Shown: one piece after another, positions 1-64,000 of the stretch
Layout of the letters: each line of letters opens with the position of its first letter
Position numbering within the stretch: position 1 is the stretch's first letter
Assembly: GCA_013697915.1 (NCBI GenBank)
Contig: JACCVY010000220.1
Span: 1-64,000, forward strand
DNA: 64,000 nucleotides
From: Blastocatellia bacterium
GTDB taxonomy: Bacteria; Acidobacteriota; Blastocatellia; Pyrinomonadales; Pyrinomonadaceae
Direction: 5' to 3'
The notes under the pieces: model-generated
Database searches by the model: none
Seen by the model: the letters and a program-made list of their open reading frames with translations, nothing else
What the model was told of the DNA's origin: nothing
Translations under genes and position numbers: made by a program

Positions 1-38
1 CTGCCGTTCGGTGGCGCCTACGTTGTCGGCGGCGCGGC

Positions 39-286
39 GTGCGAATTCCGATGATGCCGAAAGGCGTTGAGCACGCGAAGCAGGACAAACAATGTTCGAA
101 GTGCCTCGTGCGAATTCCGATGATGCCGAAAGGCGTTGAGCACGTTCCCATGCCGAAGCCGCGGGCGCAAGGTTGGCGCGTGCGAATTCCGATGATGCCG
201 AAAGGCGTTGAGCACACCCGTATCGTTCGGGCTATACCGGTTCCGGGCATGTGCGAATTCCGATGATGCCGAAAGGCGTTGAGCAC
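39..286. CRISPR. End of a CRISPR array, four 36-bp repeats
   Basis: Four identical 36-bp repeats lie at 39-74, 108-143, 180-215 and 251-286. They are separated by unrelated spacers of 33, 36 and 35 bp (75-107, 144-179, 216-250). Each repeat begins GTGCGAATTCC and ends GGCGTTGAGCAC, and all copies match exactly. The 38 bases before the first visible repeat could be another spacer, so the array probably continues beyond the left edge. No cas gene is in the window, so type and transcription direction cannot be assigned. Repeat-derived open frames on both strands (recurring residues such as MPKGVEH) are artefacts of the array. Confidence 0.95.
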
Positions 287-327
287 CGCGCTGCGTTGCA
301 GCGCAGTGCTCAACGCCTTTCGGCATC
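265..327. repeat. 63-nt near-perfect hairpin closing the CRISPR array
   Basis: The last 22 bases of the final CRISPR repeat (265-286) recur exactly, in inverted orientation, at 306-327. Between them, GCGCTGC (288-294) and GCAGCGC (298-304) form a second inner stem around a GTT loop, with one C/A mismatch (287/305) joining the stems. The result is a 30-position stem with a three-base loop. It may be a terminator, a processing structure or the scar of an inverted duplication. A fold-back artefact in the underlying assembly is also possible. Confidence 0.85.
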
Positions 328-679
328 GTCAACAAGACCTCATTTCATTGCGAGGGTTGCGCCTGAAGCCGAGCGAACGTCCTTCCAACGCATCTGAACA
401 CGCTTGTCCTGGGAGTATTCTTGATTCGGAAAATGAGTCAATTGTTTGATTCGTTTGGGTCAGAGTGTTTCATGGAAAGTAGTCTCAAAGGACAGGCTGA
501 GGTTTTTTTACCCCTGCTTGTGGTAAAAAAAAACCGTGTGGCCAATTTGTGGACAGAATTCCCAGCACACCACGGGTACGCGATGGCAGCGAATGGGAAG
601 GAATACAAAAACCCTAGTGAACCGTTGGTGGCTGCAACTTTTGAAAAGGCAAAGACTTAAGTTCTTGCCGAAACTGTGA

Positions 680-724
<45 letters not shown>

Positions 725-889
725 ACAACTTCACACTAATCAACGTGATAGCTCCACTCCTCAAAGATGACTCTTGTCTGTGTGCGGCCAACATCTGGAC
801 AAAACAACTGGATTTCTGAATTAAGTCGAGCGTGAGGGATTCGAAAACTCACGATAATCCTCACTTCTCCAGGTCATCATAAGAGGGCA

Positions 890-937
890 CTCGGATGAAG
901 ACCGAGAGGTCGGCGGTTCGAATCCTCGCCACGACCA
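890..937 (+). pseudogene. Degenerate tRNA 3' fragment (Phe-like GAA anticodon arm)
   Basis: CTCGG (890-894), a seven-base loop containing GAA (897-899) and CCGAG (902-906) form a perfect anticodon arm. AGGTC, a TTCGAAT T-loop (917-923) and a terminal ACCA (934-937) follow. The T-stem has two mismatches, and the segment between the T-arm and CCA is two bases short, so it should not be functional. No paired 5' acceptor strand is visible upstream. It shares CCGAGAGGTCGG, GGTTCGAATCCTC and the trailing ACCAAC with the proline fragment 200 bp away, so the two could be related attachment-site remnants. The Phe assignment rests on the loop alone. Confidence 0.5.
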
Positions 938-1069
938 ACTTGCTATCGCCCGGAGCATGGCACGATCATCTATCGGATACGGAATCGGCATGCCTTTTAA
1001 CATCGCCACGAACCTCGCAGCCACGGGCGGCCATCCAACTCATTAAGTGGAGTTGTTTGGAACATTGAG

Positions 1070-2038
1070 TTAGTTCTCACGAGAAAATCGCGCGCCTTTA
1101 ACCCTCATGGCAAGACTGTACAGTTTTTTGTCGCAAGTTATGTAGAGAGTTCTACCGTCTGTGCCGCCGAACGTGAGGTTGCTGCAGAACTCAGGTATAG
1201 GAATCAGTCCAAGCAACTTTCCTTCCTTCGATACAACCCACACGCCACCACGCATCGCGAAATAAAGATTTCCAGCAGCGTCCACGCACATTCCATCAGG
1301 ATCGGCGATGTTTTCTGTTTGGGGATCAAAGAAGATTTTGACCTGCCCCTGATCTACACTGCCATCGGTAAGGATCGGATAAGAGTAAATACGTTTTTCG
1401 AAACTATCACTGACGTAAAGCGTCCCGCCATCGTTAGAAACTTCAAGCCCATTTGGGAGCTTCAAATTCTCGATGACGCGGCGAACGTTCCCGCTGGGGC
1501 TAAGGTAATAAACGGCGCTATGCGTTTTGCCCTTGAAGTTTGGATCAGAGAAATAAATGCCGCCAGTAATCAGCGATTCGGCAACGTCATTTGGCTGAAG
1601 GTATGGAACCCCCTCGAAGGCTGCCGTGAGAGTCTTTACCTCTTGTGGCCCGTGAGGGCCAATCTTGATGCTTAGCAAGTTGTGTCCGAACGCTTGCGCA
1701 GCCAATAATCTACCGCTGCGAGAAAAATATGTACCATTGATTCCTTGGGTGTGGTCCATCCAAGTGGAAACCTTACCGGGCGCATCGAGGCGTAGCAGTT
1801 GCTCGCTTCCTTTTTGAAAAGCTGCGAAATAGAGTTTGCCGCTGATAGGATCCCAACTTGGGCCTTCAAAGTAACGCTCGTCCTCGTAGACCACTGTTAA
1901 CTTCGAGCCAGGCGAGACCGTCTCTGGTAACCCGGGCAACGTTGGGGAATTCGTCACGCCCTGACGGTTTGAAGCGTCAAAGACTAGAAACGCAATGCTA
2001 AGAGGAATAATTAATAGGCAACGTGTTAGGTTTAGCAT
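1070..2038 (-). CDS. Secreted SMP-30/gluconolactonase-family protein
   Basis: The 322-residue product has an N-terminal hydrophobic signal segment (residues 1-20) and a six-bladed propeller of the SMP-30/gluconolactonase/LRE type. Hallmarks of the metal site are present: EGP in YFEGPSWDP, the PNDV and PNG asparagines, and the aspartate in ADPDGMCVDAAGNLY. Family members hydrolyse sugar lactones or related esters with a divalent metal. Export suggests an envelope or periplasmic role. AGAGG lies about nine bases before the ATG. It is the last gene of the left arm and may form aldonate from an oxidised sugar. The exact lactone cannot be told from sequence. Confidence 0.85.
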   Translation of the reverse strand: MLNLTRCLLIIPLSIAFLVFDASNRQGVTNSPTLPGLPETVSPGSKLTVVYEDERYFEGPSWDPISGKLYFAAFQKGSEQLLRLDAPGKVSTWMDHTQGINGTYFSRSGRLLAAQAFGHNLLSIKIGPHGPQEVKTLTAAFEGVPYLQPNDVAESLITGGIYFSDPNFKGKTHSAVYYLSPSGNVRRVIENLKLPNGLEVSNDGGTLYVSDSFEKRIYSYPILTDGSVDQGQVKIFFDPQTENIADPDGMCVDAAGNLYFAMRGGVWVVSKEGKLLGLIPIPEFCSNLTFGGTDGRTLYITCDKKLYSLAMRVKGARFSREN

Positions 2039-2176
2039 TCTGCAAGGCCTCTAAGTTAGCTAAAAGTATTTTGAACCGTGCGCGTGCCATCATGTTTCAA
2101 CCAACGGCGGTGAGCAAAAAGGGTTTCTCTTGCTCGTGTCATTCTATTTTTAGAACAGCCAGTTGTCAGTCTAACA

Positions 2177-2196
2177 GTGAAACCTTCTGTTTTCAC
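2177..2196. promoter_or_regulatory. Inverted repeat between divergent SMP-30 and PhyH genes
   Basis: GTGAAAC and GTTTTCAC face each other across CTTCT, a 20-bp imperfect palindrome with a one-base bulge. It sits in the 296-bp gap between the divergently transcribed genes at 2038 and 2335, a natural place for a shared operator. No convincing -35/-10 pair was settled on, and the regulator is unknown. Confidence 0.25.
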
Positions 2197-2334
2197 CGAC
2201 GTACTTCGGGCACGACGCATCATCGATAAGAATCAAACCGGATCCCGGTCGCGACGCTTTTTTTGATAAACTGATGGCGAACGAATGAAACACAGACAGC
2301 TCAAACAATCCCGAGAATCTCTCTACAAGCCGTT

Positions 2335-3117
2335 ATGTACGAGTTGAAGCAAGAACAGGTTCAGCAGTTCGATGAAGATGGCTACGTGCTCGTTGAACAC
2401 CTCTTCGATGCCGAAGAGATGGATTTACTACTACGTATTGCTAAAGCTGATCAGCAAGTAATCCAGCAATCACGGGTGCGCCGCGACGCTTCGAGTGGTC
2501 TAAGCAAGTTCTGGATTACTGGGGCCCTGGGCGAAGACATCTTCAGCGCCGTCGTCCATAGTGATCGCATTGTTAATGCGATGGAGCAAATACTGCGCGG
2601 TGAGGTCTACCATTACCACCATAAAGTAATGCTCAAGGAACCCTTTGTGGGCGGGGCGTGGGAGTGGCATCAGGATTATGGTTACTGGTATTCCAATGGG
2701 TGTTTGTTCCCTTACATGGCCAGCTGCTTGATTGCGATCGATCAGTCGACGAAAGAAAACGGCTGTCTGCAAGTGATTAAAGGCTCACACCTCATGGGCC
2801 GAATAGATCACGGCAAAACAGGCGAACAGACCGGGGCAGATATCAATCGAGTAAATGAAGCGCTCAAGCATTTAGAACTAGTGCACTGCGAGATAAAACC
2901 GGGGACCGCGCTCTTCTTTCACTGCAATCTGCTGCATCGTTCAGACTCCAATCTTAGCCCTTACCCGCGTTGGTCCCTTATTTGTTGTTACAACGCAGCG
3001 CGCAACCCCTGCCAGGAAAAACCCAACCATCCTGCTTATCAGCGGCTCGAGAAGTGGCCCGATTCCAGAATCAGAGAAATCGGGCGACGACAACTAGTGA
3101 AACCTGACCTGCATTAG
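2335..3117 (+). CDS. Phytanoyl-CoA dioxygenase (PhyH) family, Fe(II)/2-oxoglutarate oxygenase
   Basis: The 260-residue cytosolic protein has a double-stranded beta-helix oxygenase core. The iron ligands are H112 and D114 in WEWHQDYGYW and a distal histidine, H201, in LLHRSDSN. R217 in PRWSLICCY is placed to bind 2-oxoglutarate. PhyH relatives hydroxylate a wide range of small molecules, so the substrate is not predictable. It is the only plus-strand gene in the left arm. Its TAG stop (3115-3117) overlaps the stop of the convergent CBM9-like gene (3114-3116). No strong ribosome binding site precedes the ATG. Confidence 0.85.
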   Translation: MYELKQEQVQQFDEDGYVLVEHLFDAEEMDLLLRIAKADQQVIQQSRVRRDASSGLSKFWITGALGEDIFSAVVHSDRIVNAMEQILRGEVYHYHHKVMLKEPFVGGAWEWHQDYGYWYSNGCLFPYMASCLIAIDQSTKENGCLQVIKGSHLMGRIDHGKTGEQTGADINRVNEALKHLELVHCEIKPGTALFFHCNLLHRSDSNLSPYPRWSLICCYNAARNPCQEKPNHPAYQRLEKWPDSRIREIGRRQLVKPDLH

Positions 3118-3860
3118 CGTTTAGGGAGCTGCCGATTGGTAAAAACAATCTCGCCAAACCTCGGCAGAATGTGAAAATCATCTTGTAAAGTGGGCGACCA
3201 CGCCAGTTCGGCAGGCTCGGGCAACCGCTCTACCCGATACAGATTCATCCGCCAGCGATCTCCCGGTTGGGGTGGACGGTGGAGCGCCGTCACAACGTCT
3301 TCGATTGGTAGCGCCATTTCGCACGTCCACTCACGGTCGCCATCCTTACCGTCTACCGTTCCTACGACTTGCACGCCCCACTGCAGTTTCTCGCTGTTCC
3401 AACTTTCATAGTGCAACGGTTTGCGCACGTCGAGAAGATAGATATCGAGCATGGTGCCGAGCGGATTGACCTCGAGCTCGATATAGTTGGGCAGGCACGG
3501 ATCTGCCTGCACGAAAACCTCTACTACTTCTTCCAGCCAAAGGTGCTCATCCCTCCGCTTGAATGTCGCCCAGATATTTTTGTCAACGGAACGGAAAGAG
3601 AAGTAGATGAAGTCGTCATCGTAGAGCACTCGGGCTTCGGTCTTATGTTGACTGCGAGAACCATCACGGTTGTTAACAAAATCGCCGACGATTGGAGCTT
3701 CCGCCCATGCGGTCTCGTCGATTCGCCCATCCACCTTAATGCGCTCCGTAACGCGCGCCACTTCATAGACCGGCAACCGTCGCTCCTGGCCATTAGCCGT
3801 TAGAGCAAGCAAAGAGACTATGCCGAAAGCCATTCCCACAGCATTAATGTGAGCAATCAT
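3114..3860 (-). CDS. Secreted CBM9-like carbohydrate-binding protein
   Basis: A 248-residue exported protein with signal segment MIAHINAVGMAFGIVSLLAL, then a single DOMON/CBM9-like beta-sandwich recognisable from KVDGRIDETAWAEAPIVGDF, the YDDDFIYFSFRSVD strand and EVFVQADP. Such domains in Acidobacteriota often bind sugars or accompany hydrolases. I chose the ATG at 3860 over one 60 bases upstream: it follows AAGGAAG at good spacing, overlaps the upstream Nudix stop as ATGA, and puts the signal peptide at the N-terminus. Translational coupling to the Nudix gene is therefore likely. No catalytic residues are identifiable. Confidence 0.75.
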   Translation of the reverse strand: MIAHINAVGMAFGIVSLLALTANGQERRLPVYEVARVTERIKVDGRIDETAWAEAPIVGDFVNNRDGSRSQHKTEARVLYDDDFIYFSFRSVDKNIWATFKRRDEHLWLEEVVEVFVQADPCLPNYIELEVNPLGTMLDIYLLDVRKPLHYESWNSEKLQWGVQVVGTVDGKDGDREWTCEMALPIEDVVTALHRPPQPGDRWRMNLYRVERLPEPAELAWSPTLQDDFHILPRFGEIVFTNRQLPKR

Positions 3861-4423
3861 CTTGAGCTTCCTTGGTTCTCGCCATTCACGAGCTGGTTTG
3901 CCTTCAAAATCAAGACACAACTTGGGGCGTGTTTGATCTCACTTTCCATTACCATCCGCACGGCCTGACCAAGCTTCACTCTCATCATCCGAATTATCTC
4001 CGTACCTTGAGGTTCTGGTTCAAGGAAGCTCAATCCTCTCGCGATGAAGAGACTGGCTGGCGAATGGATCACCGAAGTCAATGGATGAACTGTCCCGACA
4101 TCGACCCACCGTTCCGCCTCGATCCCAAGCTCCTCTCGCAATTCCCGGCGGGCTGCCGCCCCCGGCAATTCGCTGCCGTCAATCGCTCCGCTAACCACCT
4201 CAATACTTTCCTGTTCGATGGCGTAACGGTATTCACAGGTAAGATAGACTTCATGTTCCTCATCGATGGCGAGCACCGATACTCCAGGCCTTATCTTCAC
4301 AGTGGCAAAACTCCCGGCCTTCCCATCGGGCCGGATAACTCTGTCTTCGCAAACATCCAGCCATTCGCTCTTGTATTTCTGAACAGTTTCCTCGACCAGC
4401 CAGGGACCTTTCTTTCTTTTCAT
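3857..4423 (-). CDS. Nudix hydrolase
   Basis: The 188-residue protein has a textbook Nudix box, G-x5-E-x7-RE-U-x-EE-x-G-U, in the segment from GAIDGSE to RELREELGI. That box binds Mg2+ and drives hydrolysis of nucleoside diphosphates linked to another group. Length and the N-terminal layout resemble ADP-ribose or nucleotide-sugar pyrophosphatases. It overlaps the upstream APC permease stop as TAATG and the downstream CBM9-like start as ATGA, so the three are probably one operon. In this setting a nucleotide-sugar substrate is plausible but not shown. Confidence 0.88.
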   Translation of the reverse strand: MKRKKGPWLVEETVQKYKSEWLDVCEDRVIRPDGKAGSFATVKIRPGVSVLAIDEEHEVYLTCEYRYAIEQESIEVVSGAIDGSELPGAAARRELREELGIEAERWVDVGTVHPLTSVIHSPASLFIARGLSFLEPEPQGTEIIRMMRVKLGQAVRMVMESEIKHAPSCVLILKANQLVNGENQGSSR

Positions 4424-5829
4424 TACGACTCACCCTGCGGCACCGGCGCGAAAGGCCATTGCTTTGTATGACGCGACCAAAAAACGAAGCACAGCAGGCC
4501 CAGCACGAGCGTTCCCAACCCGAAAACAATGATCGGCCAGTCGGTCGTCGCAAACACAAACACCCAACCGATGAGCGCCAGCAGATTAGGGACCGGATAG
4601 AGCCAGATACGATAAGGACGTTTCAGCCCCGGCTCGTTTCTCCGCAACAGTGAAACTGCGAGAATCTGGCCGATGAACTGAATCAGGATCCTCGTGGTAA
4701 TCAGCGCATCAATGACCATACCCAACGTAAAGAAACTGCAAATGATCGAGATGATTCCGATGACGACCAGCGAAACATACGGAAAGTTTTTCTTCGGATG
4801 CAGGCGACCAAAAACTTTGAAGAAATACCCGTCGATCGCCGCTGCGTAAGGTACGCGTGAGTAACCCAGGAGCAGTGCGAAGACAGAACCGAAGGCAGTC
4901 CACAAGACCATTGCCGTAAATAACGTCGCTACTCGTGCGCCATAAATCCTCTCCATAAAAATCGAAACAACAAAACTAGAGGCCGGGTGCTTATCGGCAG
5001 GGACTAGCTCACGCCAAGGCACTACGCCAATGATCGAAAAGTTGATGGCGATGTAAATCAGCGCGACTGCGATTACACTGATGATGATCGAGCGCGGGAT
5101 TGTGCGGCCCGGTTGGCGCACCTCATCACCGATGTAACAGATGTCGTAGTAGCCGAGATAATCGAAGATGCCGATGCGTGTGGCCGCGCCGAGCCCAAAG
5201 AAAAAGCCGAGCGAAAAGTTGAACGCTCCTGGCGGAAAGTCGAAGGCAAGGCTGGGATTGAAGTGCCGCGCCCCAGTGAATATCACGGCAAAAGTAGTCA
5301 GAATGGTTCCGACCCAGAGGCTTACCGTGAGCTTGCCGATGAAAGTGATTTTTCGATAAAGCAGCCCGATATTCAAGAGTCCCAGAACAATGATTACGAT
5401 TACTGACTGAGTCCTGTCGATGTCCTTCCAGATGTAACCGAGATACTGTGTAAAGCCAATGTAGCCGGAAGCAATCTCTAGTGGGCCACTCAGGATAAAC
5501 TGCCAGATAAAAAGGAACCCCATTAAGCGACCGAACGTTTCACGCCCGTATCCTTCGCGCAGGTAAACATAAGTGCCACCTGAACCAGGCATGGCAGCGC
5601 CAAGTTCACTCCAAATCATTCCATCTGAAATGGTGATGATCAGTGCCACAAGCCATCCGAGCATCGCCTGTGGTCCACCCAAAGTCGACAACAGCAATGG
5701 GATGGTGATGAACGGCCCGATGCCGATCATGTTCGTCATGTTGAGCGCAGTGGACTCTAGCAGCCCGAAGCGCCGCAACAGGTGCGGTCGTGCTTCGTGT
5801 CCGTGAGTATCTTCTGGCTCAGTTTTCAT
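4423..5829 (-). CDS. APC-family amino acid/polyamine permease
   Basis: A 468-residue integral membrane protein with about 12 hydrophobic segments. The first carries the APC-type broken helix (NMIGIGPFITIPLLLSTLGG) that forms the substrate site. The GSGGTYVYLREGYGRETFGR loop and WELG-like WSELGAAMPG are also characteristic of amino acid-polyamine-organocation secondary transporters. The carried compound is probably an amino acid or amine. A role in amino acid use fits the M20 deacylase and N-acylamino-acid-racemase-like gene further along the arm. It heads the coupled set with Nudix and CBM9-like genes. Confidence 0.88.
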   Translation of the reverse strand: MKTEPEDTHGHEARPHLLRRFGLLESTALNMTNMIGIGPFITIPLLLSTLGGPQAMLGWLVALIITISDGMIWSELGAAMPGSGGTYVYLREGYGRETFGRLMGFLFIWQFILSGPLEIASGYIGFTQYLGYIWKDIDRTQSVIVIIVLGLLNIGLLYRKITFIGKLTVSLWVGTILTTFAVIFTGARHFNPSLAFDFPPGAFNFSLGFFFGLGAATRIGIFDYLGYYDICYIGDEVRQPGRTIPRSIIISVIAVALIYIAINFSIIGVVPWRELVPADKHPASSFVVSIFMERIYGARVATLFTAMVLWTAFGSVFALLLGYSRVPYAAAIDGYFFKVFGRLHPKKNFPYVSLVVIGIISIICSFFTLGMVIDALITTRILIQFIGQILAVSLLRRNEPGLKRPYRIWLYPVPNLLALIGWVFVFATTDWPIIVFGLGTLVLGLLCFVFWSRHTKQWPFAPVPQGES

Positions 5830-5889
5830 TCTTATGATACTAAGCGACCCGAGGATAAGGCGGGCACCACATCCACCTACACACTCATC

Positions 5890-7443
5890 CTATTCTTTGC
5901 GGGAATATCGAACGCCTCTGCCACGCAACGACGAGTTGTTCCGTGGCTTAACGGTGTCCATCCACGTCGCGTAATTACTTCCCGATCCTCCCACAAGTTT
6001 TGGATCATCTTTGCTGAAACCAGGTTCACGGTTTGGATCGGCTAGTCCACCGAGAGGAACGTCGTGGCCGCCGTTGAAGAAAGTGTTATCGGCATGTTGA
6101 AATCCGACAGTCGTCACGCCCTTGCCCGTTATCTGGTAAAGCATCGTTTCGTCGACAACTCCGGAGAGAATGAAGATATTGTTCTTCAGAGTCAGATTAT
6201 CTGTGAGCGTCAAACGTACCGACCGACCGCAACCTTTCGCTGGGCTGTCAACCTCATTCCCGGGGCGGATGAGCAACACACCGCGCTCGCCTATGCCCAC
6301 GAAGGTGTTATTAACAACGACTGCGTTCTTCGCCGACCAGATTGAAATAGGTTCGAGAGGGCGTTCGCCCGGTCGTGTCGAAACGACGAGGTTATCCCGC
6401 GCTGTCATGTCGTAAGACTCGTAAAAAGCGAAGGAGCATGGATCGCCATAGCGTCCATCAATAAAAAGATTCGGATCGGTTGAGCCACCAGAGAATGCGG
6501 CGCCTGAATTGTCTAGGAAAATGTTGGCTTCAATAAGGACACGTTTGCCGCCGCCTTTCGACACGACGCCGCGGTGACTGTTGTGTATGAGGTTCCTGCG
6601 TACGATTATGTCTTCGCTGCAAGGCAGATCAATGGCTGGCTTACGCTGATAATTTTTGCCGTCGAAAAGATCATTGTCTTCGATTGTGATGTGGTGGGAT
6701 TGGTTGAACTTAATAAGATAAAGGCGGTCGTCGTCCTGCAGCGGATCATACGAAGGCGTACAGCCGCCCGGCGGACATTCGTAATGAACTTTGCAATTTC
6801 GCACAGTAATGTAGCTGGTCCAAAGCCCGCGGTCGTACCAGGCCGCGGTGTAACGCCCGGGCGGATCATTCGTCTTCACATGATTGTAGGCGTCATCAGG
6901 CTCGTAGACGCTGTCGCCGTGAATGCCGTTACGCCGACGGTTTAGCTTCTGCCCGGCACTGTCGGTGTAGTAGGGATTTGGAAAGAGGTCGAACCCATCA
7001 ATCACGATTCCGCTCGCCAAATGAAAACGAATGTGATCGAGAATAACTCCATGTTTGGTTTCAGCGCGGATCGTGAGGGGGTTCTTTGGATCGTAGCGGT
7101 AAATACCGACCGCGTCGGGACGCGCTGACTGCGCTGGGTGTGGTTCGCCATCTTCCAGCTGGTCTGCTAGCGTCAGGGCAAGATCCAGGGCGCCCCATTT
7201 CGCCTCCTGACCAGCTTTACGATAGTCACCGTTTTTGGCGACGATCGTATCGCCGCTGCTTACATGGCGCAGGGCCACCCGCCACGACTTGAACGGATGC
7301 CCGTAGCTACCGTTCGCGGTTGCATCATCACCATCAAGTAAATGCACATAGATGGTTTTGCCCGCACCATTTGCCGTGATGTGTAAGAGGACCAGGGCAA
7401 AGAACATCAATAAGGCGCGGGCACAATTGTTTCTCATGCTCAC
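5890..7443 (-). CDS. Secreted right-handed parallel beta-helix protein (lyase-like)
   Basis: A 517-residue exported protein. A signal peptide (RALLMFFALVLLHITANG) is followed by repeated coils of the pectate-lyase/chondroitinase B superfold, with recurring IxxNxF/IxxNxL rungs such as VRRNLIHNS, IEANIFLDNS, VVNNTFVGI and LKNNIFILS. The N-terminal segment IYVHLLDGDDATANGSYGHPFKSW resembles the DUF1565-type entry of such folds. It probably binds or cleaves an acidic polysaccharide, but no catalytic lysine/arginine pair can be assigned. The GTG start (7443) overlaps the stop of the upstream amidohydrolase as GTGA; an ATG two codons on is an alternative. Confidence 0.75.
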   Translation of the reverse strand: MSMRNNCARALLMFFALVLLHITANGAGKTIYVHLLDGDDATANGSYGHPFKSWRVALRHVSSGDTIVAKNGDYRKAGQEAKWGALDLALTLADQLEDGEPHPAQSARPDAVGIYRYDPKNPLTIRAETKHGVILDHIRFHLASGIVIDGFDLFPNPYYTDSAGQKLNRRRNGIHGDSVYEPDDAYNHVKTNDPPGRYTAAWYDRGLWTSYITVRNCKVHYECPPGGCTPSYDPLQDDDRLYLIKFNQSHHITIEDNDLFDGKNYQRKPAIDLPCSEDIIVRRNLIHNSHRGVVSKGGGKRVLIEANIFLDNSGAAFSGGSTDPNLFIDGRYGDPCSFAFYESYDMTARDNLVVSTRPGERPLEPISIWSAKNAVVVNNTFVGIGERGVLLIRPGNEVDSPAKGCGRSVRLTLTDNLTLKNNIFILSGVVDETMLYQITGKGVTTVGFQHADNTFFNGGHDVPLGGLADPNREPGFSKDDPKLVGGSGSNYATWMDTVKPRNNSSLRGRGVRYSRKE

Positions 7444-8783
7444 TTGCTTTCTGATCCAGCTTCAATCCAGCGCCCGCTAAGCATCACACGCTTCACACGC
7501 CGCATGTTGCTGATATTTTTCAGTGGGTCGCCATCCACGAGTACGAGGTCCGCTAATTTTCCTGTTTCAACACTTCCCAGACGCTCAGCGATACGAAAGT
7601 AGCGCGCATTTTCCATGGTACCCGCAACGATAGCCTCCATCGGCGTAAGACCTGAGTCGACGAGCAACTCAAGTTCGCGTTGATAGGCCCAGCCTCGTTT
7701 CGCATGCGGCACGTCCGAATGAGATCCGACAACGATCTTCGCGCCTGCGAGATGCACCAGCCGGACGAATGCTTCCATCTGCTTAAATGCGTGCACGTGC
7801 AGTTCGGTCGTAGCCTTGTCGCCTGGTTGTCGTTCGAAGACCGCAAGCGTCGGCGAGACAAACGTCCCGTGATCTACGATCAACTTAAAGAGCGCGCGTG
7901 CTTGCGGCGTATCGAGATTGATTGCATTCCAAACCTGGTAGCGTCCCTCCTTACGGGCGTTGTTATCAGCTAAGACAGCCTGCCGATACTTTTCCGCATC
8001 GCGCAGCGGCAGCAAGGCGGTGCCAAACGAGGTTGCGTGCTCTACCCCGTCAATCCCGGCGCGGATGGCGTCACCCGCATCCACGATCTCCAGGTGTCCC
8101 ATGACCGGAATGCCACGCGCGTGCGCCGTTTCTATAGCAACTCTGATGAGCGCCAGCGGCAAACGGAAATAGACTTTGATTGCGGAAGCGCCATCGTCGG
8201 CAAAGCGGTTGACCGCAAGACGCGTCTCTTCCGCATCGCGCACGATGAACGAGTCAGTCGGATAAGCGGGCGGTGCTGAGTCAAGGTGCGGTCCGCAGAG
8301 AAACAGACGCGGCACCGGCGCTGAACCTTTTCGTGCAACATCGTAGGCCTCGATCCACTGGCCCGGATCGCGCACGGACGTAATGCCATGAGACAGATAA
8401 AGCGCCGGCAGAGGATCGTCGCCGTCAATGTGAAAATGCGCGTCGATCAGCCCAGGCAGAAGCGTAAGACCTTTGGCGTCGAAGATCTCGGCGCCCGTTG
8501 GAATACTTGTAGATGCTCGCTTGCCTACCGCCGTAATCTGTTCGCCACGAATGACGACAACAGCATCCGGAATTGCAGGTCCACCTCGTCCATCTATCAG
8601 TGTTGCTCCGACGATCGCAATGACGTGGTTTGCAGCCGGCCGCTCAACCTGGTTCACTTCACGAACGGAAGATTTTGATGCTAGCCTGGAAGCGTGGCCC
8701 GGTTGACGTTGCGCCGATACTCCAAAGGGCAGCAGCAAAGCAGAGAGCAGTGCGCTGATTAATAGTCGTGTTGATTCTTTCAT
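7440..8783 (-). CDS. Secreted metal-dependent amidohydrolase (imidazolonepropionase-like)
   Basis: A 447-residue protein with signal peptide MKESTRLLISALLSALLLPF. It has an amidohydrolase barrel: the first metal motif DAHFHIDGDD, the histidine in VMGHLEIV, GVEHATS, and a late aspartate in VVGSHSDVPHAK, followed by the C-terminal beta-sandwich segment GKLADLVLVDGDPL. Relatives hydrolyse amides, N-acyl or cyclic substrates, and some are peptidases for small acylated amino acids. The ATG at 8783 was preferred to a start 23 codons earlier because AAAGG lies before it and the signal peptide starts there. It is not a NagA-type sugar deacetylase by motif. Confidence 0.82.
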   Translation of the reverse strand: MKESTRLLISALLSALLLPFGVSAQRQPGHASRLASKSSVREVNQVERPAANHVIAIVGATLIDGRGGPAIPDAVVVIRGEQITAVGKRASTSIPTGAEIFDAKGLTLLPGLIDAHFHIDGDDPLPALYLSHGITSVRDPGQWIEAYDVARKGSAPVPRLFLCGPHLDSAPPAYPTDSFIVRDAEETRLAVNRFADDGASAIKVYFRLPLALIRVAIETAHARGIPVMGHLEIVDAGDAIRAGIDGVEHATSFGTALLPLRDAEKYRQAVLADNNARKEGRYQVWNAINLDTPQARALFKLIVDHGTFVSPTLAVFERQPGDKATTELHVHAFKQMEAFVRLVHLAGAKIVVGSHSDVPHAKRGWAYQRELELLVDSGLTPMEAIVAGTMENARYFRIAERLGSVETGKLADLVLVDGDPLKNISNMRRVKRVMLSGRWIEAGSESK

Positions 8784-8961
8784 GGCAAGCCTTTCACGTT
8801 GCTTGTGTGATAAGTCCACTTTGTTTCTTGACGAAGATTTTCCAGTGAACACTCCTGTCCGCTCAGAATGTTCTGGGTTAGCGTTAATCTCATTGGATCT
8901 AGTTGCCGGTTGCCAGCCGCGCTGTTGCGCCGTCGCTCCTTACAGTTGATTCATAATCAGA

Positions 8962-11352
8962 CTATTCTGAAGAGAGGATACGGATGCGCAACCGTCCATC
9001 CTTCTGGCCTTTGAAGGGCAGATGCATGACACCTGATTCGTTTGCTGAACCGATATAATTTATACCGGGGACGCCATTGAAGAGTCCGCCACGCCAGTTA
9101 GCGCGTCCGCCCGTCATTTGTAGCTCGTACTTCGCGTGTGGCCTCAGCCCTGTGATCAACAATGTACTTGTTTCGACATCGGGGATCGTCACTTCGGCTT
9201 CCGTCACCATGCCGTCGATCGTAGCGAAGAGCACGATCGTACCGCCTTCGACCAGTGCGCCGACCAGATTTGATCCCTCTACTAACTCGACCCGAGGCGC
9301 GCGCGGATCTCCTTTGTCTCCGATCTCGAGCACGTGAAGAAAGAAGTCTTCCTTCGCCGGTTGCGACGGTGAAACTTCCACGCGCCAAGCGGCCGGCACA
9401 ACCGCACGAGTGTTTGAAGGCATGAGCTTTTCGAAGTCTTCACCCCAAAACAATTTCCACATCTTGCGCAAGTAAGGGTCAGTGGTAAGCGGTCCACCAG
9501 CGGGTGGATCCTGAGCCCAGTTTTTTCCCGACCCCCAGTCACCGCCAAACTCATCGCCCGGAGTCCAGAACTCCCATCCCGCGCCGCCTCGCTTTACGAC
9601 TTCCCGCTCGCGCGGCAGGAGGGAGTGAACGCGAAGTCGCCCCTGACCGTCTTGATATGTGAATGTTGAGGCGTTCGTATAACCGGTCCCCCCGTGGCCA
9701 ACATCGCGTCCATTTTGACCTGCCTCAACAATCGGCTCTCCCACACCATGAAGTAACCAGACTTTCTTGTAGTTGGGGTCTCGGGTGCGAACGCGGTCGA
9801 AGACGACCATCAGGTTATTGTCAGGCGTGTAAGCAACTTCACGGGTGAAGCGTTCCATCTTCGAGGGCTGATAGGCATGCGTGGCGTTGCCGCGCGCGTA
9901 GTGATAAACGCCGGGCAGGAAGTCTGTAACTTCCATGCGCCCTGTGTCCCACAAATCGCGCGTGCGCTCGAAGTCTTCGCGACTGCGGACCGTGTTCCAG
10001 TAACGCGACGAGTCCATCCGCTGCCCACCGTCGTTGGCCGCGGCCACGAGGTTCTCAGCCCAGAAAAACTTTTCACCTTGTTTGTAAACCAGCATTGAGT
10101 TGTGTGCGATCGTACGGCGGTAGTAGTTCAGATAATGCGGGCTTTCCGTGTCTGTATAGTCGGCCCCGCTCTCGGTGGCGAGATAGCCTCGGTGATAGAT
10201 GACAAAATGATTTTGATCGAGGTGATCGTGCTTAGCGAGATACGGACCAGAGTTGAATTCAATCCAGGTCGACTCGGGGCCAAAACCATCACGCATGATG
10301 AGGTGCCCAATGCCGCGAAAGAAGTGCTGGCGCGAAATTTCAGCTTCGGTGCTGGCAGCGGGATTGCGCGGAGTTACATTTGGATCGTCCCAGAGAAACT
10401 GCGTAATCGGAACTCGCCACTTCTTCTGTGCCGGCCAGCCACTTTCTCGCAGCATCCATGCAGCGTAGGGGTCTTTGAAACGATTAACTGCGTAGCCAAG
10501 GCAAATGTTGTCCTCCCATTCCAGGTAAGGAAACTCGTTGTCGTCGTCGCGCGCGGTCGTGCCATCGGGTAACACTTTGTAGAGATAGGTGTCCGTGTAG
10601 TGTTGAAAAACAGTGTAGCGCCGTGCCGGGTCGCTGTTCACAGTCGTGCGCAACAACTCAGCCATCATCGCGAGGGGCGCGTAAGTGATCCGCTGGTAAT
10701 CCATCGACTCGTGGTAGCCGCCGTCGGGAGTGATGAAGTCCGTCAGATCCAGGATGTGATCTAACACGTCCCTTGCATGCTTTCTCAGCGGAGCGGCGCG
10801 CGACTCGACAGAAGGGTGGCCTTCAATCGCTGTGAGCGCGAACACTGCGAGAGTCAAGTAACGAACAGGGTAGTTGTGGTACATCGCCAGTTGCACATCT
10901 TTTAGCGACTGGTCTGCCATCATCTGTTCGGCGGCCTTTAAGAGTTGAGCTGCGATGCGGTCTTTAAGTTGGTCGTCAAAACCCGGATAGTTATAGAGCC
11001 AATCGAAAGCGAGTGACCACTTGACATATTCCGGGTAAGTGCGCGAGCCGACCAAGTCCGGCGGGTGCATGGCTCTCATCTCCTGAACCGCACGCTTCGC
11101 GAAACTTTCGTCGCCATTCAGGAGGTACGTCAGCGCCCAACCGGCGATGTCGTCTGAGGGGCGCGCACCGGTGGCATATCTGGCGCGCAAGGTGGTGAGG
11201 CCTGTGAGCGGATCACGCTCGCCAATCAACATTCGGGGCCTAATAACCCTGGAACCAGATTGTGCCAGAGTGTCATGCGAGTTGGTCGCACTCATGATCA
11301 CAAGACAGAATGCGATGATCACGCCTGCTAATATTTTCTGCCGACTGAACAT
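8962..11352 (-). CDS. Secreted heparinase II/III-family polysaccharide lyase
   Basis: The 796-residue product has a signal peptide, then an (alpha/alpha) toroid region (YHNYPVRYLTLAVFALTAIEG, DGGYHESMDYQRITYAPLAMM) and the anti-parallel beta-sandwich of heparinase II/III enzymes. The most telling block is WIEFNSGPYLAKHDHLDQNHF followed by YYRRTIAHNSMLVY, where the tyrosines and histidines are candidates for the elimination chemistry. Such lyases cut uronic-acid-containing chains (heparin, heparan, alginate, or bacterial polymers) by beta-elimination. This is the strongest single clue that the locus targets a uronan. AAAGG precedes the ATG. The exact polymer is not predictable. Confidence 0.85.
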   Translation of the reverse strand: MFSRQKILAGVIIAFCLVIMSATNSHDTLAQSGSRVIRPRMLIGERDPLTGLTTLRARYATGARPSDDIAGWALTYLLNGDESFAKRAVQEMRAMHPPDLVGSRTYPEYVKWSLAFDWLYNYPGFDDQLKDRIAAQLLKAAEQMMADQSLKDVQLAMYHNYPVRYLTLAVFALTAIEGHPSVESRAAPLRKHARDVLDHILDLTDFITPDGGYHESMDYQRITYAPLAMMAELLRTTVNSDPARRYTVFQHYTDTYLYKVLPDGTTARDDDNEFPYLEWEDNICLGYAVNRFKDPYAAWMLRESGWPAQKKWRVPITQFLWDDPNVTPRNPAASTEAEISRQHFFRGIGHLIMRDGFGPESTWIEFNSGPYLAKHDHLDQNHFVIYHRGYLATESGADYTDTESPHYLNYYRRTIAHNSMLVYKQGEKFFWAENLVAAANDGGQRMDSSRYWNTVRSREDFERTRDLWDTGRMEVTDFLPGVYHYARGNATHAYQPSKMERFTREVAYTPDNNLMVVFDRVRTRDPNYKKVWLLHGVGEPIVEAGQNGRDVGHGGTGYTNASTFTYQDGQGRLRVHSLLPREREVVKRGGAGWEFWTPGDEFGGDWGSGKNWAQDPPAGGPLTTDPYLRKMWKLFWGEDFEKLMPSNTRAVVPAAWRVEVSPSQPAKEDFFLHVLEIGDKGDPRAPRVELVEGSNLVGALVEGGTIVLFATIDGMVTEAEVTIPDVETSTLLITGLRPHAKYELQMTGGRANWRGGLFNGVPGINYIGSANESGVMHLPFKGQKDGRLRIRILSSE

Positions 11353-11377
11353 TGATAACCTTTCGCGCTAACGCTTG

Positions 11378-12706
11378 TCACTGCACCGTAGCTGTTGCTC
11401 CTCGCGCCCCGGCAAGGTACTTAAGCCACTCTTTCGCCATTAACCGATGATAGGGTTCTGTCATGTGAATGCCATCGAGGCACACGAAGCTGGCCCTGTC
11501 TGGCGCCGACGATAAAATGCTGCCGACCTCGATCACTTCTATGCCCGCATCTCCAGCCGCCTTGACTGCGCGTTCCACGGTTCCCGGCTTGCTATCAGCA
11601 GGGTCGTGAACCTCGTCAAACATGTAAGTCTCTATACCAGCGGCGCGAAATCCTTCGCCCATTTGTTTGAGTGCATCGTAGTCCTCATCCGTGCGCGTCA
11701 TAACGACGAGCATGACTTTGTCAGGCTTCCAATCGAGCACGTCCTGATAGAAGCGCTTCTGGGCGCGCGAGGCGGTCAAGCCACCGCCGGCAAACTGTTT
11801 GAATTCTACTTTTGGATTTTCGCGCCGGAAGACATCAATCACGATTGGCACAAAACTCGACGGCGAAGACCAATGCAGTCCCATCGTAAACGAGTGCCCG
11901 ATGACGGCAATCTTCTGAGCCGGCATTGCCCGCAGTTTCGGCACCAGCCGTTTCACGTCCGGCTCCCGCAGCAACTCCGCCGCAAGTACGCGCTCATCGC
12001 GAATGTGCAAATTTTTTTCTCCCCAGTTCCAGATCTTTCGCCCGGCTATCTGCCACTCAGCGGCGGTTGTCCCCACAGGCGACTCGCAAGCTTGCCCCTC
12101 GAGCTTCCGGCCGACGGCAAGCAGGTCGGCATCGCTGCCGGGCAAATTAAATTGCCCGACATACACGGGCAAGCCTAACCCGATGTAGAAAGCGTATTCC
12201 TCTTGCAGGCGATCGCCGTCGCGCTCAACCTCGAGCACAGTCTGATAGAGGCTTGCCACGGCGCGAATCTTCACTCCGCTGGCCTTCGTGTTTCGGCGCA
12301 AGTAGTCAGTGAAGATATTAACCGGCGCGTTGGACGGTACTGTGAGTCCGGAGGAAAGTATCGGCTCAAGATCCTGTGCCGGATCGAAGGCTGATTTCGC
12401 TCCATTTGCCCACGCCCTCACTGCGTTTAAATCGGACTTCAGCAGTTTGGCTTGATGTTCTGAAAGACTCTCGAGTTCTTTATCTGAAAGCTTCCCCTGC
12501 GAGTAGCACGCGGGATCGCCCTTCCTTGATGTTTTTGCAAGCAGCACTTGGTAAGCGTGCACGGCAATTACATTGGCCTCGACGAGTTGGGCCAACCGAC
12601 CAGCGCTTCCCTGCTCAGCCCGCGCTTTGCGTTGAGGAACGTTCTGGCCGAAAACCACAGCTGGGATAACCATGCCCATCAACAGCCGGATGATTCTTCT
12701 TTTCAT
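11378..12706 (-). CDS. Secreted SGNH/GDSL-type hydrolase-like protein
   Basis: A 442-residue exported protein (MKRRIIRLLMGMVIPAVVFG signal). The C-terminal half carries SGNH-type motifs: the nucleophile serine in AVIGHSFTMGL, a glycine-rich block FAGGGLTASR, and the DGIHMTEPYHRLM block with the Asp-x-x-His pair. The usual asparagine block is not clear, as the aligned strand reads LVVMTRTDED. The N-terminal 200 residues are helical and unassigned. SGNH enzymes remove acetyl or other ester groups from polysaccharides, which would help the neighbouring lyases. GAGG lies five bases before the ATG. Confidence 0.68.
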   Translation of the reverse strand: MKRRIIRLLMGMVIPAVVFGQNVPQRKARAEQGSAGRLAQLVEANVIAVHAYQVLLAKTSRKGDPACYSQGKLSDKELESLSEHQAKLLKSDLNAVRAWANGAKSAFDPAQDLEPILSSGLTVPSNAPVNIFTDYLRRNTKASGVKIRAVASLYQTVLEVERDGDRLQEEYAFYIGLGLPVYVGQFNLPGSDADLLAVGRKLEGQACESPVGTTAAEWQIAGRKIWNWGEKNLHIRDERVLAAELLREPDVKRLVPKLRAMPAQKIAVIGHSFTMGLHWSSPSSFVPIVIDVFRRENPKVEFKQFAGGGLTASRAQKRFYQDVLDWKPDKVMLVVMTRTDEDYDALKQMGEGFRAAGIETYMFDEVHDPADSKPGTVERAVKAAGDAGIEVIEVGSILSSAPDRASFVCLDGIHMTEPYHRLMAKEWLKYLAGARGATATVQ

Positions 12707-12790
12707 ATATGCCTCTTGATGAGCAAGTGACTCCCCGCTAGAAAACCGAACGTGCTAAAACGTACTCGCGCCTACCTTGAGCCGGCACAG

Positions 12791-14500
12791 TTATTCATTG
12801 CTCGCAGCGGCCGGGGCTAGAGCGCCAATAAAAGGTCTGCGATTCTTCTTGCCATAGAGATCGTGCGATGGAAGTTGGGTAGCATCCCCACGTCGCGCGA
12901 GTAGTTTCGAAGCTGCTGTAGGACGAAAATCTGGACGATTCGGATTCAGCCGCCACCAGTTACCCTCGATAGTCACCCAAGGCTCTTCTCCATAGCGCAC
13001 GAATTCTCCCGCCGCTCTTTCGCGTGTCACCCTGCTCGTTGTATCGGCTCCTTCAGGTAAGGCCAAAGCGAGCCGCTTGAGAACGTCAGGCATCTCCGTG
13101 TAGCTCAGTGTGTTGATAACGTTGAAGCGAGCGTCGAGCCGAAAGATGCTGGTGTTGAAGATCTCGATTGACGATGGCTGGTCGTTGATGAAGATGTTGT
13201 TGCGCATCACCGTGCCCCAGCTTCCGTTGCGGGATTGCATGGCAGCGCGTCCCTTGTTATTCATCAGCACAGTGTTATTGCGAATAAGATTTGAGTGACA
13301 ACCCCACAGCGGCAAATCCTCTGGCCCATGTACCTGATCGGGCGACTGCGGTCCAGGTTCGACATAACGCTCGTCATAAGGGTTCGCATCGTCCCACTGC
13401 GCGATGCCATGGTTGAAGTTTCCGTAAAGCAGATTATTTTGGATCAGGGAATCCTGCAGACCGGCGAGGTTGAGCGAGCCGCCGCCCGCCTTGCCGTTCG
13501 CGTTGATGATATTGTCCTCGATAATGAAATTGATTCCTCGGCCATCCGGGAAATTATTCTCGCCAAATTTCTCGGTAGCCAATTTGACGAGACCAACCGC
13601 CCATTCCCGCGTGGGCTCCTCTTTGCGATAGTTTCGTAGTGCCGGATTTTTCAAAAGCTCGTGGAAGGAACTCACGGAGTCGATATTGCACTGCAGACCG
13701 CTAGCGTTGCTGCCAAAGAATATATTTCGGCGGATGACATAGTTGTCCGAGCCGTCGGAAGCGTAGGCGGAGTGCTCCTGCGCGGACAGCGCGAAGAGGT
13801 TGTCTTCGATAAGCACCGTGTGCGTGTCTGTAGAATGCAGTCCCCACTTACGGTGGTTGTGTGAGAAGTTGCCGACGATGACGATGTGATGGGTTTGCTT
13901 GCCGCTGCGCCCGAAATCGCCGTCGAGCATAATTCCGGCCCTCGGACCAACGAGTTCACGTCCGGGACCCGTACGACCGGCGATGTTGAAGCCTTCGACG
14001 ATCACGTGATGCGCTGCTTGTAATAGCACCATCCAATCAGGGTCGCGTTCAGAGCCGCGATCAATGACAACATCGCCAGGCTTGCCCATTGCCTTGAAGT
14101 GGACATAGCGACCATCCGCAGCGTCGCTCTTATCGCCGACAACAAAACCCGCGTAGGTCCCCGGCATCACTGCTACCAGATCACCACCTCGAGATGCGTC
14201 GGCCGCTTCCTGTAGTTTCTTAAAGACCGCGTTGACAGAATAGGATCGTTCTGGTTGAGCGCCATTACTGACCGCGTTGAGATCTGGCGCCGATACGCGA
14301 ATCGATTTGGGAGGTTGTTCGGACTGATCGATCACAAGTACCCGCGCGTATCTCTTCTGAATGCGGAACGTCTTGTTCACCCACTCGTCAGAGTTGCGTG
14401 TCTTGTAAAAAACCGGTGACGCTGGGGGCGTGGCAATTGCAACCGAGAACGAAACGATTACTAACAGGACAAGGCAAAAGTTATTTCGTAGTTTTCCCAA
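12791..14500 (-). CDS. Secreted right-handed parallel beta-helix protein
   Basis: A 569-residue exported beta-helix protein with rungs such as HHVIVEGFNIAGR, IVGNFSHNHRKWGLHSTDTH, VIRRNIFFGSNASG and IIEDNIINANGKAGG. The opening ALQEAADASRGGDLVAVMPGTYAG-type segment (here KKLQEAADASRGGD) is typical of PL6 or pectate-lyase-like folds. I place the start at TTG 14500: GAGGAG lies directly upstream and the hydrophobic signal segment then begins at residue 8. A TTG 15 codons upstream lacks such a site. It probably acts on the same polymer as the heparinase-type lyase. No catalytic residues could be pinned. Confidence 0.75.
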   Translation of the reverse strand: MGKLRNNFCLVLLVIVSFSVAIATPPASPVFYKTRNSDEWVNKTFRIQKRYARVLVIDQSEQPPKSIRVSAPDLNAVSNGAQPERSYSVNAVFKKLQEAADASRGGDLVAVMPGTYAGFVVGDKSDAADGRYVHFKAMGKPGDVVIDRGSERDPDWMVLLQAAHHVIVEGFNIAGRTGPGRELVGPRAGIMLDGDFGRSGKQTHHIVIVGNFSHNHRKWGLHSTDTHTVLIEDNLFALSAQEHSAYASDGSDNYVIRRNIFFGSNASGLQCNIDSVSSFHELLKNPALRNYRKEEPTREWAVGLVKLATEKFGENNFPDGRGINFIIEDNIINANGKAGGGSLNLAGLQDSLIQNNLLYGNFNHGIAQWDDANPYDERYVEPGPQSPDQVHGPEDLPLWGCHSNLIRNNTVLMNNKGRAAMQSRNGSWGTVMRNNIFINDQPSSIEIFNTSIFRLDARFNVINTLSYTEMPDVLKRLALALPEGADTTSRVTRERAAGEFVRYGEEPWVTIEGNWWRLNPNRPDFRPTAASKLLARRGDATQLPSHDLYGKKNRRPFIGALAPAAASNE

Positions 14501-14638
14501 GTTTCTCCTCGGATAATTTGCGGACGAATACCGCTGATTTATCAAATGGCGAGCTCATCTCAACATTTCACCGGGTTTGTGATTACAACTTCCAACATCT
14601 GCACACCGGGACGATCCAACATCATCGTCGTATGCCTA

Positions 14639-15805
14639 TCAGGCCTGCAGGTTCCAATGTGAGAGCAAATGACCGTAGAGCCGAACGCCCATTTCGACCT
14701 GCTCCACCTTTATGAATTCATCACAGGTGTGCGCTTGAGCGATATCGCCGGGTCCGCACACCACAGTTTGAATCCCGGCGCGTGCGAGTTTGCTGCCGTC
14801 GGTGCCATAGTGCGCGCCTTCAAGTGCGCTCTCAGTTCCCATTTCCGCCCGCTGCGCCGCGCCGACCGCTTGCACGACCGCTGCATCGCGTGGAGTATCC
14901 AGCGCCGGATCGAGCAGATAGGGCTCGTCCGTTATGAATTCGATCCCATTACCGATGCGGTCGCGCACAAAGGTCGCACAATCGAGCACAGCCTTACGTG
15001 CGTCTTCGCCCGGCAGTAGACGGCGTTCGATCTCAAACTCGCAAAGATCTGGAACAATGTTCACTGCCTGCCCTCCGACAACACGCCCGACGTTTATGGT
15101 GCCAGGCCCAAGCAACGGATGCGGCTCAAGCGCCGCTAACTCTTCGGCGTAGGCTTCGAGAGCGAGTGCCACGCGTGCGCCGTCGTAGATGGCGCTGCGC
15201 CCCCGGTCAGGAGTAGCGCCGTGGGCGCTAACGCCGGTGACTTTAACTCGCCAACGCGCGACACCCTTGTGAGCAATGACCCTGGCGAGTTTCGTCGGCT
15301 CGCCAATAACACATGCCGTGACGGGCCAATCCTTCTCGATCAACTTCCACGAACCGGAGAAAGAAAACTCTTCATCCGCCATTGCCGCGAAGACAACCGG
15401 CGACGGGCGGTCGGGCTTGTTTGCATAGGCAATGAAAGCAATGAGCATTGCCGCAATTGACCCTTTAGCGTCACACGAACCGCGACCGAAGACCCGACCG
15501 CTGCTTAACACCGGGTCGAAAGGATCAATTGCCATGTTCGCAACCGGCACCGTGTCCATGTGAGAGTTGAGCATCAAGCCATCACGCGCATTGCGGCGAC
15601 TATTGCTGCTCGCATGGACGATGGCGATAACGTTCTCGCGTCCCTCAGCAACTAACTGCCGTTCGCAATCTATCTCGGCGCAACGCAGGACGCTTTCTAT
15701 GTAGTCTGCCATTGCGCGCTCGACTGGTTCGCCCGTGTTCAGCCGCATAGGGTTGACACTCGGGATGGCAATCAGGTCGCGCAAGAGTTGTACGGCTTCG
15801 GTCAT
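14639..15805 (-). CDS. M20-family metallo-deacylase (ArgE/DapE-like)
   Basis: The 388-residue cytosolic protein has the full M20 signature: MLNSHMDTVPV (metal His and catalytic Asp), GRGSCDAKGSIAAM (bridging Asp), MADEEFSFSG (general base and metal Glu), IGEPTKLARV and a C-terminal metal His in QAHTCDEF. Family members cleave N-acyl groups from amino acids or small peptides. ATG 15805 is preferred over 15859, because the earlier start overlaps the upstream DUF5107 gene. Proximity to the enolase-superfamily racemase-like gene suggests deacylation of N-acylamino acids released from the polymer or peptides. That pairing is inference. Confidence 0.85.
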   Translation of the reverse strand: MTEAVQLLRDLIAIPSVNPMRLNTGEPVERAMADYIESVLRCAEIDCERQLVAEGRENVIAIVHASSNSRRNARDGLMLNSHMDTVPVANMAIDPFDPVLSSGRVFGRGSCDAKGSIAAMLIAFIAYANKPDRPSPVVFAAMADEEFSFSGSWKLIEKDWPVTACVIGEPTKLARVIAHKGVARWRVKVTGVSAHGATPDRGRSAIYDGARVALALEAYAEELAALEPHPLLGPGTINVGRVVGGQAVNIVPDLCEFEIERRLLPGEDARKAVLDCATFVRDRIGNGIEFITDEPYLLDPALDTPRDAAVVQAVGAAQRAEMGTESALEGAHYGTDGSKLARAGIQTVVCGPGDIAQAHTCDEFIKVEQVEMGVRLYGHLLSHWNLQA

Positions 15806-15833
15806 TTGATCCAACACGACAAAACACTTCCCG

Positions 15834-18800
15834 TTAGCGCCCGCCCGTGCGGCCTCCAACGCCCGCGTTTCTACCGCCCTTTAACTCCGCGAGTTGCGCG
15901 AGAGCGAGTTCGTTTTGCGGATCTATCTTCAACGCGCGTTCCAGTGCCACACGCGCCTCATCCCTGCGGCCGAGCGCTTTCAACGCGGCGCCGGCGAGCA
16001 CGAATCGAATTGCACCCGCGGGCGGCCACGGTTCCGATTCGAGCATCCGCTGCTCGTCATTAAGCCGAGCCAGTCGTTCATAGAGTGCGCGCGCCTGTGC
16101 GTGGCGACCGGTATGTTCGAGGGCAACAGCTTTAAAGAAATAGTGTTCGGACCAAGGCTCTTCCGGTTGCGTGGGAGGATTGAGTTCCTCGGAGGCAGCG
16201 CGTTGCCACCAACGTTCTGCCTCGACGCGTTGACCCGCCGCGTCGTACTCGCGGGCCGCAGCGACGTATTCCCGCGCCTGTGACTCCATAGCCGGGCGTC
16301 CGACGCCGAAGTTGCGTGGAAATTCAGTCGCCGCAGCAAACTCCGCTGCCGATTTCTGATGATCACCTGATTGCCGATATTTCCGCGCTAAGCCCAAATG
16401 GGCCTTGCGGTAGAGTGCCAATGCGGCGTCCTCACCTTCCCCGGAAGTGAAGGTGGTTTTGCCGAGTAACGCTGCAGCATCGGCGAACCTGCCGGCATCT
16501 ACGTATGCCGCGGCGAGTGATTGAACCAAAGCCGATTGCGCCCGAACCGCTGCAGGTGCTCCCTCCAACAACTTCACGCGGCGGTCAGTGGCCCCCATTT
16601 CCGAAAGCAGTTTGTCGAACTCGATGTAGAGATGAAAATCATCAGGCGCGCTGGCGATGGCCCGCTCATACTGCCGTGCCGCCTCTGGTTTATTCTGTGC
16701 GCCCAGCCAGAGTGCGCGGGCCAGATTACGTTGGGCGATTATATTTGCAGGATCGAGCCTCACGGCGTCGCGCCAGGCAGTCAATCCTTCTTGATCGCGG
16801 TTCTTGGAAGCGAGCACATTGCCGAGATAGTAGGCCGCGCGGCCGTCGTTCGCGTTCGACGCGACAGCAGCGCGCAAGACGTCAATCTCCTCAACCCGGT
16901 GCGGGAAGACGAAAGCCGGATCGCCCTTCGCGCCCATCGCGTACTGCATCCGCGCGCGCTCACGGTCGCCGTCTTGCTCGTACAGATAGCCGAGCGTGTA
17001 ATAGAGCATCGGATGGATACGTTTTGTCTCTGCGTTTGTCGTCCCTTCCCGCGCTCTCTTAATCGCCTCTTCAAGAATCTGCCTTGCTTCATGCCGTTGC
17101 CCAACTCCGGCATAATCAAATGTGACTTCGAGTACCGAATCAGGCTCACGTGAGAGTAGGTGCCAGAGTTGGGCCCATGCAGCCTTGGCCTTTGCGTCGT
17201 GCCCGGCCGCCTTACTGATTTCGTACTGCTCATGCAGTGCCAGATAATCAATCGGCAACTCCTGCACAACCGCATCGATGCGCGCCTGCGCTGCGTCGAG
17301 TTTTCCATCCAAACGCTCAGCAAGTGCCAGGATAGTACGCGCCTTAAGATCGCGTGGGTCGAGCATCACAGCCTGTGAAAGATCTTCAATCGCCTCTGCT
17401 GTGTGACCTGCTGCGAGGGCTATCTCCCCCAACACATAGCGGGAGACCGATTCGCGGTGACCTGAACGCACGGCCCAAATCAAATGGTCCTCGGCCTCAG
17501 CCGTTTGTCCCTGGGCGCGTCTAACGAGCGCCAGGTAATAGTGTGCGTCACCCGCGTCTTTGTTCCGCCGGAGCGCTTGTTCAAGATGATTCGCGGCTTT
17601 CTCATACTCGCCGCTGCGGTAGTACGAAAGGCCCAATGCAACATGTGCCGGTGCAAAACCGGGATCGCGCTTGAGCGCCTCTGTGTAGGCTTCGCGGGCC
17701 TCTCGCTCTTTGCTCTTCTTATCGAACGCCAGGCCCTCGACATAACTTTGTTCCGCGCTCACCGGATTCTTTGGATCGGGAATGGGGCGCGTCGCGGGTT
17801 TGAAATCGGGGTTGGCATCGACGGGCGTGTCGGTGCTGTACCGAATTAGATTCCGTCCGTCTTTACTCTTAAAACTCACACTCAAGGGCTGACTAATCGC
17901 CTTGGCTGGCAGTTCGACTGTGGCTGTGAAAGTTTTTGCCGGATCAAGATCGACATGATCATTGCGCAGGCTGGTGCCATCGCTCTCTACCGTGAACTCA
18001 ACGTCGTTGAAACGTGCGTTAGCATTAGCAGTGACGACGGCGCGATTGCCTTGCACATTCACGCGCAAAGCGGCGTCGCGTGTCGCTTCGTCCCAACCCC
18101 CACCAAGGTGATTCACTCCAAACCAGTACTCAAAGAAATGCTCGACGCGGTGGGGCGCAATGAATTGATGCTCCATCTGCGTCTCGAAGCGACCGCCCTG
18201 AAACTCAACGTACTGACCGCCGCCATCGGTTAACTTATCAACCCAGACGTCACCATTCTCATCCGTCCCCCAGGTCCAGGTTTTCTTGCCTGGCAGCTCG
18301 CGATGATCGGCGACATGGACGATGCCCCAATCGGCCTGCTCGTAGTAGACACCGAAGAAATCACGTTTCGAGTCGCGCGCGAAGAGCGAAAGGAAATTCG
18401 AGACCTGGCTAAACTTGCTGACGTCAACCCCCTTCTCTTTAGGAAAGGAGAAGACAGGCCAGAACGCATGCGGATAAGCCTCGCGCATCGGATAAATGAA
18501 ACGCATATCCGCGGTGGCGGGCGCACCCGCAGTTGACCAATACCAGTAACGACCAGGAAGAGGTCGGCGATTGTTGAGGGTGACTTCCGTTTCGACAACT
18601 CTTCTACCCGGACGAAGACGAATGATGACTTCCCATTGCATTCCCTGTACGCGTTCGGTATCGCCGATCGCAACGGTCGCGCTGCCGTCTGGCTCCATTC
18701 GGGTGACATAATCGATTGGAGCGACAGTTGTCAGCGTGTGGCCGTCTGGAAAATTCCATTCGATACCACCGGAGACCCAGGCGCCACGCAATGCCACCAT

Positions 18801-19205
18801 CGCGTACTTCATGACGGGGTTTGAGTAGAGCACGTCGCGATTGAGTGTCTTGTCAAAAATTTGGTAGACGTGGCCGCCTAACTCCGGCAAGACGGTGACG
18901 CGAAGGTATTCGTTTTCCAAATACACCGCGTTGTAGCTCTTCTCTGTCCGCTTGTTCGTTAACGCGTCGAGAAACGGATATGGATAAACGGGCCGCCACT
19001 TACGTCGCTCCCAATCGAGCAGTGCCGGATAAGGGTTGGGAGGACCTAATTCATAGGTTGGGATCACCAGCGGCGCTTCCCAAACGCGAGGTGCGTCCGT
19101 CGATGTTTGTGCTTCTGCCGAGATGCCGCTTAACAGGGTGACTGCCAGAAGCACGATGCAAGCAAGACTTAGCCGAAACTGTGTGCTGTTTAAGATAGCG
19201 TTCAT
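15834..19205 (-). CDS. Exported DUF5107 domain protein with long TPR array
   Basis: A 1123-residue protein with signal peptide FRLSLACIVLLAVTLLSG. A DUF5107 region of galactose-mutarotase-like fold follows (residues about 40-350, with YNAVYLENEYLRVTVLPELGGHV, then GGIEWNFPDGHT and YWYWSTAGAPA). The rest, to about residue 1100, is tetratricopeptide repeats (for example APAHVALGLSYYRSGEYEKAANHLEQ). The mutarotase-like half probably binds or acts on sugars and the TPR part probably scaffolds partners. Start 19205 has AGAGGT upstream and begins the signal peptide. A GTG/ATG 24 codons earlier would add a non-signal leader. Function is unassigned. Confidence 0.8.
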   Translation of the reverse strand: MNAILNSTQFRLSLACIVLLAVTLLSGISAEAQTSTDAPRVWEAPLVIPTYELGPPNPYPALLDWERRKWRPVYPYPFLDALTNKRTEKSYNAVYLENEYLRVTVLPELGGHVYQIFDKTLNRDVLYSNPVMKYAMVALRGAWVSGGIEWNFPDGHTLTTVAPIDYVTRMEPDGSATVAIGDTERVQGMQWEVIIRLRPGRRVVETEVTLNNRRPLPGRYWYWSTAGAPATADMRFIYPMREAYPHAFWPVFSFPKEKGVDVSKFSQVSNFLSLFARDSKRDFFGVYYEQADWGIVHVADHRELPGKKTWTWGTDENGDVWVDKLTDGGGQYVEFQGGRFETQMEHQFIAPHRVEHFFEYWFGVNHLGGGWDEATRDAALRVNVQGNRAVVTANANARFNDVEFTVESDGTSLRNDHVDLDPAKTFTATVELPAKAISQPLSVSFKSKDGRNLIRYSTDTPVDANPDFKPATRPIPDPKNPVSAEQSYVEGLAFDKKSKEREAREAYTEALKRDPGFAPAHVALGLSYYRSGEYEKAANHLEQALRRNKDAGDAHYYLALVRRAQGQTAEAEDHLIWAVRSGHRESVSRYVLGEIALAAGHTAEAIEDLSQAVMLDPRDLKARTILALAERLDGKLDAAQARIDAVVQELPIDYLALHEQYEISKAAGHDAKAKAAWAQLWHLLSREPDSVLEVTFDYAGVGQRHEARQILEEAIKRAREGTTNAETKRIHPMLYYTLGYLYEQDGDRERARMQYAMGAKGDPAFVFPHRVEEIDVLRAAVASNANDGRAAYYLGNVLASKNRDQEGLTAWRDAVRLDPANIIAQRNLARALWLGAQNKPEAARQYERAIASAPDDFHLYIEFDKLLSEMGATDRRVKLLEGAPAAVRAQSALVQSLAAAYVDAGRFADAAALLGKTTFTSGEGEDAALALYRKAHLGLARKYRQSGDHQKSAAEFAAATEFPRNFGVGRPAMESQAREYVAAAREYDAAGQRVEAERWWQRAASEELNPPTQPEEPWSEHYFFKAVALEHTGRHAQARALYERLARLNDEQRMLESEPWPPAGAIRFVLAGAALKALGRRDEARVALERALKIDPQNELALAQLAELKGGRNAGVGGRTGGR

Positions 19206-19308
19206 TAGAAATACCTCTGGTGATCTGTCAGTACCACCTGCGGTAGCGGGTGGGTGGTAGTCGCACCCAGGGCCCAACTGCTACCCGCGGACGGTTCTGA
19301 CAATCAAC

Positions 19309-20454
19309 TCAAGCCACGAACTTTTCAACCGCAGTGGAATATTTTTCTACCTTCTCCCGCGAGACACTGAAGCCTGTACCAGATCCAGCTGGGAGCGTGA
19401 TGAATCCGTGCGGGTCAATCTCAATTGGCGGCTCGATCACGTCGTCAACGTACCAACGCGCCGACGCTTCGATGTCCGTTGGGTACGTGAACCCGGCGTT
19501 TGCGGCCAGATGAAGCCCCTGTGCGGAGGCCACACCCAGTTCCGGCATCGTACCTACCCAACACTCCAGGCCGGCGGTGCGAGCTTGTTCGAGCATCAAA
19601 CGCGCCTCGCTCAGTCCTCCGACTCTTTGGATCTTGATGTTGACGATGCGAGCTGCGCGCTTCTCAATTAAAGAAGCCAGTGAATCCAGCGATTCGGCTG
19701 ACTCGTCGGCGCATAAGGGCGTGCGCAAAGCTCGCTGCAACTGAGCGGCTTCTTCGTGGGCATCACGGGCGAGCGGCTGCTCGATCATCATCAATCCAAA
19801 ATTATCCAACTCGCGAAACATTGCCTGGTCCGCAATCGTGTATGAGGCGTTGGCATCAACCATCAATGGAATCTGCGGGAAGCGTTCCCGCACCGCTGCC
19901 ACTGGCTCAATGTCCCAGCCTGGCTGGATCTTGATCTTCACGCGTTGATAGCCCTGGGCCGCATAGCGCTCGACGCGCTCAAGCAGTTCGCCAACCTGAT
20001 CGTAGATGCCAATCGCGACGCCGGATGGAATGGGGCGCGCACACGCGCCGAGGAGTTCGCAAAGCGGAAGGCCCACAGTCTGCGAATAAGCGTCCCACAC
20101 CCCACTCTCCAGACCTGCTTTTGCGAAAGCCTCGCCTGGAAATTCGCGCAGCAGCTCGTAAAAACGCGTCGCGTCAACCTCCCCGGCATCGAGGAGTCTG
20201 GGGATCAACTGCTTGCTGAGTGCTCCCCAGGCACTCTCCGGCGTGTCGTCTGAGTAGAACGAGCCTGACATCGGCGACGCCTCTCCCCAACCAACAACGC
20301 CGTCGGCGGTAGTGATTTCAATAAGGATCGCGTCCTTCTCGGCGATTACGCCATTGCTGATGCGAAACGGCTCAATAAGCGGTAAGCACACGCGATGCAG
20401 CGCTACGCTCTTAGCGCTGATAAGTTGACGGGTAATGATGGAAGTCGTTGTCAA
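19309..20454 (-). CDS. Enolase-superfamily enzyme (N-acylamino-acid racemase/OSBS-like)
   Basis: The 381-residue protein has an N-terminal capping domain and a barrel of the muconate-lactonizing-enzyme subgroup. The KxK pair is in VKIKIQPGWD, metal ligands in VDANASYT, IEQPL and CADES, and the opposing catalytic lysine in VNIKIQRVGGLSEAR. The C-terminal strand reads CWVGTMPELGVAS. This layout matches o-succinylbenzoate synthases and N-acylamino-acid racemases, not the mandelate-racemase sugar-acid dehydratases. No menaquinone genes are nearby and an M20 deacylase is, so racemisation of N-acylamino acids is the better guess. The start is TTG after TAGGA. Confidence 0.8.
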   Translation of the reverse strand: MTTTSIITRQLISAKSVALHRVCLPLIEPFRISNGVIAEKDAILIEITTADGVVGWGEASPMSGSFYSDDTPESAWGALSKQLIPRLLDAGEVDATRFYELLREFPGEAFAKAGLESGVWDAYSQTVGLPLCELLGACARPIPSGVAIGIYDQVGELLERVERYAAQGYQRVKIKIQPGWDIEPVAAVRERFPQIPLMVDANASYTIADQAMFRELDNFGLMMIEQPLARDAHEEAAQLQRALRTPLCADESAESLDSLASLIEKRAARIVNIKIQRVGGLSEARLMLEQARTAGLECWVGTMPELGVASAQGLHLAANAGFTYPTDIEASARWYVDDVIEPPIEIDPHGFITLPAGSGTGFSVSREKVEKYSTAVEKFVA

Positions 20455-20513
20455 ATGATTCCTATAGACAAGGCCTGAATTGAATCCGCCTGGACAGTTC
20501 GAAATAACTCTGC

Positions 20514-21542
20514 TCAGGTCATCGTCGCAAGCATTGCGCGCGTGACTAAATTTCGCGGCGGCTCGCCTTTCGAAAAGCGCACAACTTCTTCGACAGCAAT
20601 CCCGCCGATGGCGCGGCGCATTTCGATACCTCCCGCGGCAATATGGGGCGTAAGCAGCACGTTCGGGAGTCGGCGTAGTTCATGATCTGACGGGAGTGGT
20701 TCTAACGGGTCGGTGACATCGAGTGCTGCCGTTATTCTGCCAGTGCGCAACTCAACTACGAGTGCGGCCATATCAACGAGTCCGCCACGCGCAACGTTGA
20801 TCAAATAAGCGCCGTCCGGCAGCAGCGCCAATCGCCTCGCGTCAAAAAGGTTTCGCGTCTCCGGCGTCAACCCTGCTGCCAGGATGACGACTGAGCATGA
20901 ACGAACGAGTTCATCCAGCGCCACTAATCTTGCTTCATGCCCCGAAACGATCTCTGTAGAGCAGTAGGGATCTGTGACCAGGAGTTCGGCACCCAGTGGT
21001 TTAACTACCCTGGCGAAAGCCCTGCCGATGCGACCGAAACCGACAATTCCAACCTTGCGCCCTCGTACAGTTTCACCTTCACTGACGTCCTCGTTCGTCC
21101 TGATTACTCCAGCCCGCATTTCGCCCGCGTACTCAGGAACTTTGCGGACCAGGGTTAACATGAGCGCCAACGCCATTTCAGCAACGCCGGCGGCCATCGG
21201 GTCGGCCGCGTTGGTTATCGTGATGCAATCAAAAAGCTCCTCGGCCGCTCGTGATTTCACTTCACCGCCGCAATGGGCTATGAGCCTTACGCGCGGCGTC
21301 GCGCCGAACATATCTGCGCGCAGGAAAGGCGAATGCCACGTTGTCATGAGCACGTCAGCTTGTGCGATCTGTTCTCGCAACAGTGCGGAGTCTTCACGTT
21401 CTGAATAACGCGACCAGTCTGCAACTTCACTGAGACGAGCGCGCAGAGGTTCCGGAAAGAAGTGGGCGAACAATACGTCACTGGCGAGTACCAGCACTTG
21501 GGGTCGTGTCGCACTGCTGTTCATTCCAGGAGCTTTGCCCAT
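20514..21542 (-). CDS. D-isomer-specific 2-hydroxyacid dehydrogenase family
   Basis: A 342-residue NAD-dependent dehydrogenase. The Rossmann motif is VGIVGFGRIGRAFARVVKPLG, followed by LPDGAYLINVARGGLVD (catalytic Arg region), an acidic residue after LDVTDPLEPLP, and the catalytic His in LLTPHIAAGG. It resembles phosphoglycerate, glyoxylate or hydroxypyruvate reductases but lacks an ACT domain, so it is unlikely to be the biosynthetic SerA. In this locus it could reduce or oxidise a 2-keto/2-hydroxy acid from sugar or amino acid breakdown. A second ATG at codon 7 is an alternative start. Confidence 0.82.
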   Translation of the reverse strand: MGKAPGMNSSATRPQVLVLASDVLFAHFFPEPLRARLSEVADWSRYSEREDSALLREQIAQADVLMTTWHSPFLRADMFGATPRVRLIAHCGGEVKSRAAEELFDCITITNAADPMAAGVAEMALALMLTLVRKVPEYAGEMRAGVIRTNEDVSEGETVRGRKVGIVGFGRIGRAFARVVKPLGAELLVTDPYCSTEIVSGHEARLVALDELVRSCSVVILAAGLTPETRNLFDARRLALLPDGAYLINVARGGLVDMAALVVELRTGRITAALDVTDPLEPLPSDHELRRLPNVLLTPHIAAGGIEMRRAIGGIAVEEVVRFSKGEPPRNLVTRAMLATMT

Positions 21543-21567
21543 CGCGTCTCACATGTTCGCTGATCTG

Positions 21568-21595
21568 TTCCGAGTTTCGAGTTCCGAGTTTCAAG
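21568..21595. repeat. Two tandem 14-bp units in an intergenic gap
   Basis: TTCCGAGTTTCGAG (21568-21581) is followed directly by TTCCGAGTTTCAAG (21582-21595), and then by a run of loosely repeated CAAAG/CCAAG words to about 21635. This is a short low-complexity repeat in the 104-bp gap between two minus-strand genes. It has no evident coding or regulatory role. Confidence 0.7.
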
Positions 21596-21646
21596 TACAA
21601 AGCACCAAGCTCAAAAACTAAAGCCCAAAGACCAAAGCCGTTCTTT

Positions 21647-22459
21647 TCATAGGGTCGAACTCATGGCCCTTATAAAGTCTGGCAGCGCAACTTCTGGTTC
21701 TTCAATCTCCGGGTGCCAATATTTTTCCCACTCAAAACTGATGTAACCGTCGTAGTTCAGCTTTTGCAGAGCACCTACCGTTGCAGCGAAAGAAACCTGG
21801 CCGCGTCCAGCCAGCACCGGCAGCCAATGCTCAGATCCTTCAACCGCACGCGCGTCGCGCAGGTGAACGTGCGCGAGATAGGGGCTTACTGCGCGAGCCG
21901 CTTCCTCAATTGAATCTCCGGCGGCCAGTGAGTTGGCCACGTCCCATATGAGCGCAACATTCGCATGTTCTGCGAGTCTCACGATCTCTGCAGCGCCTTC
22001 ACCTCGCGCGAAGTCGCCATGCGTCTCCAAACCGACCCGCACTTCAGCAGGCGCACGCTCAGCAACTTCACGCAGGCAAGCAGCGATGTTGTTGCGCGTT
22101 TCCACGCGTGTCGCACCGGCCTGCACTTTGTCAGGAAAGACGCGTATGAGCGGCGCGCCGAGCGCGGCGGCAAGCTCGGAATGCCTGACCGCCACCTCGA
22201 CCTGTTTGAGCCGCTCATCCGCATCCGGCGAATCGAACGTGCACGAACTATCAACACAACAGACGGAGATATGCAGGTCAACGAGCCATTGATGAGTGGT
22301 CGCCAGCGCCTCAGGCTTGAACTCACGCCGCTCAAGGAGATCAAGATCACCTCCCACAGCGCGCAGCTCTATACCGTCATAGCCTAAACTTCGCGCTGCT
22401 TCAGCAATCTGTCCAAGCTCCCAGTTTGGACAACCAAGCGTTGAAAAAGCCAATCTCAT
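21647..22459 (-). CDS. Sugar phosphate isomerase/epimerase-like TIM barrel
   Basis: A 270-residue protein of the xylose-isomerase-like (AP endonuclease 2) barrel family: MRLAFSTLGCPNW, GYDGIELRAVGGD, a metal Glu in VGLETHGDFA, IWDVANSLAAGD, HVHLRDARAVEG and a final Glu in YISFEWEKYWHPE. The set of Glu, Asp, His and Glu ligands typical of IolE/IolI-like enzymes is therefore present. It likely isomerises or epimerises a keto sugar, sugar acid or inositol derivative. ATG 22459 is used rather than a TTG ten codons earlier because it begins the first beta strand. A separate promoter is not obvious. Confidence 0.82.
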   Translation of the reverse strand: MRLAFSTLGCPNWELGQIAEAARSLGYDGIELRAVGGDLDLLERREFKPEALATTHQWLVDLHISVCCVDSSCTFDSPDADERLKQVEVAVRHSELAAALGAPLIRVFPDKVQAGATRVETRNNIAACLREVAERAPAEVRVGLETHGDFARGEGAAEIVRLAEHANVALIWDVANSLAAGDSIEEAARAVSPYLAHVHLRDARAVEGSEHWLPVLAGRGQVSFAATVGALQKLNYDGYISFEWEKYWHPEIEEPEVALPDFIRAMSSTL

Positions 22460-22501
22460 TTCCGACTTACCTTCCCTGTGACTCACCAACCCGCCCGTTG
22501 C

Positions 22502-23800
22502 TTACGGCGTGTACTCATATGCTCCGATATCGATTGCTCCAAAGACGGGCCTCGGACTTGCCGTCCCAACTGCGAGTGCCGTGTGAAACGGTGGAAGGTA
22601 AGCGGGAGGGAACAATGGGCTGATGAACGGATGCCCCGCAGGGCTCGCTGGAGCCGTATCACCGGCGTTGACGAGCGGGCTGGTCGCAATCGGGCGCACG
22701 TCGTAGGTGCTGATGTTCGTGAACCCGGGATCGGTACCCAGGATTGTGCCGGTCCAGGCGGTTGGAATCAGCGCTGAGCCGGTTGGGATCCAGTTGTTTG
22801 ATCCTGTGCTCACCCTCCCTGCGACCCAGCGAACGCGGGTCTCAAGGACGACCTTGTCAATGGGGGCACCGCCCACACGGAAGAAGACATTGTTATGCAT
22901 TTCCAAACTTTCGATACCTTCAAAGATTTCAACGCCTGGACTGGTTTGACCCTGCCGCAGAATGAAGGTGTTGTTCACGAAACGGTAACGACCATCGGTG
23001 TGGCCGGTACCATCGCCCCCTACTCGCGCCATGCGTGAACCTTGAGTGGCGCTATGCTGGAAAACGTTGCCGACTACGTCAGAGTCTTCGCGAGCAGTGG
23101 TCTGCGAAACATTCTTATTGCCATGCGGGTCAGGACCAATGAGCTCGATCTCGCCGTAGAAGCCTCCGGAAACCCAGTTGTAATAAATCTCGTTGCGCTC
23201 AGCGCGACTCTTGATGTTGTTGCCACCGTTTTGATCGTGCAGGTAGCAATACTGCATGCGAAAAACTGAACCCGGATGCGCGAATTCGTCGGTCGCCATG
23301 TACACCGGATGCTGGCTTGTGCCATTGCCGCAGTGATAGACCTCGACGTATTCCATTGTGAGCGAACCGGAGTCGGTGTCGGCGCCAAGTATTCCGTGGG
23401 CGGGACAATCGTGGACGACAGTATCACGGAGCGTGATGTCGTCCGCGTGATGGTAAATGCCGCGGAAGCTTCCGCCGGTGACGTCAAAGCCCTGAAAGAC
23501 GTAGTGATCCGAAAGCCGAAATTCTACGGTGTTGGTACCACCCGAAATGATGGGGCGGAGTCCATTGACGCGAATGCCTTGAATCGTGATCTTGTTTACG
23601 GAAGTGCCGGGTCTTGTGAAGATAAGGTCGCCCGGATAAGTAGCGTTGCCGTCAACCTCGACAAGATCTCCCGGCGAAAGCAGTGGTGCGACGTCTTGTA
23701 GTTTCTTATACGTTCTGCTCGGCCCGACCTGGTACGTGATCGAATAAGCAGTGCTCCAGCAGCAAGCCCCGAGGAACAATGCGATGATGAGGTGTTTCAT
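22502..23800 (-). CDS. Secreted right-handed parallel beta-helix protein
   Basis: A 432-residue exported beta-helix protein. The start at 23800 has AAGGAG at ideal spacing and opens a clear signal peptide (MKHLIIALFLGACCWSTAYS). The mature part begins ITYQVGPSRTYKKLQDVAPL, an entry typical of pectate-lyase-like folds. Rungs include YVFQGFDVTGGSFRGIYHH, ITLRDTVVHDCPAHGILG, MEYVEVYHCGNGTS and FVNNTFILRQG. It ends with FGAIDIGAYEYTP, a tail often seen in secreted beta-helix proteins. It is the third such protein in the arm. Polysaccharide binding or cleavage is likely, but the chemistry is unproven. Confidence 0.78.
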   Translation of the reverse strand: MKHLIIALFLGACCWSTAYSITYQVGPSRTYKKLQDVAPLLSPGDLVEVDGNATYPGDLIFTRPGTSVNKITIQGIRVNGLRPIISGGTNTVEFRLSDHYVFQGFDVTGGSFRGIYHHADDITLRDTVVHDCPAHGILGADTDSGSLTMEYVEVYHCGNGTSQHPVYMATDEFAHPGSVFRMQYCYLHDQNGGNNIKSRAERNEIYYNWVSGGFYGEIELIGPDPHGNKNVSQTTAREDSDVVGNVFQHSATQGSRMARVGGDGTGHTDGRYRFVNNTFILRQGQTSPGVEIFEGIESLEMHNNVFFRVGGAPIDKVVLETRVRWVAGRVSTGSNNWIPTGSALIPTAWTGTILGTDPGFTNISTYDVRPIATSPLVNAGDTAPASPAGHPFISPLFPPAYLPPFHTALAVGTASPRPVFGAIDIGAYEYTP

Positions 23801-23886
23801 GGTTTTCTCCTTTTCGTTTTGCGAGGACCAAACCCTGTTTATTAAGCGGCGCGCTTCGACCCCAGAGAGTCGACCCGCAGCCGCCA

Positions 23887-25677
23887 CTATTTCCATTGTT
23901 TCGCAAGAGCCTGCGCCAGTTTGTACCGCGCGCTCTCGTATTCATTCCCTGTCTCGGCGAAACCGATTTTCCCGCCGGCGTCCGAAAAGACCCGGGGCAC
24001 GACCGATTGCAGCACTTCGTTGATCAGGGGATAGAGTTTGAATTGCCGCGCCAGCATCAGGTATTGATGGTCTTGTAGTCCACGCCTGAGGTTCGCAAGT
24101 TGCACAGTCGACACGGGCCCGGCGATTCCACGATCCTCTTCAGGGTGAAGTTTTTCTTCGCCGGGATACATGAGGACGCCATCACCGTTGATGTAACCCT
24201 GATCGTCGACAGGCTTATTCGGCTGCCCGCGATTGTCGAACGTGATTGGATTCGCCCAAACATTCTGGCGGCGTTCGCCAACCTTTTGCCGGTTGTGTTG
24301 CCAGTGGACCCCGTGCCAGAAAAAGTAGTTGTCGACTCCGTGCTTGAAGCAGGCCCAGATAGTCGCGCGCGCATCGGTCGCCGGAGCGTCAATCACGATG
24401 GCGCCGGCCGCCGGCCGCCCACCGTTGTAGATCCAGTACCTGCGACCGTGTGCGCGTTCCTCGTTCGCACGCTGAATGTCGTAGCCCAGTGGTCCGGTGT
24501 CCCAGATGTCTATTGAACCGTCAAGCTCCTTCACATAACGCTTGGTCACGAATGTCGGTAAGGTTTTTCCCGGCCCCGGATTGGAATGAACGTTCTCGGC
24601 GAGTTGACGGATGTATTTGTATTGCGAGGGCCCGGGTTCATCAGGCAAGTAGAGGAAAGTAATCGCTGCGGGAAAGCTTTGCGTCAGGAATGTCATCCAG
24701 CTGTCTGCTTGTCGCCATGAGCTCGCGCGATCGTCGAAATCTTTGCCGGGTCCATAAAAGGTCCGCGGGATGATTCGATTGCCCACGCCTTCGCCGGGTC
24801 CTTCATAACCGCGGGCTCTCGTAAAATCCGTACCGTTAAAACGTCCGCTCGCAGCTTTGACCTTACTTATGTCGTACTCATGGACGAGTTCGATCCGCTG
24901 ACGATGCGCAAACCGGTGGTACTCGGCATCGAGGTCGCGTCCTTGATACATTCTGGGTTGTAGACTCTCGTAGTAGACCATTGCCTGCATGCTGTTCTGA
25001 TCGGGCAAGGTGAAATCGAACAACTCCAGCTCAATTGGTACAGTCTGCTTCACTCCGTCGGCGTTCACCGTTACATTTCCCCGGTAGATCCCGGCCGGCA
25101 GATTTCGATTCGTATACACCTCGATCCATACAGACTGGTTCTGTCCGCTCTCGACCCGAAGCGGGACACCGCCGCGTCCCGAACGTGCGTTTTCGGGAAC
25201 CAGCTGCACAGGCTTCCACCCGGTGGGATCTTTGGGAGCGGCCGGAGACCCCGGCATATAGATCCATTCGGCGTGCGAAGGAGTCGCTACGTTCATGTAG
25301 TTGACAGAAAATATTTCAATCGGCCTGCCGACATAATTCGTCGGGTCAAGTGCAGGTGGGACGTACTTGATTCTTGCGCTGCCACCTTGCTGGTCGAGCG
25401 CCGGCAGTGCGACGGTGAGATGATTGATGCCATCCTGTCCCGCCTCGACGATTAACTGGAAGGCAATGATTTCGTTGCGCGCACCGAAGATTTTTATCTT
25501 GTGCCCGTCCCAGGCGGAGTTCGTGCTCTTGTTCGGGTTATTGAGATCGTCGCGCTCAACTTTTTCGCCGTCATTGACCGCCCAGACGTGGCGGACCGAT
25601 GCTGATGCCGTAACCGCAAACAGCAAGTAGGTAAAAACCAACAGTGCCGCAAAACTTCGCCTCTTAACTCTTAACAT
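23887..25677 (-). CDS. Exported DUF4091 protein (glycoside-hydrolase-like)
   Basis: The 596-residue product has a signal peptide (FAALLVFTYLLFAVTASA), an N-terminal beta-sandwich (KIFGARNEIIAFQLIVEAG) and a TIM-barrel-like centre with DEPGPSQYKYIRQ. The DUF4091 C-terminus is marked by DTGPLGYDI, YNGGRPAAG and the VDNYFFWHGVHWQ block. DUF4091 proteins are found in glycan-degrading loci and some are confirmed glycosidases. The acidic DEP is a candidate catalytic site. AGGAGAT lies nine bases before the ATG. A role on an oligosaccharide from the neighbouring lyases is reasonable but inferred. Confidence 0.8.
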   Translation of the reverse strand: MLRVKRRSFAALLVFTYLLFAVTASASVRHVWAVNDGEKVERDDLNNPNKSTNSAWDGHKIKIFGARNEIIAFQLIVEAGQDGINHLTVALPALDQQGGSARIKYVPPALDPTNYVGRPIEIFSVNYMNVATPSHAEWIYMPGSPAAPKDPTGWKPVQLVPENARSGRGGVPLRVESGQNQSVWIEVYTNRNLPAGIYRGNVTVNADGVKQTVPIELELFDFTLPDQNSMQAMVYYESLQPRMYQGRDLDAEYHRFAHRQRIELVHEYDISKVKAASGRFNGTDFTRARGYEGPGEGVGNRIIPRTFYGPGKDFDDRASSWRQADSWMTFLTQSFPAAITFLYLPDEPGPSQYKYIRQLAENVHSNPGPGKTLPTFVTKRYVKELDGSIDIWDTGPLGYDIQRANEERAHGRRYWIYNGGRPAAGAIVIDAPATDARATIWACFKHGVDNYFFWHGVHWQHNRQKVGERRQNVWANPITFDNRGQPNKPVDDQGYINGDGVLMYPGEEKLHPEEDRGIAGPVSTVQLANLRRGLQDHQYLMLARQFKLYPLINEVLQSVVPRVFSDAGGKIGFAETGNEYESARYKLAQALAKQWK

Positions 25678-25750
25678 CGGAAACCATCTCCTGGTCAGCC
25701 TTACCTCGGCCCGAGTTTTTGTTTTCTATACACTCATCCGTTTCCTCGTT

Positions 25751-25785
25751 CTGCCTTCTGCTTACTGCTTACTGCCTACTGCTTG
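25751..25785. repeat. Five tandem 7-bp repeats (CTGCYTW-type)
   Basis: Five head-to-tail heptamers, CTGCCTT, CTGCTTA, CTGCTTA, CTGCCTA and CTGCTTG, fill the gap between the DUF4091 gene and the upstream symporter gene. Short tandemly repeated heptamers of this kind are common in gene spacers of some bacterial phyla and seem to vary in copy number. No function is evident here. Confidence 0.85.
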
Positions 25786-25799
25786 TTGTGACCTTCGGT

Positions 25800-27557
25800 T
25801 TATCCCTCAATTGCTGATCCGGGCTCACCTGCGACTGCCTCGGGCGGTACTGTTGCGGCTCCTGCCGGCCCTCGACCGGCAACCACGAATGCGAGTCCGA
25901 CGAGCGTTGTAACCAGCGCGTAGATTCCCACGATAATTCGATTGCGACCCCCTGAACTCGCCAGTACGATTAAAAAGCACGCCAGACCCATCCCCGTTGT
26001 TACTTTGCCGACGAGCGCCAATTGGCCGCGGCCCGACATGCTCGCCACTCCCAATTCCGTCGCTGTATTTATTGGTGTCTCCAATTTTTCGAAGAACGCG
26101 TCGACGCGCTTTCCAAACTCCCCGCTCGGTTTTATGAGAAAGACCGGGATGAAGAAAGCGATTGTGGTCGTGATCGCAGGAATGCCGATTAGGTAAGTCT
26201 CGTTCAGTTGCATGCCGAGATGACTGTTCAGATAGAAGTTGACGACCAGTGACGTGATCGCGCCGACCACATAGGCGCAGACGGCAGACCACCAGGGCCC
26301 ACCCTTGACCAAAAAGCCGTAAAGAAGCGGCAGACCAAGCGGAATCAAAAACATCGATTCGAGTATGAAAAGCAAAGTGAAGATACCGGTTGCGCCTTGC
26401 GCAAATAAAAGCGCAACGCAGATCATTACCAGCCCGACGCCGAGCGAGGTGATCCGGCTGGCGGTCAGCATGTGCCGATCCGAAGCGTCGCGGCGCAGAT
26501 AGCCTTGATATATATCCTTGGCGAAAATGCCGGTAATGATGTGGTTATGAGCCGAGAGTGACGCCATCGAAGAAGCCAGCATTGCGGCCAGTAAGACACC
26601 GATCATGCCCGGAGGTAGAACGCGCAAACCCATTGCGATGTAGGCCGCCTCCGACGGCTTTCTCAAACCGTTTGCCGCGGTGCCGAGTTCAGGTAACGCC
26701 ACCCGCGCGATGAGAGGCGGCAAATAAAAGATCACACTGCCGATCGTGAAGAGGATCATACAAAGGACGGCGATCCTCTTTGCCGACTGCTCCGTATCTG
26801 CACAGAAGTACCGCTGAGCGTTGCCGAAGTTGTTGTAGCCGGTTGTCTGCGAGACTGTATAGACAATAAGGAACAACCAACCGTATTCTCCGGCAAGCGG
26901 GTTGAAGTAACCTACCGGGGCGTGCGCGACAAAGCTGCTTAAGCCGCCCACGTTCGCGAGCGATAGCACCATCAGCATGCAGGCAATCGGGAAAAGAAAC
27001 ATGAACTGAAACATGTCTGTGAAACAGACGGCCCAATAGCCGCCTAACACCGTGTAAGCGAGCACGACTAGTCCACAGATGACTATCAGATATTCAACGG
27101 GAACGCCGAGAGCAATAGACATGAAGCTCGAGAGAGCGAATAGCCGAACCGATCCGAACATCAACTGGCTCGGCCCCGTCAGCGAGGAAAATGTTTTATG
27201 CGTACCATCTCCAAAACGGCTACGGATGTACTCAACGACCGTAGTAACGCGAGAGCGCCGCCAGCGCTCGGCGAAGATAATGTAGCCGAAGAGAAATGCA
27301 GGCACAGCCAGCGCCATCAAGAAGACGCCGATCACGCCTTGCCGGTAAGCGAAACCTGCCCCACCCGTAAAAGTCCAGACGGAGAAACCTGACATGAACG
27401 AAGCCATGCCCGCCACCCACCACTCAACGCGGTTCCCGCCTTTGAGAAAATCCGCGCCCACGCGCATAAAGCGCATGAAATAGCCCCCGATTCCCGCCAT
27501 CATGAGGAGATAACAAACCAGCACGACATAATCTATGGCGTGGACTGAAGAGCGCAT
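25800..27557 (-). CDS. Sodium:solute symporter (SSS family)
   Basis: A 585-residue integral membrane protein with about 13-14 hydrophobic segments and the SSS core: the broken first helix region GFSVWTFTGGAGFAYRQG, AYTVLGGYWAVCFTDMFQFM, and MLASSMASLSAHNHIITG, where the serine-rich segment contributes the second sodium site. Family members import sugars, sialic acids, amino acids or osmolytes with Na+. AAGGAG precedes the ATG. Located between the DUF4091 and NagB-like genes, it is a candidate importer of the depolymerised oligosaccharide or amino sugar. Unlike the second SSS gene in the window, it has no small partner ORF beside it. Confidence 0.9.
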   Translation of the reverse strand: MRSSVHAIDYVVLVCYLLMMAGIGGYFMRFMRVGADFLKGGNRVEWWVAGMASFMSGFSVWTFTGGAGFAYRQGVIGVFLMALAVPAFLFGYIIFAERWRRSRVTTVVEYIRSRFGDGTHKTFSSLTGPSQLMFGSVRLFALSSFMSIALGVPVEYLIVICGLVVLAYTVLGGYWAVCFTDMFQFMFLFPIACMLMVLSLANVGGLSSFVAHAPVGYFNPLAGEYGWLFLIVYTVSQTTGYNNFGNAQRYFCADTEQSAKRIAVLCMILFTIGSVIFYLPPLIARVALPELGTAANGLRKPSEAAYIAMGLRVLPPGMIGVLLAAMLASSMASLSAHNHIITGIFAKDIYQGYLRRDASDRHMLTASRITSLGVGLVMICVALLFAQGATGIFTLLFILESMFLIPLGLPLLYGFLVKGGPWWSAVCAYVVGAITSLVVNFYLNSHLGMQLNETYLIGIPAITTTIAFFIPVFLIKPSGEFGKRVDAFFEKLETPINTATELGVASMSGRGQLALVGKVTTGMGLACFLIVLASSGGRNRIIVGIYALVTTLVGLAFVVAGRGPAGAATVPPEAVAGEPGSAIEG

Positions 27558-27703
27558 GCTGTTCTCCTTCTCACAAGGGACCGGGGTTCGAGCAGAATTC
27601 TTAACTGTTCACACGTTTTGACTCGGGTGAACTTGGCGCCTTCCAAGCGGGAGTATTTTGGGCGCGCTTCACACCGAGTGTTCTCAAGGCGGTGCCGCCG
27701 GCT

Positions 27704-28501
27704 TCAGCCTGTCAAAAGTTCCGCGGAATCGCCGTCAATGAAAAGGTGCGCGTCCGCATGTCGGCGCATTATGGACGCCGGACAGGTGGTCCCGATTGCT
27801 CCCTCGACAGCACTCTTGATCGCGTGCCGTTTTGCCGGGCCGGGCGCGATTGCAAATAGTTTGGGGCACGCCATCAGCGTCGGTATGGTCAGTGAGAGCG
27901 CGTCGCCTGGTACTTCGTCGAGCGTAGCAAACGCGCCGTCGTTTACCTGTTGTCTGCGACACACTTCGTCCAGTTCGACCACTTTTACAGCCTCCGGATC
28001 TTCGAAGTTGCAGAAAGGAGGATCGATGAATGCGAGATGCCCATTCTCGCCAATGCCGAGCACAGCGAAGTCTGGAGGATTCGCCGCGAGTAGCTGGGCG
28101 TAACGGTGTGCCTCTGAAGCTCCATCATCAGCCTCGCCGCGCAGGCCGTGGAATTCACCCAGCGGCACCTTGTCAACCAGGCGATCAATCAGGAACCGAC
28201 GGAATGATTGTGGCGCATGTTTGTCCATACCGAGGTACTCATCCAGGTGAAACGCAACAACGCGAGACCAGTCAATGCCGGGCGCTTCCACAAGTGCGGT
28301 CAAAAACTCATTCTGCGACGGCGCGGAGGCGAAAATGACAACAGCGCGCCCACGTTTTTCGATCAGCCGCCTGATCTCCGACGCAATAACAACAGCGGCG
28401 GCGTTCCCCATCTTCAGCCGCGAGTCATAGACGTACACGTTAAGCTTGTCAGCACGAAAGTTTTTAACGGGCCTTTCCTGCATAGTGGCTGTTGATTCCA
28501 T
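27704..28501 (-). CDS. nagB: Glucosamine-6-phosphate deaminase-like (NagB family)
   Basis: 265 residues from the ATG at 28501, which has AGGAGG just upstream and gives the usual NagB length. Motifs are FHLDEYLGM (catalytic Asp), GIGENGHLAFIDPP (general-base region and catalytic His) and SIMRRHADAHLFID at the C-terminus. NagB converts glucosamine-6-phosphate to fructose-6-phosphate and ammonia. The FIDPP segment differs from the classical FNEPG, so an altered amino-sugar phosphate (for example a galactosamine or uronic derivative) is possible. The stop lies just past a long gap from the symporter start. It belongs with the GNAT, DHODH-like and DapA-like genes. Confidence 0.85.
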   Translation of the reverse strand: MESTATMQERPVKNFRADKLNVYVYDSRLKMGNAAAVVIASEIRRLIEKRGRAVVIFASAPSQNEFLTALVEAPGIDWSRVVAFHLDEYLGMDKHAPQSFRRFLIDRLVDKVPLGEFHGLRGEADDGASEAHRYAQLLAANPPDFAVLGIGENGHLAFIDPPFCNFEDPEAVKVVELDEVCRRQQVNDGAFATLDEVPGDALSLTIPTLMACPKLFAIAPGPAKRHAIKSAVEGAIGTTCPASIMRRHADAHLFIDGDSAELLTG

Positions 28502-28572
28502 ATTCCTCCTCAAAAAACGCTGTTGACTCTTCACGGCAGCTTGATCGGCGACTTTTTCATCCCCAAACCCAG

Positions 28573-29445
28573 TCATCCAACTTCAGGTCCTGCAATAGCA
28601 AAGACCCAGGGAAAAGCGACGCTATTCCTCGCTCCGTAACACATGCGAATCAAGTCGCGCTGTTTTACGAACCCACGATCCGCTAACACTCTTGCGCCGA
28701 TTTCGAAAGCTGAATTCACGTCAATGTAAATCTGTTGACCGGTCAGTTGCCCGAGAACCCGATCAAGTAGTGGACCGGCTTGCTCAGCATTGGTTGTGAC
28801 AAGTGGGCCGACGTAATCCGCGTTGGTCCCTCGGCGCGCCAGCGCGTAACCGTTCAACCGGCCATCCGCCGCCCTGGCGAGCACTGGTGCGACACAAGCG
28901 TTATCGATCAGTATCTCAATCAGCGGCGCACGATCAGCGCCGAAGGCGCGACGGTCGAGTGCGATCAGTTCACGACGAGTCTCAATATCCAACTCCGCTC
29001 CAGTTTCTATCGTGTTGGAGCAGCCGACTGGGGTAGCACCCGCGATTCCGACCCATCGTTCAATGAGCGACTCAACTTCGAAGCCAAGACTTTCATAAAC
29101 GGGCTGACCCTCGGGAGTAGCGTCCAGCTTCACCGTTATAACCTTTCCACTTAGGTAGTCGAGGGCCGTCTTAATTAACCGCGTCGCGATTCCGCATCGG
29201 CGATATTCCGGGTTAACGAGCACCATCCCAATCCACGCCAATTCTCGATCGTACGTCGTGGTCGTTGTCGTGCCCACCAAGCTCCCGTCTAACAAGGCAC
29301 CGAAGCAGCCGCGTGGTTCAAGCCGGAGCAGACAACGCCAGTCAGTCTCCGTCTGATTCCAGCGCGCAAACTCTTTGAGTTGCATCGCCGCTGGGATGTC
29401 CGAGTCGACTAGCAAACGGATTTCAATCCGCCCAGTTTCCTGCAT
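28573..29445 (-). CDS. GNAT-family N-acetyltransferase, probably two-domain
   Basis: 290 residues from the ATG at 29445, which lies four bases after the stop of the upstream gene; the longer open frame to 29835 is an overlap artefact. The N-terminal half has a clear GNAT fold: RLLVDSDIPAAMQLKE, then AWIGMVLVNPEYRRCGIATRLIK, where the RRCGIATRL loop binds acetyl-CoA pyrophosphate, and YESLGFEVE. The C-terminal half (LIALDRRAFGADRAPLI to VLADRGFVKQRDLIRM) looks like a second, degenerate GNAT unit. The substrate is unknown. The operon position suggests acetylation of an amino sugar or amino acid. Confidence 0.82.
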   Translation of the reverse strand: MQETGRIEIRLLVDSDIPAAMQLKEFARWNQTETDWRCLLRLEPRGCFGALLDGSLVGTTTTTTYDRELAWIGMVLVNPEYRRCGIATRLIKTALDYLSGKVITVKLDATPEGQPVYESLGFEVESLIERWVGIAGATPVGCSNTIETGAELDIETRRELIALDRRAFGADRAPLIEILIDNACVAPVLARAADGRLNGYALARRGTNADYVGPLVTTNAEQAGPLLDRVLGQLTGQQIYIDVNSAFEIGARVLADRGFVKQRDLIRMCYGARNSVAFPWVFAIAGPEVG

Positions 29446-29449
29446 GGAC

Positions 29450-30745
29450 TTAACCCAGGGTTGACTCGTGCTCGGCCCACACGTGGTTTGCCGGTTCGAG
29501 GCAGAATTCGGCCATCTCCTTGACGTTCCATTCAGGTGGCCAATCGAACATACGGCGCAGATGCAACAGCCACGCGAGCAGCCCTTCTTCCGGATGAAAG
29601 TAAAGTTCAAGCAGAGCGCGCGCAGTTTTGCCGCCCGTCTGCATCGTGTATTCACTGCTCGGCAGTTGAAAATATGTATGTATCTGAAAGGTGCTGGCGC
29701 CTCGCAGGAGATACTCAGCGGCTGTTCGTCCCGAAGCGATATTTCCAGTCCCGCTAATCGGCAGCCGGCAAACGGGCACACTGCCCAGATGTTCGAGTAA
29801 ACGCATGCGGGACAACACCGAAAGGTTGCGCGCACTTAAATCCGGTCCGCCATAAGCAATGCCACGCACGCCGTCGAACTGACGGTTTGAATCGAACAGA
29901 CGATTGCCATAGACCAGGAAATCCGGCGCGTCTTCGCTGTCACAGCTCTCGTTGATCGCGCGCAACATTTCCAGTTGAAAATCGTCTCCAAAGACGGCGT
30001 TGAAGACCTTCAATCCTACCTTGATACGGAAAGGTTGGGCGCCGTGGCGAATCAAGCCGGTGACACGAGTTAACCACCGGATAATGATTTGTGTCTGAGC
30101 GGCGCGATCCGATCCGGCAAGTGTCGGGCTGAAATCCTTCTCGATGGGCATGACACGATCCGGGCAGTAACGTTGCCAAACTTCCAGCAATCGACGGGTG
30201 GTGTGCTCATACTCAGCAGACTTCCACTCGCCTTCCCCTGATCGCGGCAGATGGTATTTACACGAAGGAACGACAGGCATTCCGACACCTTGTCCGGCCG
30301 CCAGCGCTTCGTTAAAGAATCCAAGATACTTTTCAAACGTGTCGTACCATCCGCGCCCTTTCCATGACACCGTCCAACCCTCGTCGCCGTCTGCACCCCT
30401 AATGCGCTCGACGATCATTCGGGTCTCTTCAATCGCCCACTCGCTCATCGATTGGGCGCCTCCCGCATCTTCAGCGATGATCGTCTTGAGCACGACGAAG
30501 CCAAGACCGTCGTCGCCATCTCGGCGTACCTGCGAGATGTTCAGCGAGAGTTGGCCCGAAGCCTTCCCGAAAGGATTTTTCACCCGCAGCCCACCGTACT
30601 CACTGCTCAAATCAATCGCGTACCGCTCTTGCACATACTCTTCGAGCGAACGCGGAAGACCGGTGCGAAAACGTTCATAATCCCGAGCCAGCGCAGAGCG
30701 CAACGACGGGTCGATCTCCGGTTGTCTTAGAGTGTGTGATAACAA
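29450..30745 (-). CDS. Dihydroorotate-dehydrogenase-like flavin TIM-barrel protein
   Basis: A 431-residue protein with DHODH-fold features. KNPFGKASGQLSLN stands where DHODH enzymes have NPFG/aaG near FMN, LGFVVLKTI where they have VVxKTI/VTKTI, and ISGTGNIASGRTAAEYLLRG with STFQIHTYF reproduces the C-terminal FMN-phosphate motif (GxGGI..G.DA...GA..vQ..T). The usual active-site cysteine or serine loop (NxSCPN) is not seen, and the protein is longer than class 1 DHODHs. Pyrimidine biosynthesis is unlikely in this operon, so a novel flavin-dependent sugar or amino acid redox step is possible. The TTG start follows AGG. Confidence 0.65.
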   Translation of the reverse strand: MLSHTLRQPEIDPSLRSALARDYERFRTGLPRSLEEYVQERYAIDLSSEYGGLRVKNPFGKASGQLSLNISQVRRDGDDGLGFVVLKTIIAEDAGGAQSMSEWAIEETRMIVERIRGADGDEGWTVSWKGRGWYDTFEKYLGFFNEALAAGQGVGMPVVPSCKYHLPRSGEGEWKSAEYEHTTRRLLEVWQRYCPDRVMPIEKDFSPTLAGSDRAAQTQIIIRWLTRVTGLIRHGAQPFRIKVGLKVFNAVFGDDFQLEMLRAINESCDSEDAPDFLVYGNRLFDSNRQFDGVRGIAYGGPDLSARNLSVLSRMRLLEHLGSVPVCRLPISGTGNIASGRTAAEYLLRGASTFQIHTYFQLPSSEYTMQTGGKTARALLELYFHPEEGLLAWLLHLRRMFDWPPEWNVKEMAEFCLEPANHVWAEHESTLG

Positions 30746-30764
30746 TGTCGCCTAAGCACCTTGA

Positions 30765-31757
30765 TCAATTAACGTGCGCTTCGGTTGTAAGCGCAGCGAG
30801 TATCCGGCCTATTTTATCGAACTCGTTAGCAGGAAGGTCGGGTCCCCAAGGATCGTAAGCAGCAGACCGAGGAATTACTCCCAGGTGGACGAGCGCCGAT
30901 AGTATTCGGTTGATGTAGCCCTCCATCGGACTAATGAAGAGCGTTTCAGCAAGCATGTCGACAGCGTCAGAGAGCTCGAGAAAACGATCCGTGTTCCCAT
31001 CGAGATGCGCGCGGATCAACTCCGCCTGAAGATCGCAGCAGACCGCACCCAGGCCTACTAATGCTGCACGCGCGCCTCGCTGCAAACTGTAGCCGAGGAA
31101 ACGATCCTCACCTGTGATCAAAAGCTTGTCTGGATGACGCGCTTGCAATTGCCGCGAGATATCCTGATAGGTCATTACGCTATCCAGCGTTGCTATCTTG
31201 ATGCCTGCGACCTGTGGAAGTGCAAGCAAGTCGTCAAGTACTGTCGAGCTGTAACTGATCCCACCTGCAGCCTCATAAAGATAAAAAAGGATGATCGGCA
31301 ATCCGACCTGTGACACGCGGAGGTGATGCTTGATGATCAACTCGTCGCAAAACTGATGCTCGCGTAACCACGTCGGTGGATAGACGAGCAAAGCATCCGC
31401 TCCGATCTCCGCGGCGGTTTCGGCCATGCTGACTGTCAGCGTCGTGGCTTGTTCCGAATTAAGATCGGCTGTCTTTGCGCCCACGCCGGCAATCACGGTT
31501 TTCTCCGGCAAAGCACTGCGCCAATCGCGCAAGACGTGGCGCGCTGTTTCAGCGTCGAGCATCAGTCCTCGCCCCGTGTGGGCCCAAACTGCGACGCCGG
31601 CAATGGACTGCGCAGACATATAACGCAAGTAGGACTCGTGCGCTCCCGCATGAAATCTTCCATTGCTGTCGAATGGAACAGGTACCGCTGGGATAAGCCC
31701 ACCCGCAAGATGCGCTTGCAGTTCGCCTGGAGTGCTGGACATTGCTGATCGATTCAT
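30765..31757 (-). CDS. DapA-family (dihydrodipicolinate synthase/N-acetylneuraminate lyase) aldolase
   Basis: The 330-residue protein has the DapA barrel: GLIPAVPVPFDSNGRF at the N-terminus, the conserved tyrosine in ILFYLYEAAGG and the Schiff-base lysine in VAGIKIATLDS. The common GTTGE phosphate/carboxylate loop is replaced by HTGRGLML, so substrate binding differs from classical DHDPS and NanA. Family members cleave or form 2-keto acids such as 2-keto-3-deoxy sugar acids. In a uronan locus, cleavage of a keto-deoxy sugar acid to pyruvate is attractive. It lies 19 bases from the DHODH-like start and is probably co-transcribed. Confidence 0.85.
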   Translation of the reverse strand: MNRSAMSSTPGELQAHLAGGLIPAVPVPFDSNGRFHAGAHESYLRYMSAQSIAGVAVWAHTGRGLMLDAETARHVLRDWRSALPEKTVIAGVGAKTADLNSEQATTLTVSMAETAAEIGADALLVYPPTWLREHQFCDELIIKHHLRVSQVGLPIILFYLYEAAGGISYSSTVLDDLLALPQVAGIKIATLDSVMTYQDISRQLQARHPDKLLITGEDRFLGYSLQRGARAALVGLGAVCCDLQAELIRAHLDGNTDRFLELSDAVDMLAETLFISPMEGYINRILSALVHLGVIPRSAAYDPWGPDLPANEFDKIGRILAALTTEAHVN

Positions 31758-31823
31758 GAAAACCAGAGAGCCCTAAGATCGTATTAACCGCTCGAAACTC
31801 GTCTCGCTATCAACTGCCAAGCC

Positions 31824-33056
31824 TCAGCCCATGTTTGGGACCGAAAGGAGATTATTCTGAATGAGCGTGAGCGCTCCTTTGAGGCTTGGCCTCACCTCAA
31901 AAGTCGACCGCCTGATAGCTACACCGTGCGAGCGCGGCGCGAGCAAACTACGTTTCGTTTCTTCAACGATGATTGGCTCGATCAAGCCCCACACTTTGGT
32001 GATCTCACCGCCAATGACGACCACCTCCGGATCCAATCCGTTAATCAGTCCTGTGATTCCTATGCCCAAATACCGCGCTGTTTCGCGCACGGCTCCGGTC
32101 GCCGCAGGATCGCCGGCGTCAACCATCTCCATGAGCTTTCGCATTGTCGGAACGCGCTTCCCACCAGCACCACGCATACTCAAATATCGCTTGATAGTTG
32201 CTTTATCAGAAGCGTAAAGGTCCCAACAGCCACGCTGTCCGCAGCGGCACTCTGGGCCGTTTAGATCAATTGGAATGTGGCCGAACTGGCCGGCAGTATT
32301 ATTGCCGCCGCGATAGAGGCCGCCGTCAATGACCACACCGCATGCCAATCCAGTGCTGACGCTGACGTAGAGCAGATCACGAACGTGAGCATACTGTGCC
32401 TTGCCGTGCCAGATTTCAGCGAGGGCGGAACAGCGCGCGGAATTATCAATAATGACCGGGAGGCCCGTTGCTTTTTCTAACAACTGAACTACCGGAACGT
32501 CGCGCCAGGGCAAAACAACCGAGAGAAGGAATTTTCCGCTACGATTATCAACCAGACCAGGAAGGCTGACGCCAACTCCTGGAAACTCGATGAAGGTGTC
32601 ATGCTTTGAGCGCAGCTTTCTGATCTCCTTCCCGATCTTATTGAGGAAAACGCCCGGGTCGGAACCAGTCTCAAAACTTACCCGCGCAACCAGACGGTTA
32701 TTGAAGTCGCTGAGCGCGAGGATGGTCTCATCAGCACGAATATCCACTCCAAACAAACCGAACCGTCTGGCATTGAGCCGCAACGGGGTGGGCGGCTTGC
32801 CGCCGATGGGAGTTGTTCTTCCCAAACCCTCTTCGACGATGCACGAGTCCTTGAGCAGCTCACTGGTAATAGTGGAAATGGTTGCCTTATTAAGACCGCT
32901 AATCTTGGCGATATCGGCGCGCGAGATCGGCTGGCGGTCAGACAGGATATTAAGCAGGATGCGACGGTTTACGAGCCGAAGCATGTCGTGTCCCGCGGCT
33001 TTTACGTCGGCCAGGTTTGGCTTTCGCGTGAAACTATGACGCGAAGGGGTGGCCAT
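31824..33056 (-). CDS. ROK-family transcriptional repressor (NagC/Mlc-like)
   Basis: 410 residues: an N-terminal winged helix-turn-helix (ISRADIAKISGLNKATISTITSELL), followed by a ROK sugar-kinase-like domain. GHIPIDLNGPECRCGQRGCWD holds the ROK zinc site with its cysteines, and FGVDIRADETILALSDF shows the missing classic ATP loop expected of a regulator. Such proteins repress amino-sugar or glucose genes and are relieved by a sugar or sugar phosphate. It sits between the DapA-like gene and the TonB receptor, so it probably controls the left arm. Confidence 0.9.
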   Translation of the reverse strand: MATPSRHSFTRKPNLADVKAAGHDMLRLVNRRILLNILSDRQPISRADIAKISGLNKATISTITSELLKDSCIVEEGLGRTTPIGGKPPTPLRLNARRFGLFGVDIRADETILALSDFNNRLVARVSFETGSDPGVFLNKIGKEIRKLRSKHDTFIEFPGVGVSLPGLVDNRSGKFLLSVVLPWRDVPVVQLLEKATGLPVIIDNSARCSALAEIWHGKAQYAHVRDLLYVSVSTGLACGVVIDGGLYRGGNNTAGQFGHIPIDLNGPECRCGQRGCWDLYASDKATIKRYLSMRGAGGKRVPTMRKLMEMVDAGDPAATGAVRETARYLGIGITGLINGLDPEVVVIGGEITKVWGLIEPIIVEETKRSLLAPRSHGVAIRRSTFEVRPSLKGALTLIQNNLLSVPNMG

Positions 33057-33188
33057 GATTGTCGCCCAATTCTACCGTCTCATTTTCTCCGCAAGAATGA
33101 TGCGGAGATGTGGGGGCTGAAGGACGAAAGGCAAAGGAAAAAAGCCGTTAGAGAATTTTTCCCTTTGCCATATGTTTTCCGGCGCTGC

Positions 33189-36100
33189 CTAGAAGGTGAA
33201 GCGCAGCCGCAGGCGAATGGTCCTGCGATTGTCAATGCCTTCATCCCTATAGCTTTGTATGAGCCGCCCAAAATTTGGATTGGGATCCACACGCGTAATG
33301 GGCAGGATTCTCCCCTGCGCATCTACATCGAGGAAGAACGTGCCGATGTGAGTGAATTCGAAAGCCGCATCGGGATCGATAGGCGCTCGCAAGGGGTGGT
33401 TGAAGACGTTGTTGAAATCAGCACCTACTTCAAGCCTCGCTGTTTCGGTAATGCGGAATTTCTTACGGATGCCCAGATTTGCGCCCCAGGTACTTGGTCC
33501 AGTCAGGGCGTTGCGTCTGATGACATTCGGGTTATCCAGCAAGTCAGCTCCCACGGTGGGTACTGCGAAAGCTCCGGGATTGAAGAAGGCACCACCTGCC
33601 CCACCATAAGGACTAACGCTCCCATTCGACAGCGGCCGATACGATAGGTAATTTCCAAACCCGCCTACCGCGTCGAGAGAGTCGCTGGCAATGTTGCCGG
33701 GGAAAATAGGATCGCAGTTGCCGCAGTCATAGAACGGCGTGAAGCCCGTGCCGCTCTTGGCGAACATGTTCCACGAGAGCTCCCAGCCACCCAGCGCACC
33801 TTCAACGATCGAAGATGAATGCTTCCCAAACTTGCGTCCTTTTCCAAACGGTAGCTCAATGGCGCCGTAGGAGACGAAGCGGTGTCGCGACACGAACGCG
33901 TCAGTGGCGAAGTCGTTCTCAGGATGAAACTGGTTGTAGGCAGTTCCACCGAGGCTCGAATTGGCAGTGTCGAACCCGCTGCCTTTCTGATCCAGAAGCG
34001 TGTAGCTGGCATTAAAGGTGAAACCGCCCGCGAACCGCCGGTTAAGTTCGATTTGCATTGCATGCGAACGACCGGAGCCGAAATTGCCGTAACTTAGGAG
34101 GAAGGTGCCGAGTTCGGGAAACGGCAGACGCGCTATATCAGCATCCGACGCTACACAATTAAAATCGTCTGGCACACACGGATTCCCATCTTCATCTCGC
34201 GTACCGTAAGGCACATTGCTGGGCGGAAGAAGGTTGAGGTCGATGCCCCCAATCAATCCGTGCAGACGACTGCCGAGATAGGAAACACGAATACCTGTCT
34301 TCCAGCCGAGTTCGTGCTCGAAGGTAACGTTGTATTGCTGAATTCTTGGTTGCTGCAGGTCGAAAGGGATCAAGTTAGCAGAAGGCACTGTGCTGGCAGC
34401 GTCGAGGGAACCTCCACTGATCGGAACTTGCCCCGCCGGAGTCAGGCCACCCGGCCAACCGCCTAACGAGAGGCCAGCGCGAGTCCGTGTTCGCCGTCCC
34501 TGATTAAAGGGTGTAGAGCCGAAGGCATCACGGATGCCCTGAGCGGCGGACGTTGGGAAAAAGATGCCGTAACCGCCGCGCAATACACTCGAATCGCTCA
34601 AGCGCCAGGCCAAGCCGATGCGCGGCGCGAAGTTGTTCTTGTCTGCGTTGATGAGTCCGCGGGAGACTCCGGCTTCATCGGCGGTAACCACACCGTAGGC
34701 CACCATGGCCGGGTCGATAAGTGGAATGACGGCGGCCGACGGCACTACAAAACGGCCATGCCTGTGATTTGTAGGATTGATGAAATTCGGGTCGAAGTTT
34801 ACAAGCAGATTGTTCTTTTCGATGAAAGGTGTGATCAATTCGTAACGTAGACCGAGGTTGAGTGTGACGCGTGGAGTAACTTTCCAATCGTCCATCACGA
34901 AGAATCCATGTTCCCAGTTGGAAGCGTCCAACGGACCTCGTAGCTTTTGAACATACCGCGCGGCATTAGCTGGAAGCCCGAGCAGGAAACGAGCAAAGGG
35001 ATCCATATTGCTTCCGGTGTATTCAATACGCCCGCGCGGATTGCCTCGGTTTGCCGTAAATCCATCGGTGGCGCGATTGCGAACCGTGTCGGCGCCGAAC
35101 TTAAAGGCATGCCCGCCCTTTATCCAGGTTAGCGTATCTCCAAAGGTCATAAGTTCCTGGTCAAGCCTGCGGTCAACACTTCTGCCACCATTGGTAAGAG
35201 TTGCCAGATTCGTAATTCTTAGCTCCGGCTGGCCAAACGTGTCGAGGGCCGCTGGGCCAACGACCGCTCCATATGCAGTGATTTCACCTGCGCTGAAGCC
35301 GATGGAAGTAAGGATCTCACGGAGCGTGTGCGGTGCATGTCGATAGAGCTTCTGCCTATTGAAACCGCCGCGTAATTCATTAACGACCGACTGTGAAAAT
35401 ATACGCGTGTAGGTGAGCGAGAGGGTATGATTAGTCTGTTGGTTCTCCCTCAAGCCAAAGGCGGGATATGCCCCGCCGGCTACCGCCCCGGCTGGACCAG
35501 AGCTATCCTGAAAATTATAAACCGCATAGAACTTATCATTCGCTGAGAAATCATGATCCACTCTGGCCGTAACCAAATCGCGCACCGTGCGTTGGTTAAC
35601 ATTTTGAGCAAAGCTCGACAGCCGCCCAAGCGAATCGACCGGGGCACTGAGACTCGACTTCGGGTAGTAGAGGTTGACGAACCGAGCGGTGGTGGGGTTG
35701 AGCAGTCGCGAGGGAATGGTAATAAAACGAACTCCCAAACCACCAACTGTGTTACTGGCAATCTCTGCCGGCGTGAGTATCACACCCGCAGGCACCAGCG
35801 GCTTGGTCGAGTTTGACAGGTCGCTGAAGTCGCCGTTTAGAAGCCGCTGACCCGGCAATCGCCGGCTGGAGGAAAATCTTATCGGAGTAAGACTCCAGCG
35901 CCGCTCATACGAACCAAGGAAAAAGGTTTTCTTGCTGCCCGGAACGGGCCCGCTTATCGATCCTCCATCCTCATTTAAGTTGTAATAAGGTTTGGGGAAG
36001 TCAGGATTCGCTGGATTAGGCGTGAAGGCATTGAGATCGTTCTTATCTCCGATGCTCCATGCGGCCAGAGCGGAGTTTTTATTGTTGGCGAATAGTGACC

Positions 36101-36833
36101 CGTGGTACTTGCTTTCGCCTCGCTTGGTAACCACTCGTATGTTGGCAATGCCAGCGTATTCCGCTGAGAAATTGTTCGATAAAACCGTTAGTTCCTCGAT
36201 AGCTTCGAGCGACGGCTGGCTCGAAGTCGCCTCACCGAAGATGCCTCCGTTTGAGCGCTGGCCATCAAGTGAGAATGAAGCACCGTAACTCTGCGCTCCG
36301 ATAAACTTGAACCCTTCTCCTCCAGACGACGTTGTGATGTTCGGATTCAGATATAGGAACTGATAAATGTCGCGGCTGTCCCGCGGTAGCGCCAGGAGTT
36401 GTCGCGTGGTCAAATTGCCGATAATCGTAGGCGACTCGGACTGAATGAGTCCCGCCTCCTGAGTCACAGTGACGGTTGCATCTTGGGCGCCTATTTCAAG
36501 TCTGGCATCTGCCCGCACTACGTCACTACCGCTCACTGCCACGTTTACAACAGTAGTTTTGAAATTCGCAGCGACGATGGTGACCGAATAATTTCCGGGC
36601 TGGAGAGTTGTCGCTTCATACTCACCGTTATCGTTGGTCGTCAGATCTCGAGCACTCTCGGTGCCGAGGTCGGTGACTTTGACTGATGCTCCGGCGACCG
36701 AAGCTCCGTTGGGATCTGTCACCCTTCCTCGGATAGTTCCCGAGTTAGTACCCTGCGCATGGCCCGCAGCGGCTAGGCAGAAAAAACAGGCGACTGCGAG
36801 CAAGCTCATGATTATTCTTCGCGCGATTCTCAT
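33189..36833 (-). CDS. TonB-dependent receptor, Oar-like, with carboxypeptidase-regulatory domain
   Basis: A 1214-residue outer-membrane protein. The signal peptide (residues 1-26) is followed by a CarboxypepD_reg-like beta-sandwich (GTIRGRVTDPNGASVAGASV to YSVTIVAANF), a plug domain (SPTIIGNLTTRQLLALP, FKFIGAQSYGASFSLDGQRS) and a large beta-barrel ending in TIRLRLRFTF, with the terminal phenylalanine used for outer-membrane insertion. This Oar/TonB architecture is abundant in Acidobacteriota and takes up oligosaccharides or other large ligands. AAGGAG precedes the ATG. No SusD-like lipoprotein partner is present. It is the likely import gate for polymer fragments. Confidence 0.92.
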   Translation of the reverse strand: MRIARRIIMSLLAVACFFCLAAAGHAQGTNSGTIRGRVTDPNGASVAGASVKVTDLGTESARDLTTNDNGEYEATTLQPGNYSVTIVAANFKTTVVNVAVSGSDVVRADARLEIGAQDATVTVTQEAGLIQSESPTIIGNLTTRQLLALPRDSRDIYQFLYLNPNITTSSGGEGFKFIGAQSYGASFSLDGQRSNGGIFGEATSSQPSLEAIEELTVLSNNFSAEYAGIANIRVVTKRGESKYHGSLFANNKNSALAAWSIGDKNDLNAFTPNPANPDFPKPYYNLNEDGGSISGPVPGSKKTFFLGSYERRWSLTPIRFSSSRRLPGQRLLNGDFSDLSNSTKPLVPAGVILTPAEIASNTVGGLGVRFITIPSRLLNPTTARFVNLYYPKSSLSAPVDSLGRLSSFAQNVNQRTVRDLVTARVDHDFSANDKFYAVYNFQDSSGPAGAVAGGAYPAFGLRENQQTNHTLSLTYTRIFSQSVVNELRGGFNRQKLYRHAPHTLREILTSIGFSAGEITAYGAVVGPAALDTFGQPELRITNLATLTNGGRSVDRRLDQELMTFGDTLTWIKGGHAFKFGADTVRNRATDGFTANRGNPRGRIEYTGSNMDPFARFLLGLPANAARYVQKLRGPLDASNWEHGFFVMDDWKVTPRVTLNLGLRYELITPFIEKNNLLVNFDPNFINPTNHRHGRFVVPSAAVIPLIDPAMVAYGVVTADEAGVSRGLINADKNNFAPRIGLAWRLSDSSVLRGGYGIFFPTSAAQGIRDAFGSTPFNQGRRTRTRAGLSLGGWPGGLTPAGQVPISGGSLDAASTVPSANLIPFDLQQPRIQQYNVTFEHELGWKTGIRVSYLGSRLHGLIGGIDLNLLPPSNVPYGTRDEDGNPCVPDDFNCVASDADIARLPFPELGTFLLSYGNFGSGRSHAMQIELNRRFAGGFTFNASYTLLDQKGSGFDTANSSLGGTAYNQFHPENDFATDAFVSRHRFVSYGAIELPFGKGRKFGKHSSSIVEGALGGWELSWNMFAKSGTGFTPFYDCGNCDPIFPGNIASDSLDAVGGFGNYLSYRPLSNGSVSPYGGAGGAFFNPGAFAVPTVGADLLDNPNVIRRNALTGPSTWGANLGIRKKFRITETARLEVGADFNNVFNHPLRAPIDPDAAFEFTHIGTFFLDVDAQGRILPITRVDPNPNFGRLIQSYRDEGIDNRRTIRLRLRFTF

Positions 36834-37237
36834 ATAGACTCCTTAAGTGAGAAATTGATTCGTCGAGCTAAAACAGGCCTTGGGGGAGCTTGGAGTGACA
36901 ATTATCTACAACCGGGACAACCGCAGACCCGCAGGAAGCGGCTTTCAGGATTATTAGTCCGACGTTAGTTAGCGATTCAAACGAACCCTGGGGTGTTAAC
37001 CCTCTGCATCCGGCTGGAGTAGGGTTAGTTTGCGTTTTGTACTAACTTTCGACTACCCAAACTCGTCATTCGAATTCTTGGTTGAAGTGCGTTTAAAATC
37101 GAGACTGAACTGGGCTCTAGTGGCTTAACGTGCGGCTTATAGCACCGACTTACAACCAAATGCAAGAACTTTTTTCGTCTTTCCGCAACGATTCGAAGCA
37201 GCATTTAAGAGCGGCCATGCATTTTAAGATGCTCTCC
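36834..37237. promoter_or_regulatory. 404-bp region upstream of the TonB receptor gene
   Basis: No coding sequence is seen. TAACCCT (36997-37003) and AGGGTTA (37021-37027) form an inverted repeat 17 bases apart, a possible operator. On the minus strand TTGCAT (complement of 37160-37165) and TATAAG (complement of 37136-37141) are 18 bases apart and could be a weak sigma-70-type promoter for the receptor gene, leaving a leader of about 300 nt. Both proposals rest on visual inspection only. Confidence 0.25.
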
Positions 37238-39040
37238 TTACCTCCTGGGAATGACCGGTAGAATCAGTGCCGACCTGTTCTTGCCGTCGTGATAGATAGT
37301 CTGACGGGCAGTTAAGAAGCGAGATGAACCGAGCATTCGCTCACCAGTGTTTGGGTTGCGATTGAACCTGGGGAAGTTACTGCTCGAGATATAAAGCCGC
37401 ACCTGATGCCCGGATTTGAATACGTTGCCTGTTGCCCAAAGATCAATGGTGTATTTGTATACTTTGCCGGGCACTAACTCGTCCGCCTGTTTCGTGGTAT
37501 CTCGATAGCGGGCGCGCACGATCCCGTCGGTCAAAAAACGCGCATAGCCGTTAGCATCAACGTCTGCCAACAGCGCGGTGAAGTCCGTATCAATTACAGA
37601 GGTCGCCGCGTAAAGTTCCACTGTAATAAACCCCGTCACTTCAAGGTCCTCTGCCAAACGCGGAGTGGAAAAGACAAGCACGTCTGAGCGCGACTCATTC
37701 GGCCGCTGATCGAAAGGTCCCGGCGGAAGCGTACTCCCGCAGCACAGGCGGCCACCTATGGTGGGCACCGGGTTCTTCGGATCGTAATCAAATTGATCCG
37801 GCCGCTCCGCGTCTGGTCCATCGACGCTTAAACTTCCGTCGCCCGTCGTTCCATTTGCGCCCCGGCTTGAGTGAAGGTAGTACTTAGTGTAGCGCGTGCG
37901 CGCCAAAGGAAATTCCTGTTCATCGCGCCAGACGTTGTCGCCCATGACGAAGAGGCGCACGGGCGACGTGCTCGCATACTCATTTTTTATCCCTTTGAGC
38001 GTGTAGTCGAACCATTTCAGAGCGGTGCCAGTCATATCCAGCACGGCATTTCTCCCGAATACGACATCGCCGATTTTCCCTTCGGGCGAGGTGGGCGCGT
38101 GGCCCCATGGTCCAATTAGCAAGCGCTGTCCTGAACGAGCTGCCGGTGTGGACGCTTCAGCGTGCAACCCGGTGTAATTCTTGATTGATCCTTTTAGAAA
38201 GAGATCGTGCCAACCTGCGGCATGCAGTCCCTTCACATTCATTTCAGCATAATGATCGGAGACACGCCACCTCTGCCAATACGAATCATTGCGTTCATGC
38301 TCTATCCAGTCATGGAAGTACGGAACAAGAGAGGTGGCCGGTGGCGGCTTTAGGACAGGATAACTTTCTACTGGCAACCGTTGCACCCACTCCTTTGGGA
38401 GCATGCTGTTATCTGCCTGACGACGTAGCGTATCCACCGCTAAGATAGAGGTCCATGAACTGCTGAACCATTGCATCAGAACACCGCTCTGGTACGTCCA
38501 GCCGTCGTAATAGTCAGAGCCTGTCACATAAGGAAAAATTGCCACGAGGTGCGGTGGTTGTGCCATAGCCGCGAGCATTTGTGTAGCGCCAACGTAAGAG
38601 CCGCCAAACATCCCAACTTTTCCGTTGGAATGTTCTAACTGAGCCGCCCATTCAACGGTGTCATAACCGTCCTGACTTTCATCGCGAAAAGGGTAAAACT
38701 CGCCGCCAGAAGCGTAACGACCGCGAGTGTCTTGCAAAACAACGACATAACCGTGAGCCGCCAACTCATTTGCAATTCCCGACTCGCCTGCGCGGTCGTA
38801 AGGAGTGCGCTCGAGCAACACTGGAAACTTGCCATCACTGTCGGGTCGGTAAACATCAGCAACGAGAAGTACGCCATCACGCATCTTCACGCGCACAGCC
38901 TTCTGAATGATGACCTTGTATTCTGTTCCAGACTGAGCTGACAGAACCGACGATGGCGCGCTTAAAACACCGGCGGTGCAGATAGAGATCATGAACACCG
39001 TTAGCGCTAGTTTACGAAGACAACGCGACGACAGATTCAT
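37238..39040 (-). CDS. Secreted CocE/NonD-family hydrolase (X-Pro dipeptidyl-peptidase-like)
   Basis: 600 residues from ATG 39040, which begins a signal peptide (LRKLALTVFMISICTAGVLS); a start 19 codons earlier adds a non-signal leader. The alpha/beta-hydrolase domain opens with MRDGVLLVADVYRP and LLERTPYDR, has the nucleophile serine in FGGSYVGATQ and the catalytic histidine in IGPWGHAP. A C-terminal jelly-roll follows (DVLVFSTPRLAEDLEVTGFITVELYA to LYISSSNFPRFNRNPNTGE). Relatives hydrolyse acyl esters or amides, including cocaine esterase, glutaryl-acylases and proline dipeptidases. Here it may remove acyl or peptide substituents from the substrate. Confidence 0.87.
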   Translation of the reverse strand: MNLSSRCLRKLALTVFMISICTAGVLSAPSSVLSAQSGTEYKVIIQKAVRVKMRDGVLLVADVYRPDSDGKFPVLLERTPYDRAGESGIANELAAHGYVVVLQDTRGRYASGGEFYPFRDESQDGYDTVEWAAQLEHSNGKVGMFGGSYVGATQMLAAMAQPPHLVAIFPYVTGSDYYDGWTYQSGVLMQWFSSSWTSILAVDTLRRQADNSMLPKEWVQRLPVESYPVLKPPPATSLVPYFHDWIEHERNDSYWQRWRVSDHYAEMNVKGLHAAGWHDLFLKGSIKNYTGLHAEASTPAARSGQRLLIGPWGHAPTSPEGKIGDVVFGRNAVLDMTGTALKWFDYTLKGIKNEYASTSPVRLFVMGDNVWRDEQEFPLARTRYTKYYLHSSRGANGTTGDGSLSVDGPDAERPDQFDYDPKNPVPTIGGRLCCGSTLPPGPFDQRPNESRSDVLVFSTPRLAEDLEVTGFITVELYAATSVIDTDFTALLADVDANGYARFLTDGIVRARYRDTTKQADELVPGKVYKYTIDLWATGNVFKSGHQVRLYISSSNFPRFNRNPNTGERMLGSSRFLTARQTIYHDGKNRSALILPVIPRR

Positions 39041-39132
39041 GCGCAGTCCATATCGTGCGGTCCCAATCAAACACCACTTGCTGCAAACAAAGGTCATTTC
39101 CGAGCTTCCCTTTCGGCCTGCGCTTAAGTTTC

Positions 39133-40557
39133 TTATCGCGCTTGTATCGCACCGGATGAGATGTTGATTGTTCCCATGCTGTACCAGCCGTCCGCTTCAC
39201 GCCCTTTAATGGCCAGCCGAATCGCCGGCTGACTCGTACGCGGATCCAGTAGCGCGAGTCGTAGTTGATAGGTTCCGGACTTGAGCGAATCCGATATGTA
39301 GACCGTCTGGTCAACCACGGCGTCTCCCGGTAACCACTTTCTCACGTCTGTAGACAGCGTCGTTGTTTGGCTGCTCTCACTGGACCGAAATTGCAGTGCG
39401 AGGATGTATTCCCGATAGGGTGGAGCCACGCCTGCATTGAGCCACCACATGTGAACCGGCATCATCTCTCCGGCCTTCGCGGATCGAGAATACTCGAACC
39501 GCCGGAGTACCAGGCGGTAACCCATCCGCCTCTGCAACTCGTCAAACTTATCTTTCCATTCAATAGGAATAGGAGACGATTTAACGTTCACCGAACTAAC
39601 ATGCCAGCGCAACGCCTGGTCAAGTATGTAATCAACGTCCCAGCCCTTCTCCTTCCAGAACCCAGGTACCCAGCACGTTTCCAGTGAGACCGGACTTCGT
39701 TGCCAAACATCCTGCACGCCCGTGCGCGCAATCTGTTGCGGATAAAAATCCAGCATGTGAGAAAAAGTCGGTCTGTCTTTCCACTGCCTACCCATGTCAC
39801 CAAGACAGTCAAGCCGCCAGCCGGCTCCGCGTTGTGTGCCGTACGCAAGCGCATGCGGTTCATCGAAATTCATTAGCAACGGTGTGCGTTTGAAAGCATC
39901 AAAATAGATATCAATCAGCGCCTTCTGAACCTGGAACGCCGGCATATAATCGCTCCAGCCCTCGCCCCAATAGCCGACCGAAGAGATGTCAACGCTGTCG
40001 AGAAATGGATGGCCGTCATAACGAAGTCCAGCCGTCGAGACGAGCGCGTTCCAATGCTTCATGTAAAGGGGATCACTAAAGTCAGGTTGCCAGATCGCGC
40101 CATCTTTGTCGGTTGGCTTATTGGCTCTTCTCGCTCCCGAATTGCGGTACCATTCAGGCAGCGGGTGCTCCTCATCGTAGGGCATCAGGCGAATGGCAAG
40201 CATTTGATGATGACGCTGAGCTTCTACTAAGGCGGTATCGATGATCTCCCATCGAATTCGATCTTCTGTAGGCTGAAGCTCGTTCCAGAACCAGCGACAG
40301 TACGCGATGGACGTATCGGGAAAATCCGATCTAGCGGACGAATCCGATCGTTTTCCCGTCGGCCCTTCTTCCGACCAACGCAGGCCTTGATTCAACGGCT
40401 CACCGTTGAATCGCTGAAATGTTGTTATCCCCATGCCCGGATTGACCAGTACCTTGCTGGTCGGTTCGGGCCGGACAACGACCGTCTCACTCTGCGCCGA
40501 TACGGAGACAATCAGCACACTTAGCAGAATCAACTGCAACGATAGTCTGCGAAACAT
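39133..40557 (-). CDS. Exported DUF4832 protein (glycosidase-like barrel)
   Basis: A 474-residue protein with signal peptide FRRLSLQLILLSVLIVSVSA. A TIM-barrel region of GH42-like appearance follows (IAYCRWFWNELQPTEDRIRW, YDEEHPLPEWYR, SVGYWGEGWSDYM, with acidic residues suited to retaining-glycosidase chemistry). The C-terminal DUF4832 domain runs from LVLRRFEYSRSAKAGEM to LRLALLDPRTSQPAIRLAI. DUF4832 proteins are often linked to glycan breakdown but are biochemically little known. ATG 40557 was chosen because it starts the signal peptide. It probably shares a transcript with the neighbouring RIFT-barrel gene. Confidence 0.75.
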   Translation of the reverse strand: MFRRLSLQLILLSVLIVSVSAQSETVVVRPEPTSKVLVNPGMGITTFQRFNGEPLNQGLRWSEEGPTGKRSDSSARSDFPDTSIAYCRWFWNELQPTEDRIRWEIIDTALVEAQRHHQMLAIRLMPYDEEHPLPEWYRNSGARRANKPTDKDGAIWQPDFSDPLYMKHWNALVSTAGLRYDGHPFLDSVDISSVGYWGEGWSDYMPAFQVQKALIDIYFDAFKRTPLLMNFDEPHALAYGTQRGAGWRLDCLGDMGRQWKDRPTFSHMLDFYPQQIARTGVQDVWQRSPVSLETCWVPGFWKEKGWDVDYILDQALRWHVSSVNVKSSPIPIEWKDKFDELQRRMGYRLVLRRFEYSRSAKAGEMMPVHMWWLNAGVAPPYREYILALQFRSSESSQTTTLSTDVRKWLPGDAVVDQTVYISDSLKSGTYQLRLALLDPRTSQPAIRLAIKGREADGWYSMGTINISSGAIQAR

Positions 40558-40596
40558 AATATTTATTCCCAATCGCAAGAACAAACTCGATGGCTT

Positions 40597-42204
40597 TCAT
40601 ACAACTCTGCCTTTCAACGCTCGCGCACCCCAGCCCGCATGTTGCATGAAATAGATCAGTTGGCTTGAGAATTGAAAGGCCCAGTTAAAGGCGCGAGCTG
40701 GGTGGTTAACGTCGAGTGCGACAGCCAACGGAAAGAACCGTTTGAAACGCGCTAGATAAATCTCGCTCCGCTTTCGATCCTCGCTAAAAAAGATGCCCAG
40801 GGCGAAGGTATAAGCCATCTCCGCATTATGCATTTCCATATCAGGGCCGAGCTCGCCGCGTGGTGCTTTCGGATCAAGAGGCGCGAAACAGTTGATCACA
40901 TAATAAGCCTTCGACCCATCTGGTACGATTCCCTGACGGTTCAGAAAGTCGCACCACTTGGCCACGATTTCCGGCACGCGCTTATCGCCGCTGAGTGTCC
41001 AATAGTGGAAGAGCGGATCCAGCAGCAACGCCATCATCCAGGCTGAAGTGGCGCCTTTGAAGGTCGCCTCATTAGGATCGTACAGCTCCCAATCCTGTCT
41101 TAAAGAACCATCAGGAGGGCGACCATCGGGCGGCTGCCGCTGGTGATTGTAATACGCCTCAACACATTCCCGCGCTTTTATCCAGTAGGCTCGATTGCCA
41201 GTCATTTCCCATCCATGCAGAATGCCAAGCAAACCGTAACCCTGGTGCCGCAGCGTCCAGAAGTTTCGACCCTGTTCGGGATCAACGCCGAGCGGTACGG
41301 GTTTGATCAGTTCGGGACGGTAAACGGGTTTTTGTTTCTTCATGCAATACTGGGCCATAAGTTTCCCGGTGACGAGCGCGCGTTCATCACCGGTCAACAA
41401 GTAATGAATGTGCATTGCTCGCGGATAAACATATTTGAGGTCGGGACCTTTCAATGTAAAGATGCCGGCATCGGGGCCCTCCGCTTTCGTATGTAGTCGC
41501 ACGAAGTGGGCAGCGTGATACGCAGCATCGAGGAATTTCCTCTCTCCCGTGCGCACGTACATCTTGTAATAGACTGTCGTCCGATCAAAAAGCCACTCGG
41601 AATACACTTTGCTATCCAGATATGCAAGCGACCCCGCAAAGTTTTTCTCGACAAACTGATCGTAAGGCGAATACGCGCCAGAGGAGATGGTCGACGTCTG
41701 CGGACCCACGATCCACGAATCGCACAGCCATTGGGCCGGCAATCGCGCGCTCACCCGCGGCCCCTTCAGACCCTCTTCATCAATTAGGGTATGCGATACG
41801 CGGACAATGTCATTCGCATTTTTTCTGCGCGCCTGGTGAAAGACGATCTTAACTTTCTGGGTCGGCTGGCGCGCAAAGTCTGACTTGAATTGAACAAGCA
41901 GTGAACGAATGGCTCCGTCCCTTCCGCCGATGCGCCAGGGTTCAAGCGATCGGATAGCTGCAGTTACTTCCTGTCCGTTTTCCGCAATAACCCTCACTTG
42001 TCGCGGGTCCGTTAGAAAGCCGGGCGGAAGCGGAAGACCAAAACTGACAAGCTCATTTCCCAGATCTGCCGCGCGCCCTTCCAGGATTACCTCAACTTCT
42101 GTCGCTCCCCGGAACATGGATGATCGACGCGCAAGCGGAACCGCCCCCAGGAAGAGTAGGCCATTCTTAAGAAACGACCTGCGTGAATCACTCGTTGCGC
42201 ACAT
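40597..42204 (-). CDS. Tat-exported RIFT-barrel/alpha-toroid protein (PcRGLX/YetA-like)
   Basis: The 535-residue protein begins with a twin-arginine-type motif (DSRRSFLKNGLLFLGAVP), so it is probably exported folded. The N-terminal part (LVSFGLPLPPGFLTDPRQVRVIAENGQEV) resembles the RIFT-barrel domain of PcRGLX/YetA-like polysaccharide lyases. The remainder is a helical toroid rich in aromatic and histidine residues (YPRAMHIHYLLTGDE, WTLRHQGYGLLGILHGWEMTGNRAYW). This suggests an exo-acting lyase or an unsaturated-uronyl hydrolase-like enzyme acting on acidic oligosaccharides. The assignment is by fold resemblance and remains tentative. Confidence 0.55.
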   Translation of the reverse strand: MCATSDSRRSFLKNGLLFLGAVPLARRSSMFRGATEVEVILEGRAADLGNELVSFGLPLPPGFLTDPRQVRVIAENGQEVTAAIRSLEPWRIGGRDGAIRSLLVQFKSDFARQPTQKVKIVFHQARRKNANDIVRVSHTLIDEEGLKGPRVSARLPAQWLCDSWIVGPQTSTISSGAYSPYDQFVEKNFAGSLAYLDSKVYSEWLFDRTTVYYKMYVRTGERKFLDAAYHAAHFVRLHTKAEGPDAGIFTLKGPDLKYVYPRAMHIHYLLTGDERALVTGKLMAQYCMKKQKPVYRPELIKPVPLGVDPEQGRNFWTLRHQGYGLLGILHGWEMTGNRAYWIKARECVEAYYNHQRQPPDGRPPDGSLRQDWELYDPNEATFKGATSAWMMALLLDPLFHYWTLSGDKRVPEIVAKWCDFLNRQGIVPDGSKAYYVINCFAPLDPKAPRGELGPDMEMHNAEMAYTFALGIFFSEDRKRSEIYLARFKRFFPLAVALDVNHPARAFNWAFQFSSQLIYFMQHAGWGARALKGRVV

Positions 42205-42276
42205 GTTGTTCAGCTTTGATCTTTACTTGAAGGGGGACAGCGGTTAAAAGTTTTGGAATCGCTTTCCCTAAGGTTG

Positions 42277-43500
42277 TTAAGTCTTCAGACCCAATAAACG
42301 TGCGGCGTTTTCATAGTAGACCTTACGCAGAATGTTTTCCGGAAGACCGATTCCGTAGATCTGCCAACGACCCTGCGGCGGTTTAGGCGCCGGCGCATAG
42401 TCGAAGTACTCGTCTTCAGTTTCGAGAAACCGATAATAGATTTCGTACAGTTCGTTGCCGAAGATTTGCTGTGGTGTTTCATCTCCATGCGGCGTCGCAT
42501 CTGTCGCAAAGACAATTCGATCCTGGTACTTGTCGAAAAACTTTCGCGCCATCCGCGGCTGTCGTCCCAGTTCTCCGATGCGGGCGGCAATATCAACAAA
42601 CATATTCGGATAGCGATCCAGACATTCTGAAACGTAGGGCAGGTTCTCGGAGTCTGAGACGTGAAGCGCCACGAACTTCGTGCGCGGGTGGCGCGCCATC
42701 ACTCGGTTCCGGGCTTCCTGTAATTCCGCATTGCTGGGGAAATCTTTTCCATGAAAGGACCAATCGGGATGGGCGCTTAGTTCCTCGTATCGCTCATTGA
42801 AGCGATCGATTGGCAGAAAGAACGCTTCGGGATCGGAGATATGAATCGCCACTGGCATGTCCAGAGCACCCGCTGCATCCCACATCTTATCGAAACGCCG
42901 GTCATCTATTTTGACCAATGGACCAGTCGTCACGTTTTCACGCAGGTAGAGACCCAACCTTTTCAGAACCTTCAATCCGCGGGCACCGATCTTCTTCGCG
43001 CTTTCAAGTTGATCCGCTTGAAACTGCGAATAATTGGGAATGATGATTTTTTCGTACCAGGGCTCAGTGAAAACAATGAACCGATCGGGATGGGGCGCTT
43101 GCCAGTAACGAATCGTTTCCTCGAGAAGAGGCCCATAGCCACCCGTTAGATTGATCATCATTCGCACGTTCTTGGCATCCATCACCTGAAGAATCTCTTC
43201 GGGCTTCGCGGCATGATGAACCACGTTCCTTTTTCCCTTGCGGTCAATCCAGGACAAGTGTGAGTGAAAATCTATATTTGGAAAGCGTGAGCGCGATACA
43301 TGTGTTTCGGGAACGTGCAGCATGCTTCGCGGTTGATAGTCCTTCAATTGCAGCGGCCTTCCATTGACCTGAGAGTTGGCTGCTGCTTCCGACCCCGGGT
43401 TGGCCTTAGCGCCACTGCGGTTAAGAAGTTCGCTGCCCACCACGCCCAATCCTGCGGTCGCAACTGTTCGTAACCACTGTCTTCTGCTGCTCGCCTTCAT
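42277..43500 (-). CDS. Tat-exported amidohydrolase_2-family metal hydrolase
   Basis: 407 residues from ATG 43500, which has GAGGAGG at ideal spacing. An N-terminal twin-arginine-like signal (SSRRQWLRTVATAGLGVVG) precedes an amidohydrolase_2 barrel: FPNIDFHSHLSWID (first metal His pair), MPVAIHISDPEAFF, KFVALHVSDSENLP and the late Asp in RIVFATDATPHGDE. This family includes decarboxylases and lactonases acting on carboxylated substrates, which suits a uronan locus. It is the first gene of the left arm at the divergent centre, so its strong ribosome binding site and position suggest high expression. The substrate is unknown. Confidence 0.82.
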   Translation of the reverse strand: MKASSRRQWLRTVATAGLGVVGSELLNRSGAKANPGSEAAANSQVNGRPLQLKDYQPRSMLHVPETHVSRSRFPNIDFHSHLSWIDRKGKRNVVHHAAKPEEILQVMDAKNVRMMINLTGGYGPLLEETIRYWQAPHPDRFIVFTEPWYEKIIIPNYSQFQADQLESAKKIGARGLKVLKRLGLYLRENVTTGPLVKIDDRRFDKMWDAAGALDMPVAIHISDPEAFFLPIDRFNERYEELSAHPDWSFHGKDFPSNAELQEARNRVMARHPRTKFVALHVSDSENLPYVSECLDRYPNMFVDIAARIGELGRQPRMARKFFDKYQDRIVFATDATPHGDETPQQIFGNELYEIYYRFLETEDEYFDYAPAPKPPQGRWQIYGIGLPENILRKVYYENAARLLGLKT

Positions 43501-43968
43501 GACTCCTCCTCTGTGCACGCCTGCAAGTGGACCAAAAGATGATTGCTAAGAAATAAGACCAGCCTCAATAGAACAAGTCGCATGTGCTATGCGACGGCCG
43601 GTTCAGAATTAGTTTGACAATCTTCCGGTCGTGTATTATTTGATAATCATCTTCGCTTTTACCGAAAAGAATTAGGTTAGGATTCGTTTTGGACACGATC
43701 GGCACTTGTTTGTAAGCAATCCCAACTAACCTTTCACACCTGATAAAGGCCCGATAAACATGACGGCGAAACCAGGCACGAAAAGCTTATCGATTTCTTC
43801 TCAGTCGCACTGCTCGTGTGTCAGTGCTTGAAGTGACGATTCCAAGCGGACTGGGCGCGTTATAGCATCAGAAACCAGCGGCCCGCAACGATTTTTACTC
43901 GCGAACATACCCAATATTAAGGAAGGCTCCTCCGGATTCTTGAGTCATCTTCTGAAAGAACATAACGA
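43501..43968. promoter_or_regulatory. 468-bp divergent centre of the locus
   Basis: This gap separates the leftward and rightward arms and must hold promoters for both. A perfect 7-bp inverted repeat, GTCGCAT-GTGCT-ATGCGAC, lies at 43577-43595. Just downstream, TTGACA at 43614-43619 followed after 17 bases by TATTTG (43637-43642) makes a candidate rightward promoter, leaving a leader of over 300 nt before the kinase-transferase start. The palindrome sits immediately upstream of the -35, a reasonable operator position. No ORF with support was seen. Confidence 0.4.
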
Positions 43969-46521
43969 ATGATTGTCTCGGAACTAAAACTTTCTTTGTC
44001 CGAAGCCCTTCTGGCCGCAGAGAAGGATTGGCAAAAAGTCCCGTTAAATGGCGGCGAGTATCGGCTTCTGGATTATCTCATTGAGTCGGGGGATTCTCCG
44101 CCGGAGCTAAATAAGCGGTCCCTTCTTTATCTCTTCAAACAGATATATGGCGATAAAGAAGAACTGCTCAGGGCCAAGCTGACCCGATTAAGCGATCTTT
44201 GTGATCTGTTTCTCAAACTCTACGGTGATGGCCCGGCTACCTTGCTGCGTGCTCCAGCTCGAATCAACGTTCTCGGTGAACACATCGATTACGTCTCCTA
44301 TATTCCGACCGCATCTCTTAGCTTCGGCAGTAGGGAACGCGACATGTTGATGTTGTACCGCGTCAGCGAGATGAGACGTGTGCGCGGCGCTTCCACTTCG
44401 CAAGCCCACCCACCCTTCGCCTTCACCCGGGATGAGGGACCCTTGCTTACGGCAGCCGGCAGCTCGGAAGACAACTGGTTATCCTACTTGTATGAGAACA
44501 CCGCCCCAGCGCCTCACTGGGACAATTACGTGAAAGGCGCCGTCTACTTTGCGCATATGAAGTTTGGCAAACAGACCCGGTTCGGGTTTGATTTCGCCGT
44601 TGATTCGAATATCCCACCCGGTGGTGGGGCGTCCTCTTCGTCAGCCCTGGTGGTGCTGGCAGGCGCGGCTTTACGCGAAGTCAATCATATTAAACACACG
44701 CCCGAAGAGTTGGCTCGCGACTCTGCCAAGGCCGAATGGTATGTCGGGACCAGAGGCGGCGCGATGGATCATATAACTATCTGTCTCGCACGCACCTCGC
44801 GGGCAGTGCGGATTAGTTACTGGAGGGACCAGACGCGACGCGTTTCCATGCCCGGCCAGTACTTCCAGTGGATAACCTTCTTCTCAAAGGCCGCCGACAA
44901 AGGGCGCGAAGTGATGATTGAGTATAACGAGCGCGCCGCTGTCTCACGCTTACTGATCCCCGCGGTGATCAATGGCTGGAAGACACAGCAGCCCGACCGC
45001 TATGGCGCCTGGTCTAAGGCCGTGGAGTCGTTTGCCGCGGGATCAGTGGCAGCACTGGAAGAAATAGAAGCTTTGATCATGGAACTGCCAGAAACCCTTG
45101 TCCTCAGTGCTATCGAACAGGACTATCCCAATACTTTTTCTGAATGTGAACGAGCTTTCCCGGCCCTGGTCAAGGAGCGGCGAGATTTGCCGCTGCAGGT
45201 GCGATCTCGGGCCCTCCATCATCTCGGAGAGGTACGTCGAGGTGTGTTCGCCACTAGTATTCTCGATTCGATCGAGCCTGGTTCAGACGCTCGCGAGCAC
45301 ATCTCCGCCATGCGCTTGCTCGGCGCAATTCTTAACGAATCACACCAAAGCCTGCGGGATCTCTATGACGTTAGTATTCCGGAAGTGGAGCGTTTAGTCG
45401 AAATCATTCGCTCAGATCCGAATGTTTACGGAGCGCACTTGATGGGCGGTGGCTTCGGTGGAAATGTGCTCGCGCTTACGAGTGAAGAACACGTGCCGGC
45501 GCTGACAGAACGAGTGCAAGCGGAATATTACGAACCGCATGGGCGGCATGGCATTCGAGAGGGATCGGTCATGATCTCAACTCCAGGTAACGGACTCGCA
45601 CCCCTCAGCTTGAATAGTGTATGGCGTGAAGCAATCGAACAATTCAACTCGATGGGTCGCGATGCGGCCTCTTACCGCACGAACATGGTTGCCATGCTCG
45701 ATACCTTACAACTCGACGCACCGCCGGCAGAGGTCTGGCCGATCATCGTGGCGGCAGGCAAAGGAACTCGCGCGAGGGCCACGGGACTGGAGGTGCCAAA
45801 GCCTCTGGCATTAGTAGCAGGCAAACCCGCCATCGTTCACGTACTAAACAATGTCCGCTCTGCATTAGGAAGAACGCGCCCACCCCTCGTCATCGTCTCA
45901 CCGGAAACGGAAGCAGCCGTCCGCGAGGCGCTCGCAGGCGAAGAAGTAACATTCGTTTTGCAGCCGGCGGCGTTGGGAACGGGAGACGCCGTCTTCAGTG
46001 CACATGAACAGATGCGTAACTTTCAGGGGCTGGCGTTTGTTGTTTGGAGCACTCAGCCGGCGATTCGTTCAATTACGATGCAACGCACAGTGAGGTTAGC
46101 GACGCTCTTTGATGATTACGAGATGGTGCTGCCCACTACGCTCAAGAATCTTCCCTACGCCCCGCTGCAGCGCGATGAGGATGGACGCGTCCGATCGGCA
46201 AGCGAGACGCACCTGGAGGCAGCCGAGATCCCGGTCTTCGGTGAAACTAACATGGGCCTGTTCGTGCTAAAGAGCCAGACGATGTTCGAAATCCTGCTCA
46301 ACCTGAGACTGCGCTACTGGAACGAGTCGCGCGAGCGTTACGAGTGTCCGGGTTATGAGTTGGGCTTCCCTAAGGAGCTAATCAATTCCCTGGGTCAACG
46401 AGAAACTGGCGTCTTTGCGTGTCCTATTGCGGACAGTCGTGAGGAACAAGGAATCAAGCAGCTTGAAGATGTCAGCCGTTGCGAGCAATTCATCTCCGAG
46501 TTGGAGCAGGAGCAATCCTAG
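43969..46521 (+). CDS. Fused GHMP (galactokinase-family) kinase and sugar nucleotidyltransferase
   Basis: The 850-residue cytosolic protein has a helical N-terminus (1-75), then a galactokinase-type GHMP kinase: the sugar-binding signature RAPARINVLGEHIDY (94-108), the ATP loop PPGGGASSSSALVV (about 215-229) and the third motif GAHLMGGGFGGN (about 488-499). From about residue 589 a GT-A nucleotidyltransferase follows (IIVAAGKGTRARATGLEVPKP). Its usual metal-binding GD strand reads VVWSTQPAI. Activity would be sugar to sugar-1-phosphate to nucleotide-sugar. Fkp has the same pair of activities in the opposite order. The substrate (galactose, GalNAc or a uronic acid) is not settled. Confidence 0.82.
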   Translation: MIVSELKLSLSEALLAAEKDWQKVPLNGGEYRLLDYLIESGDSPPELNKRSLLYLFKQIYGDKEELLRAKLTRLSDLCDLFLKLYGDGPATLLRAPARINVLGEHIDYVSYIPTASLSFGSRERDMLMLYRVSEMRRVRGASTSQAHPPFAFTRDEGPLLTAAGSSEDNWLSYLYENTAPAPHWDNYVKGAVYFAHMKFGKQTRFGFDFAVDSNIPPGGGASSSSALVVLAGAALREVNHIKHTPEELARDSAKAEWYVGTRGGAMDHITICLARTSRAVRISYWRDQTRRVSMPGQYFQWITFFSKAADKGREVMIEYNERAAVSRLLIPAVINGWKTQQPDRYGAWSKAVESFAAGSVAALEEIEALIMELPETLVLSAIEQDYPNTFSECERAFPALVKERRDLPLQVRSRALHHLGEVRRGVFATSILDSIEPGSDAREHISAMRLLGAILNESHQSLRDLYDVSIPEVERLVEIIRSDPNVYGAHLMGGGFGGNVLALTSEEHVPALTERVQAEYYEPHGRHGIREGSVMISTPGNGLAPLSLNSVWREAIEQFNSMGRDAASYRTNMVAMLDTLQLDAPPAEVWPIIVAAGKGTRARATGLEVPKPLALVAGKPAIVHVLNNVRSALGRTRPPLVIVSPETEAAVREALAGEEVTFVLQPAALGTGDAVFSAHEQMRNFQGLAFVVWSTQPAIRSITMQRTVRLATLFDDYEMVLPTTLKNLPYAPLQRDEDGRVRSASETHLEAAEIPVFGETNMGLFVLKSQTMFEILLNLRLRYWNESRERYECPGYELGFPKELINSLGQRETGVFACPIADSREEQGIKQLEDVSRCEQFISELEQEQS

Positions 46522-46562
46522 CAGTTCAAAAGCAGCAGGAATTCCTTCCTGACACTGAAAAT

Positions 46563-46626
46563 GTAACGCAAGCAGTTAGCTTGCGACGTTGCCTAACGAA
46601 GATCGCAAACTAACAGTTTGCGTTAC
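46563..46626. repeat. REP-like paired palindromes between two genes
   Basis: Two stem-loops lie side by side: CGCAAGC-AGTTA-GCTTGCG (46567-46585) and CGCAAACT-AAC-AGTTTGCG (46604-46622). The 24-base blocks 46563-46586 and 46603-46626 are also inverted copies of each other with three mismatches, so the element can fold either as two hairpins or as one long one. It lies between the kinase-transferase stop and the MFS start. The layout resembles REP/BIME elements mobilised by RAYT transposases. It could also end or stabilise the upstream transcript. Confidence 0.8.
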
Positions 46627-46664
46627 GAAACGGGAGCGAACAAGCGGCGCTGCGGAAGACAACT

Positions 46665-47975
46665 ATGGCAAAGATTAAAAAGATATCCGATGTCGAGCAC
46701 CGACCAATTTCAAACTTGCGCTGGTGGATCGGTGGACTACTCTTCGCCTCGACAGTTATCAACTACATCGATCGCCAGACGCTCTCCGTGCTGGGCCCCT
46801 ACCTAAAGATTGACTATCACTGGAACAACGAACAGTTCGCATTGATTGTTATTGCGTTTCGCGTGACATATTCCGTGGGACAAACGGTTTCTGGTCGTCT
46901 CATTGATCGCATCGGAACGCGCAAAGGTTTGACCATCACCGTCATCTGGTACTCATTGGCGGCGATGTTAACGTCGCTGGCCGTTGGAATACGCAGCTTC
47001 GCCTTTTTCCGTTTTTTGCTGGGCGCGGGCGAATCTGCCAACTGGCCGGCGGCGACGAAGGCCGTCTCTGAATGGTTTCCAAAACGCGAACGCGGTTGGG
47101 CCGTGGCTCTCTTTGACAGTGGCTCCTCTGTAGGCGGTGCGATAGCGCCACTACTCGTCATCGGGTTGTATAAATACTTTGGCAGTTGGCGTCCGGCCTT
47201 CGTCCTCACAGGCACGCTTGGGTTCTTGTGGCTAGGCGCCTGGCGACTGCTCTACCATCCGCCCGAAACCCATCCGCGCATCAGCGAGAGCGAGCGCGAG
47301 ATGATCATGGCTGATCGCCTCGATCAGGAAACTACCGAGGCGCGCACGGGTCCGCGCCTCGCCTGGAAAGATTTGATTAAGCTGCCGCAGACGTGGGGAG
47401 TAATCGCCGCTCGCACGATGACTGACCCGATCTGGTTTTTCATCACCGACTGGTTCGCGATTTACCTTGTGACCAAAGGAATTAATCCCGAACAGGCACT
47501 GCTGGCCTTTTGGATTCCTTTCGTTGCTGCTGACCTTGGTAACTTTTTTGGCGGCGGCATCTCTAGCTGGCTGATCAAACGCGGTTGGCCGGTTTTGCGT
47601 GCGCGCAAGGCGGTGGTGGTGTTTGGCGGACTGGGTATGACGCTTCTTATTCCGACTGTTTTCACTTCAAACCTATTCGCGCTCGCCGGTCTGTTTGCTG
47701 TTTCGACTTTCGCCTACGCTTCCTTCTCAACAATGGCGCTCGTGCTGCCATCGGATCTATACAGGAGCGAGTCAGTGGCCACAGTGAGCGGAATGAGCGG
47801 CACGGGAGCAGGGGTAGGCACGATCATCTCGACCTATCTGATTGGCTACGTTTCGGACCACTACTCATTCGAGCCGATTTTGATCACGGCAAGCCTAATC
47901 CCCCTTGTGGGCATGGTCCTGGTTCTGTTTCTCGTCCGCGAAAAGCAGCCCTTGAAGGTTCAAAATACGACCTAG
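46665..47975 (+). CDS. MFS transporter, ExuT/anion:cation symporter-like
   Basis: The 436-residue, 12-helix major facilitator begins its first helix with [18 protein letters not shown], the hallmark of the anion:cation symporter group that includes the hexuronate carrier ExuT. It also has the MFS loop [14 protein letters not shown] and [25 protein letters not shown] between helices 4 and 5. The group imports acidic sugars (galacturonate, glucuronate, glucarate) with protons. This supports uronic acids as products of the locus. GGAAG lies six bases before the ATG. Confidence 0.9.
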
Positions 47976-48059
47976 GAAAACGGGAAAACGTTCTTGGGTA
48001 AGTTTGATGCAACCAGTCCACAGATATTCCAATTCGTTCGGCACGTGCTCGGTTAGTTT

Positions 48060-49406
48060 ATGAAGCCACTAAAGATCGGAATCACGGGCGTGCGCGGCAT
48101 CGTCGGCCAAGCTTTTACGCCGGAGTTGGCCTGCGAGTTCGCGCAGGCGTTTGGCACGTATCTGGACGGTGGACGCATCCTTGTTTGCCGCGACACACGC
48201 CCGTCAGGGCCAATGGTTCACGCCGCCGTGTGCGCCGGTCTACTGGCGGCGGGCTGCGAGGTCATTGATCTGGACATATGCCCGACGCCAAGCATGCAAC
48301 TAGCGCTGAAATGGCTCGGCGGTGACGGCGGCATTGCGATCACCGCAGGCCACAACCCCGCGCAGTGGAACGCGCTCAAGTTTGTCCGCGCCGATGGTCT
48401 TTATCTGAACTCGACGCAAGCCGAGGAGTTGCTCGACATCTATCATCAGGGTGAGTTCCTGAAAACTACCTGGGATAAGATCAAGACGGGGATCGAGCGT
48501 GAAAATGTAATTGAACACCACATTGAAATCCTCCGAGCCGCATTCGACATTGAGGCAATCCGATCGAAGCGAATGACGGTCGCTGTTGACTGTTGTAATG
48601 GAGGGTGCGCGCTCCTGATACCGCGTTGGCTCGAAGAACTAGGTTGCGAGGTGCTGGCACTTAATGATGATCCCTCCGCGCCTTTCCCTCATTCACCTGA
48701 ACCGAAGCCGGAAACAATGGCTCAACTCCGCGCGGTGGTTAAAGCAGGACGCGCCGACATCGGCTTCGCCCACGACGCAGATGGCGAGCGCCTCGGTATC
48801 GTTACTGAACTTGGCGAACCGCTATCGGAAGAGTTGTCACTTCCCATCGCTGCGGAGATTCGCTGGCAGCAGCGGAGCGGACCCATTGTGACGAACGTTT
48901 CGACGGGAAGCACTATCGATCAACTTGCAGCGCGCTACGGCGCAACCGTCGTGCGCACTCCTGTCGGACAGCCCTATATCTCCGAAGCTATTATCGAGCA
49001 CGAAGCCATTCTCGGCGGCGAAGGTAGCGGCGGCATCGCCGTTCCGGAAGTCCACCCAACTCACGACAGCGCTGCGGCTATTGGGCTCATCCTCGAGCGG
49101 TTGGCAGGTAGCGACCTCAAGATTTCTGACCTGGCAACACAACTGCCCCAGGTGACGATGGTCAAGTACAACATTGAGGTAGAACCCAATCGTCTCTACT
49201 CTCTATTGCAGAGTTTTCGCTTGCTGGTCGAGCGCGAAAAACTAGACCATGACCTGACCGATGGCGTTAAAGTGTCGCTGCCTGATGGCTGGGTACACGC
49301 GCGCGCCTCGAATACTGAGTCAATGATCCGATTGATAGTCGAAGCGAAGGATCCGAAGCGCGCCCAGGATCTGCTCGACTGGGCACGTGACCGGATAAGG
49401 AAGTAA
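48060..49406 (+). CDS. Phosphohexomutase paralogue lacking the catalytic serine
   Basis: A 448-residue member of the alpha-D-phosphohexomutase superfamily with all four domains. The active-site loop reads TAGHNP, with glycine 97 (codon GGC at 48348-48350) where the phosphorylated serine of TASHNP should be. The metal loop is D239-A-D241-G-E243-R rather than DxDxDR, and the phosphate loop is ASNTESMIRL, missing the usual proline. The fold is intact (GGEGSGG sugar loop kept), so this is probably a pseudoenzyme or an enzyme of changed chemistry, not a decaying gene. It sits two bases upstream of an intact paralogue, and the two may form a complex. Confidence 0.85.
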   Translation: MKPLKIGITGVRGIVGQAFTPELACEFAQAFGTYLDGGRILVCRDTRPSGPMVHAAVCAGLLAAGCEVIDLDICPTPSMQLALKWLGGDGGIAITAGHNPAQWNALKFVRADGLYLNSTQAEELLDIYHQGEFLKTTWDKIKTGIERENVIEHHIEILRAAFDIEAIRSKRMTVAVDCCNGGCALLIPRWLEELGCEVLALNDDPSAPFPHSPEPKPETMAQLRAVVKAGRADIGFAHDADGERLGIVTELGEPLSEELSLPIAAEIRWQQRSGPIVTNVSTGSTIDQLAARYGATVVRTPVGQPYISEAIIEHEAILGGEGSGGIAVPEVHPTHDSAAAIGLILERLAGSDLKISDLATQLPQVTMVKYNIEVEPNRLYSLLQSFRLLVEREKLDHDLTDGVKVSLPDGWVHARASNTESMIRLIVEAKDPKRAQDLLDWARDRIRK

Positions 49407-49408
49407 AT

Positions 49409-50773
49409 ATGCGAGCCATACCCACTCTTAAGATCAGTATTTCCGGCGTGCGAGGCGTGATTGGCGACTCGTTGTCACCGACGTTGCTCACTCGATTCGC
49501 TCAAGCCTTCGGCACATATGTCGGCTCAGGCACAATTGTCATAGGCCGCGACCCGCGAACTTCTGGCGAGATGGTCAAGCAAGCGGTCGTCGCCGGACTC
49601 TTATCGAGTGGCTGCCGCGTTCTCGACGTGGGCATGTGCCCGGTTCCAACCGTGCAGCTAATGGTGGCCCAACAAGGGGCACACGGAGGACTTGCTATCA
49701 CAGCCAGTCACAATCCCCCGGAGTGGAACGCACTGAAATTCATTGGCCCCGACGGATTATTCCTGGGGCCGGGACTCGCTCGCGAGATGCTCGATATCTA
49801 CCATCAAGGCGAATATGTGAAGGTGGCGGGAGCGGAAATGCGCGGTGTCGAGACGCTATTTGGAGCGACTGATCGCCATATCAAAGCCATTCTCGACTCG
49901 CTTGGGCCACTACCCGAAAAAGGGCGGCGACTGCGTGTCGTGCTTGACGCCTGCAACGGCGCCGGCTCAATCGTTGGTCCAAAGCTACTCGAAGCGCTCG
50001 GCGCGGAAACTATCTCGATTAACAATCAACCCAACGGACAATTTCCTCGGCCCGCTGAGCCTATTCCGGAGAACCTGGGCGACCTGTGTGCGGCGGTCAA
50101 GGAACATCGCGCCGACATCGGTTTCGCACAGGACATGGATGCGGATCGCCTCGCCATTGTCTCGGAGTTGGGAGAACCCATTGGTGAAGACTACACGCTG
50201 GTCCTGGCCATGTTGTACGTGCTCGGCCGAGAGCGCGGCCCGGTCGTCGCCAACCTCTCAACAACTCACGTACTGGATTTCGTGGCGAAGCTCTTTGACT
50301 GTCCTCTTTATCGCACCCGGATCGGCGAAGCCAATGTTACCGAAGTCATGCAGCGTGAAGGCGCAGTGATCGGAGGCGAGGGCAATGGCGGTGTGATCTA
50401 TCCGCGCGTCAACTTCGCTCGCGACAGCCTTGTCGGGATGGCGCTCGTTCTCCACTTGCTTGCCGATCGGGGACGCTCGGTTTCTGAAATTCTCCGGGAG
50501 CTGCCACGCCTTTACATGATCAAGGAGAAGCTGCCCTGCCCTTCCCACAAAATAGGCGAGGTCCTGAAGATGGTCCGTCAAGTCTATGCAGACTCTCCGG
50601 TGGATTTGACCGACGGAGTGAAAGTTATTCTCCCGCACGGATGGTTACACGTCCGCGGCTCGAACACGGAACCAATCATCCGCCTCTCGGCTGAAGCCGA
50701 CACACCAGAACAGGTCCGGTTGATAAGCGACTCGGTATTCGGATTGACACGACAGCTAATCAACCAAAAATGA
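49409..50773 (+). CDS. Phosphoglucomutase/phosphomannomutase/GlmM-type phosphohexomutase
   Basis: A 454-residue phosphohexomutase with every key site: the phosphoserine S100 in ITASHNPPEW, the metal loop DMDADR, the sugar loop GGEGNGG and the phosphate loop RGSNTEPIIRL. It would move phosphate between C1 and C6 of a hexose or hexosamine phosphate, linking the kinase-transferase product (sugar-1-phosphate) with the sugar-6-phosphate used by AgaS. AGGAAG precedes the ATG, which starts two bases after the stop of the serine-less paralogue. Substrate could be glucose, glucosamine, mannose or galactosamine phosphate. Confidence 0.92.
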   Translation: MRAIPTLKISISGVRGVIGDSLSPTLLTRFAQAFGTYVGSGTIVIGRDPRTSGEMVKQAVVAGLLSSGCRVLDVGMCPVPTVQLMVAQQGAHGGLAITASHNPPEWNALKFIGPDGLFLGPGLAREMLDIYHQGEYVKVAGAEMRGVETLFGATDRHIKAILDSLGPLPEKGRRLRVVLDACNGAGSIVGPKLLEALGAETISINNQPNGQFPRPAEPIPENLGDLCAAVKEHRADIGFAQDMDADRLAIVSELGEPIGEDYTLVLAMLYVLGRERGPVVANLSTTHVLDFVAKLFDCPLYRTRIGEANVTEVMQREGAVIGGEGNGGVIYPRVNFARDSLVGMALVLHLLADRGRSVSEILRELPRLYMIKEKLPCPSHKIGEVLKMVRQVYADSPVDLTDGVKVILPHGWLHVRGSNTEPIIRLSAEADTPEQVRLISDSVFGLTRQLINQK

Positions 50774-50890
50774 TTAGTGTTCTCCAGGGTTTGCTTTCCA
50801 GTAGTCACTCTCGGAAAGGGACTAAATATGTATGGAGAAAAGGCGTTTGAATCGAAAATAGGTCTTTTAACTTAACGTGAGTAGAACTCA

Positions 50891-51796
50891 ATGAGCTATG
50901 CAATCGGTGTGGATCTCGGGGGAACGAACATTAAGATCGCAGTCGTCTCTCACGATGGCGAAGTGTTGGAGTATTCAACCTGCGAAACTGCGGACGACGC
51001 AACGGGCTCCTGGGCTGAAATGATTAAACAAAAGATCGGTGGGGTTCAGAATCAACGCGGTGAACCAGCGAGTCATATAGGTCTTGCCGCTCCCGGCCTG
51101 GCTGCGCGAGACGGCCTTTCAATAGCCAACATGCAGGGCCGACTCCAGGGACTTGAAGGACTCGTCTGGACAGATTTTTTGCGCACGCCACGCGCTGTGC
51201 TTGTGCTCAACGACGCTCATGCGGCGCTCCTCGGTGAAGTCTGGAAAGGTGCAGCGGCCGGGTTTAGTAATGTGGTGCTGCTGACGCTCGGCACGGGCGT
51301 CGGCGGCGCGATCCTCGCTGACGGTCGTCTAGTCAAAGGCCATATTGGAAGAGCAGGACATCTCGGGCATATTTGCCTGAACCCAGATGGCCCGCCGGAT
51401 ATTGTTGGTACCCCCGGCAGTCTTGAGGAGATGATCGGCAACTGCACGTTGATAGCTCGTTCGGGAGGGCGATTCACCTCTACGCGCCAACTGGTCGAGG
51501 CACATCTTGCCGGTGATTCACAGGCTACAGATATCTGGTTACGGTCTGTCTACCATCTGGCGGTCGGCATCACTTCCATCATTAATGCGTTTGATCCGGA
51601 AGTGATCATTCTTGGCGGAGGAATCGCTCGCGCCGGTTCAGCACTCTTCGGACAACTTTCGCGTTTTATGGAACAAGTAGAATGGCGACCATTGGGACAC
51701 CGAGTGCCCATCATCCCGGCGGCCTTAAGCGATCAGGCTGGAGCTCTCGGCGCGGTATATCATGCGTTTCGCGGGAACGAGGAGACCTTCCTCTGA
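50891..51796 (+). CDS. ROK-family sugar kinase (GalNAc/GlcNAc/glucokinase-like)
   Basis: A 301-residue kinase with the ATP loop IGVDLGGTNIKIAVV, the catalytic-Asp segment LVLNDAHAALLGE, LTLGTGVGGAI and the ROK histidine in GRAGHLGHICL. The four-residue zinc site (CxCGxxGCxE) of most ROK kinases is absent: the segment reads CLNPDGPPDIVGTPGSLEE. It would phosphorylate C6 of a hexose or N-acetylhexosamine. Beside AgaS and the AgaR-type regulator, GalNAc or galactosamine is the best guess. A 117-bp gap separates it from the phosphohexomutase gene. Confidence 0.88.
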   Translation: MSYAIGVDLGGTNIKIAVVSHDGEVLEYSTCETADDATGSWAEMIKQKIGGVQNQRGEPASHIGLAAPGLAARDGLSIANMQGRLQGLEGLVWTDFLRTPRAVLVLNDAHAALLGEVWKGAAAGFSNVVLLTLGTGVGGAILADGRLVKGHIGRAGHLGHICLNPDGPPDIVGTPGSLEEMIGNCTLIARSGGRFTSTRQLVEAHLAGDSQATDIWLRSVYHLAVGITSIINAFDPEVIILGGGIARAGSALFGQLSRFMEQVEWRPLGHRVPIIPAALSDQAGALGAVYHAFRGNEETFL

Positions 51797-51809
51797 AGTT
51801 CGCTGTAAC

Positions 51810-51833
51810 TTTCGATTAGTTTCGTTTGTTACT
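51810..51833. promoter_or_regulatory. Phased TTTCG direct repeats upstream of the DeoR-family gene
   Basis: TTTCG occurs at 51810-51814 and again at 51820-51824, exactly one helical turn apart, and a TTACTG/TTTC word follows. DeoR/AgaR-type repressors bind T-rich direct repeats of about 10 bp. The same TTTYG word with 10-bp phasing occurs upstream of the AgaS and PfkB genes, which suggests autoregulation of the regulator at 51992. No -10/-35 pair was fixed. Confidence 0.45.
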
Positions 51834-51991
51834 GTTTCTCCTTCGCTTCAATCTTGACAACAGGCAGACCTCGCCCGAATAATGCGGCCGGACGGGATCC
51901 GGAGTGGCTGGCATTTGTGTATGGTCGCAACTCCATCCTTGCTCAAGCTTCCTGATAGAGAGCGGTGCCCCGCTGGCAAAGTGACGACCCT

Positions 51992-52753
51992 ATGTTGAAC
52001 CTGGAACGCCGAACAAAAATCCTGGAACTTCTCGAGAGACACGGGCAAGTTGCAGTTATGGATCTGAGTCGACGCTTCAAGACTTCCGAAGTCACTATTC
52101 GCAACGACCTGAAGGATCTACACCAGCATGGATTGGTACGGAGGGCCCACGGAGGGGCGGTCAAGGTCGCGACAGTCAGCATTGACCCGTCACTAAAAAT
52201 CAAGGCTGAGCTGCACGCCGATGAGAAGAGGCGGATCGGCGCCGCTGCCGCCGCTCTCATCAACGACGGAGAATCGATCATCCTTGACTCGGGGACAACA
52301 ACGCAGCAAATCGCGCGTCAAATAAAACACAAAAAAGATTTGAAGGTCATCACCAATGGACTGAATATCGCAATGGAGTTATTTGGCGTTAAAGACATTC
52401 AACTGATACTGCTGGGGGGTGTGGTACGCCAAAACTCTTTATCCGCCGTCGGTCACTTCGCTGAAGACATGCTCGGACAACTTTCCGCCGACAAACTTTT
52501 TCTTGCGGTTGACGCTTGTGATGTTGAGTTCGGCTTAAGCACACCAAACGTCGAGGAGTCGCAAGTCAATCAGGCGATGGCACGGATTGCGAGCGAGAAA
52601 ATTCTCGTGGCTGACTCGAGCAAGTTTGGGAAGCGCAGTTTATCGCGCATCGTGCCCCTCACGGAGATTGACACGATTATTACTGATCGCGCGCTGCCCT
52701 TGGAAACCCAAACGGAACTGCGCTCACGCGACGTCGAACTCATCCTCGTCTAG
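51992..52753 (+). CDS. DeoR-family transcriptional regulator, AgaR-like
   Basis: 253 residues from ATG 51992 (a GTG nine codons earlier is possible). The N-terminal DeoR winged helix-turn-helix reads LERRTKILELLERHG then VTIRNDLKDLHQHGLVRRAHGGAV. The C-terminal sugar-phosphate-sensing DeoRC domain contains DSGTTTQQIARQI, VITNGLNIAMEL and the LLGGVVRQNSL loop. Such regulators respond to phosphorylated sugars, often tagatose-6-phosphate or galactosamine-6-phosphate for AgaR. It lies next to AgaS, and two sets of phased TTTYG repeats nearby (51810, 54101) are candidate operators. Confidence 0.9.
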   Translation: MLNLERRTKILELLERHGQVAVMDLSRRFKTSEVTIRNDLKDLHQHGLVRRAHGGAVKVATVSIDPSLKIKAELHADEKRRIGAAAAALINDGESIILDSGTTTQQIARQIKHKKDLKVITNGLNIAMELFGVKDIQLILLGGVVRQNSLSAVGHFAEDMLGQLSADKLFLAVDACDVEFGLSTPNVEESQVNQAMARIASEKILVADSSKFGKRSLSRIVPLTEIDTIITDRALPLETQTELRSRDVELILV

Positions 52754-52767
52754 CTTGAGTCTTTTTT
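52738..52767 (+). terminator. Weak intrinsic terminator between convergent genes
   Basis: ACTCA (52738-52742) can pair with TGAGT (52756-52760) over a 13-base loop, followed by CTTTTTT (52761-52767). It overlaps the end of the DeoR-type gene and faces the convergent AgaS gene. The stem is only five pairs long, so efficiency is doubtful. Confidence 0.3.
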
Positions 52768-52798
52768 AAATACGGCTCGCCGATCTAATGGGCCCCAC

Positions 52799-53995
52799 TT
52801 AATGAATGGTCACGTGCGAGACCACCCGGTTAATGACACCTTGCGGGCTGGGAGCATCGGGTTTCAATCCTTCTCGCAAAGAAGCAAAAAGACCGAGCAG
52901 TTGCCCGACCAGGACGTCCACCGGTGGGCGATAGAGATCCGCAATTGGATGTTGGAATCCCAGAACAATAGTATCTCCTTCTAATCCAAACACGGCGCTG
53001 TCGCGCATCCTGGTGGGCAATACCGCCACGCGTTTTGCGGTAAGTCGTTTGTCAAAAATCTCTTTCACCAGGTCCAGTTCATAAGCTCTTCGCCTTTCGT
53101 CCCCCGAGAGAAAACTGACGACGAGTGTATCGCGATCAATCGCTGAAAGTGGGCCGTGCCTGAGCCCAAGAAATGATTCGGAGAAGCTCATTACCCGTCC
53201 GTCCGTTAGTTCCAGCACCTTCAAAGCCGACTCGGTGGCTGCTCCCTTGAGCGGCCCAGTGCCTAAAAAACAGACCTTGGAGAATCCTTCATGCACGAGG
53301 CGTTCGCACACGTCCGCCGCCGCAAGAAGAACCTGCGATGCAGTACTAGCCAAATCGTCAAGTAACGTTCCATATGTTTCCAGATCTCGCAGGTGTGCCA
53401 GCGCCTGGCCAACGATAACCATGTTGGAAAACGAACTGGTCATTGCCAGGCCGCGATCATTCACCTCATCATCAAGCACAATGCTGAAAACGTTTCGCCG
53501 GTCGTTAAATGAGCACGCCATTTTTCCATGATCATTACATGTGACTATAAGATGACGGACCTCCGGGTAGCGTTCCAGAGCGGCTTTCAGCACCGCCACG
53601 CCTTCAGCGCTATCCCCGGATCGGGAGAACGATATCCAAAGGTAAGATCGTTCCGGAAGGACATGCTCTTCAATGTTGGTCAGCAGATCCGTACTGGGAA
53701 CAGCCTGCACTTCGCAACGCCACTGCTTTTGTAACAGCGCGCATAGAGACTTTCCGATGTAGTCCGAAGTTCCGGCCCCAACCAGAAGGACAGTCAGCTG
53801 CGGCGATGTCTGGGCACTACCATTCAAACCGGCTTGGATAAGAAACTCCTTAATGGAAGGAGCAAGTTGCAAAAACTTTTGGTAGGTCCGTCGCCAGGTT
53901 GCCGATTGCTGTAAGATTTCGCGCGGTGTATGGACCAAGCCTCGCATCTCTTTTTCAGCCGCCGATAGGGCCAACAGCCTGGCCAACGCATCCAT
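52799..53995 (-). CDS. agaS: SIS-domain galactosamine-6-phosphate deaminase/isomerase (AgaS-like)
   Basis: A 398-residue tandem-SIS protein of the AgaS/GlmS-isomerase type. First SIS: VLLVGAGTSDYIGKSL and the phosphate-binding WISFSRSGDSAE. Second SIS: VCFLGTGPLKGAATESALKVLELTDGRVMSFSESFLGLRHGP. AgaS converts galactosamine-6-phosphate to tagatose-6-phosphate plus ammonia. It is divergent from the PfkB-aldolase operon, and phased TTTYG repeats sit in the shared 171-bp spacer. This is the best direct marker of galactosamine use in the window. Confidence 0.88.
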   Translation of the reverse strand: MDALARLLALSAAEKEMRGLVHTPREILQQSATWRRTYQKFLQLAPSIKEFLIQAGLNGSAQTSPQLTVLLVGAGTSDYIGKSLCALLQKQWRCEVQAVPSTDLLTNIEEHVLPERSYLWISFSRSGDSAEGVAVLKAALERYPEVRHLIVTCNDHGKMACSFNDRRNVFSIVLDDEVNDRGLAMTSSFSNMVIVGQALAHLRDLETYGTLLDDLASTASQVLLAAADVCERLVHEGFSKVCFLGTGPLKGAATESALKVLELTDGRVMSFSESFLGLRHGPLSAIDRDTLVVSFLSGDERRRAYELDLVKEIFDKRLTAKRVAVLPTRMRDSAVFGLEGDTIVLGFQHPIADLYRPPVDVLVGQLLGLFASLREGLKPDAPSPQGVINRVVSHVTIH

Positions 53996-54100
53996 GTAAT
54001 AGGTGCTCCTTTTTTTGCTCGCTGGATCTTTACAGCGCGCGCTTCAATGCGAAACTCGCAAAATTCTTTTTGCAATTGGCTTTCACATTATATTAAAATC

Positions 54101-54130
54101 CAAAAGCAATCGAAAGCAATCAAAAGTTAG
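54101..54130. promoter_or_regulatory. Three contiguous 10-bp direct repeats, probable AgaR-type operator
   Basis: Three decamers of form CRAAAGYWAK follow one another without gaps (54101, 54111, 54121). Read on the minus strand they are CTTTTGATTG/CTTTCGATTG-type words. Such one-turn T-rich direct repeats are the recognition pattern of AgaR and other DeoR-family repressors. The block lies between the divergent AgaS (start 53995) and PfkB (start 54167) genes. CATAAT at 54134-54139 immediately follows and could be the -10 of the rightward promoter, so a bound repressor would cover the -35 region. Confidence 0.65.
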
Positions 54131-54166
54131 GGTCATAATATTTGAAAGGGCCTCGTCAGTATCAAG

Positions 54167-55108
54167 ATGAGTAGTTTAGCGATGCGCCGCGTGGCGGTAA
54201 TTGGCGAGCTAAACGTCGACATGTTAGCGAGCGGACTAACAGGGTTGCCTCAAATGGGGAGTGAAATTCTTGCCCGGGACTTCGAGATGACTCTCGGCAG
54301 CGCTTCCGCGATTTTCGCGACAGGCATGGCGAAACTCGGCCACCCCGTAACTTTTATTAGCCAAGTGGGTAAAGACAATTTTGGCGATTTTTGCCTTGCG
54401 GCGCTCAAAGCGGCAGGCGTACCAACCAAACACGTCTCGCGCAACCGGAACGTCAGGACCGGGGTAACGATCGCACTGAGTTCGGTCCGTGATCGCGCCC
54501 TCGTTACCTATCAGGGGGCGATTGCCTCTTTAACATACGCGCAGTTGGAGTTGTCGCCGCTCAAAGGACACCGCCATCTACACATGACTTCTTACTTCCT
54601 GCAGACGGGGCTACGTCCAGCGTTCCCCCGGATTTTCCGGGAGGCTCGAAGGATGGGACTTACCACTTCATTCGATCCTAACTCTGATCTCACAGGCGCC
54701 TGGAGCGTAAAGATCCGCGAAGTCCTGGCCCATACTGATGTGCTCTTCGTGAACGAAACTGAAGCCCTGCAGCTGTCGCGTGCTCAAGGCGTCCGCAGTG
54801 CGCTGAGAACTCTGGGACGGTTCGTTCCCTGCGTTGTCATCAAGCAAGGCCCGCGAGGCTCTATGGCCGTCAAAGATGGTGAGATAACTTCGGCGCCCGG
54901 CTTCAAGGTCAAAGTGCTGGATACGACCGGCGCCGGTGATTCTTTCGCTGCTGGTTTCGTTTCGGCTTATCTACATGGTTCGTCTGTGGCCGAATGCTTG
55001 CGCGCCGGCAACGCCTGCGGTGCCTTATCTGCAGTCAAGCCTGGCGGAACGGCCGGACAACCCGACGAAAAACACTTAAGAAAGTTTCTGCGTGCAGAAA
55101 GCAGGTAG
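54167..55108 (+). CDS. PfkB-family carbohydrate kinase (ribokinase-like)
   Basis: A 313-residue kinase. The N-terminal PfkB pattern is IGELNVDMLASGLTGLPQMGSE, the sugar-binding and lid region ATGMAKLGHPVTFISQVGKDNFGD, and the catalytic GAGD is in LDTTGAGDSFAAGFVSAY. It phosphorylates a sugar or sugar acid hydroxyl. It is in the AgaS-regulated operon and ends 23 bases before the aldolase, but a separate LacC-type kinase further on is the better tagatose-6-phosphate kinase. This one may act on a 2-keto-3-deoxy acid, ketose or amino sugar. An ATG at codon 6 is an alternative start. Confidence 0.88.
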   Translation: MSSLAMRRVAVIGELNVDMLASGLTGLPQMGSEILARDFEMTLGSASAIFATGMAKLGHPVTFISQVGKDNFGDFCLAALKAAGVPTKHVSRNRNVRTGVTIALSSVRDRALVTYQGAIASLTYAQLELSPLKGHRHLHMTSYFLQTGLRPAFPRIFREARRMGLTTSFDPNSDLTGAWSVKIREVLAHTDVLFVNETEALQLSRAQGVRSALRTLGRFVPCVVIKQGPRGSMAVKDGEITSAPGFKVKVLDTTGAGDSFAAGFVSAYLHGSSVAECLRAGNACGALSAVKPGGTAGQPDEKHLRKFLRAESR

Positions 55109-55131
55109 GGCCACTCGTAAAGAGGGCAAAG

Positions 55132-56007
55132 ATGGGAACTGAGGCATTATCCGTGCGCATGCCGAAACTGTCGTCCAGTCGTCCGTTACTTGAAACCGCC
55201 CGGCGCTCTGGACTGGCTGTAGCAGCGCTCAATTTCTATAACGCGGAGACCTTGATTGCGCATGTAAGAGCGGCGCGGGCGCTTAACGCCTCGATCATTT
55301 TACAGACCACTGAATCGACCATTAATTACCTGGGACTGCCAATGATTGTTGGAATGGCCAACGCTGCAGCGGAAGAGATCGAGCAGGCAGTCTCGCTACA
55401 CCTGGATCACGGAGGAAGTTACGAGTTGGCGGCGCGTTGCATCGACCGCGGTTACACCTCGGTAATGATCGATGGTTCGAAATTATCATTTTCGGAGAAC
55501 TGTGCGTTGACGCGTCGTGTTAGTGAACTCGCGCACGCGCATGGTGTTTCTGTCGAGGGCGAGTTGGGACACGTTACGCATAACGACGAATCCGTAGGGG
55601 ACGACATTGCACGCTTCTACACGCGTCCCGAGGACGCCGCGCAGTTTGTCGCCGAAACCGACGTAGACGCCCTGGCAGTGGCTATCGGAACTGCGCACGG
55701 TTTCTATAAAGGTGAAGTGCGGTTGGACTTTGATCGGCTAAAGCAGATCAGAACATCGGTCGGCGAAACGGCGCTTGTGCTTCACGGCGGTTCGGGCGTC
55801 CCCGAACACCTGCTGCGGCGCGCCATCCAGTGCGGCATTTCGAAGATCAACTTCGGCACTGAGTTGAAAGATGCTTTCACTCGCGCAGTGAAGACATCGT
55901 TTTCGACAAGCGACGATATTGATTTGCGACGAACCTTCGCTCCGGCCATTGCCGCCGTGCAGGAGATCTCGCAGGCGAAGATTCGAATCTGTTCGGAACG
56001 GCAGTAG
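55132..56007 (+). CDS. Class II tagatose/fructose-bisphosphate aldolase (KbaY/GatY-like)
   Basis: 291 residues from ATG 55132, which follows GAGGG; the frame extending back to 54994 overlaps the kinase and is spurious. Zinc and catalytic motifs are VSLHLDHGGSYE (Asp base, His ligand), VEGELGHV, AIGTAHGFYKG (His ligand) and LHGGSGVP (phosphate loop and His). The product would split tagatose- or fructose-1,6-bisphosphate into dihydroxyacetone phosphate and glyceraldehyde-3-phosphate. Length and the SELAHAHGVSVEGELG block resemble KbaY/GatY. With AgaS and the LacC-type kinase it completes galactosamine-phosphate breakdown. Confidence 0.9.
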   Translation: MGTEALSVRMPKLSSSRPLLETARRSGLAVAALNFYNAETLIAHVRAARALNASIILQTTESTINYLGLPMIVGMANAAAEEIEQAVSLHLDHGGSYELAARCIDRGYTSVMIDGSKLSFSENCALTRRVSELAHAHGVSVEGELGHVTHNDESVGDDIARFYTRPEDAAQFVAETDVDALAVAIGTAHGFYKGEVRLDFDRLKQIRTSVGETALVLHGGSGVPEHLLRRAIQCGISKINFGTELKDAFTRAVKTSFSTSDDIDLRRTFAPAIAAVQEISQAKIRICSERQ

Positions 56008-56034
56008 CCAAAACGAAAGGCGGACGCCGAGCGC

Positions 56035-57513
56035 ATGACAAATTTCAACTGGTTATTGGACGGTAGCATTGTCGGGTTGTACTTGCTGATGACGATGGTC
56101 GCCGGCCTGATGGTTCGGAAATATGTTGGCAAGGTGGAACACTTTCTCGTCGCTGGGCGCGAGATGGATGTCTACCTTGGAATCGCCTCGCTGGCCGCCA
56201 CAGAGTTCGGCATCGTTACCTGCATGTATACCGCACAGAATGGTTACGAGAAGGGATTTGCGGGCGCGACGCCCGGGATCCTGATGGCGGCGGCTATGCT
56301 TATCGTTGGTCTGACTGGATTTGTTATTAAGCCGCTGCGCGATTCCGGTGTGATGACGATCCCCGAACTATTTGAGAAAAAGTTCGGCCCGCGCATTCGC
56401 TGGGCGGCCGGCGTCGTCATCGTGCTTGGCGGTCTGCTTAACATGGGCGTCTTTCTTCGCACCGGTGGGCAATTCCTGGTGCTGGTTGCAGGGTTGGACG
56501 TGAAGTACCTCGAGATCATGATGACAGCGCTGCTCGTCGGAGTGGCCGTTTACACCATCCTCGGAGGAATGTTGTCCGTGTTAGTGACGGACTTCCTGCA
56601 ATTCGTGGTTATGAGCGCCGGATTGATTTTGGTCACCATTCTTATTCTCATGAACGTAGGATGGGAGAACATGGTCAACACTGTCGAGATGCGTTACGGT
56701 GCGGGCGGCTTCAACCCTTTCATTAACCCAACAATGGGCTGGCAGTACGTGCTGTTCAACCTGATGCTGAACACGGCTGCCGTGCTTACATGGCAAACGA
56801 TCGTAGCGCGCGTGCTGGTAGCGAAGGACACTAAAACGGCGCGCAAGGTTTACACGCGAACTAGTTTTTTCTTCGTGTGCCGATTCTTGATTCCAGGGAT
56901 ATGGGGTATCGCCGCGCTCGCGACCCTCGGTCCGGTCGCGAATACACTCGAAGCGATGCCACGTTACCTGAGTACGGCAGTGCCGGCAGGATTAATGGGG
57001 ATTCTTGTTGCCGCGATGCTGGCGGCTGACATGTCCACCGACTCCTCTTACATGTTGACGTGGTGCAGCGTGATCTACAACGACATCATGGCGCCCTTCC
57101 GTAAGAAGCCATGGTCAGAAAAGAAGGGCCTGTTTTGGAATCGGACCATCATCGCGCTGATAGGAATATTCCTGCTGCTCTATGGTCTTTGGTACCCACT
57201 CAAGGGGGATCTCTGGACGTACCTGGGCGTGACAGGCACGATTTATCTGGCTAGCATCTCAATGCTGCTGATCGGCTGCTGCTACTGGAAACGCGCTAAC
57301 AGCTGGGGCGCTGCCGCTTCAATATTTATCAGCGCGGTTATCCCCATCACCTACCTGGTGATGGAACAGTTACCCGCCACCGCCGATATCGCGAAGACCA
57401 TTGGGCCATACTACTCCGGCATTGCGACTTACGTCCTTTCCGGCGCCGCGATGGTGGTTGGGTCATTACTCAAACCGCAGTCGGGAATTGATTCGCGGAA
57501 GGAGTTTGCATAA
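56035..57513 (+). CDS. Sodium:solute symporter (SSS family)
   Basis: A 492-residue transporter with about 13 membrane segments. SSS hallmarks include the segment LAATEFGIVTCMYTAQNGYEKGF, VYTILGGMLSVLVTDFLQFVVMSAGL (sodium/solute core) and MLAADMSTDSSYMLTWCSVIYNDI, whose Ser/Thr pair is placed for the second sodium site. It is in the operon with the aldolase (27-bp gap) and is translationally coupled (TAATG) to a 54-residue membrane ORF. It probably imports a galactosamine-containing or uronic sugar. AGGCGG precedes the ATG. Confidence 0.92.
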   Translation: MTNFNWLLDGSIVGLYLLMTMVAGLMVRKYVGKVEHFLVAGREMDVYLGIASLAATEFGIVTCMYTAQNGYEKGFAGATPGILMAAAMLIVGLTGFVIKPLRDSGVMTIPELFEKKFGPRIRWAAGVVIVLGGLLNMGVFLRTGGQFLVLVAGLDVKYLEIMMTALLVGVAVYTILGGMLSVLVTDFLQFVVMSAGLILVTILILMNVGWENMVNTVEMRYGAGGFNPFINPTMGWQYVLFNLMLNTAAVLTWQTIVARVLVAKDTKTARKVYTRTSFFFVCRFLIPGIWGIAALATLGPVANTLEAMPRYLSTAVPAGLMGILVAAMLAADMSTDSSYMLTWCSVIYNDIMAPFRKKPWSEKKGLFWNRTIIALIGIFLLLYGLWYPLKGDLWTYLGVTGTIYLASISMLLIGCCYWKRANSWGAAASIFISAVIPITYLVMEQLPATADIAKTIGPYYSGIATYVLSGAAMVVGSLLKPQSGIDSRKEFA

Positions 57514-57677
57514 TGCCTCATCACTGGTTCTGGTGGATCCTGACAGCGACCTGTGTGGTTTGGTACTCGACCATCACGGTTTATGTCTCAATCAAGGGCG
57601 CCGCAGACATTAAGAACATGCTCAAGCGCCTCGACGCCACGAGGGAGCGAGAAGAAGCCTTGGATAGGGAAGGCTGA
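57513..57677 (+). CDS. 54-residue membrane protein, probable SSS accessory subunit
   Basis: The ATG overlaps the symporter stop as TAATG, and the frame runs 54 codons to TGA at 57675-57677. The product starts MPHHWFWWILTATCVVWYST, a single hydrophobic segment of about 20 residues, then a short charged tail rich in Arg, Glu and Lys (KRLDATREREEALDREG). Small one-helix partners encoded next to SSS or other symporters are known in several systems. The coupling here suggests a 1:1 accessory or regulatory subunit. The 31-base gap to the next gene supports its reality. Confidence 0.75.
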   Translation: MPHHWFWWILTATCVVWYSTITVYVSIKGAADIKNMLKRLDATREREEALDREG

Positions 57678-57708
57678 GATTCGGATCTGCTTGGCGAAGG
57701 CTAGTTGT

Positions 57709-58671
57709 ATGCTCGTCTGCGTTAGTGCCAATCCTGCGATTGATCGTCGACTGCGACTGAAAAGCATGGCGGTCGGTGAGGTGAATCGTGCGGTCTCGGC
57801 GGAACCCTTTCCAGGCGGTAAGGCCGCTCACGTCGCATTGGTCGCGCGAGCGCTTGGCGCGGAAGTGATGTGGGTCGGATTTCTCGGCGGCGCTGCCGGA
57901 GAGGAATGCGAAACCGGCCTGTCGGCGCTGGGCGTTCCCTTAACCATTGTCCGTACCCAAGCCGAGACGCGCGCCAACCTTGAGATTATTTCTTCGGACG
58001 GTATTGTGACTGAAATCCTGGAGCCGGGCGGGGCCGTTACCGACGGAGAAGTTGAACGGCTTCTGTCTACCTGCCGAGACATTTTTGCTGAAGGCGGCGA
58101 GGCTACACAGGTCGCACTCTCTGGAAGCCTGCCGCCCGGTGCTCCGACCGACTTGTATGCCGAGCTGATTCGCCTGGCCCAGGTATACGGTTGTCGCGCG
58201 CTTCTTGATACCAGCGGCGAGGCTCTCCGTCGAGGACTGGAGGCCGCTCCAGATCTGGTGAAACCGAATCGCGACGAAGCGGCATGGTTTGCCGGCCATC
58301 CGGTCTGCGATGCCGGCGCAGCGATGGAGGTCGCGCAGGAACTCTTCAAGGCCAGCGCGCGAAGTGTCGCCATCTCACTAGGTCCTGAAGGCATGCTTTG
58401 GCAGAGCTCCGCAGAGTGTGCCCCCTTAATCTCGCGGCTGCCGCCAGTCGCCGAGTGCTCCTCCGTCGGGTGCGGCGATGCAGCACTGGCTGGTTTGGCA
58501 GTGGCCCACGAGCGCGGACTTTGCGACGAAGAGACGATCAGTCTAGCGGTCGCGTGCGGTACGGCCAACTGTTTGGCAAAGGCGCCAGGTCAGATCGATC
58601 CTCGCGAGGTCGAACGGATCGCGCGGCAGGTTTTGGTACAACGCTTACACTCAGAATGTCAGACGGGCTAA
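57709..58671 (+). CDS. LacC/FruK-type hexose-phosphate kinase (probable tagatose-6-phosphate kinase)
   Basis: 320 residues from ATG 57709, where AAGG lies upstream; a start at 57553 overlaps the small membrane ORF. The N-terminus VSANPAIDRRLRLKSMAVGE and FPGGKAAHVALVARALGAEV match the 1-phosphofructokinase/LacC subgroup of PfkB kinases. LSGSLPPGAP and SSVGCGDAALAGLA (the GxGD catalytic segment, here GCGD) follow. It would phosphorylate tagatose-6-phosphate (or fructose-1-phosphate) to the bisphosphate used by the class II aldolase in the same operon. Confidence 0.85.
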   Translation: MLVCVSANPAIDRRLRLKSMAVGEVNRAVSAEPFPGGKAAHVALVARALGAEVMWVGFLGGAAGEECETGLSALGVPLTIVRTQAETRANLEIISSDGIVTEILEPGGAVTDGEVERLLSTCRDIFAEGGEATQVALSGSLPPGAPTDLYAELIRLAQVYGCRALLDTSGEALRRGLEAAPDLVKPNRDEAAWFAGHPVCDAGAAMEVAQELFKASARSVAISLGPEGMLWQSSAECAPLISRLPPVAECSSVGCGDAALAGLAVAHERGLCDEETISLAVACGTANCLAKAPGQIDPREVERIARQVLVQRLHSECQTG

Positions 58672-58687
58672 AAAATGGAGGCTCGGG

Positions 58688-59656
58688 ATGGTTCGGCTTG
58701 CAATAGTAGGTTGTGGAGAACATTCCAGAAGCAGCCATGCCGCGCCTCTCGCCAGGTACGCCGCGCAGCAACCCGGCGAAATTGAGCTCGTCGCAGCATG
58801 CGATCTCAATCGGGATCGCGCGGCGGAGTTCTGCCAGGCGTTTGGGTTTGGCCGGGCCTATTCCGATTTGGAAAGAATGTTGGCCACTGAGAGTATTGAC
58901 GGATGCGTGTGCGTCATGCCCATGGAGCACATCGTTGAAGGGGCAATACGATTGCTTGAGCGCCACATTCCGTGCGTCATCGAAAAGCCGTTAGGCACGT
59001 CGCTCGCGGAAGCCGAGAAGTTGGCACGTGTGGCGCGCGAAACTGATACGCCCCACATGGTGTCCGTCAACCGGCGCTTCCTGCCCTACCTTAATAGCGC
59101 CCGTTTATGGATCAACGAGATGGGACCGCTGCAGTATGTACGGGCCACTCAGGTGCGACACGCGCGCAGCGAGCCCGACTTCATCTGGTCAACGGCCATT
59201 CACGTGCTCGATGCGCTGCGTCATATTGCCGGCGAGATCACAGACTTTGACGCGGAAGTTCAACGTCGACCGGGGCTCTCTGCACTTTGGTATGTCATCT
59301 CGCTTCGCTTTGAAAGCGGGGCGAATGGACGAATAGAAGTTCTGCCGACAGCCGGCATGGTTGAAGAGTCTTACGAGCTATTTGGCGAGGGCTTCCGCGC
59401 GCGCATAACGGCGGGCTCTGGTACACAGCGTTCATTGGAATGCTGGCAGGAAGGTCAAATGGTGGTGGAGGCAAAAACTTCAGACGACGAACCCGAGGAC
59501 CTTCGCAACGGTGCGTACCAGGAAGTCGTAGAGTTCGTGCGAGCGCTTAGAACTGGTACGAGGCCGCGGCCTGGGATTGAAGACATCTTGCCCTCAGCGC
59601 GCATCTGCTTTGCAATCGCCGACTCAGTCGCTCAACAAGTGATAGCGCTGGTCTAA
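58688..59656 (+). CDS. Gfo/Idh/MocA-family NAD(P)-dependent oxidoreductase
   Basis: The 322-residue protein has the N-terminal dinucleotide-binding fold (RLAIVGCGEHSRSSH, a GxGxxx variant) and the family motif EKPLGTSLAEAEKL, whose lysine is catalytic. The C-terminal alpha/beta domain carries VSVNRRFLPYL and the WSTAIHVLDALRHIAGEI segment with the conserved His. These enzymes oxidise or reduce sugars, inositols or dideoxy sugars at a hydroxyl. GGAGG lies six bases before the ATG, which is 16 bases past the kinase stop. The role here is presumably conversion of an odd sugar or uronate. Confidence 0.87.
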   Translation: MVRLAIVGCGEHSRSSHAAPLARYAAQQPGEIELVAACDLNRDRAAEFCQAFGFGRAYSDLERMLATESIDGCVCVMPMEHIVEGAIRLLERHIPCVIEKPLGTSLAEAEKLARVARETDTPHMVSVNRRFLPYLNSARLWINEMGPLQYVRATQVRHARSEPDFIWSTAIHVLDALRHIAGEITDFDAEVQRRPGLSALWYVISLRFESGANGRIEVLPTAGMVEESYELFGEGFRARITAGSGTQRSLECWQEGQMVVEAKTSDDEPEDLRNGAYQEVVEFVRALRTGTRPRPGIEDILPSARICFAIADSVAQQVIALV

Positions 59657-59727
59657 TAAGGCTTGGAGCGTATTAAGCGTACCCGGGCGGAAGCTGGGGC
59701 GGGTTTGCAATCATCGGTGGAGAACTT

Positions 59728-62700
59728 ATGAACAGATTTTTATCCATCTCGCTCGCACTCATTGTGTTCGCGTTGCGGACCGCGTGCGGGTATGGACAGG
59801 ATCAAGGGGCAGTTGGGGGCAGCGCCTTTCATAAAAACGACATTACTTACTCGACGGAGGTCGTGACACCGCACGTTGACTGGGCGACCAAACTTGCGAA
59901 GGGCCCGATCAGGTCTTTCTTCATACCGTCAGTTCAGTACGGCAGGGACATGGTCGAACTGATGGAACGCCTGCAATTGGAGCCGACCACTGTCTCGATA
60001 GATCGCAGCTGGGACATCAGCTGCTGGGGTATCGGCGACTACTATGGCCATGAGTATCGCGGCGACCGTGACGACTTCCAAACCGTTTACGGTTATGTCG
60101 AAAAAGATCTGACAGGCAATGCGCAGTTCGAAGTAATGGTGATTCCGGGCCTTAACGGATGGTCGCGCCTGACGCGTGCAACCCGCGATGCCATTCTGCG
60201 CCGCGTGCAACAGGGCGCAGGTCTGGTACTCATCCACCCGTTCGTCGGCGACGTGAAGGGCCATCCGTTCAAGGGTGACGAACCAGTGGGTGATGAACGC
60301 ATCTGGGACATCTCGCCGCTAGTGGGCGTCGCTGACGACACCGTTAACGAACGCGGTTATCCGGAGACCAATCAGGATGCGGTGACTAAAGGAAAATGGG
60401 AGCTGGCGCAAACACATTTCATCAACGAAGGATTGCCGCTTGAGTTATTGCCTGAAGGAAATGCGGGAGGTTCATTCTACAAGTACCGGGCGAACGGCGA
60501 CGTGCTGATCAAATCAGGAACCAACCCCATCGTCGCAGTGAAAAACTACGGTAAGGGACGCGTCGTTGCGCTCGCATATACCGAAGAGGGTTTCACACCT
60601 CAGAGTGTTAATCCGACGGATACGAAAACTTACTGGGACTACTGGGAGTATCAGTACTCACTCCTTGCCCGCTCAATCCTGTGGGCTGCCGGACGTGAGA
60701 CTGCCGTGCGGATCAAGGCGCTGACAGCAAGCGACACCGCGGTTAACCTGTCTCTTTCATCCAACACGCGACAACTTGTCGAGATCCAAGTCTCAGGCAA
60801 AAACGAGTTCGGCCAAATGCTCGGATCAACTCGTGTGTCGCAGGCTCTCGGGCCCGGTGATAACTTAATAGAGATACCAGTCGCTAAGCTGCGCGCTGAG
60901 AGTGGCTGGCGCGAGTTTCCCGGGGGTCGTCAAATTTTCAATGTGATCATTCGCGATTTGCAGGGCGGCACAACTCTCAACTGGGGTGCTGCAACTTTCC
61001 AGACTCCCAAGCGCGCAATGATGACCGGGGCGAAACCCGCCGTCGATGTTTATAAGCGCGGCGAGACTTTGAGCGCCGTCTTGCGCGCAACGGGAGATCT
61101 GTCTGGACTGCAAATGCGAATGAACGTGTCAGACGATCTGGGGCGGTTGCTGGCTACAATATCGACGCCCGCCCGCGGCGAGCGGACCCTCACTTACACG
61201 TTGGCCGACTTCCTCGGTAAGTCTGCGCTGGTCACGGCCGAACTAGTTGACGAACGCGGCGCCATCGTCGATCAACTACGCGCTAAGCCGGTCATGGTTG
61301 TGCAGGATGTTCGCCGGCCGAAGGAGTACACGGCCCTCGTCTCGTTTGGAGGGACGAAGCACTATTTGCAAGACGCGCAGATGAGGATGGTTCGCGGCGC
61401 AGGTGCCGATACAGGCTTCACCTGGAGTGGGGATGTAGACAACTCGCTCAACATTCCGCGCGGCACGTTCGGTGTTTACTGGTACGATCGCGGGCCGACG
61501 ACACCGGAAGCAATGGAGCGGGCTATTGCCGAGTATCAACGCACAGGAGACTTCGAGGCGCTCGGTTACCTGACGAAAAAGGAACTCTTCAAACGCACCG
61601 GGGACAAAAAGTTTCTGCGGCGCACGCCCTCCTTCAATGACCCGGGGTTCATGAGGACACTCTCCGACATCGTGCGCGCGTCGGCTCGCAACAAGGCGCG
61701 TTACAACATGGACTACTACTTCGTCGGTGACGAAGGCTCGCTCACTTCATACGGTGACCCCGTGGACTTCGACTGGAGTCCGCAAACTCTGGCTGACTTC
61801 CGCGTCTGGTTAAGACAGGAGTACAAAACACTTCCGGCCCTCAATAAGGAGTGGCGGACGAGTTTCAAAGACTGGAGCGCTGTCGTTCCTTACACCACTG
61901 ACGAAGCGCGCGAGAGCCGCAGCTTTGCTCCCTGGGCGGATCACCGCACGTTCATGGAGATCACTTTCGCGCAGACCTACCAGACGGCCCGTGACGCTGT
62001 GATACAGGGAGACAGAGACGCGCACATCGCTGTCTCCGGCACTCAGGCCACCAATGCCTACGACGGCGCGGATTGGTCGCGTCTCGATCGCGTCATCGAC
62101 GATTTCCTTTCTTACGACGGCGGCAACCAGTGGGACATGCACCGCTCGTTCGCCAAGCCCGACGCCATGATCGGCTTTTGGACCGGCTATGGCTCGCATG
62201 GACTCGCAGTACAGAACGCTATCTGGACCGCGGCAACTCACAACGTGCTGCACCCAAACATTTTTTGGATGTACTCATTTCTTGACCCTGACATGACGTA
62301 CTCCGAGTCTGCCCGCGACATGGGAATGGCGTTCAAGTCACTCAGGTTTGAGGGTATCGGTAAACTCTTGATGGAATCGACACGCCAGCAGGATGGCATC
62401 GCCCTTCACTACTCGATGCCGTCTATTCACGGCGCGAGCATTCTTGGCTACCACCAGCGCAGCAGCGATGACGATGACGAAGTAAAGGACAAATCACGTC
62501 TCAGCTTCACTGCAAACCGAGACGGCTGGGTGCGCACCATCAAAGACGTCGGGCTGCAGTTTGATTTCGTCGCCTCTGAGCAAATAGAGCAGGATCGGCT
62601 CGCAACAGGAAAGTACAAGGTTTTGATCCTGCCGCTGTCGCTGGCACTGTCGCCGGAAGAAGCGAAGAATATCGAGGCTTTTGTTGCGACCGGCGGGGTT

Positions 62701-63702
62701 GTTGTCGCTGACGCAGCGCCAGGCTTAATGGATGAGCATTGCGCGTGGCAACAGAGTGATTCATTAAATAGATTGTTTGGAATCACTGCTGCCGCTGCGG
62801 ACAAACGCGATATTAGGATTGCTCCCGGTGAAATTGCCGTCACGGATGAGGGCACGCGTTGGGGCCTGGTAGCGAAAGACCTAAGTGGGCTAATGGTGGC
62901 CGAACCTGATATTAGGGCAGCTGACGGCACAGCTCTGCTTCATATTGGCAAAGCAGACGCGGTAATTGTCCGGCGCGTGGGCAAAGGCTGGACAATCTAC
63001 CTCAACACCGTCCTCGATCAATATCCAAAGCAGCGCGCAGCAAAATTCGGAGGCGCTAATTATCGCGCTCTCGTTAACGCGCTGCTCGCCCGGGCCGAAG
63101 TGCAACCCTCAATCGAAGTGCTCTCGTCCGACGGCCACCCCATTACCCAAGCCCAGATTGCCCGCTACCACTTTGCCGACGTGGAGATTCTAACGATCGT
63201 CAAAGACAACGTAGCTGTTGCCGGTGTCATAGGGCAGGACGGAGTAACCGTCTATAACGACGCCAATTTGGGAAAGGTTGCCAGGCAGCAGATCACTATC
63301 AAGCTCCCGCGTAAACTTTATGTCGCGGACGTGCGCTCGGGGAAACAACTCGGCTACACCGATGTCATTCATTCCTCAGTGCTCATAGGCGACGCCGTCG
63401 TGCTGGGTTTAAGTCCGGTTCAAAACAAGATCACCTTGCGAGGTCCTGGCACGGCATCGCGCGGCGAACACGTGTTGTTCTCCCTCGTCTCATCTACGCC
63501 GGGACGCCGGCTCATTCGCTGCCAGGTGTTCGCACCCGACGGATCCCTGCTGCCTGTCTACGCTAACAACGTGCTGATGGACAACGGAACATCAACCTTC
63601 ATTCTGCCTACGGCGCTCAACGATCCCTCGGGCGCATACACTATCCGAGCGACTGACGTCGTGACCGGTGCAACTGCCGAAACGAAGATCAACTTTAAAT
63701 AA
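59728..63702 (+). CDS. Large exported GH42-like glycosidase with N-terminal ThuA-like domain
   Basis: A 1324-residue exported protein. The signal peptide (FLSISLALIVFALRTACG) is followed by a region resembling the ThuA/class I amidotransferase fold (FEVMVIPGLNGWSRL, VQQGAGLVLIHPFVG; residues about 50-200), then beta-sandwich segments and a GH42-type barrel from about 530 to 900. The barrel contains NMDYYFVGDEGSLTS (E about 668, candidate acid), NKEWRTSF and DFLSYDGGNQWDM. A third region resembles the GH42 trimerisation domain (KVLILPLSLALSPEEAKNIE, FVATGGVVVADAAPG). It probably releases a beta-linked sugar from exported oligosaccharides. GTGGAGA precedes the ATG. Confidence 0.72.
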   Translation: MNRFLSISLALIVFALRTACGYGQDQGAVGGSAFHKNDITYSTEVVTPHVDWATKLAKGPIRSFFIPSVQYGRDMVELMERLQLEPTTVSIDRSWDISCWGIGDYYGHEYRGDRDDFQTVYGYVEKDLTGNAQFEVMVIPGLNGWSRLTRATRDAILRRVQQGAGLVLIHPFVGDVKGHPFKGDEPVGDERIWDISPLVGVADDTVNERGYPETNQDAVTKGKWELAQTHFINEGLPLELLPEGNAGGSFYKYRANGDVLIKSGTNPIVAVKNYGKGRVVALAYTEEGFTPQSVNPTDTKTYWDYWEYQYSLLARSILWAAGRETAVRIKALTASDTAVNLSLSSNTRQLVEIQVSGKNEFGQMLGSTRVSQALGPGDNLIEIPVAKLRAESGWREFPGGRQIFNVIIRDLQGGTTLNWGAATFQTPKRAMMTGAKPAVDVYKRGETLSAVLRATGDLSGLQMRMNVSDDLGRLLATISTPARGERTLTYTLADFLGKSALVTAELVDERGAIVDQLRAKPVMVVQDVRRPKEYTALVSFGGTKHYLQDAQMRMVRGAGADTGFTWSGDVDNSLNIPRGTFGVYWYDRGPTTPEAMERAIAEYQRTGDFEALGYLTKKELFKRTGDKKFLRRTPSFNDPGFMRTLSDIVRASARNKARYNMDYYFVGDEGSLTSYGDPVDFDWSPQTLADFRVWLRQEYKTLPALNKEWRTSFKDWSAVVPYTTDEARESRSFAPWADHRTFMEITFAQTYQTARDAVIQGDRDAHIAVSGTQATNAYDGADWSRLDRVIDDFLSYDGGNQWDMHRSFAKPDAMIGFWTGYGSHGLAVQNAIWTAATHNVLHPNIFWMYSFLDPDMTYSESARDMGMAFKSLRFEGIGKLLMESTRQQDGIALHYSMPSIHGASILGYHQRSSDDDDEVKDKSRLSFTANRDGWVRTIKDVGLQFDFVASEQIEQDRLATGKYKVLILPLSLALSPEEAKNIEAFVATGGVVVADAAPGLMDEHCAWQQSDSLNRLFGITAAAADKRDIRIAPGEIAVTDEGTRWGLVAKDLSGLMVAEPDIRAADGTALLHIGKADAVIVRRVGKGWTIYLNTVLDQYPKQRAAKFGGANYRALVNALLARAEVQPSIEVLSSDGHPITQAQIARYHFADVEILTIVKDNVAVAGVIGQDGVTVYNDANLGKVARQQITIKLPRKLYVADVRSGKQLGYTDVIHSSVLIGDAVVLGLSPVQNKITLRGPGTASRGEHVLFSLVSSTPGRRLIRCQVFAPDGSLLPVYANNVLMDNGTSTFILPTALNDPSGAYTIRATDVVTGATAETKINFK

Positions 63703-63711
63703 GGCGCTAAA

Positions 63712-64000
63712 TTGACCGACCTACAGCAACAAACTTTGCGCGCCGTGGTTAATCGTATTATCCCGCCGGACGATTATCCCGGAGCGTGGGATGCAGGCGT
63801 CGGCGACTATCTCACGCGCCAGTTTGAAGCCGACTTGGCGCCGCAGCTAGAACTCTATTGCGCTGGTCTTGACGCGGTCGAGGCAGAATCCCTGACTCGG
63901 TTTCAGTCCAGCTTCGCTCGTCTTACCATTGCTGAGCAGGATGCAACGCTTGTTCACATCGAGGCTGGAGAGCTATTAACGTCATGGCCGATACCGCCAG
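63712..64000 (+). CDS. Gluconate 2-dehydrogenase subunit 3-like protein, start only
   Basis: The frame opens at a TTG after AAGG, nine bases past the GH42-like stop, and runs off the right edge (96 codons seen). The N-terminus LRAVVNRIIPPDDYPGAWDA and AGVGDYLTRQFEADL match the small (subunit 3) component that pairs with a GMC flavoprotein dehydrogenase in periplasmic gluconate- or sugar-oxidising complexes. The large subunit should lie just beyond the window. No signal peptide or twin-arginine is seen at this start, so a more upstream export signal is not excluded. Confidence 0.75.
   Translation, partial: MTDLQQQTLRAVVNRIIPPDDYPGAWDAGVGDYLTRQFEADLAPQLELYCAGLDAVEAESLTRFQSSFARLTIAEQDATLVHIEAGELLTSWPIPP

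Follow-up and report, generated by a model that had tools for sequence, protein, structure and literature searches.

In Bacteroides fragilis, the L-fucokinase/GDP-fucose pyrophosphorylase Fkp has its pyrophosphorylase at the N terminus and its kinase at the C terminus, contains a beta-helix part, and has been proposed to work by a two-Mg mechanism in which Asp136 binds metal (PMC11982464). The zebrafish glucuronokinase/putative UDP-GlcA pyrophosphorylase DrGKUP also starts with the transferase, here joined to a kinase of the glucuronokinase branch (PMC3938481). No characterized fusion with the kinase first was found in the literature searched, a search that was not exhaustive. Among pyrophosphorylases, Aspergillus UAP1 has a lysine at the second-metal position of GlmU, and this lysine is needed for activity: the K437M mutant is inactive, and the K437R mutant is active at a 2.9-fold lower level (PMC8386105). 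LmUGP has been described likewise, with a lysine taking the place of a metal, and LmUSP is assumed to be similar (PMC12584669).

The window (the whole stretch of 64,000 nucleotides that was analysed) contains an open reading frame of 850 codons at positions 43969 to 46521 of the plus strand, encoding a kinase-transferase fusion of 850 amino acids. Its start codon is supported by the beginning M-x-x-S-[ED]-L, which is common to most complete relatives. The protein consists of an N-terminal extension that is helical in the AlphaFold model (residues 1 to 77, positions 43969 to 44199), a galactokinase-type GHMP sugar kinase domain (residues 78 to 545, 44200 to 45603), a weakly conserved linker with two predicted helices (residues 546 to 586, 45604 to 45726) and a GlmU-like nucleotidyltransferase domain (residues 587 to 850, 45727 to 46518). 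These boundaries were drawn from Pfam, AlphaFold and Foldseek, together with a GALK2 profile match for the kinase and sequence comparison for the linker; the extension and linker are far less conserved than the two domains. In the domain search that the preliminary description had suggested, GalKase_gal_bdg (residues 80 to 109), GHMP_kinases_N (186 to 272) and GHMP_kinases_C (448 to 521) were matched in the kinase half (PF10509, PF00288 and PF08544), and NTP_transferase/NTP_transf_3 (591/592 to 712) in the transferase half, all above the curated cut-offs. The Pfam order agrees with the kinase-first, GT-A-transferase-last arrangement read from the sequence in that description, which had also called it the reverse of Fkp; it is indeed opposite to the Fkp/FKGP-type order (PMC11982464) and to that of the zebrafish enzyme (PMC3938481). 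The Pfam scan found no hexapeptide (acetyltransferase) domain in the fusion. The AlphaFold model had a pLDDT of 86 and a pTM of 0.82 for the full chain, and 90 and 0.90 for the isolated transferase.

An assembly or frame artefact was rejected, as the identical architecture was found in several genomes, and the fusion is a real, conserved and unusual variant of the kinase-pyrophosphorylase fusions. It is a soil-bacterial protein of patchy and rare distribution: it was detected in 9 of the 119 genomes of the window's family (one copy being divided between two contigs and some truncated at contig ends), and the fusion or the kinase alone was detected in 18 of the 162 sampled genomes of the class. 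The GTDB scan used two kinase peptide patterns, which divergent members such as G402 would escape, and in the contig scan relatives were recovered with an alignment query, a single-protein query having given none. The fusion-bearing genomes named are Acidobacteriota MAGs labelled Pyrinomonadaceae, Chloracidobacterium and Blastocatellia. The fusion was also present in another Acidobacteriota class (G402, L140:4825-7653) and in one Planctomycetota MAG (L046), the single locus for that phylum. A 3.7-kb contig (L044) of a MAG labelled 'Acidimicrobiia' (Actinomycetota) carries a fusion and GlmM1 at 50 to 70% identity; it is possibly mis-binned Acidobacteriota DNA.

The kinase half has the galactose-binding signature, the GHMP N and C domains, the catalytic residues and the phosphate loop of the galactokinase subfamily, with R98, GEHID (residues 103 to 107), GGGASSSS (218 to 225), GGAMD (263 to 267) and GGGFGG (493 to 498) as its motifs. 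It matched the GALK2 profile with an E value of 1.2e-46, and the top Foldseek match of the whole chain was human GALK2 (2a2c, E 1.3e-23). Although the kinase half is only about 26% identical to GALK2, GALK2 ranked above all galactokinase structures in each of the three comparisons of sequence and fold. Against the canonical galactokinase model TIGR00131 (NCBIfam) the score was 153 bits, below the cut-off of 226.65. A role as a Leloir galactokinase was rejected because no match to GalT was found in the organism's genome, which is 97% complete. The two other GHMP kinases in the genome are both short, at about 335 amino acids. A literature search on AbGHMP (PDB 9ulx) returned nothing.

Downstream of the fusion, all but one of the genes discussed here lie on the plus strand. 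An MFS transporter of the anion:cation symporter type (46665 to 47975), which resembles D-galactonate transporters but scores below the cut-off of that model, is followed by GlmM1 (48060 to 49406) and GlmM2 (49409 to 50773), two phosphoglucosamine-mutase family paralogues that exceed the TIGR03990 cut-off and are about 45% identical to each other. Next come a ROK sugar kinase (50891 to 51796), a DeoR-family repressor above the NCBIfam AgaR cut-off (51965 to 52753), an AgaS-family SIS-domain sugar isomerase below the cut-off of that model (52799 to 53995, minus strand), and the overlapping reading frames of a PfkB kinase (54167 to 55108) and a class II aldolase (54994 to 56007). The kinase, MFS, GlmM1 and GlmM2 genes adjoin in six genomes (G000, G006, G008, G013, G048 and G083), making the transporter and the mutase pair conserved neighbours, and in G042 and L044 a GlmM gene follows the fusion immediately. 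In G001 and G500 the order is instead kinase-MFS-ROK-AgaR-AgaS, to which G500 adds PfkB and aldolase; the ROK gene is also near the fusion in G048. The window carries both the mutase set and the ROK-AgaR-AgaS-PfkB-aldolase set, and the earlier proposal that the fusion sits in a sugar-catabolic setting is supported. Between the fusion and the transporter (46522 to 46664), several short terminator-like hairpins were seen on the minus strand (46536 to 46622), the region overall being slightly above its shuffles. Upstream and divergent from the fusion lies a PF04909 amidohydrolase gene with a twin-arginine-like start (42277 to 43518, minus strand); the gene is found in this position in G000, G006, G042 and G048, with equivalents in L024, L027 and L028, and a two-domain PF04909 protein is encoded near the Planctomycetota fusion. 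A 535-amino-acid protein with no Pfam match at 0.01 (40597 to 42204, minus strand) is encoded beside the amidohydrolase, as in G006 and G048.

Of the two routes considered in the preliminary description, UDP-GalNAc and UDP-uronate, the first is reasonable: GALK2 is the nearest solved kinase, and AgaR, AgaS, PfkB and class II aldolase genes are nearby here and in G500. The uronate route is unsupported, because the genes conserved with the fusion include two phosphohexomutases of the GlmM type, enzymes that are unable to work on a uronate, whose C6 is a carboxyl. Given mutases that act on the kinase product, a uronate substrate is unlikely, and this route was set aside. GalNAc is a plausible candidate substrate. 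The kinase half would phosphorylate a sugar of galactose configuration at C1, the most plausible one being GalNAc imported through the adjacent MFS transporter, and one fate of the sugar-1-phosphate would be a shift of the phosphate to C6 by the GlmM-type mutases and catabolism via AgaS, PfkB and aldolase. From the gene names we infer a route from GalNAc through GalNAc-1-P, GalNAc-6-P, deacetylation and AgaS to tagatose-6-P and the aldolase. No deacetylase for this route was identified, and a literature search for GalNAc use in Acidobacteria through AgaS and GlmM gave no result. The GalNAc reading is based on a distant match and on neighbours, AgaR and AgaS were near the fusion in G000, G001 and G500 and were not seen at the other loci examined (several of them short contigs), and the transporter is closest to galactonate transporters. 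The kinase might then act on galactose or another hexosamine, with the fusion feeding glycan synthesis and not GalNAc use. This is improbable, however, in view of the missing GalT, the two hexosamine-mutase paralogues that adjoin the fusion and the lead of GALK2 over all galactokinase structures.

The transferase half has the GT-A fold, UTP loop, PKP, GTG and sugar-site E/N of GlmU-type uridyltransferases, and its top Foldseek match was Streptococcus pneumoniae GlmU with UDP-GlcNAc and Mg2+ (1g97, E 1.2e-21, TMq 0.82). Against the bifunctional GlmU model TIGR01173 (NCBIfam), the fusion scored 62 bits, with a cut-off of 366.85. In GlmU, Asp105 and Asn227 hold the catalytic metal. WSTQPAI (residues 693 to 699, 46045 to 46065) had been proposed to occupy the strand that normally carries GD, and this holds family-wide: in an HMM alignment referenced, like the residue table, to the canonical GlmU-type proteins of the phylum, Thr695 takes the place of the metal-binding Asp, and hhalign against the organism's own GlmU gave the same pairing, with SGDVP over WSTQP. 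The Asp site is T in all 10 core fusions, S in the Planctomycetota fusion and V in G402. At the second ligand, the Asn of GIN is replaced by Lys830 (QGIKQL, 46456 to 46458), a pairing on which hhalign independently agrees, and the change to K (GIK) is shared by 11 of the 12 fusions, the remaining one (L046) having R. In 12/12 fusions, therefore, the residue at the Asp site is non-acidic and the one at the Asn site basic. Lys611 (PKP, 45799 to 45801) is retained in 11 of the 12 fusions; we take the E. coli GlmU equivalents of R601 and K611 to be Arg18 and Lys25. Two further differences from GlmU are a Trp as the aromatic residue that precedes the metal strand and an Ala (YAP) in place of the YGR glycine (MtGlmU Gly151). 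By alignment R601, K611, Q665, T671, E746 and N761, the six contact positions checked, pair with the UTP/sugar contacts Arg19, Lys26, Gln83, Thr89, Glu166 and Asn181 of MtGlmU, where Arg19 and Lys26 form a salt-bridging pair (PMC8386105). All six are unchanged in 10/10 core fusions.

Loss of two metal ligands together with gain of a cation at that spot is the expected look of a lysine-for-metal conversion, and this reading was adopted because eukaryotic UAP1 and UGPases use a lysine instead of the second catalytic metal. In the alignment, the K or R found in every fusion lies at the GlmU metal-ligand position. The protein would then be a sugar-1-kinase and pyrophosphorylase in one polypeptide, to which we give a probability of about 0.5. 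As a second fate of the sugar-1-phosphate, the GlmU-like domain would join it to a nucleotide, most likely UTP, yielding an NDP-sugar. The domain would use a single Mg2+, which the nucleotide brings along, and Lys830 would occupy the position of the protein-bound metal of GlmU, so that the Asp and Asn ligands would no longer be needed. IspD was dropped as a precedent: the IspD of this organism has NIK and keeps its Asp, but hhalign puts that Lys two columns off.

Kinase-only relatives were found in about eight genomes of another family (f6) of the class (L031-L038 and L048-L054), with kinases 46 to 52% identical to that of the window. They have no transferase, and 11 to 17 residues precede the kinase in place of the roughly 75 residues in complete fusions, which suggests that extension and transferase were lost together. 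In L031 and L037 the kinase runs directly into MFS or GlmM1, with no space for a transferase remnant. In the kinase tree, with galactokinases as outgroup, these relatives grouped as a single clade (100/96) next to the fusions of family f1; the L044, L046 and G402 fusions branched earlier, that of G402 on a long branch. One gain and one loss of the transferase fit this tree best, with moderate support for the nesting (90/81). The transferase is dispensable for the core pathway, because the sister clade keeps kinase-MFS-GlmM-GlmM in several loci.

The same clade, several members of which retain MFS and/or GlmM1-GlmM2 beside the kinase where the flanks are readable, might indicate that the transferase has no function and has been in decay since the fusion, leaving a plain kinase for a catabolic route through sugar-1-phosphate and mutase. 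By the Nei-Gojobori method, however, dN of transferase and kinase was 0.23 and 0.32 (dS 0.76 and 0.92) between G048 and G500, one of the two least saturated pairs (the other being G001/G006), and 0.22 and 0.28 between the window and G001. In most pairs the transferase dN was equal to or lower than the kinase dN, and it was well below dS; many pairs are close to saturation at synonymous sites, which makes the ratios approximate. Many motifs are invariant among eight transferase domains that are 58 to 67% identical to that of the window, and the isolated transferase was folded with confidence. On these comparisons, the transferase domain is as well conserved as the kinase; pseudogene decay is weakened as an explanation and seems very unlikely.

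A functional domain could still be non-catalytic. The transferase may bind the nucleotide sugar of the pathway (or a nucleotide) and adjust the fused kinase, with the extension as part of the coupling, in the manner in which GMPPA, a non-catalytic homologue that binds GDP-mannose and feedback-inhibits, acts on GMPPB (PMC11228364). Both metal ligands are lost family-wide, and loss of the metal Asp is equally expected of a dead domain; the joint absence of extension and transferase from the clade of eight is as expected if the two cooperate. In L046 the UTP-loop Arg and Lys that contact phosphate (the Arg18 and Lys25 equivalents) are lost as well, and a separate gene (7921 to 8898) with a DD motif and a weak NTP_transf_3 match below the Pfam cut-off ends 3 bp before the fusion (8902 to 11547). 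In that lineage the fused domain seems either to have lost its activity, with a different protein taking its place, or to have been a sensor all along. The G402 fusion, with V at the Asp site (695), E at both 665 (Q665) and 693 (W693), and GGH for GEH in the kinase, may be altered in both halves and likewise counts against catalysis. In the core clade, by contrast, the pyrophosphate-contacting Arg and Lys are invariant, which would be superfluous for a pure product sensor, and the replacement of Asn by a basic residue in every member is not predicted by a simple loss of catalysis. A sensing role, favoured by the L046 locus, is the main rival to the catalytic reading but a somewhat less probable one.

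The lysine-for-metal reading in its fullest form is a tentative one: a GlmU-family pyrophosphorylase that underwent an independent metal-to-lysine swap behind a GALK2-type kinase, giving a one-chain, reverse-order salvage enzyme that would stand at the head of a catabolic operon and probably make UDP-GalNAc. An active transferase would show that as little as a pair of substitutions can turn the two-metal site of GlmU into one with a lysine and a single metal; differences of this kind have otherwise been described across remote families. The fusion would then also be a compact biocatalyst from free sugar to nucleotide sugars. With an inactive transferase, the protein would be a sugar kinase that carries its own pseudo-pyrophosphorylase, the fused equivalent of sensing as in GMPPA. 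A natural comparison is offered by close kinase relatives that either have or lack the transferase in similar operon surroundings.

Human GALK2 shares the GTxGGxMD motif and the galactokinase signature with the kinase half but is a stand-alone kinase, whereas here the kinase is fused and its substrate is predicted. The uridyltransferase domain of GlmU shares the fold and the six checked UTP/sugar-contact residues with the transferase half, which differs in the Thr and Lys at the metal positions and in having no acetyltransferase beta-helix domain. The proposed lysine instead of a second metal is common to eukaryotic UAP1 and Leishmania UGP, but these are distant GT-A branches without a fused kinase, so that the parallel is one of role and not of descent or residue superposition. 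GMPPA offers a pyrophosphorylase homologue with a sensing role, although it regulates another pyrophosphorylase in trans and the partner here would be the fused kinase. DrGKUP likewise combines a salvage-type GHMP kinase with a bacterial-type nucleotidyltransferase, but only there is the transferase N-terminal and the kinase of the glucuronokinase branch. Fkp, like the fusion, joins a GHMP sugar-1-kinase and a GT-A-type pyrophosphorylase in one chain; the fusion differs from it in the reversed order and the replaced metal ligands, and the search of its sequence gave no beta-helix domain.
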